A stretch of 64,000 nucleotides of DNA from Shewanella dokdonensis. Lineage in GTDB: Bacteria; Pseudomonadota; Gammaproteobacteria; Enterobacterales; Shewanellaceae. Every line of letters starts with the position of its first letter. The first letter of the stretch is position 1. The stretch spans positions 806,001-870,000 of the forward strand of contig NZ_CP074572.1 of the NCBI RefSeq assembly GCF_018394335.1, in the 5' to 3' direction. Of the stretch, positions 1 to 64,000 are shown one piece after another. Below the pieces are notes generated by a model. That model ran no database searches and was not told where the DNA came from. It was given only the letters and a program-made list of their open reading frames with translations. Both the position numbers and the translations under genes were made by a program.

Positions 1-4
1 CAGT

Positions 5-958
5 GTGATGATTGCGACCTCCCCGTTTGCGGTCAATATCAGCCAGTCACTTAGCGCTCGGCAGCAACAGAGTGGCCTGGATAAATGGTTGGCACATTAT
101 GGCTTAAGCATAGCGCCACGTATGGTGCTGGATCCGCGCAATGCGGCGCTGCCACTGCCCGTAGAGCGTAATGTTGGCGGTATCACCTTAAGAGAAGTAC
201 GCATGCTGCCTTATCCGTATTTCCCGGACTTACGTGGTAATCAGTTGTCACCAGACAATCCGGTCACCGCGCAATTGGGGCAGTTGACCTTGAACTGGGC
301 ATCCCCTGTGACTATCGACAGCAAGCAAGCGGGTAACCGCGACATCAGCCAACTGTTAACCAGTTCTGCCGATAGCTGGAGTTCTGCCAGCAGCAACTTA
401 GTGCCAGACTACCGCGGCTATCCAACCAATGGCTTCAAGCTAGAAGGCAAGCAGCAGTCCTATCCGCTAGCAGTAGCAGAAACCGGGAGTTTTGATTCCT
501 TCTATGCGGGCAAGCCGTCGCCACTACTGGCGGATAACGGCGCCACTAACACAGCCAATACCAAGTCTGCTGCCAAAGCCGATACTGACAACAGTTTTGG
601 CGGCGTCATCGCCCACTCGCCTGAATCTGCCCGGCTGATTTTGGTGGCCAGTAACGGTTTTGCCAGTGATGCCGCGCTGCAACTGGAATCTCAAGGGCTG
701 AGCACCTACTACACCAAGCCGCTGGACTTCATCCAGAACAGTATTGACTGGTCACTGGAAGACCCAGCACTGCTGGCCTTGCGTGGACGGACACAGTTAG
801 CCAGAACCCTGTTAGGGATGAAACTGGAACAGCAGCAATACTGGGAATATCTCAACTATGGCTTGGTGTTGCTGGGTCTGGTGTTGATTTGGCTGTGGCG
901 TCGGCAGGTAAAAATCAGCGATCTGCGCCGCTATCAGCAGATCCTGGCGGAGGTATAA
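5..958 (+). CDS. GldG-family ABC transporter auxiliary protein, 5'-partial
   Basis: C-terminal 317 residues of what looks like a GldG/'ABC-type uncharacterized transport' protein, the extracytoplasmic partner of an ABC exporter permease. The visible part is a soluble domain, followed near residues 283-302 by one hydrophobic segment (LVLLGLVLIWLWRR) and a short basic cytoplasmic tail. The first possible start is a GTG at position 5, but the frame is open to the window edge and the family is much longer, so the gene most probably begins upstream. The next gene follows after 4 bases and encodes a DUF4340 protein, the usual partner of GldG-like genes, which supports the family call. The transported substrate is unknown. 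Confidence 0.7.
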   Translation: MMIATSPFAVNISQSLSARQQQSGLDKWLAHYGLSIAPRMVLDPRNAALPLPVERNVGGITLREVRMLPYPYFPDLRGNQLSPDNPVTAQLGQLTLNWASPVTIDSKQAGNRDISQLLTSSADSWSSASSNLVPDYRGYPTNGFKLEGKQQSYPLAVAETGSFDSFYAGKPSPLLADNGATNTANTKSAAKADTDNSFGGVIAHSPESARLILVASNGFASDAALQLESQGLSTYYTKPLDFIQNSIDWSLEDPALLALRGRTQLARTLLGMKLEQQQYWEYLNYGLVLLGLVLIWLWRRQVKISDLRRYQQILAEV

Positions 959-962
959 CAAG

Positions 963-2120
963 ATGAAAAAACTCATTTATATTCTGAGTGGTGTGCTGGT
1001 ATTACAACTGTTGCTAACGGTTACTCTGAATGCGCAACACAGTGGCATTCAGGGTGCCGCCAAACCCAAGGCGCTACTGGCGCTGCAAGATAATGATATC
1101 GACCATATCAGCATCAGTGGCAACGATGGCAAAGTCGTTAACCTCGCCAAAACCAACGGCAAATGGCTGCTGTCTGACCAGTCGGATTTTCCGGCAAATC
1201 AGCAACAAGTGACATCATTGCTGGCGCAGATCCTATCACTGAAACACGGGCTGGCCGTTGCGGACAGTGACAACGCCGCCCACCGTTTCAAAGTGGCAAA
1301 AGACGGCTTTGAACGCAAAGTCGTGTTGTCGCAGCAACAGGTTGATATGGCGACCCTGTACCTTGGCACCTCGGCCAGTATGCGCGAAACCCACCTGCGG
1401 CTTGAGGGTGAAACTCAAGTATATCTGGCCAATCTGCCGGTTTACCGCTTACCTGTCACCAATAAGGAGTGGATGCAGCAGGACTTATTGCAGTTGAAAA
1501 ACACTAACATCAAGGCGTTAACAATCGGGGATACGACGCTCAGCCGGGTAATAGACCACGCCCAAACCTCAGCATCTCAGCAACAATTGCCAGCCGCCGT
1601 TGCCAACAACGGCAAAGTACAGAAAATGGTAGATAAGCTGATTGATGATAACGGCAATAGCAAAGACCTGAAAAATGCAGCACCAGTGACTTCCGACAAA
1701 CCCGCTTGGCAACTGACACCGCTAGCTGCCGGTAACCGCATTAATCTCGGGGCCGTCAATCAAGCGCTACAGCAACTGAGTTCCCTACGTGTCAGTGACC
1801 TGCTCGGGGTAGAGCCAAAAGCCAATTTTGGTCTGGATAAACCGCTGTTGCAGTTTACCGTGCAACGTAACCAAGGCGATGATGTGAGTTACCGTCTGGG
1901 GCAAATGAGTGGCAGTAAAGACTATGTACTCAAATCTTCGCTGAGTCAGCAATACTTCCGGCTGCCACAGGCGCAAGGCACCGCTTTTGCCGCTGCGTTT
2001 AACGCCAGCGCCTTTAGCGAACCACTAACACCCGCCAAAACCGATAAAGCTAAGCTCGGTAGCAATCCCCCAAAAACTGTAGCTGAGCCAACCACTGGCC
2101 CAAAGGCGCACGCTAAGTAA
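963..2120 (+). CDS. DUF4340 domain-containing protein
   Basis: A 385-residue protein with an N-terminal signal/anchor segment (residues about 4-23, MKKLIYILSGVLVLQLLLT) and a long soluble region containing repeated 'GKWLLSDQSDFPANQQQV' type motifs, as in DUF4340. It is probably periplasmic and membrane-tethered. It lies 4 bases downstream of a GldG-like gene and is followed by a rho-independent terminator, so it is the last gene of an ABC-exporter-like operon. The family has no firm biochemical role; a part in assembling or operating the exporter is inferred from context. The Pro/Lys-rich tail (last 30 residues) looks unstructured. Confidence 0.75.
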   Translation: MKKLIYILSGVLVLQLLLTVTLNAQHSGIQGAAKPKALLALQDNDIDHISISGNDGKVVNLAKTNGKWLLSDQSDFPANQQQVTSLLAQILSLKHGLAVADSDNAAHRFKVAKDGFERKVVLSQQQVDMATLYLGTSASMRETHLRLEGETQVYLANLPVYRLPVTNKEWMQQDLLQLKNTNIKALTIGDTTLSRVIDHAQTSASQQQLPAAVANNGKVQKMVDKLIDDNGNSKDLKNAAPVTSDKPAWQLTPLAAGNRINLGAVNQALQQLSSLRVSDLLGVEPKANFGLDKPLLQFTVQRNQGDDVSYRLGQMSGSKDYVLKSSLSQQYFRLPQAQGTAFAAAFNASAFSEPLTPAKTDKAKLGSNPPKTVAEPTTGPKAHAK

Positions 2121-2148
2121 TATTTTCTTCCCCCCAACCAAAGCAGCC

Positions 2149-2176
2149 AAAGGCCACCGTTCATGGTGGCCTTTTT
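2149..2176 (+). terminator. Rho-independent terminator after DUF4340 gene
   Basis: A 10-bp perfect stem (AAAGGCCACC/GGTGGCCTTT) with a 6-nt loop, running into a five-T tract. It ends the preceding operon and also lies just past the 3' end of the convergent S9 peptidase gene. Confidence 0.85.
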
Positions 2177-2193
2177 ATGAAAAAGCTGCGCTA

Positions 2194-4478
2194 TTACTGT
2201 TTATTCCAGTTCGGGGTTGGCTGCTGTAACAGATGCTGAATAAAGAACATAAACTGCCGCCGCTGCACATAGTCAATCGGCCCGGTAGAACGGCCAACCG
2301 AGTGTTCGCCGCCAGGCACTTCCAGCAGATCAAAATCTTTATTGGCATTGATCAGCGCATTAACCAACTGCAATGACGAAGAGGGATCGACGTTACTGTC
2401 CTGCTCGCCAAAGATGATCAGCAGTTGCCCTTGCAACTTAGCCGCATTCACCACCGCCGAACTGCGCAGATAGCTCTCATCTACCGGCCAGCCCATCCAC
2501 TGTTCATTCCAGCTCATTTTATCCATGCGGTTGTCATAGCAACCGGCAAAGGCGACCCCAACAGTGTAAAAATCTGGATGGAACAACAGGGCACTCAAGG
2601 TGCTCTGGCCGCCAGCAGAGGCACCATAAATGCCCACGCCTTTGCTGATGTCATACCAGGGGTACTTCTTGGCAGCCGCTTGATGCCACAAGATACGATC
2701 CGGAAAACCTGAATCCCCCAGATTTTTCCAGGCCACATCATGAAATGCTTTGGAGCGATTGGCAGTACCCATGCCGTCCATTTGCACCACAATAAACCCC
2801 AAATTTGCCAGCGCCTGCATACCGATGACTTTGTCGCCACCGGAGTGATAACCAAACGGCCAGAAGTCTTTGGGCACAAAGCTGTCGTGTGGCCCAGCAT
2901 AGATATTCTCAATTACCGGGTAGTGTTTACTGGGGTCGAAATGCTGCGGTTTTACTATCAAGCCCCAGATATCACTCTTGCCATCACGGCCTTTTGCCAC
3001 AAACACCTGTGGTGCTTTGAATCCCGCTGCCGTTAATTGGGAAATGTCGGCTTTAGCAATCACCCGCACTAAGGTGCCATCGGCTTTTTTCAGTTCGGCA
3101 ATATTGGGCAAATCAACCCGTGAATAGTTGTCGACAAAATACTGCATATCATCAGAGAAACTGACGTGGTGATTGGCTGCCGTTTGGGTGATTTCCGTCA
3201 GTCCTGAGCCATCAAAATTCACCCGATAATAGTGCACAAAGTAAGGGTCTTCCCCGCGTTGACACCGCTGGCGGCAAACCAGATTTGCCGTTTCTCATCA
3301 TCAACATGCACTACTTCGCGCACTGGCCAGTTACCCTGAGTTATCAGGTTTTTCACCTTGCCGCGCTTGCCGTCATACAGATACAGATGCGCCCAACCAT
3401 CGCGCTCCGACAGCCAGATCACTTCCTTGCCAAGCTGACTGACGTCATGGCGATAGCCACGCCATTGATAGATAAAGGTATTGCTGGTCTCATCAATCAC
3501 CACCCGCCCCTTGCCACTGGCGGCATCAACTTCAATTAAACGCGCCTGCTGATGACCTCGGCGGGTATATTCAAAAGCAAAGGTTTTGCTATCAGCTCGC
3601 CAGTGTAAATTGACCAGATCATAGGCATTCGGGAACAAGCTGGCATCAATATCGGTATGTTTGCCAGTGTGCAGGTCAAATAGGACGGGTTGCTCCATAT
3701 CAATAGCATCGCCGGGCTTAGGATAGAGCTGTTTGATCACCTCGGGCTGCAATTGCGTCTGCGGCGATGACAAAACCCGCGTCACATAACGCGTATAACC
3801 AGGGGTTACGCGGAAGATCACTAAATAACGGGAATCTGGCGACCACTGAATGGTTTGTGGGTCGTAAAAATTGCCGGCGGTTCCCTCCTGACTCAACAAT
3901 ACAGTTTGACCATGTTGATCAATAACTTGCAGGTTATGATCAAACACATGCGCTTGTAGCTTGCCATCTGGCGATGGCCGTAAATGATTGTCTGCAGGCA
4001 CGCGAAGATCGCGCACTTCATCATCGGCAATCGGCTGCGAAGTCTCAGGTTTCTTGGCACAAACGGCCTGAGTCAAACTGCAATGCCAGGGCTCATAGTG
4101 CAGGTAAAAGCCGATGCCGTCATCCTCATACCAGAAGTCGTCAAATGGCAGTGCTAACGCCGTTACATTGTCAGCTTGAGCCTTGCTCAGCCCTTTGGCA
4201 ACCAGGGTTTGGTCAAAGGCCGGGCCTTTCTGTCCGCTGTCGGCATTTTCTTTGATAAAAGCAAAGCCACCCGCAACCGTCACACGGTAATAGAATTCAT
4301 GAGTCCCCGGCAGCCATTGGGCCGGAAAGGCCAGATCACGCGTTAGTCCCTGCCAGTTTTGGCGTAAATCGACACTCGCCTGAATATCTGCCGCGGACGG
4401 TGGTGCCGCCATTAGCGAGGTTGGCAGCATGAGTACCAGCGCTCTTGTCAGTAAGGTCAATAAGGAAGTGTTCGTCAT
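2194..4478 (-). pseudogene. S9 family peptidase (DPP-IV/prolyl oligopeptidase type), frame broken as sequenced
   Basis: Two adjacent minus-strand frames together form one protein of about 760 residues. The first part (4478 down to about 3250) has a signal peptide (MTNTSLLTLLTRALVLMLPT) and the beta-propeller DPPIV_N domain. The second (about 3240 down to 2194) has the alpha/beta hydrolase domain with nucleophile motif GASAGG, an Asp in [11 protein letters not shown] and a His in GGEHSVG. The frames join at a run of four C's (3252-3255). One added base there gives the continuous segment [13 protein letters not shown], typical of the family. It would act as a secreted or periplasmic serine exopeptidase on peptides. 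Sequencing error is likelier than true decay, because both halves keep all catalytic motifs. Confidence 0.8.
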
Positions 4479-4841
4479 AGTTGTATTTCATTCCATCGAC
4501 AGCAACCACTGCAAGCAGTGGCCAAATATTAATTATTTTGAATACCGTATACCAAATATTGATAATTGCAAACTCACAAAACACCGCAGCTACCACTATT
4601 TGGTTAATGAATATTACGGGATAGACAGTTTGCATAAGTTAATGCTACCAAAAAACCATCAACCATAAGATTTTTCTTATTAATCATAATGATATAAATC
4701 ACAGTTTTATCAATACCGTTTGCGTTACTCGCAACTATCAGATTAATTTCGAGCGACACATTTACGTTGCACTGTAGCTGTAATACAGGGCAGATATCGT
4801 TACAATGCCCACTCCTTACTGTTCGGTAGACCACCTGTAAT
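4479..4841. other. Gene-free, AT-rich divergent intergenic region
   Basis: 363 bases between the divergent S9 peptidase and the 7TMR-DISM GGDEF gene. It is AT-rich, especially 4520-4740, as expected for two back-to-back promoters. I see no convincing ORF. There is a partial CRP-like half site (ATAAATCACA, about 4693-4702), but the partner half is poor. Confidence 0.5.
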
Positions 4842-6668
4842 ATGAGTTTTGTTGTACATGTTTTTTACCGCTGCGGACTGCTGCTATGTATATGGCTACT
4901 GACACCAACGGCTGCACAGGCATCACCGCTACGACTACAGGATGTTAACCAACCCAGATTGCTAGACAGCGCTTTTGCCATGTTGCGCGATCCGTCTGGG
5001 CTGCTGTCACTGCCTGAAGCCAAGCAACTGACATTTCGCCCAATTGACCACAGTGAAGCGCTGCATCTTGGCTATACCACCGATGCCATCTGGCTGAAAC
5101 TACAGCTTATCGCCACAGCAAATGCTCCCGCACCTTGGGTCATCGACTTTCACTATGGTTATCTGGATCAGTTAGATGCCTATATTGAATATCCTGACGG
5201 CCACACAGTACACCAACGCAACGGATTTGCCATGCCTCCGGTTGCCCGTGCAATCGCCAATGCGACCCCGGCATTCTGGTTAACCTTACCGGCTAATGAG
5301 ATGGTGACCGTCTATCTCCGGGCTCAGGCCTACGGCAGCATGACGCTAAACGCGACACTTTACCCGCAGTTGGCATTTCACGCCCATAGCAACCGAAATC
5401 TGCTATTTCAGGTAATTTTTGCCGGTATGTTTCTAGCACTCTGGTGCTACAACATGTTTCTGGGATTGGTGCTAAAGCAGCGCCCTTACCTGTCTTACAG
5501 CGCTTTTTTGCTGGTGTTTGGTATTACCACAGTCACCGCTATCGGCCCAGGTTCGCTGTATCTGTGGTCACTGTTAGGACCGGTAATCAATCATGTGGTG
5601 CCCACCGGCTATTCCACCGCTGTGGTATTAGCACTGCTGTTTGCCCGGGATTATATGGCAACCAAACAGCGGGCACCTGTTGTAGATATGACCCTCAAGT
5701 GGGCAGCACGATTTTGCGCGGTGGCGGCACTGGCAACTGTGATATTACCGGTGCAGATTGGCGTACAGATTATGTCGGCAATCGGCGTCTCTATTGCGGC
5801 CTTGATGATGTGGTGCGGTGCTTTTGGGGTGTATCGCCACATTCCGGCCGCCCGTTATTTTTTAATTGGCTGGATGTGTATGTTAGTCGGCACGGCAATG
5901 GTGTCACTACGCAACACTGGTTGGTTACCCGATAATTTCATCACCTTTTATGGCATGCAGATTGGCTCCACTATCGAAATGCTGATGCTGTCGCTGGGGT
6001 TGGCTTCGCGCTTCAACGAGATGAAACACCAGAAAGAAGCCGCGCAAACGGCACTGGTTAACACGCTAACGCAACAGGAATCGTTGCTGGAGCAGAAAGT
6101 GTTGCAGCGCACCGCCGAACTGGAAACTGCCAAACAGGAATTGGAGAAGATGGTCAATAGGGATCCGTTGACCAAACTCTATAATCGCAATGGGCTCGAA
6201 CATCTGCTAGAAGCGGCATATCTGCGTGCGCGACAGCAGCAGCGAATACTCGCGCTATTGATGATCGACCTTGATGACTTTAAACAGGTGAACGACTGCC
6301 ACGGTCACAGCATGGGGGATCACCTGCTACAGATTATTGCGCAAAGGCTCAATAGCTGCGCCGTTGACAACGATGTGGTCGCTCGTCTCGGTGGTGATGA
6401 ATTTGTACTGTTATCTGACCGCTACCATGACAAACCAACGCTGCAACAGTTTGGGCAAAAAATAAAACAGATACTGACTCAGGCGGTGCTACTTCCCAAC
6501 GGGCGTACGGTCAAGATTGGCACCAGTATCGGTATCTGTTTTGGCGACCCCCATCTGGTAGATTCATCGTCATTGTTGCGGCGGGCCGACAGTGCCATGT
6601 ACCTCATCAAACATTTTGAGAAAAATGATGTAGCTATCGACGATATGCGGCGGCGCGCCAGCAGTTAA
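4842..6668 (+). CDS. 7TMR-DISM sensor diguanylate cyclase (GGDEF)
   Basis: A 608-residue inner-membrane signalling protein. In order: signal peptide (1-28), periplasmic 7TMR-DISMED2-type sensing domain (about 30-160), a seven-helix 7TMR-DISM membrane region (about 190-390), a short coiled coil (about 395-435) and a C-terminal GGDEF domain with an intact RLGGDEF active site near residue 516. It should make cyclic-di-GMP from two GTP in response to an unknown periplasmic ligand, probably a carbohydrate-like one by domain family. The usual RxxD inhibitory site five residues before GGDEF reads VDND, so product feedback inhibition is probably absent. It is monocistronic. Confidence 0.88.
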   Translation: MSFVVHVFYRCGLLLCIWLLTPTAAQASPLRLQDVNQPRLLDSAFAMLRDPSGLLSLPEAKQLTFRPIDHSEALHLGYTTDAIWLKLQLIATANAPAPWVIDFHYGYLDQLDAYIEYPDGHTVHQRNGFAMPPVARAIANATPAFWLTLPANEMVTVYLRAQAYGSMTLNATLYPQLAFHAHSNRNLLFQVIFAGMFLALWCYNMFLGLVLKQRPYLSYSAFLLVFGITTVTAIGPGSLYLWSLLGPVINHVVPTGYSTAVVLALLFARDYMATKQRAPVVDMTLKWAARFCAVAALATVILPVQIGVQIMSAIGVSIAALMMWCGAFGVYRHIPAARYFLIGWMCMLVGTAMVSLRNTGWLPDNFITFYGMQIGSTIEMLMLSLGLASRFNEMKHQKEAAQTALVNTLTQQESLLEQKVLQRTAELETAKQELEKMVNRDPLTKLYNRNGLEHLLEAAYLRARQQQRILALLMIDLDDFKQVNDCHGHSMGDHLLQIIAQRLNSCAVDNDVVARLGGDEFVLLSDRYHDKPTLQQFGQKIKQILTQAVLLPNGRTVKIGTSIGICFGDPHLVDSSSLLRRADSAMYLIKHFEKNDVAIDDMRRRASS

Positions 6669-6751
6669 TCGGTATCAACCAGCTTTAAAAGCAGCCAATG
6701 AGGTACGCACATCTGCGCCGAATATATTACGCCGCCGCCCAAAATCCGCCA

Positions 6752-7690
6752 CTAGGTTTTAGCTGATGGGTGCGCGCCCCTAGCCGGGTGCTGCAACGGC
6801 ACTTTCTCCTGAAGAGTCCGCGATAACCAGTCGATGAATACCCGTAAGCGCTGGCTGGTATTGCGATTTTTAGGATACAACATGGCTATTGGCATTGCAG
6901 AGGGAGGATAATCCGCCAGCACCTGTTGCAGTAATCCCTGTTGCAGATATTGCGCAATACCATAAACGGGCACTTGCACTAAGCCCATGCCCGCCAATCC
7001 TGCGGCGATATAGGCATCCGAGCCATTGGTGGTAATGGGATGGGGCAACATCAACTTCTGATATTTACCCGCGACCAGAAACTCCAGCGGTTCCACTCGC
7101 CCAGAGGAAGGCAACACATACCCCACCATCTGGTGTTCATTGAGATCATCTGGGCATGACGGCACACCAAATTGTTGCAAATAGTCTGGACTCGCCAAAG
7201 TGACAATAGGAATCGCCCCAAGGTCACGCCCAATCAGATTACTATCGCTTAAAGGCCCGGCGCGTAACACCAGATCGACACCGCTCTCGAGCAGATCCAC
7301 CCGACTATCGGTCACGCCAATATTCAGCTCAATACCGGGATAATGCTGCCGGAACTCTGCCAACGCCGGAATAATCAGCATCCGCGCAAAGTGTGTTGGT
7401 ACACTGATACGCAGCACCCCGCTTGGCTGATGGTCTTCGGCAAATAGTCCGGCCAATTCATCCCAATCCGCTAGCAATTGCCGGGCTTTTTCTAAAACCG
7501 CCATACCGGATTCAGTCAGCCGTACCTGACGCGTAGTACGCTGCAACAACTGCATGTTCAGTTGCTGTTCCAGGCGTTGTATCGCCTGCGTTACAGTCGA
7601 GCGCGGCAGATTGAGGCTCATCGCCGCCTTGGTAAAACTGTGACTTTCACACACGCGTTGATAAATTGCCAGGGTTTGCAGCCTATCCAT
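6752..7690 (-). CDS. LysR-family transcriptional regulator
   Basis: 312 residues with an N-terminal winged helix-turn-helix (1-60, SFTKAAMSLNLPRSTVTQAIQ) and a LysR substrate-binding domain of the CrgA/DmlR-like group. It is divergent from an aldo/keto reductase gene 98 bp away, the usual LysR arrangement, so it probably controls that gene and itself from the shared intergenic region. The effector is unknown. Confidence 0.88.
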   Translation of the reverse strand: MDRLQTLAIYQRVCESHSFTKAAMSLNLPRSTVTQAIQRLEQQLNMQLLQRTTRQVRLTESGMAVLEKARQLLADWDELAGLFAEDHQPSGVLRISVPTHFARMLIIPALAEFRQHYPGIELNIGVTDSRVDLLESGVDLVLRAGPLSDSNLIGRDLGAIPIVTLASPDYLQQFGVPSCPDDLNEHQMVGYVLPSSGRVEPLEFLVAGKYQKLMLPHPITTNGSDAYIAAGLAGMGLVQVPVYGIAQYLQQGLLQQVLADYPPSAMPIAMLYPKNRNTSQRLRVFIDWLSRTLQEKVPLQHPARGAHPSAKT

Positions 7691-7788
7691 ATTGTTCGTG
7701 ATTTATGAATTCTAAAACTGTTATAAGCATCTTTATCCTAAAAGTAAAAACAAAGATGCTATGTCCACCGACATAAGGGAGATTCAAG

Positions 7789-8792
7789 ATGCAACACAGA
7801 ACGTTAGGGGCCAATGGCCCACAGGTTTCAGCATTGGCGCTTGGCTGCATGGGCATGAGTGAATTCTATGGTGCCGCCGATGAACAGGAATCACTGGCAA
7901 CGCTGGATCTGGCGCTAGCATCAGGAGTTAACTTCTGGGATACCGCTGATATTTATGGCCCGCATACTAACGAAATACTGCTAAGCAAGGCGCTGAAAGG
8001 CCGCCGCCAACAGATTTTTCTCGCCACCAAGTTTGGTATTGTGCGAGATGCTGCCGACCCTCGAAAACGCGGAGTTTGCGGCCGACCGGAATACGTTAAA
8101 CAGGCGGTTGAAGACAGTCTTAAACGTCTCGGCACCGATCATATTGATCTTTATTATCAGCATCGGATGGACCCAGATGTGCCGGTCGAAGAGACCGTTG
8201 GCGCTATGGCAGAACTGGTTAAAGCCGGAAAAGTGCGTTATCTGGGGCTGAGCGAAGTTGACCCAGAGCGCCTGCGCCGAGCCCATCAAGTGCACCCAAT
8301 TACCGCCGTCCAAAGTGAATACTCACTGTGGACCCGCGACCCCGAATACGGCGTACTGGATACCTGCCGTGAACTCGGCATAGGTTTTGTAGCCTACAGC
8401 CCACTGGGACGAGGCTTTCTCAGCGGTGCTATTCGCAGCCTGGATGACTTTGATGCCGATGACTATCGCCGCTTTAATCCGAGATTTCAGGAGAAAACTT
8501 CCAGCGCAATCTGGCACTGGTGGATGCAGTGACTGAATTGGCACAGACGAAAGGCATTACCCCGTCACAACTAGCACTGGCTTGGTTATTGGCGCAGGAT
8601 CAGCATTTAATCCCACTGTTTGGCACCAAACGCCGGAAATATCTGCAAGACAACATCCAAGCGGCAGAGGTAAACCTGTCAGCCGAAGAGTTAGCTGCTA
8701 TCGATAAGGTTTTCCCCGCCGACAAAGTCGCTGGCAGTCGTTATGCCGTCAACATGATGTCACTGTTACCACAGGTGCCAGCACATAAATAG
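7789..8792 (+). pseudogene. Aldo/keto reductase, frame broken as sequenced
   Basis: The first frame (7789-8532) carries the AKR N-terminal (alpha/beta)8 barrel with the catalytic tetrad context: Asp/Tyr in [13 protein letters not shown], Lys in FLATKFG and His in DLYYQHRMD. The second (8520-8792) carries the C-terminal cofactor part (LIPLFGTKRRKYLQDN, NADPH 2'-phosphate loop). One missing G near 8489-8491 separates them. With it the joint reads [19 protein letters not shown], typical of the YakC/AKR13-like group. The product would be an NADPH-dependent carbonyl reductase of about 334 residues. A LysR gene lies divergently upstream. Probably a sequencing indel. Confidence 0.82.
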
Positions 8793-8900
8793 CGGCATGT
8801 TCTCAACGGGTTCGGTCAGCAGGTGACTGAGCCCGCTGCTATCTCTGTGTTACCGTCTCTGTGTTATAGTGCCATCTAAATTGAATGTTTTGGAGCTAAC

Positions 8901-9889
8901 ATGACGCGTCCCTATTCAGTGCTGGATTTGGCCCCGGTTGCGGTAAACAGTGATATTGCCACCGCGTTTGCACAGTCACTGCAACTGGCCCAGCATGCCG
9001 AAAACCTAGGTTATACCCGCTACTGGCTGGCAGAGCACCACAACATGCCAGGCATTGCCAGTGCCGCAACCTCAGTGCTGTTATGTCACCTGGGTAATGG
9101 TACTTCCCATATCCGTTTAGGCTCTGGCGGCATCATGTTGCCCAACCATTCACCGCTGGTGATAGCCGAACAGTTCGGTACGCTGGCAACGCTGTTTGGT
9201 GACCGAATCGATCTAGGACTTGGCCGGGCACCTGGCACCGATCAACTGACAATGCACGCGTTGCGGCGTCAGCCCCAAGCCGCGGTTGACAGTTTTCCAG
9301 AAGATGTTGCCGAATTGCAGCATTATTTCAGTGAGGCAAACGGCGCAGTACAAGCGGTGCCCGGCAAAGGTTTACAAGTGCCGCTATGGTTACTGGGTTC
9401 CAGCCTTTATAGCGCACAATTAGCGGCACAGATGGGACTTCCTTCGCGTTTGCGGCTCACTTTGCCCCGGAAATGATGGTGCGGGCATTAACGCTGTATC
9501 GCAGCCAATTTCGCCCATCAACCCGCTGGGCTAAACCCTATGCCATGGTGTGTGTCAATCTGGTGGCCGCCGATGAACGCCAACAGGCGCATTATCTGTT
9601 TAGCTCAGTGCAGCAACAATTCTTGCACCTGTACCGAGGCACCGCCGGCAAAATCCCCTTGCCCGTAACCAAACTGGCAGATAACTGGGAGCCACATGAA
9701 ATCAACGCGATGGAGCGCACCTTAAAGTATTCACTGGTAGGCAATAGCGATGATATTCGCCAAGGGATTGAAGCATTACTGGCGGAAACCCAAGCCGACG
9801 AACTGATGTTCAATGGGCCGATTGTCGAGCAGCAAGCCCGCTTACATTCTTTCAGCATTGGCGCAGAAGTGATGAAATCGCTCGCTTAG
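8901..9889 (+). pseudogene. LLM-class flavin-dependent oxidoreductase (luciferase-like), frame broken as sequenced
   Basis: The first frame (8901-9476) has the luciferase-like TIM barrel beginning ([47 protein letters not shown]). The second (9473-9889) continues with the family C-terminus ending FSIGAEVMKSLA. A base missing near 9441-9444 separates them; adding it restores [15 protein letters not shown]. The reconstructed protein has about 329 residues and matches the YhbW-like group of FMN/F420-type monooxygenases. The substrate is unknown. It appears monocistronic. Confidence 0.8.
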
Positions 9890-10018
9890 CCAAGGTTCAC
9901 AGTGACGCAATGACTGGGCTGAATTAGGCTAAACCAAACATAATTGGGACAAAACCTAGCTAGAATTTTTGCCCTAATTCATTGGTTTCGGATTAATATT
10001 TCTATGGGGGAATACTTT

Positions 10019-10130
10019 GCTAACTTGCTGCTAATGCAATACAAAAACCCCCGCAATGCTCTATCAACAGCGAATTGACTGCAACCCCAAAGTGCCACGC
10101 GTTATGAGTCATGCTTTAACAGTTTGTACA
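10019..10130 (-). repeat. attC-like recombination site C (Vibrio-repeat type)
   Basis: Read on the minus strand, this stretch begins TACAAACTGTTAAAG and has AACGCGTGGC at 10094-10103, then a G/T-rich arm ending in AAGTTAGC (GCTAAC on plus, 10019-10024). From memory, this order and spacing resemble the VCR/attC sites of Vibrio chromosomal integrons. It lies just beyond the ccdAB pair in the array direction. Degenerate, so moderate confidence. Confidence 0.5.
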
Positions 10131-10185
10131 TGCCTTACTTTCACATATAATTAATGCGCATACTTAATACGCACCGGATAACTTT

Positions 10186-10431
10186 ATGAGAAACGCATTT
10201 AGTACTCAAGCCCCCAAAAAAGCGACAAATTTAAGTTTAAACAGTGAGTTACTGGCTCAAGCTAAACGCTTAAACATAAATCTTTCAGCAACTATGGAAA
10301 TGGCTTTAGAAAAAGAAGTTAGCCAACGTCTGAAAGCTGAATGGCTGGAACAAAACGCAGAGGCCATTGATGCCTGCAACGAACTCACTGAAAAACATGG
10401 ACTATTTTCTGATTCACACCGAGTTTTCTGA
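10186..10431 (+). CDS. ccdA: Type II antitoxin CcdA
   Basis: 81 residues. The N-terminal ribbon-helix-helix region (KKATNLSLNSELLAQAKRLN) binds operator DNA, and the acidic C-terminal tail (EWLEQNAEAIDACNELTEKHG) is the part that wraps CcdB. It overlaps ccdB by one base (TGATG), so translation is coupled. The CcdA-CcdB complex is expected to repress its own promoter, which must lie in 10131-10185 where the spacing to the attC-like repeat is short. Orientation is opposite to the flanking genes, which is common for toxin-antitoxin cassettes in chromosomal integrons. Confidence 0.9.
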   Translation: MRNAFSTQAPKKATNLSLNSELLAQAKRLNINLSATMEMALEKEVSQRLKAEWLEQNAEAIDACNELTEKHGLFSDSHRVF

Positions 10432-10748
10432 TGTCTCAATTTACTTTATATAGAAATAACGATAAAGCCACAGCAAAGGCTTACCCATTCTTTGTGAATG
10501 TTCAGAATGAATTACTGGATCCACTTAATTCGCGATTGGTTATTCCTTTGACGCCACTAGCACTTTTAGAACAAAAGGCTCCAAGCCATTTATGTCCTAC
10601 GATTAGTATTTCTAAAGGGGATTTCGTTTTGCTCACCCATCAGATGGCGAGTGTTCCTGTGAAACTATTATCCAGCCCAGTTGATGACCTCACTATTTTC
10701 AGAAACGAAATCATCGCTGCGATTGATTTTTTGATCACGGGTATATAA
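10431..10748 (+). CDS. ccdB: Type II toxin CcdB, DNA gyrase poison
   Basis: 105 residues, full length, SH3-like CcdB fold. It starts FTLYRNNDKATAKAYPFFV and contains the conserved RLVIPLTPLALLE. CcdB traps the GyrA-DNA cleavage complex and is neutralised by CcdA. The last residues read ITGI rather than the WGI of F-plasmid CcdB. The Trp is important for gyrase poisoning in the F protein, but from memory the Vibrio fischeri integron CcdB also lacks it and ends similarly, so the toxin need not be dead. The close resemblance to a Vibrio integron protein agrees with the attC-like repeats on both sides. Confidence 0.9.
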   Translation: MSQFTLYRNNDKATAKAYPFFVNVQNELLDPLNSRLVIPLTPLALLEQKAPSHLCPTISISKGDFVLLTHQMASVPVKLLSSPVDDLTIFRNEIIAAIDFLITGI

Positions 10749-10751
10749 TGT

Positions 10752-10845
10752 CTAATTCAAGGGTTTATAAACATTTATCACAAAAAATAACCTTAAACCA
10801 AGAATGCCACACGTTATATGTATCCATTGAAATTTCTTGTTATGC
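10752..10845 (-). repeat. attC-like recombination site B (Vibrio-repeat type)
   Basis: On the minus strand a GCATAAC core (plus 10839-10845, containing the stop codon of the preceding gene) is followed by AAG and then, 21 nt after TAACAA, by AACGTGTGGC (plus 10806-10815). Vibrio VCR elements have the same TAACAA-about 20 nt-AACGCGTGGC layout. The distal arm is AT-rich and poorly defined. It separates the 303-residue gene from ccdAB. Confidence 0.55.
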
Positions 10846-11751
10846 ATTTTTTTCGCTCTGTTGCAAATTGAGCTGAATTTTATGAACAACTTCTACTACC
10901 ATAGGTTCTAGGTTGGTACCGAGTTTCAGTTCCAACTTGGGGCTGGTTGTATATGTAGAAAGAGCTTGCTGAATAGCAGGGTAATTCTCTTCTACAGTCT
11001 TTTGTAACTGCTTGACTGTTAGGTATAACGATTCAGATTGCACAATAGCATGGATTGGGTGTTTGCTTGCTGAATAACCGCCTCCCATGGGTATATATTC
11101 AGTACCATCATTTACAACTATGGTAGTGTTTGCTGCTTTATTTCTTAAGATTCTTCTTTCTTCAGTTGTCAACACTGGCGATTGAGAATTTGTTTTAAAA
11201 ACATATGGCCTTAATACATTTGGCCAATTATCATGCATAACCTGAATTAAATCAGTATTAGTCCAAGTAACCATCGAACCATCAGCGTTCTCGTGCTGCA
11301 ATATATCGATCAGATAAGCATCACTTTTACTAAAGTAAATAAAAAGCAACTCGTTACTTCTACTCTCTTCAAAGTGCAAATGGTGTATTCCCCACTCTGC
11401 GAGAAGTAAATCGGCAAACTTAGATTGATTCAGCTTACTTACTCTATTGCTTAACAAGATATTTATGTCATCACCATGTGACAGTTTGTTAACTATCTCG
11501 ATAATTTTACTCGACTCCGACAGTTTGTCTGATATATGGACATTCCATTTATGTACAGGTATACGTCGAGAATAAACAGTAAAGAAGTGATGTAAGAGAT
11601 TGTGTATATCATAGTTCTCACTCCTATCTTTTATTTCTTCAGAACGTTTATCTTGCTGACGTAATTCCTCAGGCGATGGGATATTTAAACCGTACTCCTT
11701 AAGAGTTGCTTGTAGCTCATCTGACAAATCCGAAAAGAAATCTATTTTCAT
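10840..11751 (-). CDS. Hypothetical protein, integron-cassette candidate
   Basis: 303 residues, family not recognised. The N-terminus is acidic and helical (FFSDLSDELQATLKEYG...RQQDKRSEEIKDR). The centre is mixed alpha/beta with an LLFIYFSKSDAYLIDILQHE segment. There is no signal peptide, membrane segment or clear catalytic motif, so a cytoplasmic role is likely. The gene is markedly AT-rich compared with the core genome and its stop codon lies inside an attC-like core site, the usual position of a cassette gene. Defence or abortive-infection functions are common for such orphans, but nothing in the sequence shows it. Confidence 0.65.
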   Translation of the reverse strand: MKIDFFSDLSDELQATLKEYGLNIPSPEELRQQDKRSEEIKDRSENYDIHNLLHHFFTVYSRRIPVHKWNVHISDKLSESSKIIEIVNKLSHGDDINILLSNRVSKLNQSKFADLLLAEWGIHHLHFEESRSNELLFIYFSKSDAYLIDILQHENADGSMVTWTNTDLIQVMHDNWPNVLRPYVFKTNSQSPVLTTEERRILRNKAANTTIVVNDGTEYIPMGGGYSASKHPIHAIVQSESLYLTVKQLQKTVEENYPAIQQALSTYTTSPKLELKLGTNLEPMVVEVVHKIQLNLQQSEKNA

Positions 11752-11795
11752 TTACTATATCAATACTCTATAGAATGTATAATGCAAAGTTCAGA

Positions 11796-11869
11796 TGCCT
11801 CATACTGGCACTAATTTTAGAACTAGAATTCATGACAGTATGAGATCAATTGGAACACATTGTTAGGCA
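11796..11869 (-). repeat. attC-like recombination site A
   Basis: On the minus strand it starts GCCTAACAATGTGTTC, the usual R'' core of an attC (GTTAGGC on plus, 11862-11868). It contains a 9-bp perfect inverted repeat (CTCATACTG at 11799-11807, CAGTATGAG at 11836-11844) with outer TGCCT/AGGCA arms. It starts 4 bases after the stop of the 140-residue gene. Its R'' is the exact complement of the GTTAGGC at the other end of that cassette (12310-12316), as expected for an integron cassette. Confidence 0.6.
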
Positions 11870-11872
11870 TTT

Positions 11873-12295
11873 TTAACACAGAAACTCCGAAATAAATTCC
11901 CACTTATCTTCGTAATTTTGGCAATCCAGAATATCTCGTAAATTTATTTTTCCCCATTTATCGCTGCGGGGAGCTGCCTCAATTAGAGCTACTGAAAATA
12001 CATAACATTTAGGCGGCAATGTTTCTTTTTTACCATCCTTAGAACCACGATTGAGTAAAACTACGACGACAAAATCACAATTGAAATTTCTTATAGGGAA
12101 TCCAGCTACCCCAGTTCTCCATCGACTTTTAACTTGTACCATCGCCGATTTATTGGACTCAGGATTAGTAGCTACTAAATCGTAGCCAAGCATATTGGTG
12201 TACGTTTTGTACAACGCGATTCTCTGCAATAGAAGCTGCCCTAGCACGAGAAATTCTGCACCTTCAGCTTCCAATCTAGTATCTAATCTCGGCAT
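11873..12295 (-). CDS. PD-(D/E)XK nuclease-like hypothetical protein
   Basis: 140 residues. The pattern E...GYDLVATNP...SAMVQVKSRW looks like a PD-(D/E)XK core: an early Glu in a helix (ARLEAEGAEF region), the Asp of YDLVA, then Q-V-K. This is the arrangement of small restriction-endonuclease-fold or Mrr/DUF4365-like proteins. The rest (CDFVVVVLLNRGS, KCYVFSVALIEAAPRS) fits the following core strands. The first cassette in the array, starting 15 bases after a GTTAGGC core. A nuclease activity is inferred from the motif only, and the substrate is unknown. Confidence 0.6.
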   Translation of the reverse strand: MPRLDTRLEAEGAEFLVLGQLLLQRIALYKTYTNMLGYDLVATNPESNKSAMVQVKSRWRTGVAGFPIRNFNCDFVVVVLLNRGSKDGKKETLPPKCYVFSVALIEAAPRSDKWGKINLRDILDCQNYEDKWEFISEFLC

Positions 12296-12309
12296 ATGGT
12301 CTCCATGAT

Positions 12310-12316
12310 GCCTAAC
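12310..12316 (-). other. Integron core site (GTTAGGC) at cassette start
   Basis: GCCTAAC on plus is GTTAGGC on minus, followed by ATCATG and the start of the 140-residue gene. This is the typical 5' boundary of an integron gene cassette. Upstream sequence (ACTAATAAACG on minus) could be an attI or a vanished attC tail. I see no integrase gene next to it. Confidence 0.5.
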
Positions 12317-12670
12317 CGTTTATTAGTGCGCATACACGTTTCCAAAACCTACTATCTAGTCAATGTAAAACATAACTAATTAATTTTAAATATATTTATT
12401 TTAACATTAATGAGAAAGTGTGCACAATTGTTGGCTAAGAATCCCCCAAAATGTATGCACGTTTGATACGAGTGTATGTCTGTTCAGTTTTTAGGCGTAG
12501 AGGTGAGCAACACCATGTGGAATATGGATAAAATTTTTTAGGCCACAAAATCCGTTTGTTACTGGTTCCACCGACAACTAGCTAACTCACTTTGGGGAAA
12601 AGGTGTGCACGTTAGACACACCTATGAACTGATTTGTACTAGCTAAGCCTCTATCAAGCAAGGCTTAAAT
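12317..12670. other. Gene-free AT-rich region upstream of cassette array
   Basis: 354 bases with no credible gene. It contains two small hairpins: AGGTGTG/CACACCT (about 12602-12624) and AAGCCT/AGGCTT just before the EthD gene 3' end (about 12645-12666), the latter a possible weak terminator. A 21-codon ORF (about 12477-12542) is too short and featureless to support. Confidence 0.45.
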
Positions 12671-13048
12671 TTAAATGATCAATAATTCACTGCTATACCA
12701 CATTTGTGATTTTGATAAGTCAATGAAGCGTTTTTCATCTGCTATTATTTCTTCAAGAGCATTAGCCCCATCAAGACTTTTTCTGGAACTTAGATGGGAT
12801 TCAATATCGGAATACCAAAGTTCAGCTATACCATCAAAATCAAAATGTGTCGTATTCCTGAGCAACACCATTTGATAATTCATTTCACTAAAATCAATAG
12901 AACTGCTTTGAGTATATTTTTTAATACCCAAGACTTTTGCATGCTTCTTGATTAGTTTGGCATGATTATCTTCCCAATGCCTTAAAAACTCCTCATAGCT
13001 TAATTCAGGTAAACGTTTGACGATACATATCAATTTAATCATTTTCAT
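12671..13048 (-). CDS. EthD-domain protein
   Basis: 125 residues of the EthD/dimeric alpha-beta barrel type, starting MKMIKLICIVKRLPELSYEEFLRHWEDNHA, where the Trp and the xxHA motif are typical of the family. EthD-like proteins act as small monooxygenase or isomerase-like enzymes or as accessory proteins in the breakdown of ethers and aromatics; the substrate here is not predictable. It is divergent from a MerR regulator 61 bp away and very likely its target. A good Shine-Dalgarno (AAGGAGGATGAAA) precedes the ATG. Confidence 0.78.
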   Translation of the reverse strand: MKMIKLICIVKRLPELSYEEFLRHWEDNHAKLIKKHAKVLGIKKYTQSSSIDFSEMNYQMVLLRNTTHFDFDGIAELWYSDIESHLSSRKSLDGANALEEIIADEKRFIDLSKSQMWYSSELLII

Positions 13049-13069
13049 CCTCCTTATTGGAGAATGACA

Positions 13070-13100
13070 TGTTAAAGTATGACAGGGCTGTTAGAGTCAA
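13070..13100 (-). promoter_or_regulatory. MerR-type promoter with 19-bp spacer for the EthD gene
   Basis: On the minus strand TTGACT (plus 13095-13100) and TTAACA (plus 13070-13075) are separated by 19 bp, the over-long spacer typical of MerR-activated promoters. The spacer contains the small dyad TAACAG-CC-CTGTCA. It lies between the EthD gene and the divergent merR-like gene. Confidence 0.5.
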
Positions 13101-13109
13101 GGATGTATT

Positions 13110-13445
13110 ATGAAAATAAGTGAATTATCTAAAAAAACAAACGTAAGTATCAGAATGATTCGTTACTATGAGGAGAAAGGGCTATTGCAACCGACACGTA
13201 CTAATTCTGGCTATCGTTGCTTTAATAATGATGATATAGAACTAGTTGATAAAATTAAGTTTTTTAAAGATATAGGCTTTACCATTGAGGAAGTTAGACC
13301 AATATTAGAATGCCAATTAGGTCTACAGAAAAGAGAGCAGATATGTGATAAATTAAAAGAAAAATTTGCTTCTAGAGTTGAGCAAATAGATCGAATGATT
13401 TCTGGCTTAAACGAAGCCAAACTCACTTTATCTCAATACATATAA
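13110..13445 (+). CDS. MerR-family transcriptional regulator
   Basis: 111 residues. It has the N-terminal winged helix MKISELSKKTNVSIRMIRYYEEKGLL typical of MerR, then a dimerisation coiled coil (LKEKFASRVEQIDRMISGLNEAKL). Short for the family and without a metal-binding cysteine signature, apart from isolated Cys residues in ECQLGLQKREQIC, so it is nearer to the organic-ligand or oxidative-stress branch than to MerR/CueR. It probably activates the divergent EthD gene. AT-rich, like the neighbouring cassette region, and probably horizontally acquired. Confidence 0.85.
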   Translation: MKISELSKKTNVSIRMIRYYEEKGLLQPTRTNSGYRCFNNDDIELVDKIKFFKDIGFTIEEVRPILECQLGLQKREQICDKLKEKFASRVEQIDRMISGLNEAKLTLSQYI

Positions 13446-13712
13446 GTGAATCGCCACTGTTAAAGTGAACACTTTGTAGCATTACCAAAACTTGGTCAAC
13501 TGGAAGTGGCTTTGTCGCTAGCGCAGGTGAGCTGGTAACAAAGTTTGGGCAAAAGGTTAATACTCCGAAAATGCAGTCAAGGTCTCAAGTTTGTGGGCGC
13601 GAATTAGTGATAACCAAGCGGCAATGGCTTTCAAGGATAGAAAGCCGTGAAGCCTGAGTGTAGCCATTTTTAGCATAAGGCCGAGAAGTCGTCAGCCCTG
13701 TGGGCCGCCCAC
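13446..13712. other. Gene-free region between merR-like gene and fdhF
   Basis: About 270 bases with no supported ORF. A hairpin GGCTTTC-7 nt-GAAAGCC lies near 13626-13650. Base composition returns to that of the core genome here, marking the right edge of the AT-rich island. Confidence 0.4.
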
Positions 13713-13739
13713 AAAAAAGGGATCGTTACCGATCCCTTT
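13713..13739 (-). terminator. Rho-independent terminator of the hydN-fdhF(Cys) operon
   Basis: A perfect 10-bp stem (AAAGGGATCG/CGATCCCTTT) with a 4-nt loop. On the minus strand it is followed by six T's. It lies 33 bases after the fdhF stop. Confidence 0.85.
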
Positions 13740-13772
13740 GACTTTTGACGTTGATGTAGTTTTGCATACTAC

Positions 13773-15945
13773 TTATGCAGTAGCGGCCGCTGGCCTGGCG
13801 TCCTCCACAGCATGGCGTAAGCGAGCTTTCATCTCGCTGTAGACCTGTGCCGCATAATTCTCTGCCCAGGTCTGATCCTCGATAGCACTGACATTAGCTG
13901 CACAGTACTTGGTTTCTGGCGTTTTTGAGGTGGGGTCCAGGTTATCCTGGGTCAACTCATTGCAGGCGCCAACCCACCACTGATAAGTCATGTACACGGC
14001 ACCACGGTTGATGCGGTCGCTGACATTAGCGCGACTGATCACCTTGCCGCGCCGTGAAGCAACCCACACCAGTTGTTGATCTTTGATGCCAAGTGCCTGA
14101 GCATCGGCAGGATTGATGTTGACCAGCCCAGGTTCATCCGCCAAGGTTTTCAAGGCGGCACAGTTACCTGTCATAGAGCGGCAGGAATAGTGTCCCACTT
14201 CACGAACGGTACACAGTACCAGCGGAAATTCTTCGTCGGTCAGTTCAGCAGGTTTGCGCCATTGGGTGGCAAACAACTGCCCTTTACCGCTAGGTGTGGC
14301 AAATTTATTGTCGGTATACAGCACTGGCGTACCTGGATGATCCAGTGTTGGACATGGCCACTGTACATGACCAAATTCGCCCATTTTTTCGTAAGTTGCG
14401 CCGTAATACAGTGGGCACAATTCACGCAGTTCATCCCAAATCTGCTGGTTGTTGTCGTAGTGCATTGGGTAACCCATTTCAGTGGCGATCAGTGAAATGA
14501 TGTCCCAGTCACGTTTAACGTTGTATTTAGGTTCAATGGCTTTTTCGAAACGTTGGAAACCGCGGTCAGCACAGGTAAATACGCCACCGTGTTCACCCCA
14601 GGAAGTTGCCGGCAGGATCACGTCCGCAGCTTCGGCGGTTTTGGTCATGAAAATGTCCTGTACCACCAGCAAATCCAGCGCTTCAAGACCCTTGCGTACC
14701 AGGCTTAAATCGGCTTCGGTCTGCAACGGATCTTCACCCATGATGTAATAGGCTTTGACTTTGCCTTCTAGCGCTAGATGTGGCACTTGGGTGATACGAA
14801 CGCCAACGTCTTTATCCATGGATTCTGGATCTATGCCCCACGCCTTAGCAAATTTAGCACGGACAGCGGGATCGATAACTTTCTGGTAGCCGGGGAATAA
14901 GTCTGGCAGTACCCCCATATCACAGCCACCTTGCACATTGTTCTGACCACGAACGGGAGCCACACCCGCGCCATGGCGACCAAGGTTGCCAGTCAGCAAT
15001 GCTAAGGTTGACAGACTCTTAACGGTTTCGGTGCCCTGACCAAACTGAGTCACGCCCATGCCCCAACAAATTACCGATGCGGGAGAGGAAGCATAGGTAC
15101 GCATCGCTTGGCGAATATCCTGGGCGCTGACGCCGGTAATGGCTTCAACTTTTTCAGGAGCATAGTCTTTGACTACATCCCACAAGCTGTCGAAACCTTC
15201 GGTGTATTTGGCCACATAGTCTTTGTCGTAGAGGTTTTCTTCCAGCAAGGTGTAGATAAAAGCGTTGACCATCACCACGTTACAACCGTTGTTCAGTTGC
15301 AGATGTTGGTCAGCAATACGGGCGGCTTCAATGCGGCGTGGATCGCACACGATGATCTTGGCACCATTCTGTTTGGCCTTCACAATGCGGCGGGCCACAA
15401 TCGGGTGAGAATCGGCGCTGTTGTAACCAAAGATCAACAGACATTTAGCCTGTTCCAGATCTTCGATGGAAACGCTCATGGCACCATTGCCTAAGGTTTC
15501 ACGCAACCCGGCAACTGATGGGCCGTGGCACACACGGGCACAGCAGTCGACGTTATTGCTGCCAAGCACCGCGCGGGCGAACTTTTGCATTACATAATTG
15601 GTTTCATTACCTGTGCCGCGGGAAGACCCGGTAGTCATAATGGCGCGGGCACCGTGTTTTGCCTTGATTTCGGCAAAACGTTTGGCCACGTATTTGATGG
15701 CTTCATCCCAAGATACTGTCTCAAATGGGCCACCTTTTTCACGGCGGATCATCGGCTCGCGCATGGGGAGTCAGCAGTTTAGTATCGTTGAGGAAATCCC
15801 AGCCATAGTAACCTTTAAGGCATAGTTCGCTTTGGTTGGTGGCACCTGCGGCTGCTTCTGCACGGATAATACGGCCGTTATCCACCACCAGTTTCATTTT
15901 GCAGCCCGCACCGCAGTACGGACAAACTGTTGTCACTTTTTCCAT
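13773..15945 (-). pseudogene. fdhF: Formate dehydrogenase H alpha subunit, cysteine form, frame broken as sequenced
   Basis: A molybdopterin oxidoreductase of about 724 residues of the FdhF type, which oxidises formate to CO2 and feeds electrons to a HydN/Hyf-type partner. The start is the ATG at 15945 (MEKVTTVCPYCGAGCKM), whose CxxCxxxC binds a 4Fe-4S cluster. The catalytic site reads CCARVCHGPSVAG, with Cys codon TGC at 15528-15530 where E. coli FdhF has selenocysteine. The C-terminal molydopterin dinucleotide-binding domain (about 590-715) is complete. The frame slips at the C/G run 15765-15768 (LLTP|MREPMIRR). Cytoplasmic, no Tat signal. It forms an operon with hydN 22 bp upstream and ends at a strong terminator. 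Paralogue of the Sec gene at 24844-27020. Confidence 0.85.
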
Positions 15946-15967
15946 TGTTTCTCTACCTTTAGAAGTA

Positions 15968-16513
15968 CTAAACACTGAACCCAACACCGGTATCCAGTGC
16001 GGTTCGTCTGCGTTTATCTGCACTCAGCATTGCCAAATCGTCACGATCGACACATCTGAGCGCCTCGGTCGGACAAACTTCGATACAGGCCGGGCCTTCT
16101 GGGCGGTCGTAGCAAAGGTCGCATTTGTTTGCCTGGGCTCTTTCCCTCAGGACATTGACGGCTGCGCCTGTGTTGCGCACTACCGGGTAGGTCACCACTT
16201 CCATCGCACCGTATGGACAAGCCACCACACAAGTCTTGCAACCGATACAACGTTCTTGCTGTACCTGCACAAAACCGTGGGCGCGGCGGATAGCATTATT
16301 GGGGCAGACATTGGCGCAAGGTGCATCTTCGCACTGACGGCACTGGGTCGCAGTGCTAATAGTCGCCCCTTTTACAACATGGATCCGCGGGGTAAAATTT
16401 ATCGCACTAAGTGCGGTAACATCCCCATCAACACGATGCGCAACGGCACAGGCTACCTCACACGTACGGCAGCCAATACATTTGTTAGCATCGGCAAGAA
16501 TAAAGCTGTTCAT
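15968..16513 (-). CDS. hydN: HydN-type 4x[4Fe-4S] electron transfer protein
   Basis: 181 residues. Start chosen at ATG 16513 (MNSFILADANKCIGCRTCEVAC), with the same length and start as its paralogue at 27041-27586. Four cysteine clusters are visible: CIGCRTCEVAC, CRQCEDAPCANVCP, CIGCKTCVVACP and CDLC..PEGPACIEVCP, giving four 4Fe-4S clusters. It should carry electrons from the formate dehydrogenase encoded downstream to a hydrogenase or other acceptor. It is the first gene of a two-gene operon behind a sigma54-like promoter and TTCGACA/TGTCGAA upstream sites. Confidence 0.88.
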   Translation of the reverse strand: MNSFILADANKCIGCRTCEVACAVAHRVDGDVTALSAINFTPRIHVVKGATISTATQCRQCEDAPCANVCPNNAIRRAHGFVQVQQERCIGCKTCVVACPYGAMEVVTYPVVRNTGAAVNVLRERAQANKCDLCYDRPEGPACIEVCPTEALRCVDRDDLAMLSADKRRRTALDTGVGFSV

Positions 16514-16586
16514 AGTACTCTCCAGTTGTATACAAGCGTTAAGTCCCTGTTCTCGCAAAGCGTCTTGTCATACACAGGCTTAGTAC

Positions 16587-16602
16587 ACATAAACTGTGCC
16601 AA
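16587..16602 (-). promoter_or_regulatory. Candidate sigma54 promoter of hydN-fdhF(Cys)
   Basis: Minus strand TTGGCACAGTTTATGT: the -24 TTGGCAC matches FhlA-dependent E. coli promoters. The -12 is ATGT with GT instead of the usual GC, at the correct 10-nt spacing. It lies about 75 nt before the hydN start. The second hydN-fdhF module has the same element at the same distance (27658-27673). Confidence 0.6.
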
Positions 16603-16683
16603 ATATTTTTATAGTTAAAATACAAATAGTTATGAGTTTAACGGCAGATTATTCTAGTTAAAAACCACAATTTCGTCATGTCA

Positions 16684-16713
16684 TTTCGACAAAACTGTCG
16701 AAAGTGTCGGACA
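16684..16713. promoter_or_regulatory. Candidate FhlA upstream activating site (hydN-fdhF Cys)
   Basis: TTTCGACA (16684-16691) and TGTCGAAA (16696-16703) form an inverted repeat with a 4-nt spacer, followed by TGTCGGACA (16705-16713). It lies about 85-110 bp upstream of the sigma54-like promoter, the normal distance for an enhancer-binding protein. Related half sites occur upstream of the other two FHL operons. Confidence 0.55.
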
Positions 16714-16772
16714 CAAAACCACCATTGCTGACAATGTCAATTAACGTGGTTTGCAACAGATAAGAAAAGGAA

Positions 16773-16796
16773 AGACAGCCCCGGCTGGAGCTGTCT
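16773..16796 (-). terminator. Terminator of MFS transporter gene
   Basis: Stem AGACAGC/GCTGTCT; on the minus strand it is followed by the T-rich TTCCTTTTC. It lies 10 bases past the MFS stop. Confidence 0.6.
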
Positions 16797-16805
16797 GATA
16801 AGAAG

Positions 16806-18080
16806 TTAAAGCACCTGGCTATGCGCAGCGTGTTTCTCGCGCCATATACCGGCATAAATCAGTAGCAGACCAGCAACGGCATAACTGGCGGTGAACATTA
16901 CCACCGCGGGCCAACCACCGTGCTGCCAGAACCAACCACCGACAGAACCTGAAATACTCGACCCCAGATAGTAGAACAGTAAATAAAGTGACGACGCATG
17001 GCCTTTAGCGCTTTTGGCCGCCGCCCCTACCGCACTGCTGGCTACAGAATGGCCCACGAAAAAGCCGGTGGTGACCAACGCCACCCCACAGATAATACCG
17101 ATAATCGGTGTCATCAAGGTTAGCAGTGCGCCAGCCAGCATTAGCACAAACGCGGCAATCAACAACGGTGTTCTACCGTAACGATCGGCCAAACTGCCCG
17201 CCATTGAAGACGAAACAATCCCAAAAGCAAATGCCAGAAAGATAAAACTCACCTGCGTCTGATTAAAGCTGTAGGGCTCTGCCGTCAAACGGAAGGTTGA
17301 ATAATTGAACAGGGTGACAAACACACTGATCAACATAAAACCGATGACATACAGCTTGATCAGTTTGAGATCCTGCAAATGCATTTTCCACGATTGCAGA
17401 TGATAGTTAAGGTTTAAGCCGGGTTTTCTGACAAAGTGCCGCGATGCAGGCAGCAACAGCAAAAAGCCTATGGCAGATAACAAACAGAGCGCGCCAAGTA
17501 CGCCCATGGCCACACGCCAAGAGGCAATTTCGGTCAGCAATCCCATGCTGACGCGGCCCATCATGGCACCAAATGCCACACCGCCAACGTACAGCCCCAT
17601 GGCTTTACCCAAATCTTTTGGGTCTATCTCTTCGGCCAACCAGGCCATTGCCACAGCGGGAACACCACCCAATACTAGCCCTTCTAGCGAGCGGGCTAGC
17701 AACACGCCATGCCATTCAGGCAATACGGCAACAACACAGTTCAATAGTGCTGCTAACGCCATGGAACAAAACATCAAACCGCGCCGCCCCATCGCCTGAG
17801 AAAATGCGCCGGCTAACACAATGGCAAATGACAAAAACCCCGTTGTCACTGACAACGCCAGCGAACTCTGCGTCGGGCTGATGCCAAAACTGTTGGCAAA
17901 ATCCGGCAACAATGGTTGCACACAATAAATCAGCGAAAAGCTAGCAAACCCCGCCAGAAATAAGGCAATTCCGGCACGGGTATAGGCTTTGGAACCTTGT
18001 TTGATATAGGTGGCAATCGCTTCACTCGTGTCAGTGCTGGCACTGGCTGTCTGGGGCGCAACTGGAGTACGACTATTCAT
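16806..18080 (-). CDS. MFS transporter (YnfM-like)
   Basis: 424 residues with about 12 membrane helices. The N-terminal cytoplasmic tail is long (about 35 residues), and the 2-3 loop carries the MFS motif near AFSQAMGRRGL, repeated in the second half as GSLADRYGRTP. It matches the YnfM/drug-proton antiporter-2 group. It is divergent from a LysR gene 114 bp away, the same arrangement as E. coli ynfL-ynfM, so that regulator probably controls it. The substrate is unknown. Confidence 0.85.
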   Translation of the reverse strand: MNSRTPVAPQTASASTDTSEAIATYIKQGSKAYTRAGIALFLAGFASFSLIYCVQPLLPDFANSFGISPTQSSLALSVTTGFLSFAIVLAGAFSQAMGRRGLMFCSMALAALLNCVVAVLPEWHGVLLARSLEGLVLGGVPAVAMAWLAEEIDPKDLGKAMGLYVGGVAFGAMMGRVSMGLLTEIASWRVAMGVLGALCLLSAIGFLLLLPASRHFVRKPGLNLNYHLQSWKMHLQDLKLIKLYVIGFMLISVFVTLFNYSTFRLTAEPYSFNQTQVSFIFLAFAFGIVSSSMAGSLADRYGRTPLLIAAFVLMLAGALLTLMTPIIGIICGVALVTTGFFVGHSVASSAVGAAAKSAKGHASSLYLLFYYLGSSISGSVGGWFWQHGGWPAVVMFTASYAVAGLLLIYAGIWREKHAAHSQVL

Positions 18081-18194
18081 GATCTCTATAACGGCTTTAA
18101 CGGTACGGCTGTGAAAGTAACGCTATTTTATTCACCCAGCATTGATAGTTCTAATATATAATAAATCACATGTTGATATGTTTTAGATATAACT

Positions 18195-19109
18195 ATGGAA
18201 TTACGCCACATTCGCTACTTTCTGGCGATTGCCGAAGAGAAAAACTTCACCCGGGCAGCATTAAAGCTGAATATTGCCCAGCCGCCGCTGAGCCAGCAGA
18301 TCAAAGATCTGGAATATGAACTGGGCACCCCGTTATTTCATCGCACACCGCATGGTGCCGAATTAACCGATGCGGGCACGGCATTTCTCGCGGCGGTAAA
18401 ATCCTTGCCGCAACAGATACGCCAGGCAAAAGAGGCCGCCCAGAAAGCCGCCAAAGGCGAAACCGGAAAACTGCGTTTGGGGGTTACTGGCACCGCCGCA
18501 CTACACCCGGCAATCCCGGCGGTTATCCGGCAATTTCGTCGCCGTTATCCCGAAGTAGAGCTGACCATTGAAGAAGCCAATTCGCTGGCATTGGCCCAAG
18601 GGATGTTGACCGATCGGCTGGATGCGGCGATTCTGCGGCCGTCAGACCCAGATCCCAAGACTCTGACCATAGAGCATTTTCTGACCGAACAACTGGTCAT
18701 TGCCCTGCCCTCAGCGCACCCATTAGCCCGCGACACCAGTGCCATCAATATGCTGGCATTGCAACAAGAGCCGTTTATCATGACGCCGCGTTCACTGGCC
18801 GTCAGCCTGCATGATGCCGTGGTTGCCGTATGCCACGCCGCCGGATTTGAACCCATAGAAGGCCAACCCGCACCGCAAATTGCGTCAATATTGTCGATGG
18901 TTTCTGCTGAACTGGGGATCTCGCTGGTGCCGGAGTCGATGCGCCAGCTAAGTGTTAAAGGCGTGGTATTTCGCACCATTGCTGATACCGCATCTCAAGT
19001 GGAACTGGCGGTTGCCTATCCAAGTCGGCATCCATCGCAGCCAGCCCTTAATTTTGCGGCGGTGGTCAGGCAGCAGAAATCTGCCAGAGAAGCTTTGCTG
19101 GCGGAATAA
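18195..19109 (+). CDS. LysR-family transcriptional regulator (YnfL-like)
   Basis: 304 residues. The N-terminal HTH (MELRHIRYFLAIAEEKNFTR) is of the CatR/BenM/YnfL subgroup, followed by a linker helix and a periplasmic-binding-protein-like effector domain. It is divergent from the MFS transporter gene and presumably its activator or repressor. The ligand is unknown, often an aromatic or organic acid in this subgroup. Confidence 0.88.
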   Translation: MELRHIRYFLAIAEEKNFTRAALKLNIAQPPLSQQIKDLEYELGTPLFHRTPHGAELTDAGTAFLAAVKSLPQQIRQAKEAAQKAAKGETGKLRLGVTGTAALHPAIPAVIRQFRRRYPEVELTIEEANSLALAQGMLTDRLDAAILRPSDPDPKTLTIEHFLTEQLVIALPSAHPLARDTSAINMLALQQEPFIMTPRSLAVSLHDAVVAVCHAAGFEPIEGQPAPQIASILSMVSAELGISLVPESMRQLSVKGVVFRTIADTASQVELAVAYPSRHPSQPALNFAAVVRQQKSAREALLAE

Positions 19110-19209
19110 ATGCAGCGCAACAACACATCTGACTTTTTCTATGCGGGGATTTTCGCCTAAGCTGGATCTCCAGAACAGGAATTTTCTACCCGCTTGAAGG
19201 AGTCATGCC

Positions 19210-20121
19210 ATGCCGATTCAGACGAAAACCACGCAACGCTCATCCTCACAAGAAATCCCGCAAGCCGCCTTTGACTGGTACGATGAATATGCGCACGGCA
19301 TGATCGACCGACGTGAATTTATGCAACGTCTGACCGGGTTGACGGTATTGGGATTCAGCCTGACAACTCTGACGACCGCACTTTTGCCTGATTATGCCTT
19401 AGCGGAGCAGGTCAGTTTCAATGATCCGGCTATTAAGGCGAGTTATCAGATATTTGATTCAGCCAAAGGCCACGGTAAAGGCCGCGGATATTTAGTCATG
19501 CCGCATGAACCTAGCACAGATTTGCCCGTGGTCTTGGTCGTCCATGAGAATCGTGGGTTAAACCCCTATATTGAAGATGTGGCCAGACGCCTAGCTAAGA
19601 GTGGTTTTATCGCGTTTGCCCCGGATGCCTTATACCCGTTAGGCGGCTACCCGGGGAATGATGATGACGGCCGAGCGATGCAGGCGAGTATGGATCGGCA
19701 CAAAATTGAGCAGGATTTTATTGCCGCCGCCCATTATCTCAAAACGCTTCCCGCCAGTAACGGTAAGTTGGGTGCCGTGGGTTTCTGTTTCGGCGGTTAT
19801 ATTGTCAATATGCTGGCAGCCACCATTGCCGATGACCTCGCCGCCGCGGTACCTTTTTATGGCACACCTGCGGCTGAAGAACTGCAATTACAAGTAAAAG
19901 GCCCGTTAATGTTGCACTTTGCTGAACTGGACAGCCGGGTCAATGCCAGTTGGCCTGGTTATGAAAAAGTCCTTGCGGCCAACAAAGTGACGTATCAGGC
20001 CTACCTGTATCCCAACGTGAACCACGGTTTCCACAATGACTCCACCGCCCGTTACAATGAGGCCATGGCGGAACTGGCCTGGAACCGCACGTTGCAGTTT
20101 TTTAATCTGCACCTGAAATAG
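19210..20121 (+). CDS. Dienelactone hydrolase family protein, Tat-like signal (YghX-like)
   Basis: 303 residues. Residues about 32-65 hold an RREFMQRLTG motif followed by a hydrophobic stretch ending DYALA, resembling a Tat signal with a long n-region. The alpha/beta-hydrolase domain has Glu in VHENRGLNP, nucleophile Cys in GFCFGG, Asp in ELDSRVNA and His in NVNHGFHND, the dienelactone-hydrolase Cys-Asp-His triad. It probably hydrolyses an ester or lactone in the periplasm; the substrate is unknown. A good Shine-Dalgarno (GAAGGAG) precedes the start. Confidence 0.82.
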   Translation: MPIQTKTTQRSSSQEIPQAAFDWYDEYAHGMIDRREFMQRLTGLTVLGFSLTTLTTALLPDYALAEQVSFNDPAIKASYQIFDSAKGHGKGRGYLVMPHEPSTDLPVVLVVHENRGLNPYIEDVARRLAKSGFIAFAPDALYPLGGYPGNDDDGRAMQASMDRHKIEQDFIAAAHYLKTLPASNGKLGAVGFCFGGYIVNMLAATIADDLAAAVPFYGTPAAEELQLQVKGPLMLHFAELDSRVNASWPGYEKVLAANKVTYQAYLYPNVNHGFHNDSTARYNEAMAELAWNRTLQFFNLHLK

Positions 20122-20478
20122 CCTTGGCGGTGATAACCAAAGCTACCACCACAAGATGCAACGCGTGCACATTCGCGTTGCTATAACAAACTTGGGCAAG
20201 CTAACATTGCCGGATGTCGTATATCTGCGACCGTCTGAGAAGATAGCTTTTTATTTCAATATGTTGATATTTTTTGAGGCATCAGCGGCCGTGACCACTA
20301 AGATGCTTATTTAGCCGCAGGAGTATCTCTTAAAGTGTTTGCATAACAATGGATTACCTAATACGGCAAGGTATTGCGCTACAAAATATACGGTATATAA
20401 ATTCTAAAAACCTCTGATATGATGTTGCCATTACGGCTATAACATCGCCTGCCCCACTTCACCACTAAAGGAATCCTG
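20122..20478. other. Gene-free region with a hairpin
   Basis: 357 bases without a credible ORF. An 8-bp perfect stem GCAACGCG/CGCGTTGC (20158-20181, 8-nt loop) could end the hydrolase transcript, although no T tract follows. The rest (20330-20460) is AT-rich and probably holds the promoter of the transporter gene. Confidence 0.4.
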
Positions 20479-21410
20479 ATGTTTGGGTTTATCACCAATA
20501 CGCTGTTACCAGTGCTTATTCTGTTGTTACTGGGATGGGTGTTCTTCCGCATAAAAATGCTCAATGAAGGGTTTATCGAAGCGGGTTCCAAGCTGGTATT
20601 TAATGTGGCGCTGCCGGCGTTATTATTTTTGTCTATCAGCCAGGCTGATTTTTCCCATGCCGCCAATTTCAAGCTTATCTTGACCGGCGCGATAGCAACT
20701 GTGGCCTTTTTCCTGTTATTGATGCTGTTCTGCCATTTCACTGTCTCACCACCCAATGTCAGAGGCGTGGTCACCCAAGGTGGTTTTCGCGCCAATATGG
20801 GGATTATCGGGCTTGCCTATTGTACCAATACCTATGGCAGTGACGGACTTGCGGCAGCCTCGGTATATCTGGGATGTATTACCATTCTGTTTAATGTGCT
20901 GTCGGTGTTCGTCCTGAATTTCTATCTGGACGGTAAGCGTTCCGTACTGCAACACATTAAAGGCATTATCACGAATCCGCTGATTATCGGTATTCTGCTG
21001 GCATTACCTATCTCCTACTGGCAAATCCAGCTACCGGAAGTGCGGCTTCGAACCGGTAAGTATTTTTCGCAGTTGACGCTGCCGTTAGCGCTTATTTGTA
21101 CTGGAGCCTCACTGCAATTTCGTTCTTTCAGTGCCGACTGGTTCAACATAGGTATCAGTACCCTGTGTAAGTGCCTGCTGTATCCTGGCTTTATGGTGTT
21201 ATCAGCCTATTTGATGGGATTTAGGGGGATGAATCTAGGCATAGTGCTGTTGCTGTCTATCGCGCCTACCGCGGCGGCAAGTTACGTGATGGTACGCTAT
21301 CTGGGGGCGATCATCGGCTCGCAGCCAGTATCATTGCCATGACCACGCTGGTATCACTGCCAGTAACCGCAGCGGCGTTTGGCACACTAGCCTATCTTGG
21401 GGTTATCTGA
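20479..21410 (+). pseudogene. AEC (auxin efflux carrier/malonate-type) family transporter, frame broken near the 3' end
   Basis: A membrane protein of about 310 residues and 10 helices, of the AEC family (MFGFITNTLLPVLILLLLGWVFFR, FNVALPALLFLSISQ, LGVRGMNLG-like). The frame as written ends early after SYVMVRYLGAIIGSQP. One more G in the five-G run at 21303-21307 continues it as GGDHRLAASIIAMTTLVSLPVTAAAFG to a natural stop at 21410, giving the usual family C-terminus. It probably exports or takes up small organic acids. Likely a sequencing indel. Confidence 0.78.
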
Positions 21411-21475
21411 CACCAGAGCAACATGACGAGAGCCCCCAGTAGATTGCCCTTATGCTGACACTCTGACTACACTTA

Positions 21476-21489
21476 TTGATGTAGATCAA
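21476..21489. promoter_or_regulatory. FNR/EtrA box upstream of the Yip1-family gene
   Basis: TTGATGTAGATCAA is a perfect match to the FNR consensus TTGAT-N4-ATCAA and lies 51-64 bp upstream of the start codon at 21540, the usual place for an activating site. It suggests anaerobic induction. Confidence 0.75.
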
Positions 21490-21539
21490 TTTTTAAGCAA
21501 CAGCTATGGTCTGTTGCTCAAAAAACTGAGAGGTCTGTT

Positions 21540-22151
21540 ATGAGTAATCATGTATGGGGACTCATGCTGCATCCCGAGCACGAATGGCACAACATCAACG
21601 CCGAGCACGAAACGGTTGGCCACATGTATGCACACCATACCTTGTGGATGGCCGCAATTCCGGTGTTAAGTTCATTTATTGGCACGACCCAGTTCGGTTG
21701 GACTTATGGTGGTGACGAATCCTTTAAAGTATCCATGTTAAACGGCATAGCCTTAGGTATTGCCTTCTATGCACTGATACTGCTGGCGGTAAGTGTTGTC
21801 GGCAGCCTGCTGCACTGGTTGGCACGCAATATCCCGAATCGACCCAGCCGTAAAGAATGCACTATTTTTGCAGGCTATGTAGGAACGCCGATGTTTCTCA
21901 GCGGCATATTCGCCATCTACCCGGTATTCTGGTTATGTCTGCTGGCATTAATTGTCGGAGTGCTTTACACCGCATACCTGTTATATACCGGAACGCCTAG
22001 CTTTTTGGGGATCAGCCATAAGCAGGGATTTATCCTGTCCGGCGTTACTCTGGGCGTGGGAGTGCTGGTACTGGAAGTGCTGTTGGCGGTGGTGGTGCTG
22101 CTGTGGAGCATGGGGTCAGAAAACAGCGTTATCTGGCATTTCTTCCGCTAG
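21540..22151 (+). CDS. Yip1-family inner membrane protein (YohC-like)
   Basis: 203 residues with about five membrane helices and a His-rich N-terminus (VWGLMLHPEHEWHNINAEHE, HMYAHHTLWMAAIPV), typical of bacterial Yip1/YohC proteins. The function in bacteria is unknown. A perfect FNR-type box lies 51-64 bp upstream and a strong terminator follows, so it is an anaerobically controlled single gene. Confidence 0.82.
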   Translation: MSNHVWGLMLHPEHEWHNINAEHETVGHMYAHHTLWMAAIPVLSSFIGTTQFGWTYGGDESFKVSMLNGIALGIAFYALILLAVSVVGSLLHWLARNIPNRPSRKECTIFAGYVGTPMFLSGIFAIYPVFWLCLLALIVGVLYTAYLLYTGTPSFLGISHKQGFILSGVTLGVGVLVLEVLLAVVVLLWSMGSENSVIWHFFR

Positions 22152-22183
22152 CAGTCTTAGCAAAAATATGGCGTCAGAAACAA

Positions 22184-22211
22184 CCAAGGGACAACGTTTG
22201 TTGTCCCTTGG
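22184..22211 (+). terminator. Terminator of the Yip1-family gene
   Basis: Perfect 12-bp stem CCAAGGGACAAC/GTTGTCCCTTGG with a GTTT loop, followed by CTATTTTAC. Only a modest T tract. Confidence 0.75.
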
Positions 22212-22281
22212 CTATTTTACATGAATCTTATTTGCCCCAACTTATACCCAAACTATGCGTAAAATGCGCATAACCGCGGCC

Positions 22282-22941
22282 TTAATTTTTCCCCGCTTGC
22301 GTCAACAAATAATCCACTAGCGCGGCAAAATAGCTTTCAGGATCTTTGGCATGAGTGATGGAAGTAAGGTTGATCATATACTTCCCACCTACCAGAAATG
22401 CGGGCACACCTTTGATGCCAAGGCTGTCTTGATCTTTAAAGGCTAGCGATAGTTTGTCCAGCGTGGCATCGCTATCCATCGCTTTATAAAATTTGTCTGC
22501 ATCAATATGATGCTCAACCAAGAAGGGTTTGAGATCTGCTTTATCCGGAAAACGCCGCTCAGATGCCGCAAAATCATGATAAAACGCCATGATTTTATAG
22601 ATTAATTTGCTGTTACCACTCTGTTCTAAGGCATAGAACACATGTGCATCAAACACCCAGCGATCGCGCCCAATGGCAGGGCGGCGCACAAATGTTACTT
22701 TAGGCTTAGCCTGTTCATATTTTTCCACAAGGGGATTCATCGCCTGACAATGCGGGCACCCCAGCCACAAGTATTCAATAACATACGGAGCCTTCACGCC
22801 TGGTGCTTTGACGGCTGGATTTACGGTGATGTAATCCTGCCCTTCTTTAAACTGCTGAGTTGCGGCACTAGCGCCCACCACAAAACTCATTCCCGCCAGT
22901 AACACACTGGCCAACAGCCACAAACGACGTTTCATTACCAC
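22282..22941 (-). CDS. Thiol:disulfide interchange protein DsbA/DsbL-like
   Basis: 219 residues with signal peptide (MKRRLWLLASVLLAGMSFVVGASA; ATG at 22935 or 22941). The mature part is a DsbA-type thioredoxin fold with an alpha-helical insert, active site CPHC (in LWLGCPHCQAMNP) and the cis-Pro in KGVPAFLVGG. It oxidises cysteine pairs in periplasmic proteins and is re-oxidised by a DsbB-like partner not seen here. The gene is alone; the next gene upstream is a small lipoprotein in the same direction. Confidence 0.85.
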   Translation of the reverse strand: MVMKRRLWLLASVLLAGMSFVVGASAATQQFKEGQDYITVNPAVKAPGVKAPYVIEYLWLGCPHCQAMNPLVEKYEQAKPKVTFVRRPAIGRDRWVFDAHVFYALEQSGNSKLIYKIMAFYHDFAASERRFPDKADLKPFLVEHHIDADKFYKAMDSDATLDKLSLAFKDQDSLGIKGVPAFLVGGKYMINLTSITHAKDPESYFAALVDYLLTQAGKN

Positions 22942-23068
22942 GTTATTCCCTGCAAAATATCTGTCATCTAATGTCTGAAATAGTGCCTAAAGATGTCTCG
23001 CAATACCAGCAACAAACACCGTTAAAACATTAACTTCTGTTAACTGTGTCCAACATCACCGCAGCAAA

Positions 23069-23284
23069 TTACGATTTACCTGCGTCTTTGCTGTTGTTTA
23101 ACGGATGCTCCGTTTTCGGAATATCGGATACCTTGATATCGCCATCTTTCGTCTTGCCGTTAACCACCACGGCCGTGCCATGGGGCGAGACTTGTGCACC
23201 GACATGCGTGCCATGCCAACTGCAACCGCTAACCATAATGCAGCCAATCACAACGAGCAGAAATTTCATCTTGATGGCCCTCAC
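23069..23284 (-). CDS. Small lipoprotein
   Basis: 71 residues as called (or 66 from the internal ATG at 23269). MKFLLVVIGCIMVSGCSWHG is a lipoprotein signal with lipobox VSGC, and the mature part is about 50 polar residues (THVGAQVSPHGTAVVVNGKTKDGDIKVSD). No recognised domain. It would be lipid-anchored in the envelope; the function is unknown. Confidence 0.68.
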   Translation of the reverse strand: MRAIKMKFLLVVIGCIMVSGCSWHGTHVGAQVSPHGTAVVVNGKTKDGDIKVSDIPKTEHPLNNSKDAGKS

Positions 23285-23597
23285 ACTGTCTATAAATTGG
23301 ATTAAGCAATTGTTATAAAAAGATTATTAATCTACAACAACACCGGCTAAACGCCACAATGTAAGCCATGACCTCGGTATACTTCCGCATCGTCATCACG
23401 CAAAATGCCGACTTGCTGACGCCAGCTCCCACATTATCTTAGCCGCGGATATTTATCATCCGTATAGCGTTATTAACTGAATATATGGCGGTTGAATGCT
23501 CACAATTTTTATGACATTGGCAGATAAAAAGTGTATTACTGTCAAAGCATTATCAATAGTTATTCATCAAAAATGAGTGTGTAAACAGGATCCAGCG
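23285..23597. other. Gene-free divergent intergenic region
   Basis: 313 bases between the lipoprotein and the iron-containing alcohol dehydrogenase. It is AT-rich at 23520-23580, where the dehydrogenase promoter probably lies. I see no ORF or conserved site. Confidence 0.4.
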
Positions 23598-24716
23598 ATG
23601 TCAAACCAGACCATTTACCTCCCCAACTATACCGTTGGCGCAGATGCCTACGACAAAATTGCTTATATCACGGCGCCCTATGGCAAAAAGGCCGTAGTGG
23701 TTGGTGGCGAAATTGCCATGTCTAAAACGCAGCAGGCACTTAGCGACAGTGTCGAAAACACGGCAATCACACTGTTAGGCTTTCTCTGGTATGGTGGCAA
23801 TGCCACCCTGGAAAATGTCCAGCGTCTACAAGCAGAGCCACTGGTGCAGCAGGCAGATATGCTGTTTGCCGTTGGTGGTGGACGCGCTTGTGATACGGTA
23901 AAAGTTCTGGGAGCCTTGCTCGATAAACCCGTGTTTACCTTTCCAACATTGGCGTCAAATTGTGCCGCTTGTACCTCGTTAAGCGTTATGTACCATGAGG
24001 ATGGTTCGTTCAAGGATTACGCCTATCAAAATCATCCACCACTACATACCTTTATCAATACCCAGATTATTGCTGAATCACCAGTATCGCTGTTTTGGGC
24101 CGGCATTGGCGATGCCTTAAGCAAAGAATATGAAGTAGCATATTGCTGTCGCGACAAGCAACTGTCACACCTGTCGCAGTTGGGTTTAGGCATTGCTAAA
24201 ACCTGCACCGCACCATTGCTGACTTATGGTAAACAGGCACTGGAAGACTGCCGCAATCATCGGGTTTCAGCGGCGCTGGAAGAGGTGGTACTGGATATCA
24301 TCATGCTCACAGGTATCGTGTCCAACTGTACAGTGCATATCAGCGATCACATCGCCCCGGCGGATCAGTATTACTACAACAGTTCACTGGCGCATTGTGT
24401 GTATTACGGCAGTTCTTTGATCCCGGCTTGTGAGTCGCATTTACACGGTGAAATTGTCGCTTTCGGTGTGCTGTGCTTGCTGAAATATGATGCTAATGAC
24501 GCAGAATTTAACCGTATTTTGGCCTTTAACCAGGCGTTGGGACTGCCTATCACGATGGCGGATATCGGGTTGACCGTGGATGATTTGCCGATTGTTGCTG
24601 AAAAAGCCGCCTCGGTGATTGAATGGCGCTATGCCCCTGGTACGCCGACCAAAGCACAATTTATTGAAGCAATTATTGAAACAGACCGCATAGGTCGTTC
24701 GTTAAAGTCATCATGA
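23598..24716 (+). CDS. Iron-containing alcohol dehydrogenase (GldA/HcxA-like)
   Basis: 372 residues from ATG 23598 (MSNQTIYLPNYTVGADAYD). The NAD(P)-binding half has GGGRACDTVK and the FTFPTLASNCAACTSLSV motif. The metal-binding half has the Asp in GIGDALSKEYE and two His residues in ACESHLHGEIVAFG, as expected for group III metal-dependent dehydrogenases. It is close to the E. coli YbdH (HcxA)/glycerol dehydrogenase branch, which reduces 2-oxo acids or dihydroxyacetone. The exact substrate cannot be read from sequence. An in-frame GTG 21 bases earlier is a less likely start. Confidence 0.82.
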   Translation: MSNQTIYLPNYTVGADAYDKIAYITAPYGKKAVVVGGEIAMSKTQQALSDSVENTAITLLGFLWYGGNATLENVQRLQAEPLVQQADMLFAVGGGRACDTVKVLGALLDKPVFTFPTLASNCAACTSLSVMYHEDGSFKDYAYQNHPPLHTFINTQIIAESPVSLFWAGIGDALSKEYEVAYCCRDKQLSHLSQLGLGIAKTCTAPLLTYGKQALEDCRNHRVSAALEEVVLDIIMLTGIVSNCTVHISDHIAPADQYYYNSSLAHCVYYGSSLIPACESHLHGEIVAFGVLCLLKYDANDAEFNRILAFNQALGLPITMADIGLTVDDLPIVAEKAASVIEWRYAPGTPTKAQFIEAIIETDRIGRSLKSS

Positions 24717-24755
24717 CTGGCGCTGTGTGACCAACAACCATGTTTGGTATGCGGC

Positions 24756-24780
24756 AAAAAGGGGACAGCAAGCTGTCCCC
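24756..24780 (-). terminator. Terminator of hydN-fdhF(Sec) operon
   Basis: Stem GGGGACAGC/GCTGTCCCC, followed on the minus strand by five T's. It lies 64 bases after the fdhF stop and also separates it from the convergent dehydrogenase. Confidence 0.8.
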
Positions 24781-24843
24781 GAAAATTAACTGTGAGTATT
24801 AACGTGTTAACGCATTTCAAACAACAGGTTGTGGCAATTACAA

Positions 24844-27020
24844 CTACAACGCCACGGTTGCCGGTTTGGCATCTTCTACCGCACTGCGCAGACGCGCCTT
24901 CAGATCCTGATAGATCTGCTCCGCATGGCTTTCTGCCCAGTTCTGATCGTCAATCGATTTCAGGGTTACCGCACAGTACTTGGTCTCGGGCGTATTAGTG
25001 ACCGGATCCATATTTTCCTGCGTTAGTTCGTTACAGGCACCGACCCACCATTGGTAAGTCATGTACACTGCTCCGCGATTGACGCGTTCGTTAAAGTTGG
25101 CGCGGGTAATCACTTTTCCGCGACGGGATTCAACCCACACCAGCGCCTGATCCTCAATGCCCAGTTGCCGTGCATTATCCGGGTGGATCTGCACAAACCC
25201 GGGTTCATCAGCCAAGGCTTTCAGCGCCGCACAGTTACCCGTCATCGAGCGACAAGAGTAATGGCCCACTTCACGAACGGTACTCAGTACCAGCGGGTAA
25301 TCCGGCGTTGTCAGCTCACCCGGTTTACGCCACTGATGAGTCAGCAGTTGCCCCTTTCCTGAAGCAACGGCGGTGAACTTCAAATCTGTGTAGAGGATTG
25401 GCGTCCCCGGATGTTCCAGCGTTGGACATGGCCACTGGATATGCCCCAGTTCGCCCATCTTCTCGTAGGTAACACCATAGTAAATCGGACACAGTTCTCT
25501 GAGTTCATCCCAAATCTGCTGATCATTATCATAGTGCATTGGGTAACCCATCTCAGTAGCAATTAACGAGATGATTTCCCAGTCACGTTTAACGTTGTAC
25601 TTAGGTTCCACCGCCTTATAGAAACGTTGGAAACCACGGTCACAGCAGGTATAAACACCACTGTGTTCCCCCAGGAAGTCGCTGGCAAAATCACATCTGC
25701 CATTTCGGCGGTCTTGGTCATAAAGATGTCCTGCACCACCAGTAAATCCAGCGCTTCTAAGCCCTTGCGAACCGAACTGCTATCCGCTTCTGTCTGCATG
25801 GGGTCTTCGCCCATGATGTAATAGGCTTTGACTTTGCCTTCCATTGCCAGATGCGGTACCAGTGACAAACGCACTCCCGGCTGTGGATCCATCTGCGCCG
25901 GGTCAATACCCCAAGCGTTGGCGAATTTCTCGCGGATAGCCGGATCAGCCACTGACTGGTAGCCTGGGAACAGATCGGGCAGCACGCCCATATCACAAGC
26001 GCCCTGGACATTGTTTTGTCCACGTACTGGCGCGACACCCGCACCTGCTCGGCCAAGATTGCCAGTGAGCAAGGCCAACGCCGCCAAGCTCTTAACAGTT
26101 TCGGTGCCCTGACCGTACTGCGTGACCCCCATGCCCCACATGATCACTGCGGATTCTGCCCCAGCGTAGGTACGCATGGCTTGGCGGATCTGCAAAGCGG
26201 GGACGCCGGTGGCTGTTTCTACCGCTTCTGGCGCATAGTCTTTCACCACATTCCACAGGCCGTCGAAGCCTTCGGTGTACTTGGCAACAAATTCTCTGTC
26301 GTACAGTTCTTCTTCAATCAGGGTGTAAATAAAGGCGTTGATCAATGCCATGTTGCTGCCGTTATGCAGTTGCAAGAACTGGTCAGCAATACGTGCGGTT
26401 TCAATCTTACGTGGGTCGCACACCACGATTTTGGCCCCTTTCTGATGCGCTTTAACAAGACGCCGAGCCACTATCGGATGGGAATCCGCACCGTTATAAC
26501 CAAACACAAACAGGCATTTTGAATTTTCAATATCGTCCAACGAGACGCTCATAGCGCCGTTGCCCAAAGTAGCGCGCAGACCTGCGACGGATGGGCCGTG
26601 TCAGACTCGAGCGCAACAATCGACGTTATTAGTGCCGATCACTGCGCGAGCAAATTTTTGCATCACATAGTTGGTTTCGTTACCTGTGCCACGGGAAGAA
26701 CCTGTGGTCATGATGGAACGCGGACCAAACTTGTCTTTGATTGCTGACAAACGGTGAGCGACGAATTTAATCGCTTCATCCCAGGACACAGTTTCAAACG
26801 GCGCCCCTTTACTGCGACGGATCATCGGCTCACGCAAACGTGGTGTCAGCAGTTTGGTGTCATTGAGGAAGTCCCAGCCATAATAGCCTTTGAGGCACAA
26901 TTCCCCTTGGTTGGTGTAGCCATTTGCGGCTTCGGCGCGGATAATCTTGCCGTTATCCACCACCAGATTCATCTTGCATCCCGCTCCGCAATACGGGCAT
27001 ACAACGGTTGCTTTTTCCAT
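24844..27020 (-). pseudogene. fdhF: Selenocysteine-containing formate dehydrogenase H alpha subunit; UGA read as Sec, plus a frameshift as sequenced
   Basis: A full-length FdhF of about 725 residues. The frame from ATG 27020 (MEKATVVCPYCGAGCKMNL) reaches TGA at 26601-26603 in the context VDCCARV-U-HGPSVAG, exactly the selenocysteine site of E. coli FdhF, and continues in frame with LRATLGNGAMSVSL. The TGA is therefore a Sec codon and not a stop. A separate frame break lies at the C run 25668-25672 (TSWG|EHSGVYTCCDRG); one more base restores it. The N-terminal 4Fe-4S site, the molybdopterin domain and the C-terminal dinucleotide-binding domain are all present. It oxidises formate to CO2 for the Hyf hydrogenase encoded just upstream. 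In operon with hydN 20 bp away. Confidence 0.88.
26573..26603 (-). promoter_or_regulatory. Selenocysteine UGA with candidate SECIS hairpin
   Basis: Sec codon UGA at 26601-26603. Just after it the mRNA segment CGUCGCAGGUCUGCGCG (26573-26589) folds with a GCA/UGC stem around a GGUC loop, matching in place and loop the E. coli fdhF SECIS (GGUUGCAGGUCUGCACC). The position of the E. coli bulged U is a C here. The Cys paralogue does not keep this loop. Confidence 0.75.
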
Positions 27021-27040
27021 AGTTATCTACCTTTACCAGC

Positions 27041-27586
27041 TTAAGAGTAGAGCTGTGCCCCGGCATCCAGTGCGGCGCGGCGGCGTTTTTCGGCACTCAT
27101 GGCCTCAAGTTCATTGCGGTCAATACATTTGAGTGCTTTTGTCGGACAAACTTCGATACAAGCCGGCCCTTCTGGGCGGGTGTAACAAAGGTCACACTTG
27201 TTGGCCTGGGCTTTTTCAACCAAGACGTTAACGGCAGCGCCGGTATTGCGCACTATCGGATGCGTTACCACTTCCATTGCACCGTAAGGACAAGCCACTA
27301 CGCAGGTTTTACAACCGATACAGCGGTCTTGCAGTACATGCACAAAGCCGAGTTCACGTTGGATAGCATTATTGGGACAAACGTTAGCGCAAGGAGCATC
27401 TTCACACTGGCGGCAAGCCGTTGCGGTGCTGATATCGATCCCTTTGACCACGTGGATGCGGGGATTGAAGTTTACAGCACTGAGCCCTGTCACATCCCCG
27501 TTGGGGCGATGAGCAACAGCGCAGGCGACCTCACAGGTGCGGCAACCTATACACTTGTTGGCATCAGCGAGAATAAAACGATTCAT
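27041..27586 (-). CDS. hydN: HydN-type 4x[4Fe-4S] electron transfer protein
   Basis: 181 residues, nearly the same as the protein at 15968-16513, with four 4Fe-4S cysteine motifs (CIGCRTCEVAC, CRQCEDAPCANVCP, CIGCKTCVVACP, CDLC..PEGPACIEVCP). It should pass electrons from the Sec formate dehydrogenase to the Hyf complex. First gene of a two-gene operon. Its promoter region is squeezed between its start and the hycI stop, and carries the sigma54-like element and palindromes listed separately. Confidence 0.88.
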   Translation of the reverse strand: MNRFILADANKCIGCRTCEVACAVAHRPNGDVTGLSAVNFNPRIHVVKGIDISTATACRQCEDAPCANVCPNNAIQRELGFVHVLQDRCIGCKTCVVACPYGAMEVVTHPIVRNTGAAVNVLVEKAQANKCDLCYTRPEGPACIEVCPTKALKCIDRNELEAMSAEKRRRAALDAGAQLYS

Positions 27587-27657
27587 AAGACTCTCCGAGT
27601 TTCCACAGGCTTATGTTGCCTGCTATTACAAAGCACCTACACACTCATGGCTTTAAT

Positions 27658-27673
27658 ACATAAATCAAGCCAA
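27658..27673 (-). promoter_or_regulatory. Candidate sigma54 promoter of hydN-fdhF(Sec)
   Basis: Minus strand TTGGCTTGATTTATGT: -24 TTGGC and a -12 ATGT at the correct spacing, again GT for GC. It lies about 72 nt upstream of the hydN start, essentially the same distance as in the paralogous operon. Confidence 0.55.
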
Positions 27674-27733
27674 CTATTTTTCCCAATTAAAAACATAAAG
27701 TTACTAGAAATTGGTAGCACATTAGCGGCGTTT

Positions 27734-27772
27734 GACGACACTGTCGTCATGCCACATCGACAAAATTGTCGA
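27734..27772. promoter_or_regulatory. Candidate FhlA upstream activating sites (hydN-fdhF Sec)
   Basis: Two dyads: GACGACA-C-TGTCGTC (27734-27748) and TCGACAAAATTGTCGA (27757-27772, 7-bp arms around AA). They lie 60-115 bp upstream of the sigma54-like element and directly behind the hycI stop codon. The second has the same CGACA-AAAY-TGTCG core as the site at 16687-16700. Confidence 0.55.
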
Positions 27773-27775
27773 CTG

Positions 27776-28279
27776 TCAGCAACGCTCACCTTCGGCCGTC
27801 AGTTGCGGGATCTGCCGCCACTCGTCATCCGCGAGTTTCTGGTACAGCGCCGCCACCGCCTGACTGACAGGAGGCGTCATCGGATAACAAAAACCTACTA
27901 TGTCGGGCTGAATGCCAATCATCACCACTTCATCCACCGCGTCACGCAAATCATCAATCAGATAATTGAGCGGCATGCTGTGGGTGCTCATCAGCATCAT
28001 TTCGCCAATGCTGTCAGGATCTACCAGGCGGATTTCACCGGGATTAAGCCCCATTTCCGTGGCATCTACCACGACCAACAATTTTGGAGCCAGTTCGCGG
28101 ATATGCACGGTTTCGGTTTCTGGGGCGCTGCCACCATCCACCACCTGCCAGCCATAGATTGGCCGATCGGCCAACTGCTGTGCCAGTAATGGACCGGCAC
28201 CATCATCGCCCATCATGCTGTTACCCACACACAACAGCACCTTGGCTGTGCGTTCGGCGTCTGAACTAGCGTTAGTCAT
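27776..28279 (-). CDS. hycI: Hydrogenase maturation protease HycI
   Basis: 167 residues. VLLCVGNSMMGDDGAGPLLAQ, VVDATEMGLNPGEI and STHSMPLNYLI are the nickel-recognition motifs (Asp, Asp, His) of HycI endopeptidases. It clips the C-terminal extension from the hydrogenase large subunit after nickel insertion. Its start overlaps the end of the hycH/hyfJ gene by 8 bases, so translation is coupled. In E. coli hycI belongs to the hyc operon, and hyf lacks it, so this operon is of mixed type. Confidence 0.88.
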   Translation of the reverse strand: MTNASSDAERTAKVLLCVGNSMMGDDGAGPLLAQQLADRPIYGWQVVDGGSAPETETVHIRELAPKLLVVVDATEMGLNPGEIRLVDPDSIGEMMLMSTHSMPLNYLIDDLRDAVDEVVMIGIQPDIVGFCYPMTPPVSQAVAALYQKLADDEWRQIPQLTAEGERC

Positions 28280-28676
28280 TGAGTCTCCTGACGATCAGAT
28301 GAATTGCAGGTTCGTTCTGGATCATCTCCAGCATGGTCATCAGTTGATCGCGCCAGTGCAGGATCTCGTCATCAACATCACCGCGCATGGCGGCCAGCCC
28401 TTCGGCCAGCATCACCACATGAGTGCTGTTGATCACGATTTCACCGTACTTAGGAATGCCGGCCAATTTCTGGCGGGCGGGCTCATCAGGAATGGCATCC
28501 AGCCACTCCTGATAACGCGGTAACGGGCAGGTTAATGCGGGTTTAAAACAGTCAATCACCCCGAGGTGATGGCCGATGGCCAAACCGTAATACACCAGCT
28601 GTTGCGATTCAGGTTTGGCATCCTTGTCATCGACAAATTTCTGATTGAGGATGAAAAAGGTGACCGATTCGCTCAT
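28272..28676 (-). CDS. hyfJ: Formate hydrogenlyase maturation protein HycH/HyfJ
   Basis: 134 residues of the HycH family ([52 protein letters not shown]). HycH-type proteins are needed for making active formate hydrogenlyase but are not part of the final complex; the exact step is unknown. The start overlaps the hyfI stop (ATGA), and the end overlaps hycI. Confidence 0.85.
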
Positions 28677-29446
28677 GCCCGTAGTGCTCCTGTAACCTGT
28701 TGTAATTGGTCGATGATCTCGCTCAGCCGTGGATCATTCTGCATGCTCAGATACTGCGCCACAGCGGTATTGCTATCCGGCGTTACTAGCAGTTCCAAAT
28801 ACTTATCGGCAATTTGCCGTCCGTATCGGTAACCCGCTAATTCACGCGCTTTACGCTCTACTACAACCCGCAACTGCGGTGCCACTTGCGGATGACGCAA
28901 CTGCGCAGGATGACTGTCAATGGCCGAAGGTTCACGGGCGTGGATCTTCTGCTCTAACAATCCCAGCGCCATAGCGAAACCGTACAGGGTTGCCGCAGGT
29001 GTTGGTGGGCAGCCGGGGATGTAAACATCCACAGGGACAATTTTGTCAGTACCACCCCAAACACAGTAGAGATCATGGAAGATACCACCACTGTTGCCGC
29101 AAGCGCCGTAGGAAACGATGATTTTGGGATCCGGCGCAGACTCATAAGCTCTTAAAGCTGGTACGCGCATAGCGCGAGTAACCGCACCTGTGTACAGCAA
29201 GATGTCGGCATGCCGTGGCGATGGCACCACTTTGATGCCGAAACGCTCGGCGTCGAACAGTGGCGAAATGCTGGCAAAAATCTCAATTTCACAGCCGTTA
29301 CAACCACCACAGTCGACGCGGTAAACATAGGCGGAACGACCGATGTTTTTCAGCAAAGACGCCTTCATCTTGGCGATGCTTTCATCCACGGTCAGTGGGA
29401 TCGGCATGCCGTTAGCGTCACGTGTGTCTGGTAAAGTTAAGCTCAT
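28673..29446 (-). CDS. hyfI: Formate hydrogenlyase [NiFe]-hydrogenase small subunit HyfI
   Basis: 257 residues, NuoB/HycG/HyfI family. The proximal 4Fe-4S cluster ligands are seen in [26 protein letters not shown] and [10 protein letters not shown]. It hands electrons from the Fe-S chain to the NiFe site of HyfG. The start overlaps the hyfH stop by 4 bases (ATGA). No Tat signal, as expected for a cytoplasm-facing hydrogenase. Confidence 0.9.
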
Positions 29447-29991
29447 AGCACTGGCTCCCGTAATAACCGACTCAGGTTAATGCGCTGTGACTGGGTGATA
29501 TTGTGTGCGCGTTTGCAATGCGGGCAGGTGTTAAGCTGCTGGTGCAGCGCTTCACGATCTTCGAACTGGCCGGTAGCCATCAGCAGATCTTCGGCATATT
29601 GCAGTTCTTTGGCGACGGCAAACGGCTTGCCACATTCCGTACAAGTTGCCAGCGGATATGCTGACTTTTGATACAGATCTTCTTTACGCCACACCGCCAT
29701 CTGTACTTCTTGCGTCAGCACGATGGCATGGGTCGGACACACCTCTTCACAACGGCCGCAGAAGATGCAGCGGCCAAGAAACAACGACCATTCCTGCATA
29801 CCGCTAACCAGATTGGTCTGCACGGTTAATGCATTGGCCGGACAGGCATTCATACAAGCAGCGCAGGCAATACATTGGGCGGGGTTCTGCTCCGGTTTAC
29901 CACGGAAGTTTTTGTCTACCTCCGGCGGGGTCAACGGATCGGTGCCAGTAACCACTCCGGTCTGTAGCGCCTTTTTCAAATATTTCAGCAT
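29443..29991 (-). CDS. hyfH: Formate hydrogenlyase ferredoxin-like subunit HyfH
   Basis: 182 residues, NuoI/HycF/HyfH family. Two 4Fe-4S motifs ([12 protein letters not shown] and [12 protein letters not shown]) lie in the first half. The second half has a CxxC..CxxC pair ([16 protein letters not shown]) as in HycF/HyfH. It links electron input to the hydrogenase small subunit. 18 bases downstream of hyfG. Confidence 0.9.
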
Positions 29992-30009
29992 AATTGACTC
30001 CTTGGCAGA

Positions 30010-31740
30010 CTACTTCAGTGGGGAATTGGTACGCTCGATGGCGTAACGTTCCACCTCTTTGTAGGACACGGTCTTGCTAGAGCGCTTGTTGACGTCAACA
30101 AAAGTGACGCGGTCAGTGCAGGAGTAGCAAGGGTCGAGGCTGCCGATGATCAGTGGCGCATCAGAGACGGTATTGCCCCGCAGCATGTAGCGCAGCGTAG
30201 TCCAGTTGGCATAAGTCGCCGCCCGGCAACGCCAGCGGAACAGCTTCTGGTTATCACCTGTCATACTCCAGTGGATGTCATCACCACGTGGGGCTTCGGT
30301 AAAGCCGAGGGCAAATTTATGGGGCTGATAGGTAAAGCCATCCACCTGCAACGGCCCGCCGGGCAGATTGTCGAGACCAAAATCGATCATATTGAGGCTG
30401 GTATAAACTTCATTGATGCGCACTTTGAGGCGCGATAGCACGTCACAGCCCTGTTCACTGTGAACTTTCATCGGCAACAGGCCATAGCCCACAAAGGGGT
30501 GATCGGCACGGGCATCACGGGCATGGCCACTGGCGCGCACCATAGGGCCAACGTTACTGAAATCACGGGCGATTTGCGGGTCAAGAATACCCACACCAAC
30601 GGTACGTTCTTCCATGTTGGGGGTACTGAGCAACACATCGACCAGATCGTTCACTTCGCGGCGCATCTCCTGCGCCAGCTTACGGGTGGCGAGCATGTCA
30701 TCTTTGAGCAAGTCACGGCGCACCCCACCAATCAGGTTCAAGCCATAGGTCTTACGGGAGCCAGTGAGGATTTCTGCCATCTTCATGGACACTTCACGCA
30801 CCCGGAAAAACTGCATGAAACCGGAGTCGAAACCAGTGAAATGACAGGCCAAGCCGAGGTTTAACAAGTGGCTGTGCAAGCGTTCAACTTCCAGCAAAAT
30901 AGCGCGGATCATCTGCGCCCGCGCAGGCACCTTAATCCCCAGCGAGTTTTCTACCGAGGTGGTGTAAGCGGTGCTATGGGCAAAACCACAGATGCCGCAA
31001 ACACGGTCTGACAGGAAGGTCACTTCGTTGTAGCCCATACGGGTTTCTGCCAGTTTTTCCATGCCACGATGCACATAGAACAAGCGGTAGTCCGCATCGA
31101 CAATGCGTTCACCATCGACAAACAGCCGGAAATGCCCGGGTTCGTCAGAAGTCACATGCAGTGGGCCGATGGGCACAATGCGGTTTTTATCATTGCCCAG
31201 TTCATTGATAAATGGATAGGTTTCGCGATCTGTGGTGGGGGCTGGACGCTGGCGATAATCCATGCTGTCTTTACGCAGCGGGAACAGATCTTCTGGCCAG
31301 TCATCTGGCAGCACCAAACGCCGTTCATCTGGCAGGCCAACGGGATGCAGGCCATACATATCACGGACTTCACGTTCGCCCCACACGGCGGCAGGCACCC
31401 GCGGGGTCACCGCCGGATATTCGAGAGTGTTGGCATCCACCAACACCTTCACCACAATCCAGCACTTCTCGCCCGCTTCCATTGACAGCACGTAATACAC
31501 GCCATAATGGTCATTGAGCGTGCGTTCATCATTACCAAACAGCACGCTCAACCAGCCGCCCTGTTGGTAATACAGGTATTCCACCACTTCCGGCAATGAC
31601 CCGGTTTTTACGGTAATGGTGACCTGATCCTGTGTCTGTCTTTCCTCTTCCAGAATGGCGTTGGGAAACTGTGCTCTGACCCGAGCCAGATAACCGGCAG
31701 CTTTATGGTCGGCATTGGCAACAGTGTTTTGATTAGTCAC
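30010..31740 (-). CDS. hyfG: Formate hydrogenlyase [NiFe]-hydrogenase large subunit HyfG
   Basis: 576 residues from GTG 31740, chosen because GGAG lies 8 bases upstream and it overlaps the hyfF stop by 8 bases; a longer frame to 31854 would run far into hyfF. The N-terminal part (about 1-170) is NuoC-like and the rest NuoD/HycE-like. The NiFe ligands are [10 protein letters not shown] and DPCYSCTDR near the C-terminus. The tail after the last Cys motif is the extension that HycI removes. It reduces protons to hydrogen at the cytoplasmic face. Confidence 0.9.
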
Positions 31741-33352
31741 GGTACATCTCCTGCTGGGAAGGGGTTGATTGAGAAGCTGTGGTGTCGACCGCCGGGGTAT
31801 TTGACATACCCGGCACAGACAACGCCCGTAGCTCGGCTTCGCCGGCTTTATCACCGTTCAGCACAATAGTGGTGGCCTGTTGTAGCAACTGTGTCACTGG
31901 CTGTGGAATATGTGTGCCCATCAGCAACATGAGCGCTAACAGCAACGCCAATGGCGCAGTGGTCAGCCAGCCGAGTTCACCTTTGCTGACATTGTCAGGC
32001 TGTTTGCCCAGCACTGACATCACCACCATGCGCACTAACCCGGCCAACACCACTGTCAGCAATGCCAGCAGCAGCAATACCAGCCACAGGTGCCCGGCAT
32101 GGATACCGGCAGTCACTGTCATAAACTCACTGAGGAACACATTGAATGGTGGCATGCCACCGAGTGCCAATGCGCCGCCAGCCAGTAACGCGCCAGAGAG
32201 TGGCGCTACGCGCAGCAACCCTTTCACGGCATTCATGTCGCGGGTGCCATATTTCAGCAACACGTTACCTGAACCACAAAACAGCAGGGTTTTGGCCAAG
32301 CTGTGGTTTAAGGTGTGCAGCATGGCCGCCAGAATACCCAGCGGGCCGCCAATCCCTAACGCCACCGCAATCAGTCCCATGTTTTCCACGCTGGAATAGG
32401 CCAGCAGACGTTTCATGTCGCGCTGCACTAGGATAAGGAAAGCAGCGACCGCAACCGATAAGAAGCCAAACACCAGTAACAACCGTTGTGGGAACTCATT
32501 GCCAATGGCGGCGCTGATCAGGATGTAATAACGCACAATCACCAGCAGTGCACAGTTGAGCAATACGGCAGATAACAGCGCGCTGGTAGGGCTCGGCGCC
32601 TCACTGTGCGCATCCGGTAGCCAAGCGTGCATCGGGAACAACCCGGTTTTGGTTCCAAACCCAATCAGGATGAAGATAAACGCTAAATGCATCAGCGTGC
32701 TATCCAGTTCACCCGCATGTTGCAGCACTTCAGTCCAGAAGATCGCATCGCCAGGATTGGCCATCACATTAGCGGCATTGGAGTACACCAACACTGTACC
32801 GTAAAGGCCAAAAGCCACCCCGACGGTGCAGATAATGATGTATTTCCAGGCGGCTTCCAGTGATGACTGCTGTCCATAAAGCCCCACCAGAAATGCTGAA
32901 CTGAGCGTGGTGGCTTCAATCGCCGCCCACATCACAATCAGGTTGTTGCTGGTGATCACTAACAGCATGGTGAACAGGAACAGATGGAAAAAGCCGTAGT
33001 AACTGCAAAGTGAGCCGACACTGACTTCACCATCGCCGACTTCGTGGTTCATATAACCGACAGAGTAGATGCCAGTGATAAAACCGACGATGCCAAGAAT
33101 CGCCAGGAACAGCGCACTCAGGCCATCAAGATGCAGCCAGTTGTGGGCGGCAAGCAATTCGCCTTGACGATATACCGTCCACACGGCCACCAGTGCAGTC
33201 ACCAACAGCAAACTGCTGCCGATAACATGTACCGTGGTAACCAGCTTTTGCGCGCCATTGCCTGACAACCGACAGGCAAACGCCAGTAAAGAGGTCAGCA
33301 ATGGTATCGCCAGCAGGGTGATAAAAAGATCCAATGTAGCCATGTTGTTCAC
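31733..33352 (-). CDS. hyfF: Hydrogenase-4 membrane subunit HyfF (antiporter-like)
   Basis: 539 residues, about 14 helices, NuoL/M/N-HyfF/HycC proton-antiporter family. [21 protein letters not shown] contains the conserved Lys and the HAWLPDAH motif, and another Lys region ([16 protein letters not shown]) follows. It probably couples hydrogen production to ion movement. The start overlaps the hyfE stop (ATGA). Confidence 0.88.
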
Positions 33353-33999
33353 CCTTTCAATGAGATCAGTTTCTGAACATCCAGCGTGTTCATGGTGCGG
33401 TAAATCCGCCGCGCCATTAGCGCCATGATGATCACCGCGAAAATGGCGTCAGTGGCAATACCGATTTCCACCAGCTCCGGAGCACTATGTGCCAGCAATG
33501 CCAGCGTCAGGTGCGAACCGTTCTCCATCAGACAGTAACCAAACACCTGCTTGAGAATGTTGCGCTGACTGACAATGCACAGCAGCCCAATGAGGAAGTG
33601 TCCCAACGATACCGCCAACACAGGTTTCAATTCAGTCAGCATTGGCAATTGCACTGGTTGCACCGCAAAGTAGCTCACCAGCACAATCACCGCAGCAATC
33701 ATGAACAGAGCCGCCGTACTGACGACACCGCCATCGGCTTTAGGATCGGCGAGTTTACAGAAAGCGCGATACATGATGAGCGGCACCAACACAACTTTGG
33801 TAATAAAGGAGCTGATGGACCATAGATACAGCTCATGGGCACCGAACATATTCGCCAAGGTGATGAAAATGCCCACCAACACCAGCGATTGCAGCGCGTA
33901 GAACCCGGCAGATAGCGTCGGCTTTTTCACGGCAATCACCAGCATGGAGGTGACAATCATCAGTCCGGCGAGGTTATTGACAAGCAAAGTTCCAGTCAT
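33349..33999 (-). CDS. hyfE: Hydrogenase-4 membrane subunit HyfE
   Basis: 216 residues from ATG 33999 ([20 protein letters not shown]), same length and start as E. coli HyfE. Several helices; related to NuoK/MrpC-like subunits. HyfE is a mark of the six-subunit membrane arm of hydrogenase 4 and is absent from hydrogenase 3, so this is a Hyf-type complex. Confidence 0.9.
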
Positions 34000-34012
34000 A
34001 TGATTTCCTCCC

Positions 34013-35451
34013 CTACGCCAGCCAGGTTGCCGCAATAACGCTGGAGATCAGCGACATCACAATCAACACCACCAGCACTATCTTCATCGACATTGGCACC
34101 GCTGAAGCGTTAGCCACCTCGGCGGAAGGCTCACCCGGCACGGTACGGCCGAACCACAGCAGCAACCAGGCAAAGCTGGCAACTGATTCAATCAGCGCAA
34201 TGATCAGTAATGGCAATAACCACCAGTGCGCCTGACTCAACTCAAATCCCGCCGCAAACAGCGGGAATTTACTGAAGAAGCCGTTAAACGGTGGTACCCC
34301 GGCAATCGCCATTGCCGCCACGCAGAAGCCAATACCCAACAGCGGCATACAGCGCAACAAGCCTTTCAGCCGTGGCAACATACGGGTACCACAGGCATAG
34401 CTGATGGCCCCGGCCACCAAGAAGAACAGACTCTTGGCGTAAGCGTGGTTGAAGATGTAAGCAATACCGGCATCAAACGCCATTTTCGAATTGAAGATGG
34501 ACATTGACAGTGCCAAGAAGATGTAAGACAACTGGGCGATAGTGGAGTAAGCCAGCAGACGTTTCATGTCTTTCTGCGGCAGATACATCAGGAAGCCATA
34601 CACCATGGTGATGGTCGCCATGACCGCCCCAACCACCCCGATTTCATGGGGCACAGTGCCTGCCGACATAATGGCGCGAGCAAAGATGTAAACGCCCACT
34701 TTCACCATAGAGGCGGCGTGCAAATAAGCACTGACCGGCGTTGGCGCTTCCATCGCATCAGGCAGCCACATATGCAGTGGCAGTTGTGCTGATTTCCCCA
34801 AGCCGCAAACAAGACACCACCGAAGACCACTAGCTTGTCGGCATCACTGAGCTGACTGATAGCGGTGAGTTCAAAGGTGCCGGTTTTGGCAAATAGCCAA
34901 GCCGCCGCCAGATACAAACCGACAGACGCGATGTGAGTCACCAGCAAGGCTTTCAAGGCTGAACGCAATGACTTGGGATTCTGGTAGTAGCCAATCAACC
35001 CCCAGGAACAACCGCCAGTAATTTCGAAAAACAGCAGTTGTCCGAGAATGGTGGATGACAACGTCAACCCCGCCATCGCCCCAATGAACACCAGCAACAA
35101 GGCGTAATAACGGTTGCTGCCTTCATGGGGATGTTCCCGGTTACCGGTAGTGAGATAACCACAGGAGTACAGGCTGATCAGAAAGCCGAGAGACACCACG
35201 GCAAAACCAATCAACAGACTGACGCGATCCATCACAAAACCAAACAGCTGGGTATGCCCGTAACTGTACAGGGTGAACGTCACATCGGTTTTACCGCTGT
35301 CCAGATAGGCATAGGCCAGAGCCGCCATACCCAAAGTGGCCAGCAGCGCGAACAGCGTGCACAGCACTTTGGCGTGTCGCTGTGGCATCAACGCGATCAA
35401 CAGTGCGCCAATAAACGGCAGCAGCATGGTCGCAAGCGCAATATTCTCCAT
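34013..35451 (-). pseudogene. hyfD: Hydrogenase-4 membrane subunit HyfD (antiporter-like), frame broken as sequenced
   Basis: A protein of about 479 residues in two frames: 35451 to about 34800 (MENIALATMLLPFIGALLIA) and about 34800 to 34013 (GKSAQLPLHMWLPDAMEAPTPV). The joint is one base short at 34796-34803; restored it reads AALGKSAQLPLHMWLPDA, the conserved Lys and His-Trp-Leu-Pro-Asp motif of NuoM/NuoL-type antiporters. It is one of the three antiporter-like subunits (B, D, F) of the Hyf membrane arm. Confidence 0.88.
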
Positions 35452-35467
35452 AAGAATGCTGACTCCT

Positions 35468-36418
35468 TTATAGCCCGGTCAGATAGAACATGAACGCCAG
35501 CGCCGCAACGCCGAAGCCCATCCAGGTCACCCGTCCGGTCAACAGGAAACGACCACGGGCAAGCGTGTTTTCAATCACCGCCGCAATCACAAACACCAGC
35601 ACCAGTTTGACCACAAAGGCCAAGGTTCCCAGCAGAATGCTGGCAAAGGTGAGGGTGTCGGCTTTGCCAAACGGCACAAAGATAGCGAGGAACAATCCAG
35701 CAACCACCACCTGTTTGAGGCTGAGGCCCCATTTCACCAGCGCCAGACCGGCACCAGAGTATTCAGATAGCGGGCCTTCTTGCAGTTCCTGCTCAGCTTC
35801 GGCCACATCGAACGGGATTTTGCCCATTTCGATAAATACCGCGAAGCCACAGGCCAGCAGCGCCATGGCAGTCGCAGTGGGTGCCGCCCATTGCTGTGAT
35901 GCCAATGTGCTGCTGATGTTGTCGATATTGGTAGAACCCACTATCAGCGCCACCACCAACAGCCCCAGCATCAGAATGGGTTCCACCAAGATCCCCAGTG
36001 TCAACTCACGGCTGGCACCAATACCGGCAAAGGTGCTGCCAGAGTCGAGCCCCGCCAGTGAAAAGAAAAAGCGGAAAATGGCGAACAGATACAATAAGGT
36101 GATCACATCACCACCCGCCGCCATCGGTGATGCCTGCGTTACCAGCGGCAAGGTCATCGCCACCAGCAACATGGTGCCAAGCAGCACAAACGGCATTACC
36201 CGGAACACTCCGCCACAGTTGCTTGGTGCAACTTCCTGACGGGTCAGCAATTTCATAATGTCGCGGTATTCCTGCAATACACCGGGGCCTTTACGGCAGT
36301 GCATCCTGGCGCGGATCACCCGCGACAGACCAGACAACAGTGGCGACACGGCCATTAACAGCACCGCTTGCAGCAGACCTGCAATCAGTGCCAGTACCAA
36401 GGAATTTTGCATCATCAT
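35468..36418 (-). CDS. hyfC: Hydrogenase-4 membrane subunit HyfC (NuoH-like)
   Basis: 316 residues with eight helices, NuoH/HycD/HyfC family. GLSRVIRARMHCRKGPGVLQEYRDIMKL and the acidic loop ETGKIPFDVAEAEQEL-like segment (MGKIPFDVAEAEQELQEG) are typical. It is the membrane anchor where the hydrogenase arm docks. Confidence 0.9.
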   Translation of the reverse strand: MMMQNSLVLALIAGLLQAVLLMAVSPLLSGLSRVIRARMHCRKGPGVLQEYRDIMKLLTRQEVAPSNCGGVFRVMPFVLLGTMLLVAMTLPLVTQASPMAAGGDVITLLYLFAIFRFFFSLAGLDSGSTFAGIGASRELTLGILVEPILMLGLLVVALIVGSTNIDNISSTLASQQWAAPTATAMALLACGFAVFIEMGKIPFDVAEAEQELQEGPLSEYSGAGLALVKWGLSLKQVVVAGLFLAIFVPFGKADTLTFASILLGTLAFVVKLVLVFVIAAVIENTLARGRFLLTGRVTWMGFGVAALAFMFYLTGL

Positions 36419-36428
36419 CCTTTACTCC

Positions 36429-38452
36429 TTAGGCCATGGTGACGATCAGCAGCACCACAAGCGCTGCGACCACATACAGGCAGTAGGCACGAAAATCGCC
36501 ATACTGAATCCACTGCACCAGCCGACTGAGTCGTTGCACACCGTTCACTACCGGCATCACCAGATGTTCATCCCATACCGGTTCCACCTTGGCGGCGGCA
36601 TCCGTAGTGGCATCCAGTGACCGTTGCAACATGGGGGCAGGGTCGAGTGTCTTACGCAAGCGATAGAGCGGTGCAAACAACACCCGCAACGGTTGCGCAA
36701 AACTCCCGGCAGACAGCGCCATCGGCGCTTCATAACCGTAACCACAAGCCCAAGGAGTACCTCGACGAGTGAAATGCAATCGATCACTGCCACCCTTGAT
36801 GCTGTAGATAACCAGCGGCAACAACGGCAGCGCCAGCAGCAGAATGAACAACAGTGGCGTGTTGAGGCTGGTTTGCGCCGCATCCCCAGGGAAGACACTG
36901 GCACCACTGGCCATCGCAACGGCGGTGGTATGACTGAGTTGTGCGGCGATATTGGTGATCACCGGCGCAATGACAGACGCCCCAAGCCCTAGCAGCACAC
37001 ACAGGATTGCCAGTAGCCACATGGCACAGGTCATACTGAATGGCACTTCACGGGCATTGGCGGCTTTTTCACTACGCGGCGCCCCACAGAAGCAGATGCC
37101 ATACACTTTGACAAAGCACATGGCAGCCAGCGCCCCGGTAATCGCCAACATGACGATGGCGGCGGGACCGGCCAGTTTTAGGCCCACACTGCCGTCGTGG
37201 CTCATGGTGAACAGGGACTGATAAGTGAACCACTCACTGACAAAACCATTCAGTGGCGGCAGTGCGGAAATTGCCATACAGCCGATGAGGAACGCCACTG
37301 CAGTACGCGGCATCAGCTTGGCAAGTCCTCCCATCTGCTCCATATCCTTAGTCTGCGTGCGATAGATAACCGCGCCCGCGCCTAGGAATAACAAACCTTT
37401 GAACAGTGCATGGTTGATCAGGTGGTACAAGCCCCCAGTAACCCCAGTAGCGCCAGCAGTGGGTGATGGGTGGCAATACCTATCATCCCAGCTCCCACCC
37501 CCATCAAGATAATGCCGATGTTTTCAACGGTGTGATAAGCCAGCAAGCGTTTGATATCGTGTTCGGCCAACGCATACAACACACCGAGCACTGAAGATAC
37601 CGCCCCAAAAGCCAGTACCACTATGCCCCACCACACTTCGGTCGCGCCCAGTAAGTCAATGCCCACCTTGATAATGCCGAAGATACCTATCTTCACCATC
37701 ACCCCAGACATCAACGCAGATGCATGCGAAGGTGCTGCCGGGTGAGCGCGAGGCAACCAACCGTGCAGCGGTAGCATCCCGGCCTTGGCACCAAAGCCAA
37801 AGAACGCCAGCAAAAACACCGCAGAGGCTTCACCCACTGGCAGATGCGCGTCACGGAAAGCAGCGAAATCCAAACTACCGGCATGGCGATACAGCAGGAA
37901 GAAACCTAGCATGATCAGCACGGAACCCGCATGCGCGATAAAGAAGTACAGCAGCCCGGCACTCACCGCTTCATCATCCTGCTCGGAGATCACCAAGAAG
38001 TAGGAACTGAGCGACATCGCTTCAAACAGCACAATAAAGTAGAAGGCGTTATCCACCGCCACCAGCGCCACCATGGAAGCGATAAACAGGTTCATGAAGA
38101 ACCCCATCGCCCAGGCGCCTTTTCCGCGATATTCCTGCAGATAAGCAAATGAATACAGCGAAGTCACCACCACTAGCACAGAAATGACCAGCACCATAAA
38201 CGCTGCCAGCATATCCAGTCGCAGCGTCAGATGGGCAAACGCCGCAAATGGCCCGGCGTAATCTGCCGTGATAACCGCGCCATCCAGCAACACCGGCAGC
38301 GCGGCAATGACACCACACACCCCGCCAACAAGTGATAGCCAACCGCTAGCACGAATCGCCAACGCCTCATGACGGCAAAGCAATAATGACAACAGGGCGC
38401 CAACCATATAGAGCGCCAACGAGAGTCCCAACCAGCTTAATGGCGTCATCAT
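36429..38452 (-). pseudogene. hyfB: Hydrogenase-4 membrane subunit HyfB (antiporter-like), frame broken as sequenced
   Basis: About 674 residues (E. coli HyfB 672) in two frames: 38452 to about 37436 (MMTPLSWLGLSLALYMVGAL) and about 37430 to 36429 (YHLINHALFKGLLFLGAGAV). The joint is the five-C run 37432-37436; one more base gives LLGLLGGLYHLINHALFKG. It carries GAKAGMLPLHGWLPRAH, the conserved antiporter Lys/His motif. The start is taken at ATG 38452, as the longer frame runs inside hyfA. Start and corrected hyfA stop overlap. Confidence 0.88.
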
Positions 38453-39074
38453 AATTTTTGCCCCCCTCAGTTGCAGCCGCACCAGTAGCAGACTGTGGCT
38501 GCCAGTTGCCAGCATTGGGCAGCGACGCCAACTGCCGTTTGCGTGCAGAAGCTTTAGCAAGCGCTTCGTCACTCACCAGCACAATGGCGCTCGTCGGGCA
38601 GGTATCGATACAGGCGGGGCCTTCTGGCCGGAAGCTACACAAGTCACACTTCACGGCGACCGCTCGGATCCCGGGGCGCCAGTCCAACAGAGGGCTGACA
38701 GCGCGAGGAGGACGAGGAGCCGGTGCCGCCAGTGGCGTACAGACATCCAATGGAATATCCAGTGGTTTGGAACCACTGAGGGTAATGGCACCGAACGGAC
38801 AGGCGATAGCACACAGCTTACAGCCAATACACAGGCTTTCGTTGAGTACAATGGCTTTATCCTCACGGCGGATGGCGTTGACGGGGCACACTGTGGCACA
38901 GGGGGCGTCCTCACACTGATGGCACATCTGCGGCGCCGACTCTTCGGCACTGCGCACCACCACTAGTCTTGGCTCGGTCTGTAACCCTTGTAGCCGGTGT
39001 GCCTCTGAACACGCCGCCATGCAGGTATTGCAGCCGATGCACAGTTGCGGATCGGCAATGACAAAACGGTTCAT
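38367..39074 (-). CDS. hyfA: Hydrogenase-4 Fe-S subunit HyfA
   Basis: Polyferredoxin like HydN/HycB/HyfA: CIGCNTCMAACSEAH, CHQCEDAPCATVCP, CIGCKLCAIACP and CDLCSFRPEGPACIDTCP give four 4Fe-4S clusters. The frame as written has 235 residues and runs 85 bases into hyfB. One extra base in the six-C run 38461-38466 would end it at TEGGQKL with the stop overlapping the hyfB ATGs, giving about 208 residues like E. coli HyfA (205). So the last 28 residues are probably an artefact. It receives electrons from formate dehydrogenase. First gene of the operon. Confidence 0.85.
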   Translation of the reverse strand: MNRFVIADPQLCIGCNTCMAACSEAHRLQGLQTEPRLVVVRSAEESAPQMCHQCEDAPCATVCPVNAIRREDKAIVLNESLCIGCKLCAIACPFGAITLSGSKPLDIPLDVCTPLAAPAPRPPRAVSPLLDWRPGIRAVAVKCDLCSFRPEGPACIDTCPTSAIVLVSDEALAKASARKRQLASLPNAGNWQPQSATGAAATEGGKNYDDAIKLVGTLVGALYGWRPVVIIALPS

Positions 39075-39298
39075 ATACTCTCTCTAAGCACTTCATCCCA
39101 CCTTGAGCCCATTTCGTCACTTTTGACGACTTAGCTGCCACTGACAGATCTGTCGACACCTGTAACCATGAGCTAAAAACCGGGACAACTTCCCATGAAG
39201 CGGGGCTTTGCACCGTATCGGGACGATTTTGCAGGTCGTCTGACCTACATCCCGGCGAGCAATGCTCCGGTTAAGCGGTCACCCCAAACGGCTGACCA
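39075..39298 (-). ncRNA. Candidate structured 5' leader of the hyf transcript
   Basis: If transcription starts downstream of the sigma54-like promoter at 39311-39327, the leader is about 225 nt. On the minus strand it can form GGTCA/TGACC, then CCGGAGC/GCTC(g)CCGG, then a nested GGGA..AGGTC/GACCT..TCCC. Later come the palindrome GACAGATCTGTC (39143-39154) and CGTCA-CTTT-TGACG (39115-39128). It could be a riboswitch-like or anti-terminator leader; I do not recognise a known class. Confidence 0.35.
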
Positions 39299-39310
39299 AT
39301 GTCCCTTAAG

Positions 39311-39327
39311 AGCATTTTCTGCGCCAA
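39311..39327 (-). promoter_or_regulatory. Sigma54 promoter of the hyf operon
   Basis: Minus strand TTGGCGCAGAAAATGCT: TTGGC at -24 and TGCT at -12 with GG and GC 10 nt apart, as in FhlA-dependent E. coli promoters. It lies about 240 nt upstream of the hyfA start. Confidence 0.75.
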
Positions 39328-39404
39328 TTGGATAAATTATTTTTTAATCCTTTAATTTCATGTGGTTATATTTAATTAGCGATAAATTTCACGTTAGATT
39401 AAGC

Positions 39405-39427
39405 TTCGACATCTCACGAATTCGACA
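39405..39427. promoter_or_regulatory. Candidate FhlA upstream activating site of hyf
   Basis: Two direct TTCGACA elements (39405-39411 and 39421-39427) 16 bp apart, 80-110 bp upstream of the sigma54 promoter. The same half site occurs in the UAS of the Cys hydN-fdhF operon. Confidence 0.5.
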
Positions 39428-39490
39428 GTTGTGACACCGCTTGGTAACGCATGGTTAACCGAGTCACATGGCTGGCATTGTTTTTGCTCA

Positions 39491-39590
39491 TGGTTTTTAC
39501 GGATAGTTTTTACTGATGGTTTTTACGGACAGTTTTTACGTGATCGTTGCTGATAGTTTTTGCGGATGGTTTTGCATGGTCGTTGCTGCT
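39491..39590. repeat. T-rich imperfect tandem repeats
   Basis: TGGTTTTTACGGATAGTTTT and TGGTTTTTACGGACAGTTTT stand 26 bases apart, each followed by TAC(g)TGA. Degenerate copies (GATAGTTTTTGCGGA, TGGTTTTGCATGG) and two TCGTTGCTG units follow. They lie in the hyf-fhlA intergenic region. Origin or role unknown. Confidence 0.6.
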
Positions 39591-39599
39591 GCAAGACTT

Positions 39600-40244
39600 C
39601 GCTGTGCGGCGGCCGGGTTAAACCTGGTGAGCTGTTATCCCTGAGCAACGACTGGCTCGGCGGTTAAAAACAGACATTCATATGGAGAATAACGGGCACA
39701 GCCGTTACCTAAGGCTCGTAGCCACGAGGGGCAACAAACAGTTGAGTGTTTGACCGCCTAAAATCTCCGTGGTACAGCGCCACACATGACTGGAAAAATT
39801 GCGCGGTTATCTGCATAGGGGGCAATAACCGCCAAATGGGTTTGTATTCGCCAATACACTGCGCTGCCAATTGGCATGACGGCTCGCCGTCCCGTTGGCA
39901 ATCTATAATAACAAGGGCGCACAGCGCCTTAAGGAACGCTCTTCATGCAACATATGCAACGCCAAGGCTTCTGCCCTTTGCGGTACTCAGTACCCAGTTC
40001 AACCAACAAGCATCCAGCCATTTCGGGCCATAATGACCCAGTCACAACCGTCGCCCCCCCGATGTCTTGCCGTAATTCATAATAATCAGTGAGTTTGTGA
40101 TACATACTGCAATTACGTCAGGAACTCCTGGGGAGTTTGGGAGCAGTCGCATTTTGACAGATGCGAGTATGTTTTAATAAATTGTCTGTCTTAGCGAACT
40201 GCATGGATGCGCTGCGTACCGGGTGAAAGCTGCTCAAGGCAACC
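39600..40244. other. Gene-free hairpin-rich region upstream of fhlA
   Basis: About 640 bases with no convincing ORF (an open frame at 39746-40033 looks random). Strong potential RNA structures on the plus strand: GGCGGTTAAAAACA (from about 39658) with TGTTTGACCGCC (to about 39757) closing a domain with AACGG/CCGTT and GGCT/AGCC hairpins; GCGGTTAT/ATAACCGC at 39803-39832; and a nested GCCAA..GACGGC/GCCGTC..TTGGC at about 39866-39899. A TATAAT at 39904-39909 could be a -10. It could hold a small RNA or a long structured fhlA leader. Confidence 0.45.
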
Positions 40245-40292
40245 GTGCCCCGGAACAATGGCCTTTATGTTGTTGTAATAGAACGTGGAACC

Positions 40293-42389
40293 ATGGCACA
40301 GCGATTTCAATATCTTAGTGAACAGAAAAGCTGCCTGAGGCTGACGCATCAACTACTGGATCAAGCCAGTGTTGAAACTATGCTGCAAAGCCTGAATCAG
40401 CACTTTGTTGAAACAGGGTTACCTTATGACTGTTCGGTGCTGGTTGATGGCCCGATGGCAGCACCACGGCTTTATCTTCAAGCTGATGATGGTAACGTCT
40501 GTTGTTTTGACGAAGCCTCCTTATTACAAAATGGCCCGTTACGTATTGTGCAGGCCAGCAGAACCGTGCTGCATCTGAGTTGTGAAGACTATCGCCAGCG
40601 TTATCCGCGCTTGAGCGTTAGCATCCGCCCCCAAGCCTTTGGCGACTATCTAGCACTGCCGATTTTGAATCATCGTCGGCTGATGGGACTGCTGGAAATT
40701 ACCCGCCATGATACCGATGCTTTTGATGATGACGACATCGCCCACCTGGAACTGGTTGCTGAGTCCATGGGCGTCGCCTTAGAACATTTGCAATCCCGTC
40801 TGGCTCTTAGCTTTGAGCAAGGGCAACTGTGTGAAGAGCGCGATGATTTCCATGTGTTGGTAAATGTCACCAATGCGGTGATCACCGAACGCAGCGTCGA
40901 ATCCTTGGTAGATAAAATCGCCAGAGAAATTCACTGTTACTTTGGCATCAGCGCCATTAGCGTTTGTCTGCCAGAGACAGATCCCAACAATCTGACACTC
41001 TATAACGCCTTTTTTGTCCAGCCGGGGAAACCACAGGAAGCCCAAATTCATATCAGCGCCTCACGCAGTATCTGCCAGCAGGTGCTAGAAAGTGGCGAAA
41101 TTCAGTTACGGCAATTGTCAAAAGACGAGCCGCTGGCCTGTAACGAAACTCAGCTATTTAACCTGTGGCCCGCCGAATCACACCTGTTGTGTCTGATCCC
41201 GATAAAATTTGCCGGACAAGTGCTCGGGGTGCTGAAACTGGCGCAGGCCGACGAAGCGTGCTTCAAAGGCTCGCGCTTACAACTGCTCGCACAAGTGGCC
41301 GAACGAACCGCCATTGCCGTAGACAACGCCCGCGCCTATCAGGAAATCAACCGTCTGAAAGATCACCTAGTGCAGGAAAACAACTATCTGAGTGAACAGG
41401 TAGAAAGTCTCAGCCATCAGCAATTTGATGAGATCATCGGCCGCAGCAAGTCCATTACCGAAGTCTTGAAACAAGTGGAACTGGTGGCAAAAACTGACTG
41501 TAGTGTGCTGTTGCTAGGCGATACTGGCACCGGAAAAGAAGTGTTTGCCCGCGCCATTCATCGTCTCAGTCCTCGCAATGGCAAGCGCATGATAAAAATG
41601 AATTGCGCCGCCATGCCTGCGGGGTTACTGGAAAGTGATCTGTTTGGCCATGAAAAAGGCGCCTTTACCGGTGCCAGCAAAGAACGCATGGGACGTTTTG
41701 AACTGGCCCATCAGAGCAGCCTATTCTTAGATGAAGTCGGTGATATGCCGCTGGAACTGCAACCGAAACTGCTCCGGGTGTTACAGGAGCAAGAATTTGA
41801 ACGGGTGGGTGGCAATCGGCTGATCAACGTTGATGTGCGCCTGATTGCCGCGACTAACCGCGATCTGAAACAGATGGTGACTGACAAAGAGTTTCGTTCC
41901 GATCTGTTTTATCGTCTCAATGTTTTCCCTATCCGCTTGCCACCGCTAAGTGAACGCCGCGACGATATTCCACATCTGGCGAAATACTTTGTCTTCCGCG
42001 CCAGCAAACATATGGGACGAAACATCGACAGCATCCCATCACGGGTATTGAGGCAGTTGCAAGAGATGGACTGGCCGGGGAATATCCGCGAATTACAGAA
42101 TGTCATTGAACGTGCAGTACTGCTAAGCACAGGTCATGTGCTGCAACTGCCTCCTGAATTGGGTCTATTCGAGGCCGAAGAGGAGTTACAGTTGACACCA
42201 CATGAACCCAAACCACAGCGTAACGCCGAAGAGGATGATGAATATCAACGGATTATTGCCGTGTTGCAGGAAACTAACGGCATCGTCGCGGGGCCACGAG
42301 GAGCAGCACATAAACTGGGCTTAAAACGCACAACTCTACTGTCGCGCATGAAACGACTGGGTATTGATAAAGAAACCGCGCTGGTATAA
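40293..42389 (+). CDS. fhlA: Formate hydrogenlyase transcriptional activator FhlA
   Basis: 698 residues from ATG 40293 (MAQRFQYLSEQKSC); an in-frame GTG at 40245 is less likely. Domain order: N-terminal region, two GAF-type sensory domains (about 20-185 and 195-375; formate sensing in E. coli FhlA), AAA+ sigma54-interaction domain (about 395-625) with Walker A LLGDTGTGKE, GAFTGA sigma54 loop and Walker B LFLDEVGDM, and a C-terminal Fis-type HTH (GAAHKLGLKRTTLLSRM) almost as in E. coli FhlA. It activates sigma54 promoters when formate builds up. Divergent from the hyf operon, whose promoter region carries the proposed sites. Confidence 0.92.
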   Translation: MAQRFQYLSEQKSCLRLTHQLLDQASVETMLQSLNQHFVETGLPYDCSVLVDGPMAAPRLYLQADDGNVCCFDEASLLQNGPLRIVQASRTVLHLSCEDYRQRYPRLSVSIRPQAFGDYLALPILNHRRLMGLLEITRHDTDAFDDDDIAHLELVAESMGVALEHLQSRLALSFEQGQLCEERDDFHVLVNVTNAVITERSVESLVDKIAREIHCYFGISAISVCLPETDPNNLTLYNAFFVQPGKPQEAQIHISASRSICQQVLESGEIQLRQLSKDEPLACNETQLFNLWPAESHLLCLIPIKFAGQVLGVLKLAQADEACFKGSRLQLLAQVAERTAIAVDNARAYQEINRLKDHLVQENNYLSEQVESLSHQQFDEIIGRSKSITEVLKQVELVAKTDCSVLLLGDTGTGKEVFARAIHRLSPRNGKRMIKMNCAAMPAGLLESDLFGHEKGAFTGASKERMGRFELAHQSSLFLDEVGDMPLELQPKLLRVLQEQEFERVGGNRLINVDVRLIAATNRDLKQMVTDKEFRSDLFYRLNVFPIRLPPLSERRDDIPHLAKYFVFRASKHMGRNIDSIPSRVLRQLQEMDWPGNIRELQNVIERAVLLSTGHVLQLPPELGLFEAEEELQLTPHEPKPQRNAEEDDEYQRIIAVLQETNGIVAGPRGAAHKLGLKRTTLLSRMKRLGIDKETALV

Positions 42390-42433
42390 GGCAAATCGCA
42401 GATTGCCATAGTCGTTGCCAGCTCAACACCATC

Positions 42434-42511
42434 TAAGTGCGGGATTTCTGATATTGCGCCAGTAGTTTATCTAACGCATTAGCAAATGCCTGCCTATCTG
42501 CCTGATTCAGC
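42434..42511. repeat. Direct repeat, left copy of yaiI 3' end
   Basis: 78 bases that match 43475-43552 with two mismatches. They correspond to the last 26 or so codons of yaiI including its stop region. Together the copies flank the CPBP protease gene. Confidence 0.9.
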
Positions 42512-42551
42512 AACTGACGATAACATACTGTCACTCAACAATTAGCTGCTG

Positions 42552-43316
42552 CTAACTGCCAACATACAACAGCAAATGTATCAGCATATGAGCCATAACC
42601 GCGGCTTCCAATCCATACCGCCAGAACAACCAGCCAGCAGCAATACCGAAAATGCCATTACCCAATAACAGGTACGTGACCAAAAATGGATTGGCGGCAG
42701 AAGTCAACATTAACGCCGCAGGCAAGTGCCCTAAGCCAAACAGTAACGCAGACACAACAATACTCAACCAGGGGCCGACACAGGATGATGTTGCTCTACC
42801 ACCACAAAACATCCGGTAAAATAGCCACAATAAAAAAGACATTGCCCCCCAACGGACAAGCAATTCCTCCGTCAAACCGCCATAGAGCAGCCGACTGTAA
42901 AGCGGTGGTGCTAATTTACTGCCGTTTGCAACGAAATCTGCTGGCAACCTAGGAATGGCAAAGTATTGTAAGCACAGCAGCAACACACTACAGAGTATCG
43001 CCACCCGTATCGCAGCCCACAGTGGAGCCTTTACGGCCGACCACGATATATATCGTTGGGCTAGCCATATGGTGAATAACGGTGCACTGAGATTCACCCT
43101 GACACTGCACCAGTTGCCTAGCATAAGCGCACAGAATAACAGTAGTGCAGTTTGAAATACGGATAACAGCAGCAGCGCCCATTGAGGTATGGACGGCGAG
43201 AGTGTCAGGGTAGACAACAGTGTATTGATGGTGGGCAACAACGACAGCGCACCAATAATCCCCAACAAAAAAAGCAACCACAGCAGTGGCCAGTTAAAAC
43301 GATATTGCGGTATCAT
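42552..43316 (-). CDS. CPBP family intramembrane glutamic endopeptidase (Abi/CAAX-like)
   Basis: 254 residues with about seven or eight membrane helices. The CPBP motifs are visible: EELLVRWG (motif 1, EExxxR), FGLGHLP (motif 2, FxxxH) and a final helix with an MAHMLIHLL His (motif 3). It should be a membrane protease; bacterial members act in peptide processing, bacteriocin immunity or defence. The gene lies between 78-bp direct repeats made of the yaiI 3' end, with two identical palindromes in its upstream region, so it looks like an inserted unit. Confidence 0.82.
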   Translation of the reverse strand: MIPQYRFNWPLLWLLFLLGIIGALSLLPTINTLLSTLTLSPSIPQWALLLLSVFQTALLLFCALMLGNWCSVRVNLSAPLFTIWLAQRYISWSAVKAPLWAAIRVAILCSVLLLCLQYFAIPRLPADFVANGSKLAPPLYSRLLYGGLTEELLVRWGAMSFLLWLFYRMFCGGRATSSCVGPWLSIVVSALLFGLGHLPAALMLTSAANPFLVTYLLLGNGIFGIAAGWLFWRYGLEAAVMAHMLIHLLLYVGS

Positions 43317-43327
43317 CCTGCACCCAA

Positions 43328-43403
43328 GACATATTATGTCAATAATACCAACTACCTTAACGGATTACGGATTGGATGCAAGCATTATCAGACATATTAT
43401 GTC
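43328..43403. promoter_or_regulatory. Paired palindromes upstream of the CPBP gene
   Basis: GACATATTATGTC occurs twice (43328-43340 and 43391-43403), each a perfect 6+1+6 palindrome, 63 bp (about six helical turns) apart. They lie 12-87 bp upstream of the CPBP start. A likely pair of operators allowing DNA looping; the repressor is unknown. Confidence 0.55.
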
Positions 43404-43473
43404 TTCGATTTTGCAAAAAATAGCTATAGGCTATAGATCATAAGCTATAAGTGACTTGTGTTTCAGCCGCCCG

Positions 43474-43932
43474 CTACGTGCGGGATTTCTGATATTGCGC
43501 CAGTAGTTTATCTAACGCATTAGCAAATGCCTGTCTATCTGCCTGATTCAGCGCGGCCGGGCCTCCCGATTCAATGCCACTCGCCCGCAAGGTATCCATA
43601 AAATCGCGCATGGTCAAACGTGCTCGGATGTTATCTGGAGTAAAAGCATCGCCTCTAGGACTCAGCGCTTTACCGCCCTTTTGCAATACATCGGCGGCTA
43701 ACGGAATGTCCGACGTGATCACTAGATCGCCTACTGCTACTCGTGCCACGATTTCATTATCGGCGACATCAAACCCCTTCATTACCTGTAATGTACTGAT
43801 AAATGGAGATTTAGGAATTCGTAATGGCTGATTTGCCACTAACGTCAACGCTACCTGACACCGCTCTGCCGCGCGATAGAGCACTTCTTTAATTACCGCT
43901 GGACAGGCATCAGCATCAACCCAGATTTTCAT
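43474..43932 (-). CDS. yaiI: YaiI/YqxD family (DUF188) protein
   Basis: 152 residues, PIN-like fold: [48 protein letters not shown] and [20 protein letters not shown] are diagnostic of UPF0178. Full length. The function is unknown, with a nuclease-like fold. Its last 78 bases are duplicated at 42434-42511 beyond the CPBP gene, so an insertion has probably occurred at its 3' end while keeping the gene intact. Confidence 0.9.
43475..43552. repeat. Direct repeat, right copy (within yaiI 3' end)
   Basis: Matches 42434-42511 over 78 bases with two mismatches. This copy is the true 3' end of yaiI. Confidence 0.9.
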
Positions 43933-44069
43933 CTTGATCCACTCACAAAAAGTATTGCGCTTACTTTACCTTATTCTTTGCAGCACCATCACCCATCAGC
44001 AATGGATTGGGCGAATTTAGTGTTCAACGCAACATTAAGCATCATGCCTTAAGCCGCATCATGTTGACG

Positions 44070-45278
44070 TTAGTGGCTCACATTGAACTTATCAAAATTC
44101 AGTTGGTTTTCTTTTGGAGAGCTGGTAATTCTGCTTACCGAGTGCAGTTTTTTATAGAATATATACCCAAGACAAGAGTAAAACAGCCCCACAACTAGCG
44201 CTCCAACCCATTGAATTTTAATAAAATCAATTTTAAACAGCAGTGTTAACCCCACCAAGCTAACAAAGTTCAGCAGAAAATAGTTACGGCGGCCCAAACG
44301 CTGGTGTGTCAGATTGAGGTTATCGGTGTAGAGTCGAATTAATGAGTCGAGCGAGTTAACCACAAAGAGAATACCAACAAATACCATCAAAAAGTTAATC
44401 CCGCCGGAAGTCGCAATGTGTGTCTGATGGTAATGCCATAACACTCCGAACCATAAGGCAATTGGCACTGAAGGAAATATCAGCATAACCACTAACAGTT
44501 GCCAGGTGCGTAATCCACCAGCAAAACGCGCCGTAAACTGACCGATCATGACACTCCAAGCCAGCCACCAAAACAGATAAAACGCATGGTACTGATTAAT
44601 TGGAAACACAAAGCGGTCAATATGGACAAAATAGCCTTCCAGTAAGGATTCTTCTGCGAAATATTGAGCGATGTGGCTATTGCCCCATACAAAGGCATTT
44701 CCCCACATATACGCTATCAGCCCAAAAAATAGTGCGGTGGATGATAAGCTGAGGATACGCACATATTTCAGCTCAGTGCTGCTGTACACCGCCAAGGCAA
44801 TTGCCGCAAACACGACCAGATAAAAACTCGGTTCAATGGTTTTACCATCGCCCAATGAAGGCAAATACCAAGGTAGATTTTTTAATAGCAAGAAAGCAGT
44901 AAATGCACAGGTACCAACAATCACCACGTTGTTCAGCAGCTGTACCCAGCGGATCTGAAAGAACTTCACTTTCGGTTCAATAATGCAGAAATAGAAACAG
45001 GTGAGGAAATAAAAGGCCCAAATAAAAAAGCCCCAAAAGCCAAACTCAATCGCTAATGGATTGGTGAAATCATAATCAGCTTGCGTACTGTAACGATTGA
45101 ACTCAGTGAGCGGAAACATAATCAGCCCAACGTCGAGGCCGGAGGTAAACAAAATTGCGATAAACGTGACTAGCTTGACGGGCGTTACACCAATCATCTG
45201 TAAGTTGCCCCATTTCCACAGAATGAAAATAATCGCAACCAGTGCCAGACTGATGCCAGCACTTAACCAAATTAACAC
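44070..45278 (-). CDS. BCCT-like integral membrane transporter
   Basis: 402 residues with about ten to twelve hydrophobic helices. It resembles the betaine/carnitine/choline transporter fold (GFWGFFIWAFYFLTCFYFCIIE, WWLAWSVMIGQFTARFAGGLRTWQLL, which is like the WWxxWxPFxGxFxARISxGR motif). It is shorter than normal BCCT members (about 500), lacking part of the N-terminal helices and the tail, so it may be a divergent or unusual member. The substrate is unknown. Alone; the next upstream region is 750 bases without a gene. Confidence 0.6.
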   Translation of the reverse strand: MLIWLSAGISLALVAIIFILWKWGNLQMIGVTPVKLVTFIAILFTSGLDVGLIMFPLTEFNRYSTQADYDFTNPLAIEFGFWGFFIWAFYFLTCFYFCIIEPKVKFFQIRWVQLLNNVVIVGTCAFTAFLLLKNLPWYLPSLGDGKTIEPSFYLVVFAAIALAVYSSTELKYVRILSLSSTALFFGLIAYMWGNAFVWGNSHIAQYFAEESLLEGYFVHIDRFVFPINQYHAFYLFWWLAWSVMIGQFTARFAGGLRTWQLLVVMLIFPSVPIALWFGVLWHYHQTHIATSGGINFLMVFVGILFVVNSLDSLIRLYTDNLNLTHQRLGRRNYFLLNFVSLVGLTLLFKIDFIKIQWVGALVVGLFYSCLGYIFYKKLHSVSRITSSPKENQLNFDKFNVSH

Positions 45279-46029
45279 GGAATACTCCTGTTTTTATTAA
45301 AAATCTATAAGGCTGATGGCTAGGCCACAACCGCCAAAAATGATTAGTTATTCATCTGTGTTACCAGGTCAACCGCTTCAGAAAATAGTAAAAGTACGAA
45401 ACAACCTAAGCGGTCAACATTGCCCACTAACAGATGAAAGTTGGTAAATGACCCGGTGCAATCGGGAAATATCGATGGAACGACAGCGCAAGCCGCTTTA
45501 CCCATGTGATAAAGAGGCCGCACAACCCGCCCGCCCCATATGCAATATATTGGCCGATAACGGGGTGCTGAGTTAGGCATTGATGGTGTGTTGCATAACC
45601 ACCGATGAGCTAATCTATTCACGAGAAAACTTATACAAGTTTTGCAGTCGTTAGCTAAATAACACCTTGATTGTTTGCAACAAAAACGCCTGAGCGTGTA
45701 GCTAAAAGACGCGCGCTGAAAACAGCGGCGAACGAAAGGTCCATTTGTGATACGGGCATGTTATTGCCTTATTTTGCGGAATAAAGAGGGCGGATTCAGA
45801 TACGGCTTAACAACATCAAGCGGTTAAGCACTATCAACGCAGGGGATCTCACCAACTTAAGCAATGTATTTTTGTGATCAATATCACAAAGCAAGAGATC
45901 GGCAAGCCGTGCCTAGAACCGCAGCGCGTGCTAATCAGCACTTACATAACCCCAAACTTCGGTAGCTGCGGTGTCATGTTCAAGCGACAAAATGCCCCAA
46001 AATAAAAGTGATTGTGGGCGTAAAAACAA
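45279..46029. other. Gene-free region with a CRP-type palindrome
   Basis: About 750 bases without a supported gene. An open frame at 45344-45622 (minus) looks random. A perfect CRP consensus palindrome TGTGATCAATATCACA lies at 45873-45888, far from any start in the right direction, so an unannotated transcript is possible. A GTTAGGC/GCATAAC pair at 45572-45599 is probably chance. Confidence 0.5.
45873..45888. promoter_or_regulatory. CRP-type binding site
   Basis: TGTGATCAATATCACA is a perfect TGTGA-N6-TCACA. It lies about 595 bp upstream of the BCCT-like gene and 190 bp past the 3' end of cytochrome b561. The target is unclear. Confidence 0.6.
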
Positions 46030-46059
46030 AGGCCACCGGCAGTTAACTGCCGGTGGCCT
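46030..46059 (-). terminator. Terminator of cytochrome b561 gene
   Basis: A perfect 15+15 palindrome AGGCCACCGGCAGTT/AACTGCCGGTGGCCT; on the minus strand TTGTTTTT follows. Very stable. Confidence 0.85.
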
Positions 46060-46080
46060 AGCTACACGCGGGAAAATCTA

Positions 46081-46644
46081 TTACTTTTTATGGCCTGGCA
46101 GCATTGACTGCAAAGTATCATCTTTATCGATGAAATAGTGTTTCAGGGCAAAGGCTGCATGACCCGCAATCACCACCAACAAGGTGTATGCCAATACACT
46201 GTGAACTGGGGCGATATATGGCACCAAGTCAGGTGATTTTGGTAACAACGGCGGAATGGTGAACAAACCCGCTACCGGAATCGGATATCCTGCGGCAGAG
46301 CTGTATGCCCAACCAACAACAGGTACCAATACCATCAACAGATACAGCAGATGATGTCCGGCATGAGCGGCTTTAATCATCAGTTGGCTCATACCAGTCA
46401 GCGCTGGCGGCCGATGGGTCACCCGCCAGATAATTCTCAACACGATCAGAAATAAGCTGATGGTAGCAATCGACTTATGTAAGGTGATGGTTTCACTTTT
46501 CTGCAGGTCATGTGCAGCATCAATACCGTAAGACAAAAACAGCCCTGAATACGCCCCGATTGCCATTGCCGTTAAAATTACAATCGCCATTGCCCAGTGC
46601 AGTACTTTGGCAGTCCCGGTATATGATCTGTTTTGAGTTGCCAT
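46081..46644 (-). CDS. Cytochrome b561 family protein
   Basis: 187 residues from ATG 46644 (MATQNRSYTGTAKVLHWAMA); the longer frame to 46710 adds a non-family N-terminus. Four helices with the haem-ligand His pattern: KVLHWAMA, ITLHKSIAT, AGHHLLYLLM, PVHSVLAYTLLVVIAGHAAFALKHY. It is an inner-membrane dihaem quinol:electron carrier, like CybB. Its exact electron acceptor is unknown. Ends in a strong terminator. Confidence 0.88.
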   Translation of the reverse strand: MATQNRSYTGTAKVLHWAMAIVILTAMAIGAYSGLFLSYGIDAAHDLQKSETITLHKSIATISLFLIVLRIIWRVTHRPPALTGMSQLMIKAAHAGHHLLYLLMVLVPVVGWAYSSAAGYPIPVAGLFTIPPLLPKSPDLVPYIAPVHSVLAYTLLVVIAGHAAFALKHYFIDKDDTLQSMLPGHKK

Positions 46645-46777
46645 GAATAAATCCCTAAAGTTATCAACTAACGACAAATGATAATCTTTTTTAACTAATT
46701 TAAATGCCATTTAATCGCAGCAATTAATGCACATTTTCGATAATTTCAACGTATTCTAATAAACCCTATCGATGACA

Positions 46778-47550
46778 CTATCTTTGCTGCTGTCGATAAC
46801 TACGCCAGATGAATACCCCACCTAATAGGACAAACGGAATGCTCAACCACTGACCAACACTCATTAAGTCCGCAGCATAGGCTGCCTGTGGTGTTTTGAC
46901 ATATTCCAGGAGGAAACGGCTACCAAAAACCAACACCATAAAGATGCCGAAGCTGAAGCCACGTTTAGGGAAACCATTGCGACGATAAAGCGTTAACAAC
47001 AGGATAAAGATCAACAGGTAGCTAGCGGCTTCATAAAGTTGCACCGGGTGTCTTGGTAAATTATCGATCCGTTCGAACACCACGCCCCAGTGACCATGAG
47101 TCGGCAATCCGACAATTTCAGAATTCATAAAATTGCCGAGACGGATAAAACAGGCAGTAAGTGCAGTAGGCACCACTAGCCGATCTAATAACCACAGCAA
47201 CTCAATTTGAGGATGTTTTCGCACAAATAACCAAATCGCCAAGATAACGCCAACAGTGCCACCGTGACTGGCTAAACCGCCACGCCAAATTTTTATAATC
47301 TCAAGAGGATGGGAGAAATAAAACACGGGATCGTAAAAGATAACATGCCCCAAACGAGCACCAATGATGGCGCCAGCAAAGATATACAGCAGCAGATTAT
47401 CCAGCGGTTCAGTGTCAAAACCTTCCCGCACACAGATCCATTGCATCAACCGATAACCGAGCAAAAAGCCCCCACAAACAGCAGGCCATACCAATGCACC
47501 GCCACCGGGCCCAGATGTATTAAAATCGGGTTAACATTCCAGTAAATCAT
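46778..47550 (-). pseudogene. lgt: Prolipoprotein diacylglyceryl transferase Lgt, frame broken as sequenced
   Basis: The true start is ATG 47550, giving MIYWNVNPILIHLGPVAVHW, and the frame then slips at the five-C run 47469-47473. One extra base gives YGLLFVGGFLLGYRLMQW and joins the rest, about 257 residues. The Lgt signature GLASHGGTVG, the essential His/Arg region and RLGNFMNSEIVGLPTHG are all present. It transfers diacylglycerol from phosphatidylglycerol to lipobox cysteines in the inner membrane. Lgt is essential in most Gram-negative bacteria, so this frameshift is almost surely an error in the sequence. Confidence 0.88.
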
Positions 47551-47726
47551 TGTTGTTCAGCGAAATGATGTTTGCATCAGAGAGTAACATAAATGCGTCA
47601 ACACACGTAGATCCTCGATAGATATCTCCGATCCGGTACACGCATCTTGGCATTACGCCCAGCGCTGGAGTCTGGAAAATACGGATGATAGACTTGGGCC
47701 AAATTTATTCACCATAGGTTCCATCA

Positions 47727-48795
47727 GTGCCCTCCTCCAGCCAGCCTAAACTTTCTCCTACCAAGGCGTTGTTATCTTTGCTGATCGGCGTAGCCATTAT
47801 CTTTGCCGTGTTACAGTATCGACGCCCGGCCCAGCTACAAAAAGTGGAGGGATATGCTCAAGGCACGACTTATCACATCAGTTGGTGGTCAGAAAGTCAT
47901 TCCAACGCAGGATATTGAACAGCAGTTCAATACTGCATTGGCGCAGATAGACGCGGAGTTTTCCACTTACCGCGATGATTCCTATATTTCCAAATTCAAC
48001 CACAGTAGCTCGACCGACTGGCAAGCAGCATCGGCAGACTTCCTGCAATTACTGACAATTGCCAAGGAGATCAATCATAAAACTGGCGGTTGCTATGATC
48101 CAACCATAGGGCCACTGTTCAATTTATGGGGTTTCCAGAAAGATAAGTTTAATCTCCCGTCTGCTGCCGATATTGAGGCAACACAAGCCGAAATAGGCAT
48201 AGATAAAGTGGAAATGGATAGCGCAGGTCAGCGTATTCGCAAAACGCTACCGGGGTTGCAGTTAAACTTCTCTTCTATGGGAGAAGGCTACAGTATCAGC
48301 AAGTTATCCGCCGTGTTAGAGCGTCATAACATCAGCAACTATCTGGTGGAGTTTGGCGGTGACATGAAGATCCGCGGCCACAAACCCGATGGTAAAAAAT
48401 GGCGGATTGCTATCGATCGCCCAGACAGAAAGGATAGCGAACGGCAACCCTACAGCATTATCACGATCAATGATGAAACCGGAGTAACCCTCGATACTTC
48501 CGGCACCTATCGGCATCACTTTGATGAGAATGGCAAAGAGTACTCCCATATTCTTGATCCGCGCACCGGGGCACCAGTGACTCACAATCTGGTATCCGCC
48601 TCTGTTTTTGGCAAAGATCCCAGAGTCAGTGACGCTTGGGCAACCGCCATGTTGTGTCTGGGGCCTGATGCAGGGCAAAGCATTGCGAAGGAACAACAGT
48701 TGGAAGTGTTTTTTATTGAGCAGAGACAAGACACATTCCACAATGCACAAAGCGCGGCCTTAGCCACCAGCAAGCGGGTGAGTTTTGAAAACTGA
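47727..48795 (+). pseudogene. apbE: FAD:protein FMN transferase ApbE, frame broken as sequenced
   Basis: About 356 residues. The first frame (47727-47918, GTG start) has a signal/anchor (KALLSLLIGVAIIFAVLQYRR) and VEGYAQGTTYHISWW; the second (read to 48795) starts VIPTQDIEQQFNTALAQIDAEFSTYRDDSYIS. One base is missing at 47891-47898. Family motifs follow: GGCYDPTIGPLFNLWGF, NFSSMGEGYSIS, YLVEFGGDMKIRGHKPDG, VTLDTSGTYRH, YSHILDPRTGAPV. It flavinylates periplasmic proteins such as NQR/RNF subunits at Thr. Stands alone. Confidence 0.85.
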
Positions 48796-49149
48796 TCGGG
48801 GAAATGCCAATCAGTAACAAAATAGCCAGCGTTCCATCGATAGCAGTCAAGTAAACGCCAGCCGAAAAGTGGTTTGTTATAGGCTCCGCAAGGAGCCTAT
48901 TGCTTATCTAACACCGCATTGTCTTTGCCATCACCCAAATTTCTAGCCAGTTTTACCGTAGGGCTAAGTCAGCCTTGGGGCTCCACTGCGAGATAAGCGC
49001 AAGACAGTGAGACTCAACACAGCGGCAGCGCCAACGGCTTGAGCTCGTTGCTGCTGGCTAACAACAAACTGTCTTGTTCAGGGCGATGACAAGCGCACGA
49101 TGCACTGCAATTATCGCGATTAACCCAGTTACCCCTATTCCAGCACAAT
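48796..49149. other. Gene-free region with a hairpin terminator
   Basis: 354 bases without a credible ORF. At 48879-48900 is ATAGGCTCC-GCAA-GGAGCCTAT, a perfect 9-bp stem with a GNRA-like loop, followed by TGCTTATC. It probably ends the apbE transcript. Nothing else seen. Confidence 0.55.
48879..48900 (+). terminator. Terminator of apbE
   Basis: Perfect 9-bp stem ATAGGCTCC/GGAGCCTAT with GCAA loop. The T tract after it is weak, so efficiency is uncertain. Confidence 0.6.
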
Positions 49150-49509
49150 TCAATCGACAGCGTCATTTGGCCTAAACACTGACAGGTTTAACGGCTGCGG
49201 ATGACCCAACCAAGAGATACGCTGGGTATGGTCACTGTAATGATCCCCAGTCACCGCATGGATCATCACGGAGAGCCCTTTACGGTGCTGTTCCATCCAA
49301 GGCACAAACTGGGGGAATTCATCCTGAGTAAATGCGGTCTCGAAACTCCAACACAGATGTGGGCCAACTAGGCGAGTATTAAATGGCCCAACGGGTAATC
49401 CTAAGTCATGACAAATGGTATAACGCAGCTCCGCCGCAAATTCTTGCGACGTTTCATCAAAGTAGAGATGAGCGTGATAATGGGCAAACTCATTAGCCGG
49501 AATTGTCAT
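49150..49509 (-). CDS. DOPA 4,5-dioxygenase family protein
   Basis: 119 residues. Family marks are HYHAHLYF (HxH), PHLCWSFE and HAVTGDHYSDHTQRISWLG. Homologues are small metal-dependent extradiol-dioxygenase-like proteins; the bacterial function is unclear. Good start at ATG 49509. Monocistronic. Confidence 0.82.
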   Translation of the reverse strand: MTIPANEFAHYHAHLYFDETSQEFAAELRYTICHDLGLPVGPFNTRLVGPHLCWSFETAFTQDEFPQFVPWMEQHRKGLSVMIHAVTGDHYSDHTQRISWLGHPQPLNLSVFRPNDAVD

Positions 49510-49901
49510 AACGACTCCTTATTGCTGGAACTGCGCACCCAGTCTTTACGCTTATATATCATTTTTCAGGCGCTTAAGAGATTAAAGCGCAAGTTTTACA
49601 ATAAAGCATGCTGATATTTCTCAGTTCTGCAGTAGAAAATCACACAGTGACCAAATTTCTTTGAAACAAACAGCAACACTTAAGCCCCTCTGATGCCGAG
49701 TTTATGCCTTTAAAAGCGTTTTTCCGCCGTGTATGTTGTATCAGTTGCCGCTGATACTGGCGTCGATACCAACGACCCTCAATGATAAAGGTCAAAAATC
49801 CAGCCACAGCGCCGGAACTAACAATAATTTTTTTGCCGGACACCGGCACTGAAAAGAGGCGCCGAAACTAGCGCCCGATAAAAAGAAGAAAGGAGCTCCC
49901 A
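49510..49901. other. Gene-free intergenic region
   Basis: 392 bases between divergent genes. A 69-codon minus frame at 49640-49849 is not supported. The plus strand 49840-49895 is purine-rich and leads into the Shine-Dalgarno AGGAG of the M61 gene. Confidence 0.4.
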
Positions 49902-51791
49902 GTGAACAATTCTGCCGTCAAGGCCGCTGTCCTCAGCGCGCTGATGGGTGCGGCCGGGTCCGCTTTTGCCGAGATCCCGGCCCCCGTGGATCAAGCCTAC
50001 CCAGGTACCCTGAAACTCAAGGTGGACGCCACCGACCTGTCACACCGCATTTTTAATATCAGCGAAGTGATCCCCGCTAAACCTGGCCCACTAACGCTGC
50101 TGTATCCGTCATGGATCCCGGGACATCACTCGCCCACAGGCCCTATCGATAAAGCCGCCGGTTTTGAATTCAAAGCCAATGGTAAGGTACTACAGTGGCA
50201 ACGAGATCCAGGTAATGTCTACGCCTTCCATATCGATGTACCTCAAGGTGCTAACAGTGTTGAAGTGAGTTTTAAATTTTTGTCACCGCAAGATCGCAGC
50301 CAAGGGCGCGTAGTGATGACCCCTGAAATGCTCAACCTGCAATGGAACACTGTGGCGCTGTATCCAGCGGGCTATTACACCCGGCAGATTAAGGTAGATT
50401 CCTGTGTCACACTGCCGCAAGACTGGCACTATGCCACCGCACTGGAAGACAGTAATCACAAAGGCAGCAGCTACTGCTTTAAGACCATCGACTTTGAGAA
50501 TCTGGTCGATTCTCCCATGTTTGCGGGTAAGTATTACAAGCGAGTAGATCTGAATCCCGGAGCGGACACCCCGGTACATCTCAACGTATTTGCCGATAAG
50601 GCCAAAGATCTAGAAATCAGCGATGAAGGGCTCAAGGCGCACCAAGCGCTGGTACAGCAGATGTACAAGCTCTATGGTGCCCACCACTACAATCACTATG
50701 ACTTTTTGCTGGCACTGACCGACAAACTTGGTGGTATCGGTCTGGAGCATCACCGTTCCAGCGAAAACAGTGGCAAGCAAGACTACTTTACCAAATGGGA
50801 TAAATCCTGGTTAGGTCGTGACCTACTGGCGCACGAATTCAACCATTCTTGGGATGGCAAATACCGCCGCCCAGCCGAATTATGGACCCCCACCTACAAC
50901 CAAGTGAAGAAAGATCACGGCTTGTGGGTCTATGAAGGACAGACACAATTCTGGGGTTATATCGTGGCAGCGCGTTCTGGGCTGTGGAGCCACGACAACG
51001 CCATGGATATGCTAGCGCTGCTGGGGGCAACGTACGATAAAGGTCGCCCAGGCATGAAATGGCGCACCATTCTGGATACCACCAACGATCCGACCATTGC
51101 CCAGCGCTCACCACTGGCGTTTCGTAACTATCAGATGAGTGAAGATTATTACCAAGGCGGACAGCTAATTTGGTACGCCGTTGACGCCAAATTACGTAAT
51201 CTCTCTGGTGATAAAAAATCCCTTAATGACTTTGCCAAAGCCTTCTTTGGTGTGCATCCAGGAGCCTGGGATATCAACACTTATACGTTTGATGATGTTG
51301 TGGCAACGCTTGATGGTATCCAGAAATACGACTGGACCAGTTTTATCAATGCGCGGCTGAAAGGCCATGTCAATCTGTCTGACTCATTGAAAGATCAAGG
51401 CTGGAAGCTGGAGTATAACGACACCCCATCAGCAGCAGTGAAAGGGATGGAAGATCGCTATAAACGCTTTGATTTTACCTATTCCTTAGGCTTTTCTGTC
51501 AACAAGGACGGCAAGCTACAGGACGTGTTATGGGATAGCCCCGCGTTTAATGCTGGTTTATCACCTAGCATGACCTTAATTGCCGTCAACGGTGAAGCCT
51601 ACAAAGCGGAATATCTAAAAGATGCCATTACCGCAGCCAAAACCAGCAAAGCGCCGGTAGAACTGCTGGTTAAAGAGTTTGATCAGTACAAGACCATCAG
51701 CATCGACTATCACGGTGGCCTGATGTACCCGCATCTGGTACGGATTGAAAGCCAACCCGACTACCTGAGTGAAATATTAAAAGCCTTGTAA
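49902..51791 (+). CDS. M61 family metallopeptidase (glycyl aminopeptidase-like)
   Basis: 629 residues from GTG 49902, with AGGAG about 9 bases upstream. Signal peptide (KAAVLSALMGAAGSAFA), then the M61 N-terminal beta domain, the catalytic thermolysin-like domain with HEFNHSWDGK (HExxH) and Glu in YEGQTQFWG, and a C-terminal PDZ domain (about 490-590, GFSVNKDGKLQDVLWDSPAFNAGL). It is a secreted zinc aminopeptidase that removes glycine and similar residues from peptides. Followed by a strong terminator. Confidence 0.9.
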   Translation: MNNSAVKAAVLSALMGAAGSAFAEIPAPVDQAYPGTLKLKVDATDLSHRIFNISEVIPAKPGPLTLLYPSWIPGHHSPTGPIDKAAGFEFKANGKVLQWQRDPGNVYAFHIDVPQGANSVEVSFKFLSPQDRSQGRVVMTPEMLNLQWNTVALYPAGYYTRQIKVDSCVTLPQDWHYATALEDSNHKGSSYCFKTIDFENLVDSPMFAGKYYKRVDLNPGADTPVHLNVFADKAKDLEISDEGLKAHQALVQQMYKLYGAHHYNHYDFLLALTDKLGGIGLEHHRSSENSGKQDYFTKWDKSWLGRDLLAHEFNHSWDGKYRRPAELWTPTYNQVKKDHGLWVYEGQTQFWGYIVAARSGLWSHDNAMDMLALLGATYDKGRPGMKWRTILDTTNDPTIAQRSPLAFRNYQMSEDYYQGGQLIWYAVDAKLRNLSGDKKSLNDFAKAFFGVHPGAWDINTYTFDDVVATLDGIQKYDWTSFINARLKGHVNLSDSLKDQGWKLEYNDTPSAAVKGMEDRYKRFDFTYSLGFSVNKDGKLQDVLWDSPAFNAGLSPSMTLIAVNGEAYKAEYLKDAITAAKTSKAPVELLVKEFDQYKTISIDYHGGLMYPHLVRIESQPDYLSEILKAL

Positions 51792-51799
51792 ACTAGTGC

Positions 51800-51826
51800 A
51801 AAACGCCCGGATTTTCCGGGCGTTTT
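51800..51826 (+). terminator. Terminator of M61 peptidase (bidirectional)
   Basis: Stem AAAACGCCCGG/CCGGGCGTTTT around ATTTT, with T's on both strands. It serves the convergent diguanylate cyclase gene as well. Confidence 0.85.
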
Positions 51827-51840
51827 ATTAGCTCGAACAC

Positions 51841-53322
51841 TTATTCATCCGCGTACAATACCTGATTGCGGCCATTTTCTTTGGCTCGATAAAGGGCGGT
51901 ATCTGCTCGTTTGACCACTTCGGATAGGTCTTCCTCCAACCTTGCCTCGGCCACGCCACAACTGAGGGTGATCTGGAAAGTGCCGGTGCCGGCATTAAAA
52001 TCCAGTGCCATAGTGCTCTGGCGGATACGGTCAGCCAATCCCCAGGCTTTCTCGCGGTTACAGTTCCCCAGCAGCAATACAAACTCTTCACCGCCCCAGC
52101 GACACACGGCATCCGCGTAACGGGTCTGGGAACGCAACTCTTTAACGAGGCGCTTCAGCACCAGATCCCCCATATCATGCCCATATTTATCGTTAACCGT
52201 CTTGAAATAATCGACATCAAAAACCAGTACGGATAGCGGCTGATGCTGGTGTCGACATTGCTCTAGCAATAACTCGTAAAACTCCTCACAAGTCTGTCGA
52301 TTCATCGCTTTCGTTAACGGATCCAAGGCCGCTTGCGCCGCGAGTTTGCGCTGATAACGCCCTTGGGTCAGCAGGCTGAGTCCCAACACCAGCAAGGTGA
52401 CGATGGCGGCGACGGCCAGATTGATCATAAAGGTACGAAATACAGCTCTCTGTGCTGGCGCGGCGTGTTCTTCAACCACGAGATACCAGTTAAATTCTGG
52501 CACTAACCGTGCGTTAACATAGACTTTTTCATCACCGCTTTGATAGTGAAAACTACCCGATGGGGCAGACAATAAACGCAATGCCACTTGCTGCATGCCC
52601 GGCATCTGCTGCAAGGTGTCAGCCCCGGTAAAATCATCCCCATGCAACACCACCTTGCCCTGTTGGTCGACAAAATAGATAGTACGCTGGTAGCGTTTTT
52701 CGTAGAGGTTGATCAGTTCGCCGACTTTATTGACCGACAGGCCAACCCCGGTAACCCCAATCAGTTGCTGGTGATAGTCATAAACTTTGTGGTCGATATA
52801 AATGTCCATCTCGCCGGGACGTTCTGCATCTGGCCCCACAGTTACCAGATAAGGCTGAGAGGCTGGCAAAGCTTTAACTTGTTGATACCATTCATAACGA
52901 TGACTCTGTTCATCAATAATATGGTCCGCTGCATCCGGCAGGTAATAACGACGACTTTTATCTAAGACAAAGAAAGAGATAATGGTGCCAAAACGGCGAT
53001 CTATCTCCTGTAGATAACGCTGCATTGGCTCTTTCGGCGGCGAAGGTTGTAGTGCCCAATCTCGCACAAAGGTGTCATGCGCCATCAAGGTCGCCACAAA
53101 AATAGGTTGCACCAGATCCCGCTGGATCTGTGAATAGACATTATCACTGGTAAGTGGCAGTGAATTTTGCTCAATCTGGTGCGATATCGATTGCTGCGCT
53201 ACATGGTAACTGCTCCAGCTCATCACAAAAAACACTAGAAATAACAAGCCACTGAACAACCACAGCATTTTGCTACGAACATGCGCCAGTGGCTGGGGTC
53301 TTCTCAACATAAAGCTCTCCAC
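51841..53322 (-). CDS. Cache-domain diguanylate cyclase
   Basis: 493 residues: membrane helix near 20-40, large periplasmic dCache-type sensor (about 45-300; FFVLDKSRRYYLPDAADHI, DIYIDHKVYDYHQQLIGVTGVGLSV), second helix about 303-325, then a GGDEF domain with WGGEEFVLLL. RYAD five residues before it supplies an RxxD inhibitory site, so it is probably active and product-controlled. It makes cyclic-di-GMP in response to a periplasmic small molecule. Convergent with the M61 gene. Confidence 0.88.
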   Translation of the reverse strand: MESFMLRRPQPLAHVRSKMLWLFSGLLFLVFFVMSWSSYHVAQQSISHQIEQNSLPLTSDNVYSQIQRDLVQPIFVATLMAHDTFVRDWALQPSPPKEPMQRYLQEIDRRFGTIISFFVLDKSRRYYLPDAADHIIDEQSHRYEWYQQVKALPASQPYLVTVGPDAERPGEMDIYIDHKVYDYHQQLIGVTGVGLSVNKVGELINLYEKRYQRTIYFVDQQGKVVLHGDDFTGADTLQQMPGMQQVALRLLSAPSGSFHYQSGDEKVYVNARLVPEFNWYLVVEEHAAPAQRAVFRTFMINLAVAAIVTLLVLGLSLLTQGRYQRKLAAQAALDPLTKAMNRQTCEEFYELLLEQCRHQHQPLSVLVFDVDYFKTVNDKYGHDMGDLVLKRLVKELRSQTRYADAVCRWGGEEFVLLLGNCNREKAWGLADRIRQSTMALDFNAGTGTFQITLSCGVAEARLEEDLSEVVKRADTALYRAKENGRNQVLYADE

Positions 53323-53514
53323 GGGTTAAAACCAGCATCAATCCGCTGACGCAAGTATGACTAAAAGTCGGATAAGACAAATTTAAAGCGCAGAATATTA
53401 TCAACTTATTTCTAATACACCCAGAAAAAACCACGGTAGTTCCCCCTAGGGCGGATTGGCAGCCATCATCACAATTTAGTAAACTGCCGCCAATCGACAA
53501 TACAGAGAGTAACT

Positions 53515-55182
53515 ATGGCTCAGTTTGTATATAGCATGCTCAGGGTTGGCAAAGTGGTGCCGCCCAAGAAGCAAATTCTCAAAGACATCTCTTTGAGCTT
53601 CTTCCCCGGTGCCAAAATCGGTGTTCTGGGTCTGAACGGTTCTGGTAAATCCTCGCTGCTGCGTATTATGGCTGGCGTGGATAAGGAATTCGATGGTGAA
53701 GCCAGGCCAATGCCGGGGCTGAAAATCGGTTATCTGCCACAAGAGCCACAACTTGATCCTCAAAAAACCGTGCGCGAGACCATTGAAGAAGCGGTAAGCG
53801 ATGCCAAAAATGCGCTAACGCGTTTGGATGAAGTATACGCCGCCTATGCCGAACCAGATGCCGATTTTGATGCGCTGGCCAAAGAACAGGGTGAGCTGGA
53901 AGCCATCATTCAAGCTCAGGATGCTCATAATCTGGACAACATTCTGGAACGTGCCGCCGATGCGCTACGTTTGCCCGCATGGGATGCCAAAATTGAAGTG
54001 CTCTCCGGGGGCGAACGTCGCCGCGTAGCTATCTGTCGGCTGCTGCTGGAAAAACCCGAAATGTTGCTGCTGGACGAACCCACCAACCATTTGGATGCGG
54101 AATCCGTTGCCTGGCTGGAGCAGTTCCTGCACGAGTATCCCGGCACTGTGGTTGCCATCACCCATGACCGCTATTTCCTCGACAACGCCGCTGGCTGGAT
54201 CTTGGAACTTGACCGCGGTGAAGGCATCCCATGGCAAGGCAACTATTCCTCTTGGTTGGAGCAGAAAGATCAGCGTCTGCAACAGGAAGCCGCTAGCGAA
54301 AGCGCGCGCCAGAAAACCATCGCCAAAGAACTGGAATGGGTGCGTCAGGGAGCCAAAGGCCGCCAATCAAAAGGTAAGGCTCGACTGTCTCGCTTTGAAG
54401 AGCTGAACAGTCAGGAATTCCAGCGCCGTAATGAAACCAACGAACTGTTTATTCCACCTGGCCCACGTTTGGGTGACAAAGTGATTGAAGTGCGTCACCT
54501 CACCAAGAGCTTTGGCGATCGGGTGCTGATTGACGATCTGTCGTTTACCGTGCCTAAAGGCGCCATCGTGGGCATTATCGGCCCTAACGGTGCTGGTAAA
54601 TCGACCTTATTTAAGATGCTCACCGGCGCCGAAACACCCGATAAGGGTGAAGTAGAAGTTGGTGATACTGTACAGATTGCCTCGGTTGAACAGTTCCGTG
54701 ACTCGATGAACGACAAAAACACCATCTGGCAGGAGATCTCCGGCGGTCAAGACATCATGCGCATCAATGGCTTGGAAATCCCTAGCCGGGCTTATGTTGG
54801 CCGTTTCAACTTCCGTGGTGGCGATCAGCAAAAGGTGATTGGGACTTTGTCTGGCGGTGAACGTAACCGCGTGCATCTGGCAAAATTGCTGCAATCGGGT
54901 GGGAACGTCTTGCTGCTCGACGAACCGACTAACGATCTGGACGTCGAAACCTTGCGCGCCCTAGAAGAAGCATTATTGGCATTCCCAGGTTGCGCCATGG
55001 TGATCTCCCATGACCGCTGGTTCCTTGACCGTATCTGTACCCATATTCTGGATTACCGTGACGAAGGGAAAGTGAACTTCTACGAAGGCAACTACAGCGA
55101 ATATTCCAGCTGGCTAAAAGACAATTTCGGTGCCGATGTAATTGCGCCGCACCGGCTGAAGTACAAACGGATGACGAAATAG
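53515..55182 (+). CDS. ettA: Energy-dependent translational throttle protein EttA (ABC-F)
   Basis: 555 residues, matching E. coli EttA in length. Two ABC domains, each complete: Walker A GLNGSGKS and GPNGAGKS, signatures LSGGERRR and LSGGERNR, Walker B LLLDEPTNHLD and LLLDEPTNDLD. Between them is the P-site tRNA interaction linker (about 240-320; QEAASESARQKTIAKELEW, GRQSKGKARLSRFE). It binds the ribosomal E site and controls the first peptide bonds according to ATP/ADP. Monocistronic with a terminator. Confidence 0.95.
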   Translation: MAQFVYSMLRVGKVVPPKKQILKDISLSFFPGAKIGVLGLNGSGKSSLLRIMAGVDKEFDGEARPMPGLKIGYLPQEPQLDPQKTVRETIEEAVSDAKNALTRLDEVYAAYAEPDADFDALAKEQGELEAIIQAQDAHNLDNILERAADALRLPAWDAKIEVLSGGERRRVAICRLLLEKPEMLLLDEPTNHLDAESVAWLEQFLHEYPGTVVAITHDRYFLDNAAGWILELDRGEGIPWQGNYSSWLEQKDQRLQQEAASESARQKTIAKELEWVRQGAKGRQSKGKARLSRFEELNSQEFQRRNETNELFIPPGPRLGDKVIEVRHLTKSFGDRVLIDDLSFTVPKGAIVGIIGPNGAGKSTLFKMLTGAETPDKGEVEVGDTVQIASVEQFRDSMNDKNTIWQEISGGQDIMRINGLEIPSRAYVGRFNFRGGDQQKVIGTLSGGERNRVHLAKLLQSGGNVLLLDEPTNDLDVETLRALEEALLAFPGCAMVISHDRWFLDRICTHILDYRDEGKVNFYEGNYSEYSSWLKDNFGADVIAPHRLKYKRMTK

Positions 55183-55202
55183 CCGACCAGCAAGCTCAAG
55201 AT

Positions 55203-55231
55203 AAAGCAGGCGGGGACTAGCGCCTGCTTTT
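55203..55231 (+). terminator. Terminator of ettA
   Basis: Stem AAAGCAGGCG/CGCCTGCTTT with an 8-nt loop, followed by TTTT. Confidence 0.8.
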
Positions 55232-55391
55232 CACTCCCGTTTCAAAGTGCTTAAATGCAACCATTCTGTTAGTAATCCAGAGCATTTGTTTACACTTTTT
55301 CCCCAGTCAGCACTTAGTTTTTAACCTTCCCTCACCTAAAATGGCTGACATTATCCGGGGGCGGATATACAACCGTAGCAGTACTGATCCT

Positions 55392-56496
55392 ATGAAAAAA
55401 CTTATCTTCACTATCGTGATAGTCGGCTTGTGTGCCGCTGGCATTTACCGCTGGCAAACTGCCATACCTGAACCAGCAACACACAACGCCAAGGATAGAG
55501 TTATCCCGGTAGTCACCGCTGCGGTGGTGGATAAAGAGTTAGCATCAGACATCAAACTGGTAGGCAAACTCAGTGCAGAACATTCGGTGTATATTGCGCC
55601 ACAAGTTGCGGGCAAAGTGGAAACCATTGCGGTACGTTCCAATCAGCAAGTGATAACTGGTCAGTTGTTAGTGGCATTAGAAGATGCCAAAGCCGCGGCA
55701 GCAGTGATGGAAGCAGAAGCCTATCTTGCGGATGAAAAACGCAAGTTGGGCGAATATGAAAAACTGGCTCACAGTGATGCCATCACACAAACGGAGATTG
55801 ATGCCCAGCGCGCCAGTGTTGATATTGCCTCTGCCCGATTGGCCTCGACTAGAGCTGACTTGTCTTATCATCACATCAAAGCGCCGTTTAATGGCATCGT
55901 CGGGCTGGTGGATTTCAGTCGCGGCAAGATGGTAAGCCAGGGCGACACACTGCTGTCACTGGATGATCTGAGCGTACTGCGGCTCGATCTGCAAGTGCCA
56001 GAAGCCCATCTGTCACAGTTAAGCTTAGGTATGGAAGTCTCCGCCAGCAGTGGCGCCTGGCCTGGCGAAGCGTTTGCTGGCAAAGTCGTGGCGATTGACC
56101 CGCGCATCAACGAAGAAACCCTTAATGTGCGCACCCGGGTGCAATTTGAAAATCCACACAATAAACTGCGCCCAGGCATGATGCTTGAGGCGATCATGAG
56201 TTTTCCCCGTGCATCAACCTGTGATCCCGGTACAGGCACTGGAATATTCAGGCACCAAACGGTTTGTTTACAAAGTGGATGATAAGCAGATAGCTCACCG
56301 CACCGAAGTCCATTTAGGTGCCCGCGTGGACAACCTGGTATTGATCACCGATGGGCTACAAGCTGGCGATGAGATTGTGGTGCAGGGATTGGTTAATATC
56401 CGCGATGGCATGCAGGTAAAACCACTGAAAACAGCACCAGCAAACCCAGAAGCTCACCAAACCGCAAAACAGGAGCCAAGCGATGCTGCTCTCTGA
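55392..56496 (+). pseudogene. RND efflux periplasmic adaptor subunit (MFP/HlyD type), frame broken as sequenced
   Basis: About 368 residues from ATG 55392 (MKKLIFTIVIVGLCAAGIYRW, anchor). It has the biotinyl-lipoyl-like hairpin (VYIAPQVAGKVETIAVRSNQQV), a coiled coil (DEKRKLGEYEKLAHSDAIT) and a beta-barrel (IKAPFNGIVGLVDFSRGKMVSQGD). The frame slips at the C run 56215-56218. The second frame continues VHQPVIPVQALEYSG..GDEIVVQGLVNIRDGMQVKP to the end. It links the RND pump to an outer membrane channel. It overlaps the pump gene, forming one operon. Confidence 0.85.
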
Positions 56497-59400
56497 TGTG
56501 TCGGTCAAGCGCCCAATTGTGGCCATAGTGTTGAGCTTATTGCTGTGTGTTTTTGGCTTGGTCTCTTTCAGTAAACTGTCGGTGCGCGAAATGCCCGACG
56601 TAGAAAAACCCGTTGTCAGCATCCGCACCACGTACACAGGTGCCAGTGCCTCCATCATGGAAAGCCAAGTCACCAAGAATATTGAAGATCAGCTAACGGG
56701 TATCAGCGGTATCGATCAAATCACCTCGGTCAGTCGTAACGGTTCATCCCGCATTACCGTGAATTTCAAACTCGGCTGGAATATCACCGAAGGTGTCAGT
56801 GATGTCCGTGATGCCGTCGCCAGAGCACAACGGCGCTTACCTGAAGAAGCACAAGATCCGATTGTCTATAAGGATAATGGCAATGGCGATCCGGCCGTTT
56901 ATGTCGATTTAAGTTCTACCGAGATGGATCGCACCCAACTCACCGATTATTCACGCCGCGTCTTAGAAGACAAATTCAACCTGATCAGTGGCGTCAGCTC
57001 GATCAATATCTCCGGCGGCCTTACGCAGGTGATGTACGTCAAGCTCAAACCTGAAGAGATGGCTGGCCGCGGCATCACGGTCAATGATGTGATCACCGCG
57101 CTGAACAATGAAAATATGGAGTCACCCGGAGGGCAGATCCGCAACGATGCCACCACTATGACGGTTCGTACCGCGCGCCTGTATCTGCATCCTGAGGATT
57201 TTGACTATCTGCAAGTGCGTACCGCCAGCGATGGCACACCTATCTATTTGAAAGATATCGCCGATGTCTACATTGGCGCACAAAATGAAAACTCGACATA
57301 CAAGAGTAACGGTATCGCGAATATCAGCTTAGGCATTATTCCGCAGTCCGATGCTAACCCGCTTGAAGTGGCTAAAGCCGTCATCCATCAGGTTGAGCAG
57401 TTACAGCCGTTTCTTCCCAAGGGCACACAGTTGAAAATCGGCTACGATGCTACCGTATTTATCGACCAGGCGATTGATGAGGTATACAGCACCTTATATA
57501 TCACCGGCGCCTTAGTGGTACTGGTGCTGTATATCTTTATTGGGCAAGTGCGGGCCACGCTGATCCCGGCGGTGACTGTACCCGTGTCGTTGATTTCGGC
57601 GTTTATGGTGGCGTATTTCATGGGTTTTTCCATCAATCTGCTGACCTTGATGGCGCTGATCCTAGCGATTGGGCTGGTGGTAGATGATGCCATTGTGGTG
57701 GTAGAGAATATTTTTCACCACATAGAAGGGGTGAAACGCCATTGGTAGCGGCGTACAAAGGCACCCGTGAAGTGGGCTTTGCCGTTATCGCCACCACCGC
57801 CGTGTTGGTAATGGTATTTCTGCCTATCTCCTTTATGGAAGGGATGGTGGGGCTGTTATTTACCGAATTTTCAGTATTGCTGGCGGTTGCGGTGGTGTTC
57901 TCATCCATTGTGGCCTTAACACTCACCCCGGTATTAGCCAGTAAGTTACTCAAAGCCAATGAAAAATCCAATGCTCTTAATCGACTGTTGGACTGCATAT
58001 TCCGGAATCTGGAGCGCTACTACCGTAGTGCGGTGCAATTCTCTATCAACCACAAAGTGGCGGCACCATTGGTGATTCTGGCGTGTATTGCGGGCAGTTA
58101 TCTGCTGATGCAAAGAGTACCGTCGCAACTGGCGCCCATGGAAGATCGCGGGGTGATATATGCCTTTGTTAAAGGGGCCGAAGGTACCAGTTACAACCGC
58201 ATGTCTGCCAACATGGACATTGTACAGAATCGACTGATGCCATTGTTACATCAAGGGATACTGAAATCTTTCAGCATCCAAGCGCCAGCATTTGGGGGCG
58301 CGCGGGCGACCAGACGGGTTTTGTTATCATGCGACTACCTGACTGGGGACAACGACAACTGAATGCCCAGCAGATCCTAGAAATAGTGACGCAAGCATTG
58401 CAAGAGATCCCCGATATTATGATACGTCCGATGTTGCCGGGCTTTCGCGGAGGCTCCAGTGAGCCAGTAAAATTTGTGATTGGCGGCTCCGATTACAAGG
58501 AGCTGTTCAAGTGGGCGCAGTTGCTACAACAACAAGCCAACAATAGCGGCATCATGAACGGTGCAGACTTAGATTATGCTGAAACCACACCAGAGCTCTT
58601 GGTCACAGTTAATCGCCAGCGGGCCGCCGAATTGGGGATTAGCGTCTCGGATGTCTCCGACACGCTGGAAGTGATGCTCGGAGGCCGCACCCAAACCACC
58701 TATGTGGAACGCGGCGAAGAGTATGACGTTTACTTGCGCGGTGACGAAAATCATTTCAACAGCATGACAGATTTGAGCAAGATCTACGTGCGTACCGCCA
58801 AGGGCCAGCTAGTGACACTCGATAGCGTCGCCCATGTGGAAGAAGAAGCGTCAGCGCAACGCCTGAGTCATACCGATAAAAAGAAATCCATTACGCTGAG
58901 TGCCAACCTTGAGAGTGGACATACCTTGGGTGAAGCCCTGACGTTCTTGGATCACAAGGCGATAGAACTGTTACCTGGTGATATCAGTATCAGCTATTCC
59001 GGTGAATCAAAAGATTTCAAAGAGAATCAGAGCAGTGTGTTGGTGGTATTTGGCTTAGCATTATTGGTTGCCTATCTGGTACTCGCTGCGCAATTTGAGA
59101 GTTTTATCAATCCACTGGTGGTGATGTTTACCGTGCCCATGGGCGTATTTGGCGGTTTTCTGGGGTTATGGTTAACCCAGCAAGGGCTTAACATCTACAG
59201 CCAGATTGGCATGATCATGCTGATCGGTATGGTTACTAAAAACGGTATCCTGATTGTGGAGTTTGCCAATCAATTGCGTGATCGCGGCCTGAGATTTGAG
59301 CAAGCGATTATTGATGCGTCGGCACGGCGACTACGGCCGATTCTGATGACAGCCTTTACCACGCTGGTAGGCGCCATCCCATTGATCCTTGCTAGCGGTG

Positions 59401-59585
59401 CCGGAGCGGAAAGCCGCCGCGCCGTGGGCACAGTAGTGTTCTTCGGCATGGCCTTTGCCACCTTGGTAACACTGTTTGTCATTCCGGCCATGTATCGCTT
59501 GTTGTCTTACAACACTAAATCACCCGGTTGGGTTGAAGCCCAGCTTAACGAAGCCTTGGCTAAACAACAGGCTGAGCAACCGTAA
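56483..59585 (+). pseudogene. RND-type multidrug efflux permease (HAE1), frame broken twice as sequenced
   Basis: About 1034 residues in three frames: 56483-57748, 57742-58362 and 58329-59585. Joints are one base short at 57728-57731 (HHIEEGETPLVAAYKGTREVG) and at 58304-58306 (GGARGDQTGFVIMRLPDWG). Family marks: DVSVKRPIVAIVLSLLLCVFG at the start, ALILAIGLVVDDAIVVVENI (helix 4 Asp pair), PMEDRGVIYAFVKGAEGTS, and the C-terminal AQFESFINPLVVMFTVPMG. No outer membrane factor gene follows. It pumps drugs or other amphiphiles with proton entry. Confidence 0.85.
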
Positions 59586-59591
59586 AACGCC

Positions 59592-59616
59592 AAAAGGATG
59601 CAGTAGCATCCTTTTT
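59592..59616 (+). terminator. Terminator of RND operon
   Basis: Stem AAAAGGATGC/GCATCCTTTT with an AGTA loop and a T tract. It lies between the convergent RND and GGDEF-EAL genes. Confidence 0.85.
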
Positions 59617-59621
59617 AATCA

Positions 59622-61120
59622 TCAGCTTGCCGGCTGTATCTGCGGCAAGCTGTTAAGTTGTAAGCTTTTTCCGTGATACGCCAGCTCAGCACCACGCATC
59701 GGGTTAGCAAACAACTGCCCTTGTAGCAGATCTGCCCCCATACGCCGTAACAGCTCGCGCTGACGGGTATCTTCAACACCTTCTACCGTCACCCGATAGC
59801 CAAGATGATGAGCCATTTCAATGGTGGTACACACGATACGTTGCGCCCGGAGATCCAACAGTAAGTCGTCAACAAAGGCCTTATCTATCTTGATCTCGTC
59901 CACTGGCAAGTCTTTCAGATAGGCGAGCGACGAGTGCCCGGTTCCAAAGTCGTCAATGGCAACCTCAATGCCCATCTGCCGCAACTGTTGTAACTTATCA
60001 CGGGTACCACTGAGATTAGCGATCAACACACCCTCGGTTATTTCTAACGCTAGCACTTCAGCAGGCAACTGATATTGTTTCAGTTTATCGCAAATACAGG
60101 CCACAACATCCTGTTCAAAATCACTGCCTGCAAGGTTTATTGCCACGCGCACATCAACGCCATGCGCCCGCCACTGCTGCTGTTGCTGCAATACTTTTTC
60201 CACCACCCAGTGGCTGACTAAAGAAATCATGCCCGCGCATTCCGCCAGAGGAATAAATTCCGCCGGTGACACGACACCCAACTGAGGATGTTCCCAGCGC
60301 AGCAGTGCTTCTACCTGGGTACATTTGCCTGAGTGCAAACTCTCTTTAGGTTGGTAAACCAGATATAACTGATTGCTTTGTAAAGCTTTAGGCAAACTGT
60401 GAATAATCTGCATTTCCCGCAGATGCAGGCTGTCATCTCCAGCCTCATAAGCGGCAATGCCATTACGACTGTTACGCGCTTTTTAAGTGCTAAATCAACG
60501 CGTTTCAGCATCAGACTGGTATCGGCATGATGTGAGTCCAGTTGCAGATAGCCAACCCTGACCTTGAGACCAATGGGAGTTTTATCCATCTGATAAGGCC
60601 GCTGCAACTCCTGCTGCAACGTCTCCAGCGCAGCAGTATTTAGCGGCTGCTCGTAAAACAGCAAAAACTCATCACCGTCCATACGTACTACAAAGCGTGG
60701 TTGCGGCATGCTCTGGCGTAAGCGGGCGGCATATCCCTGTAAGATCTTGTCGCCAGCACTGAAACCAAACAGATCATTGACCAGGCGAAAACGGTCAATA
60801 TCCAACATCACCAGGGTACCGCGAGTGACCGGCATTAACGGGGTAATGGCGCGTTTGAACCATTGACGGTTGGGTAATCCGGTCAGAGGATCTATGCCGA
60901 TATTAGAGGGCAACTGTCGTAACAGGGATTTAATAACCAGATACAGTGGCACAGCCCGTTCGGGCACAGTGGAGATTTCCAGCGGTTGTCGATGTTCGAC
61001 CTGAAAACGCAGGTCTTCAGCTAACTTCGCCACAAAGGACTTAAGTCGCCGATAACGTATCCATATTATGGCTCCTGCCAACACACTGATGGTCAACAAT
61101 CCTATCAACCCAAAGATCAT
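59622..61120 (-). pseudogene. GGDEF-EAL cyclic-di-GMP signalling protein, frame broken as sequenced
   Basis: About 499 residues. The first frame (from ATG 61120) has a membrane anchor (MIFGLIGLLTISVLAGAIIWI) and a GGDEF domain with a degenerate DGDEF site; the second frame (to 59622) holds an EAL domain with intact EALLRW, ITEG, IDDFGTGHSSL, K and GVED motifs. One A/T is missing in the T run 60480-60484. The degenerate GGDEF is probably a regulatory GTP-binding part and the EAL an active cyclic-di-GMP phosphodiesterase. Confidence 0.85.
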
Positions 61121-61199
61121 CTGCTATCCCCAACCCACCAAACACCGAAAGATGTGGTTTGACATTTATGACATGCTACGCAGCATACCGTATTTAAGG

Positions 61200-62042
61200 C
61201 TAATCGTAACTGGCTTTTATTGAATGAAAATGTTCTAAAAATTCATCACTTGCAAGGTCTTCTGGGGTCACAGGCAAGCCTTTGTTGATAAACACATCTA
61301 GGCGCTGCTGCAACTCAGGCCCAGCGCGTAACTCTCCGACATAAAAGGCGGCTGCCCGGATAAAATCCAAATAAGTCACCGCTTCCGGCAGGTAATGCAG
61401 ATCGGCCCAGCGCTCCACCACTTCCGTCACTTCTGGGGTAAACGCCCAACTGTTCAGTACGGCCCGGCCAATTGGCCCTTGTAACTTACGCACCAAGGCA
61501 CGTAACTGCTCAATACTGCAAAACAGTTCTGGGTGAGATTCGGCTTCGGTCAGTACCGGCAATGCCCCGATGTTATGCACCAGCCCGGCCAGTGTCAGCG
61601 TGTCATAGTTGAGTTGAATTTCTGGATGCTGAGCTTTATACATCAATAACATAGATGCCGCCGCTGCGGTTACCTCAATTGACGTTCCCCAGACTTCATC
61701 CATCACTTCCCAGACCATTTCATTGGTGGAGATAAACAGCTGCTCCATGGCGATGGACGTGACGATAGATTTAATTTGGGTCAACCCGATGCGAGTAACG
61801 GCCTGGCTGATATTTTCGGCTTTAACACCTCGGCTGTAAAAAGCGCTGTTCGCGACTTTAATGAGCCGGGCAGAAATTGCGGCATCCTGACCGATAACTT
61901 CAGCGACCTGCTTCAAACTGGAATCCTGACGCCCCATCACTTCCTGCACCCGAATTGCCACTTCCGGCAGCGTTGGCAGAACCAACGTATCGTATTTTAA
62001 TTTTTTCAGAAGACTGACCAACAGTTGGTGCTCTGTTGACAT
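61200..62042 (-). CDS. HDOD domain-containing protein
   Basis: 280 residues, mostly one HDOD domain (VLPTLPEVAIRVQEVMGRQDSSLKQVAEVI, AAISARLIKVANSAFYSRG, TLTLAGLVHNIGALPVL). HDOD proteins lack the HD catalytic pair and act as scaffold parts in signalling. The partner is unknown. Near GGDEF/EAL genes, so a part in the same pathway is possible but not shown. Confidence 0.85.
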   Translation of the reverse strand: MSTEHQLLVSLLKKLKYDTLVLPTLPEVAIRVQEVMGRQDSSLKQVAEVIGQDAAISARLIKVANSAFYSRGVKAENISQAVTRIGLTQIKSIVTSIAMEQLFISTNEMVWEVMDEVWGTSIEVTAAAASMLLMYKAQHPEIQLNYDTLTLAGLVHNIGALPVLTEAESHPELFCSIEQLRALVRKLQGPIGRAVLNSWAFTPEVTEVVERWADLHYLPEAVTYLDFIRAAAFYVGELRAGPELQQRLDVFINKGLPVTPEDLASDEFLEHFHSIKASYD

Positions 62043-62344
62043 GCGCGCCTCAATGTAACCTTGATGTTTAAAATATGTGACTCATTATATCAGCTCCTCT
62101 TGTGACAAGGAGTAGAGATCTTTCTGCTCTTAAATATCTGTTGGTATTTGCACAAGTTTTACCCAATCAAGATTTATTAAAAGAATGTTACCAAGAATAG
62201 CGCCTTTCTCTAGGCCACCGCTAGTGCAATAAAACCAGAGTAAATTAATCAGTCTTTCATTTGCATCGATTGGCAGATATTCAGTAAAATGCCGCGCCTG
62301 CCACGCATTTGTGGCCGCGAACCTTCCATGAGTGAGAGTAAGTT
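62043..62344. other. Divergent intergenic region
   Basis: 302 bases between the HDOD gene and yegQ. AT-rich at 62090-62200. I see no ORF or clear site. The Shine-Dalgarno GAGAGTAAG precedes yegQ. Confidence 0.4.
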
Positions 62345-63721
62345 ATGTTCAAACCAGAGCTGTTGTCCCCTGCTGGGACCTTGAAAAATATGCGTTATGC
62401 CTTTGCTTACGGTGCCGATGCCGTATATGCGGGCCAGCCACGCTACAGCTTGAGAGTACGTAATAACGATTTCAGCATGGAAAATCTGGCGACCGGCATC
62501 AATGAAGCACATCAGCTCGGCAAAAAGCTCTATGTGGTCAGCAATATCGCGCCACATAACGCCAAACTGAAAACCTATCTGAAGGACATGGAGCCGGTCA
62601 TTGCCATGGGGCCAGACGCGTTGATTATGTCTGATCCTGGCCTGATCATGATGGTGCGTGAAGCCTTTCCAGAACAAGTAGTGCATCTGTCAGTGCAAGC
62701 AAACGCCATCAACTGGGCCTCAGTAAAATTCTGGGAAAGTCAGGGGATTAAGCGAGTCATTCTGTCACGTGAACTGTCACTGGACGAAATTGAAGAAATT
62801 CGCCAGCACTGCCCTGATATTGAACTGGAAGTATTCGTGCATGGGGCGCTGTGTATGGCCTACTCTGGCCGTTGCCTGTTATCCGGTTATATCAACAAAC
62901 GCGACCCGAATCAGGGCACCTGCACCAATGCTTGCCGCTGGAAGTATGATGTGCATGAAGCCAAACAAAACGATGCAGGCGACATCATTGCCATCAATCC
63001 GGTCAATGACGATGCGGTACAAATTGCCACACCGACACTAGGTGACGGCCCAGCAACCGATAAAATCTTCCTGTTACAGGAAGGTAATCGCCCAGGCGAA
63101 TATATGCCAGCGTTTGAAGACGAACATGGCACCTATATCATGAATTCCAAGGATTTACGCGCAATTCAGCATGTAGAGCGACTGGCTCGTATGGGCGTAG
63201 ATTCACTGAAAATCGAAGGCCGCACTAAGTCATTTTATTACGTGGCTCGCACCGCACAGTTGTATCGCCAAGCCATCAACGATGCCGCTGCTGGCAACGC
63301 CTTTGACCGCAGCCTGATGAAACAACTGGAAGGTTTAGCACACCGCGGTTACACCGAAGGTTTTCTGCGGCGCCATGTACATGATGAGTACCAGAATTAC
63401 GACTATGGTTACTCCGTCAGTGACAGCCAGCAGTTTGTTGGCGAATTGACCGGGGAGCGTAACGCTAACGGATTGGCCGAAATTGCAGTGAAAAACAAGT
63501 TCAGTGTTGGCGATAGCGTTGAGTTGATGACGCCGCAAGGTAACATCAGCCTGACCATCGACTCACTGCATAACCGCAAGGACGAAGCCGTTGATTGTGC
63601 CCCGGGCAATGGCCATACTGTTTACTTACCGGTACCGCAGGAAGTGGCACTTGAACACGGTATTTTGCTGCGCAATCTGCCCACAGGTCAGGACACCCGC
63701 AATCCGCATAAAGGCGAATAA
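62345..63721 (+). CDS. yegQ: tRNA 5-hydroxyuridine modification protein TrhP (YegQ), U32 family
   Basis: 458 residues, matching YegQ/TrhP. U32 signature ELEVFVHGALCMAYSGRCLLSGYINKRD, with Cys residues for an Fe-S cluster in GRC, GTCTNACRW and HGALC. It helps make 5-hydroxyuridine at tRNA position 34 using prephenate. Start MFKPELLSPAGTLKNMRYAF is the usual one. The next gene, 12 bases on, is the ferredoxin yfhL. Confidence 0.92.
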   Translation: MFKPELLSPAGTLKNMRYAFAYGADAVYAGQPRYSLRVRNNDFSMENLATGINEAHQLGKKLYVVSNIAPHNAKLKTYLKDMEPVIAMGPDALIMSDPGLIMMVREAFPEQVVHLSVQANAINWASVKFWESQGIKRVILSRELSLDEIEEIRQHCPDIELEVFVHGALCMAYSGRCLLSGYINKRDPNQGTCTNACRWKYDVHEAKQNDAGDIIAINPVNDDAVQIATPTLGDGPATDKIFLLQEGNRPGEYMPAFEDEHGTYIMNSKDLRAIQHVERLARMGVDSLKIEGRTKSFYYVARTAQLYRQAINDAAAGNAFDRSLMKQLEGLAHRGYTEGFLRRHVHDEYQNYDYGYSVSDSQQFVGELTGERNANGLAEIAVKNKFSVGDSVELMTPQGNISLTIDSLHNRKDEAVDCAPGNGHTVYLPVPQEVALEHGILLRNLPTGQDTRNPHKGE

Positions 63722-63991
<270 letters not shown>

Positions 63992-64000
63992 GCTCGTGCC

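Follow-up and report, generated by a model that had tools for sequence, protein, structure and literature searches.

We consider it highly likely that the fdhF gene in the hyf operon of Shewanella dokdonensis encodes a selenocysteine (Sec) formate dehydrogenase that descends, by regain of Sec, from a cysteine (Cys) form of the enzyme; among the explanations weighed here, this one accounts best for the sequence data as a whole. The gene lies in a stretch of 64,000 nucleotides, referred to here as the window. A selenoprotein of this kind is well known, and the unusual part is the descent of a Sec gene from a Cys lineage.

The Sec codon and its decoding

A first-pass annotation of the window had pointed to an in-frame TGA at 26601-26603 in the context VDCCARV-stop-HGPSVAG, and both the coordinates and the reading are correct. 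The triplet, 26603-26601 on the minus strand, is codon 140 of the fdhF frame that starts at 27020, immediately precedes His-Gly-Pro, and is the sole stop in that frame down to about 25.67 kb. The annotation also had the frame continuing past the TGA, which holds only in part: the frame is open after the TGA but changes again near 25.67 kb, short of its natural end, and the gene lies in three pieces in this assembly. The pieces match successive stretches of the formate dehydrogenase alpha profile TIGR01591 (1-128, 130-438 and 458-671; E values 1e-52 to 6e-127), and, owing to the breaks, the whole-protein cut-off is not attained by any one piece. In alignment, the TGA coincides with the Sec codon of other FdhF genes and, via the intact orthologue of a second species of the genus (G005), with modified residue 140 of E. 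coli FdhF (PDB 1aa6), where the annotation had placed it. The G005 orthologue aligns with E. coli FDH-H over nearly its full length (phmmer, 1110 bits). The TGA is kept in four other species of the genus at 88-97% protein identity, in genes that are elsewhere open, and this conservation is far from chance; relative to the nearest copy (L228), 450 codons of the window's gene show 119 synonymous and 14 amino-acid-changing codon differences. The operon (hyf, hycI, hydN and fdhF; Table 1) is of the formate-hydrogenlyase type.

Table 1. Features of the window (positions 1 to 64,000) and of the Sec machinery on contig C1 of the same genome
Feature	Position	Strand	Basis or remark
Second fdhF, Cys copy	13773..15944	-	TGC at 15530-15528; break near 15.76 kb, intact in G005
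Second hydN, paired with Cys fdhF	15968..16513	-	NF007658, 292.5 bits
fdhF Sec copy, C-terminal part	24844..25671	-	other frame; intact orthologues in G005, G084, G100, G068
fdhF Sec copy, first 450 codons including the UGA	25669..27020	-	frame breaks at low end
SECIS-type hairpin (apical stem, bulged U17, GGU loop start)	26572..26590	-	downstream of the UGA
TGA codon 140 of fdhF, very probably read as Sec	26601..26603	-	frame, alignment, conservation
hydN, ferredoxin-like partner of FDH-H	27041..27586	-	NF007658, 308 bits, cut-off 260
hycI, hydrogenase maturation peptidase	27776..28279	-	TIGR00142
hyfJ/hycH-like	28272..28676	-	NF011664
hyfI-like small hydrogenase subunit	28673..29446	-	NuoB family profile; hyfI named by position
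hyfH-like iron-sulfur subunit	29443..29991	-	NF009053
hyfG-like large hydrogenase subunit	30010..31854	-	NuoC/D-type profiles on 30010-31734, sub-cut-off; named by position
hyfF, hydrogenase 4 subunit F	31733..33352	-	NF005044
hyfE, hydrogenase 4 membrane subunit	33349..33999	-	NF008556
hyfD-like, two frames	34013..35451	-	by position; intact in G005, 97-99% identical to that orthologue
hyfC-like	35468..36418	-	position only; no NCBIfam match at 1e-30
hyfB-like, two frames	36429..38572	-	by position; fetched part of G005 counterpart open across the break
hyfA-like ferredoxin	38367..39074	-	position and 43% identity to G005 HydN
FhlA/HyfR-like sigma-54-dependent activator	40245..42389	+	NF011958, 828.5 bits, just below 830 cut-off
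selD	C1:1651781-1652701		outside the window
selA	C1:2466590-2467948		outside the window
selB	C1:2467969-2469791		outside the window
tRNA-Sec	C1:2469850-2469940		85.7 bits, gathering score 47; outside the window

Just 3′ of the UGA is a hairpin of the bacterial SECIS type, with a GGU loop and a bulged U. When the U of the UGA is numbered 1, the apical stem pairs 18-21 with 26-29 and encloses the GGU loop start, U17 is bulged, and an outer stem pairs 14-16 with 30-32. The loop start GGTCT is found in all 41 Sec rows of the alignment and in two of the 45 Cys rows. Covariation was scored over 17 Sec genes, five from the genus and 12 from enterobacteria and other genera, 14 of the sequences being distinct. 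In this set, 84.7% of the cells are paired, and covariation scores 0.355 versus 0.086 in shuffles, with none of 500 shuffles scoring as high; cells changed on both sides number 14, which none of the 500 reached. Two pairs show two-sided change, 18-29 (U-A, C-G and A-U) and 15-31 (G-C, U-A and C-G), a number of pairs no higher than in the shuffles, 419 of 500 of which reach it, and the outermost pair 14-32 is unpaired in 11 of the 14 sequences. The folding energy of the hairpin is not unusual relative to shuffles (z -0.5 to -1.1; the Cys-copy fragment in this comparison began three bases ahead of the Cys codon), and the SECIS argument therefore rests on conservation and the two covarying pairs. 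Of the seven SECIS pairs, the genus Sec genes keep 6-7 (mean 6.4, n = 5) and the genus Cys genes 2-4 (mean 3.5, n = 4); 21 enterobacterial Cys genes keep 2-4, two Cys genes of family f9 keep 3 and 5, and 13 other Cys genes keep 1-4.

The first-pass annotation had reasoned from its Sec reading that selA, selB, selC and selD must lie elsewhere in the genome, and had seen neither a tRNA-Sec nor a sel gene in the window. A search of the genome located the complete machinery outside the window (Table 1), and scans of the window gave no tRNA, no tmRNA and no Rfam match at the gathering score. A genome devoid of the machinery, one of the outcomes that the annotation named as refuting its reading, was thus looked for and is not the case. 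ARAGORN likewise calls the tRNA a tRNA-Sec, with anticodon tca. selA and selB are frame-changed in the window's assembly, and both are intact in G005. The order at the sel locus is FDH-N alpha, FdoH/FdoI-like, FdhE-like, selA, selB, tRNA-Sec and FdhD-like, where the names FdoH, FdoI, FdhE and FdhD are a reading of the ORFs and not family calls. The tRNA-Sec gene is antisense, within the 3′ end of selB, an arrangement described for Shewanella and a few Ferrimonas in the accessible part of PMC8124441. The FDH-N alpha gene at this locus has its own TGA and a match to Rfam SECIS_3 (78.5 bits, gathering score 63), and the genome has both a Sec and a Cys FDH-N. Among 129 genomes of the genus, selB is found in 49 (E <= 1e-65) and Sec FdhF in 10 (E <= 1e-150); at the same selB threshold, selB is present in all 10 genomes with Sec FdhF versus 39 of the remaining 119.

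The codon, the hairpin with its compensatory changes and the machinery genes are direct observations. Given the site, the hairpin, the conservation and the machinery, the TGA is very probably a genuine selenocysteine codon, and we infer that it is actually recoded and that the enzyme is active.

Descent from a Cys lineage

A second fdhF, with Cys in place of Sec and with its own hydN, lies 11 kb from the Sec fdhF and is 80% identical to it over the part compared. The same pair of Sec and Cys fdhF genes is present in three other species of the genus (G005, G084 and G100), and in a fourth (G068) the Sec copy alone was found. The two copies might serve conditions of high and low selenium. Matches to sigma-54 promoter sites, by which the regulation of the two copies might be told apart, numbered 62 versus 56.7 expected by chance and are uninformative. 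A Sec and a Cys FDH-H that are 80% alike in one genome form a natural pair, and would offer a measure of what selenium buys. The first-pass annotation overlooked this nearby paralogue, along with the second frame break in the Sec gene and the descent of that gene from a Cys lineage.

The Sec FdhF of the window is 80-81% identical to the Cys enzymes of the genus and of two genomes of family f9 (G282 and G303), 72-78% (n = 108) or 68-69% (n = 14) identical to Cys matches in family f18, and no more than 68% identical to any Sec FdhF that does not belong to its group of five. For the phylogeny, 86 rows were reduced to 68 by removing 18 near-duplicate or redundant ones, and a quick tree was built; removal of 17 long-branch, outgroup or redundant rows left 51 for a careful tree, made with the Sec codon and the following 16 codons masked. 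In the 51-row tree, the five Sec genes of the genus are sister to its four Cys genes (97/93), the two Cys genes of family f9 stand next to this group (100/100), and the five Sec genes are nested among 21 Cys genes (100/100). A constraint that keeps the 21 Cys genes in one group is rejected (delta lnL 68.6, p-AU 1.4e-4), the tested group having been picked after a first tree was viewed. The segments before and after the mask each put the five within the 21 (SH-aLRT 98 and 100), with the exact order weak in the short first segment of 139 residues (74 and 49 at two forks). A two-state model that disallows gain of Sec has a lnL of -20.1 versus -10.8 over 51 rows, 9.3 log units worse, and is 13.8 log units worse over 68 rows. 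Regain is still favoured if gains are assumed to be 100 times less frequent than losses: the common ancestor of the Sec and Cys genes of the genus then remains Cys at 0.988 or higher.

Surveys of related genomes are in line with this topology. In family f18, none of 122 matches, from 121 of 392 sampled genomes, has the TGA (E <= 1e-212, 68-78% identity), and none of 16 matches of at least 73% identity outside the genus has it among 394 genomes of the order; these scans are of samples, consider at most four candidates per genome, and have E limits (1e-190 for the order, 1e-212 for f18) that exclude distant copies, the limit of 1e-212 leaving out the enterobacterial Sec copies by design (best 8.8e-211 in the order scan). 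Each species is represented by a single genome in the collections. In family f9, two of 12 genomes have a match, both Cys.

The order hyfJ, hycI, hydN and then Cys fdhF, which is the same operon place as that of the window's Sec gene, is found in G282, G303, two Pantoea and Serratia grimesii. Cys genes of the Kosakonia group have flanks with hydN or nothing, and no hyf match; for the Sec gene of G068, no hyf or hycI match occurs within 1.5 kb upstream, and only hydN was seen in that flank. A tree of HydN, a protein that has no Sec, places the genus proteins together (98/98) and adjoining those of G282 and G303 (99/98); the two genus copies are not cleanly separated in this tree, which was made without the HydN beside the G100 Cys copy (L234), a sequence too short for inclusion. 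In all 21 comparisons, the Sec copies carry a larger number of unique changes than the Cys copies (Tajima chi-square 3.0-16.5; three pairs by seven outgroups, which are not independent). Such an excess is expected if Sec is the derived state, and is no proof of it. The topology of the tree also agrees with the criterion for Cys-to-Sec conversion in the available text of Zhang et al. 2006 (PMC1794560), namely a Sec cluster with close Cys sequences and more distant Cys sequences outside.

The tree indicates that the enzyme reverted from Cys to Sec, although a Sec lineage inside the Cys clade, beyond those sampled, would weaken the direction. We propose the following history. The ancestor would have been a Cys FdhF, probably at the same operon position, and the hydN-fdhF pair would have been duplicated in a Shewanella-like lineage. 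One copy would have remained Cys and now lies outside the operon; in the operon copy, the Cys codon would have become UGA and a SECIS would have been acquired, in a cell that already had the Sec machinery, linked here to FDH-N. SelB and tRNA-Sec would then read UGA codon 140 as Sec, aided by the hairpin just 3′, and the Sec would act as the molybdenum ligand in FDH-H. Tree and synteny are observed, and the direction and order of these events are our reading of them.

It is possible, if somewhat doubtful, that the UGA and SECIS did not arise by point mutation, but entered a Cys-type gene as an imported patch of about 30-90 bases whose donor was an enterobacterial-type Sec fdhF; in another form of this idea, they would be all that is left of a Sec gene after the Cys copy had overwritten the remainder. 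The likeness of the UGA region to enterobacterial Sec fdhF is what suggests a short gene conversion of this kind. The 30 bases from the UGA are 0.87 identical to the enterobacterial Sec genes and 0.71-0.74 to the Cys groups, the SECIS core is enterobacterial and unlike that of the genus's other Sec fdhF, and both of the two diagnostic sites just upstream are Sec-like, compared with 10 of the 72 other such sites that lie outside the SECIS (on few sites, Fisher p 0.024). However, a SECIS is under functional constraint and likeness within it can be convergence, the codons that directly follow the core read LRATLG or LRSTLG, as in the Cys lineage, and not LHQSVG, and no enterobacterial-type Sec fdhF is among the matches in the five genomes (E <= 1e-150). 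An imported patch would in any case be a variant of regain in a Cys lineage, as the body of the gene would still be of that lineage.

An improbable alternative is that Sec was kept throughout and that the related Cys enzymes (the Pantoea group, the Kosakonia group, G282/G303 and the genus paralogue) lost it independently. In the accessible parts of earlier surveys, Sec to Cys is the only direction on record for FdhA: Zhang et al. 2006 counted seven Sec-to-Cys and zero Cys-to-Sec events (PMC1794560), and a 2026 review names FdhA only under Sec to Cys (PMC13188914). The outgroups are Sec in both the 68- and 51-row trees, and the GGU loop start, present in 10 of the 21 enterobacterial Cys genes, is readable as a remnant. 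Nevertheless, this scenario takes at least four separate losses within the clade of the 51-row tree versus one gain, is penalized by the log-unit deficits of the no-gain model given above for both row sets, and is at odds with the lack of a TGA in the 122 closest f18 matches and with the retention of only 1-5 of the seven SECIS pairs in the Cys genes counted, five being reached in one family f9 gene.

Residue 580, which by count on the alignment to E. coli FDH-H is Ser578 of that enzyme, hints at a compensating change. It is Ser in the four genus Sec enzymes whose C-terminal part is readable (that of the window lies beyond its break) and Cys in every one of the clade's 21 Cys enzymes that the 51-row tree includes. 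Over 68 rows, the Cys enzymes have 34 Cys and one Ser, the Sec enzymes have 26 Ser, three Cys, one Ala and one Asn, and two rows have no letter. Cys enzymes with Ser580 are those of Kosakonia sp. S29 (L026, redundant and outside the 51-row tree) and Serratia marcescens (L030). The association with Sec or Cys comprises five independent pairs and is not significant (sign test p 0.0625-0.5, median 0.125); columns 717, 416 and 35 show stronger correlations, each based on fewer rows and on one to three independent pairs. Residue 580 may covary with Sec and Cys, and is at most a candidate for compensation.

A more speculative extension, to which we give only tentative credence, is that FdhF switches between Cys and Sec in both directions at comparable rates wherever the Sec machinery is present, and that the enterobacterial Sec FdhF, that of E. 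coli included, was itself possibly regained from a hyf-linked Cys ancestor, with residue 580 flipping in step. The ancestor shared with enterobacterial Sec FdhF is Cys at a posterior of 0.79-0.998 under free or equal rates, and at 0.30 or lower if gain is at least 10 times rarer.

With respect to what is known, a 2020 phylogeny argues in its available text that Sec is ancestral and was lost repeatedly (PMC7331816), and we found no Cys-to-Sec event for FdhA or FdhF in the literature, of which few subscription journals were covered. The origin of a selenoprotein by regain would be the new part of the present case, in a direction that is absent from the earlier surveys. It would mean that the exchange is not one-way, and that a SECIS can arise within a conserved stretch coding for an active site. 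In G005 and G068 no TGA-bearing FDH-N was found (E <= 1e-40), so that no Sec formate dehydrogenase other than the regained FdhF is seen in these two genomes, and this enzyme may act as the keeper of the Sec trait in them; FdhA/FdhF is described, in the accessible part of PMC13188914, as the most widespread bacterial selenoprotein and as keeper of that trait.

Frame breaks in the assembly

The second break in the Sec fdhF is almost certainly an assembly error, part of the same background as the breaks in hyfD, selA and selB. For the window's genome (G000), the stretches sampled total 496 kb, the window included, and have about one frame change per 4.1 kb; they were compared with stretches of G005 (1.26 Mb), taking G005 ORFs of at least 150 residues matched at 75% identity and 85% coverage. 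In G000, 21 of 83 such ORFs are frame-changed, with 25 shifts over 103 kb. The reverse test found none of 98 frame-changed in G005; it is one-sided, because a fragment maps to one frame, and still shows G005 to be clean there. Coverage below 85% led to the omission of 8 and 6 ORFs, respectively, and the downstream ORF of the G005 Sec fdhF best matched the window's Cys copy and went uncounted, the Sec gene being added by hand for the gap analysis. Names were taken for ten of the 21 frame-changed genes, which include nusG, with its break just behind the start codon, and the genes for phosphoglycerate kinase (pgk), adenylate kinase (adk) and transketolase, as well as topA, spoT, recG and recD. 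Across the 21 genes and fdhF, 47 of 58 non-triplet gaps are base losses in G000, and 14 of 42 one-base gaps touch a run of at least four, compared with 5.5% of random positions; these gap counts are noisy, as a few diverged genes are included. The contrast of 21/83 with 0/98, together with losses that often fall at homopolymer runs, identifies the breaks as assembly error.

Two other accounts of the breaks were set aside. Decay of the Sec system is ruled out, as the breaks are scattered over the sampled genome and hit usually essential genes. A programmed frameshift at the second break is not favoured, given that the orthologues have an open frame at that point and that breaks of the same sort are seen in 21 of the 83 genes. 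That the TGA is a plain stop in a decaying pseudogene is highly improbable: the frames of fdhF, selA, selB and hyfD do all change in this assembly, but so do those of nusG, adk, topA and pgk among the 21, with a clean reverse control and a preponderance of base losses often at homopolymer runs, and the orthologues in G005, G084, G100 and G068 are intact save for the TGA.

Comparison with known systems

A Sec/Cys fdhF pair is also present in Treponema primitia, where both genes belong to a spirochaete; in the work on termite-gut fdhF, the direction reportedly was from Sec to Cys. The E. coli enzyme (PDB 1aa6) is of the same family as that of the window over its whole length, and has Sec at the same position 140. 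Enterobacterial Sec genes, those of Citrobacter and others, have a SECIS core with the same bulged U and GGU loop start; the residues following that core differ from the window's, and their identity to the window's gene does not exceed 68%, versus 72-81% for the Cys genes of the window's clade. The Sec fdhF genes of two Citrobacter, Buttiauxella and Proteus have no hyf, hycI or hydN match within flanks of 4 kb. The Cys FdhF of Pantoea, Serratia grimesii, G282 and G303 belongs to the same clade as the Sec enzyme described here and occupies the same place, after hyf, hycI and hydN. These hyf-linked enzymes differ from it in having a Cys codon, no full SECIS, and Cys rather than Ser at residue 580.

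Paired Sec and Cys formate dehydrogenases

The window holds, besides the selenocysteine (Sec) fdhF of the hyf operon, a second hydN-fdhF module located elsewhere, and the same pair of fdhF genes is found in three other genomes of the genus (G005, G084 and G100). Because the alpha subunit of FDH-N is likewise present in Sec and Cys copies, S. dokdonensis (G000) has Sec/Cys pairs of both formate dehydrogenase types. Among the 68 aligned FdhF sequences, most Sec FDH-H carry Ser at residue 580 (numbered on FdhF row L104; Ser578 of E. coli), and nearly all Cys FDH-H carry Cys there; it is possible that this position is a compensating second site.

Features of the selenocysteine and formate dehydrogenase loci (L, genome stretches)
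Feature	Stretch	Positions	Strand	Genome
tRNA-Sec, antisense within selB 3′ end (ORF 9731-10975)	L139	10847-10941	minus	G000
tRNA-Sec, antisense within selB 3′ end (ORF 10048-12060)	L214	10088-10182		G005
FDH-N alpha, Sec copy, adjoining selAB	L139	2033-5041		G000
FDH-N alpha, Cys copy, broken in assembly	L273			G000
Second hydN-fdhF module, Cys at the Sec position, outside hyf operon	window	13773-16513	minus	G000

A different Sec FdhF within the genus

In five other genomes of the genus, G023 (stretch L136), G001 (L137), G071, G082 and G121, the Sec FdhF is a different one, at 64-66% identity, and a SelB that is likewise divergent is encoded ~9-15 kb from it. Where the context was inspected, hycI and hydN precede this fdhF in three of three genomes, and hyf genes do so as well in two. 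Together, the enzyme and its SelB look like a Sec island that was acquired separately.

Assembly quality

Compared with its relative G005, the window has frame breaks at ~37.45, 34.80, 25.67, 21.30, 15.76, 9.44 and 3.25 kb; across the window and sampled stretches of G000 there is about one per 4.1 kb, and usually essential genes are likewise hit. The single-contig assembly carries uncorrected indels, and its gene calls and pseudogene counts are not to be trusted.

The tRNA-Sec gene

In both S. dokdonensis and G005, tRNA-Sec lies antisense within selB, an arrangement that, according to PMC8124441, is known from Shewanella and Ferrimonas.
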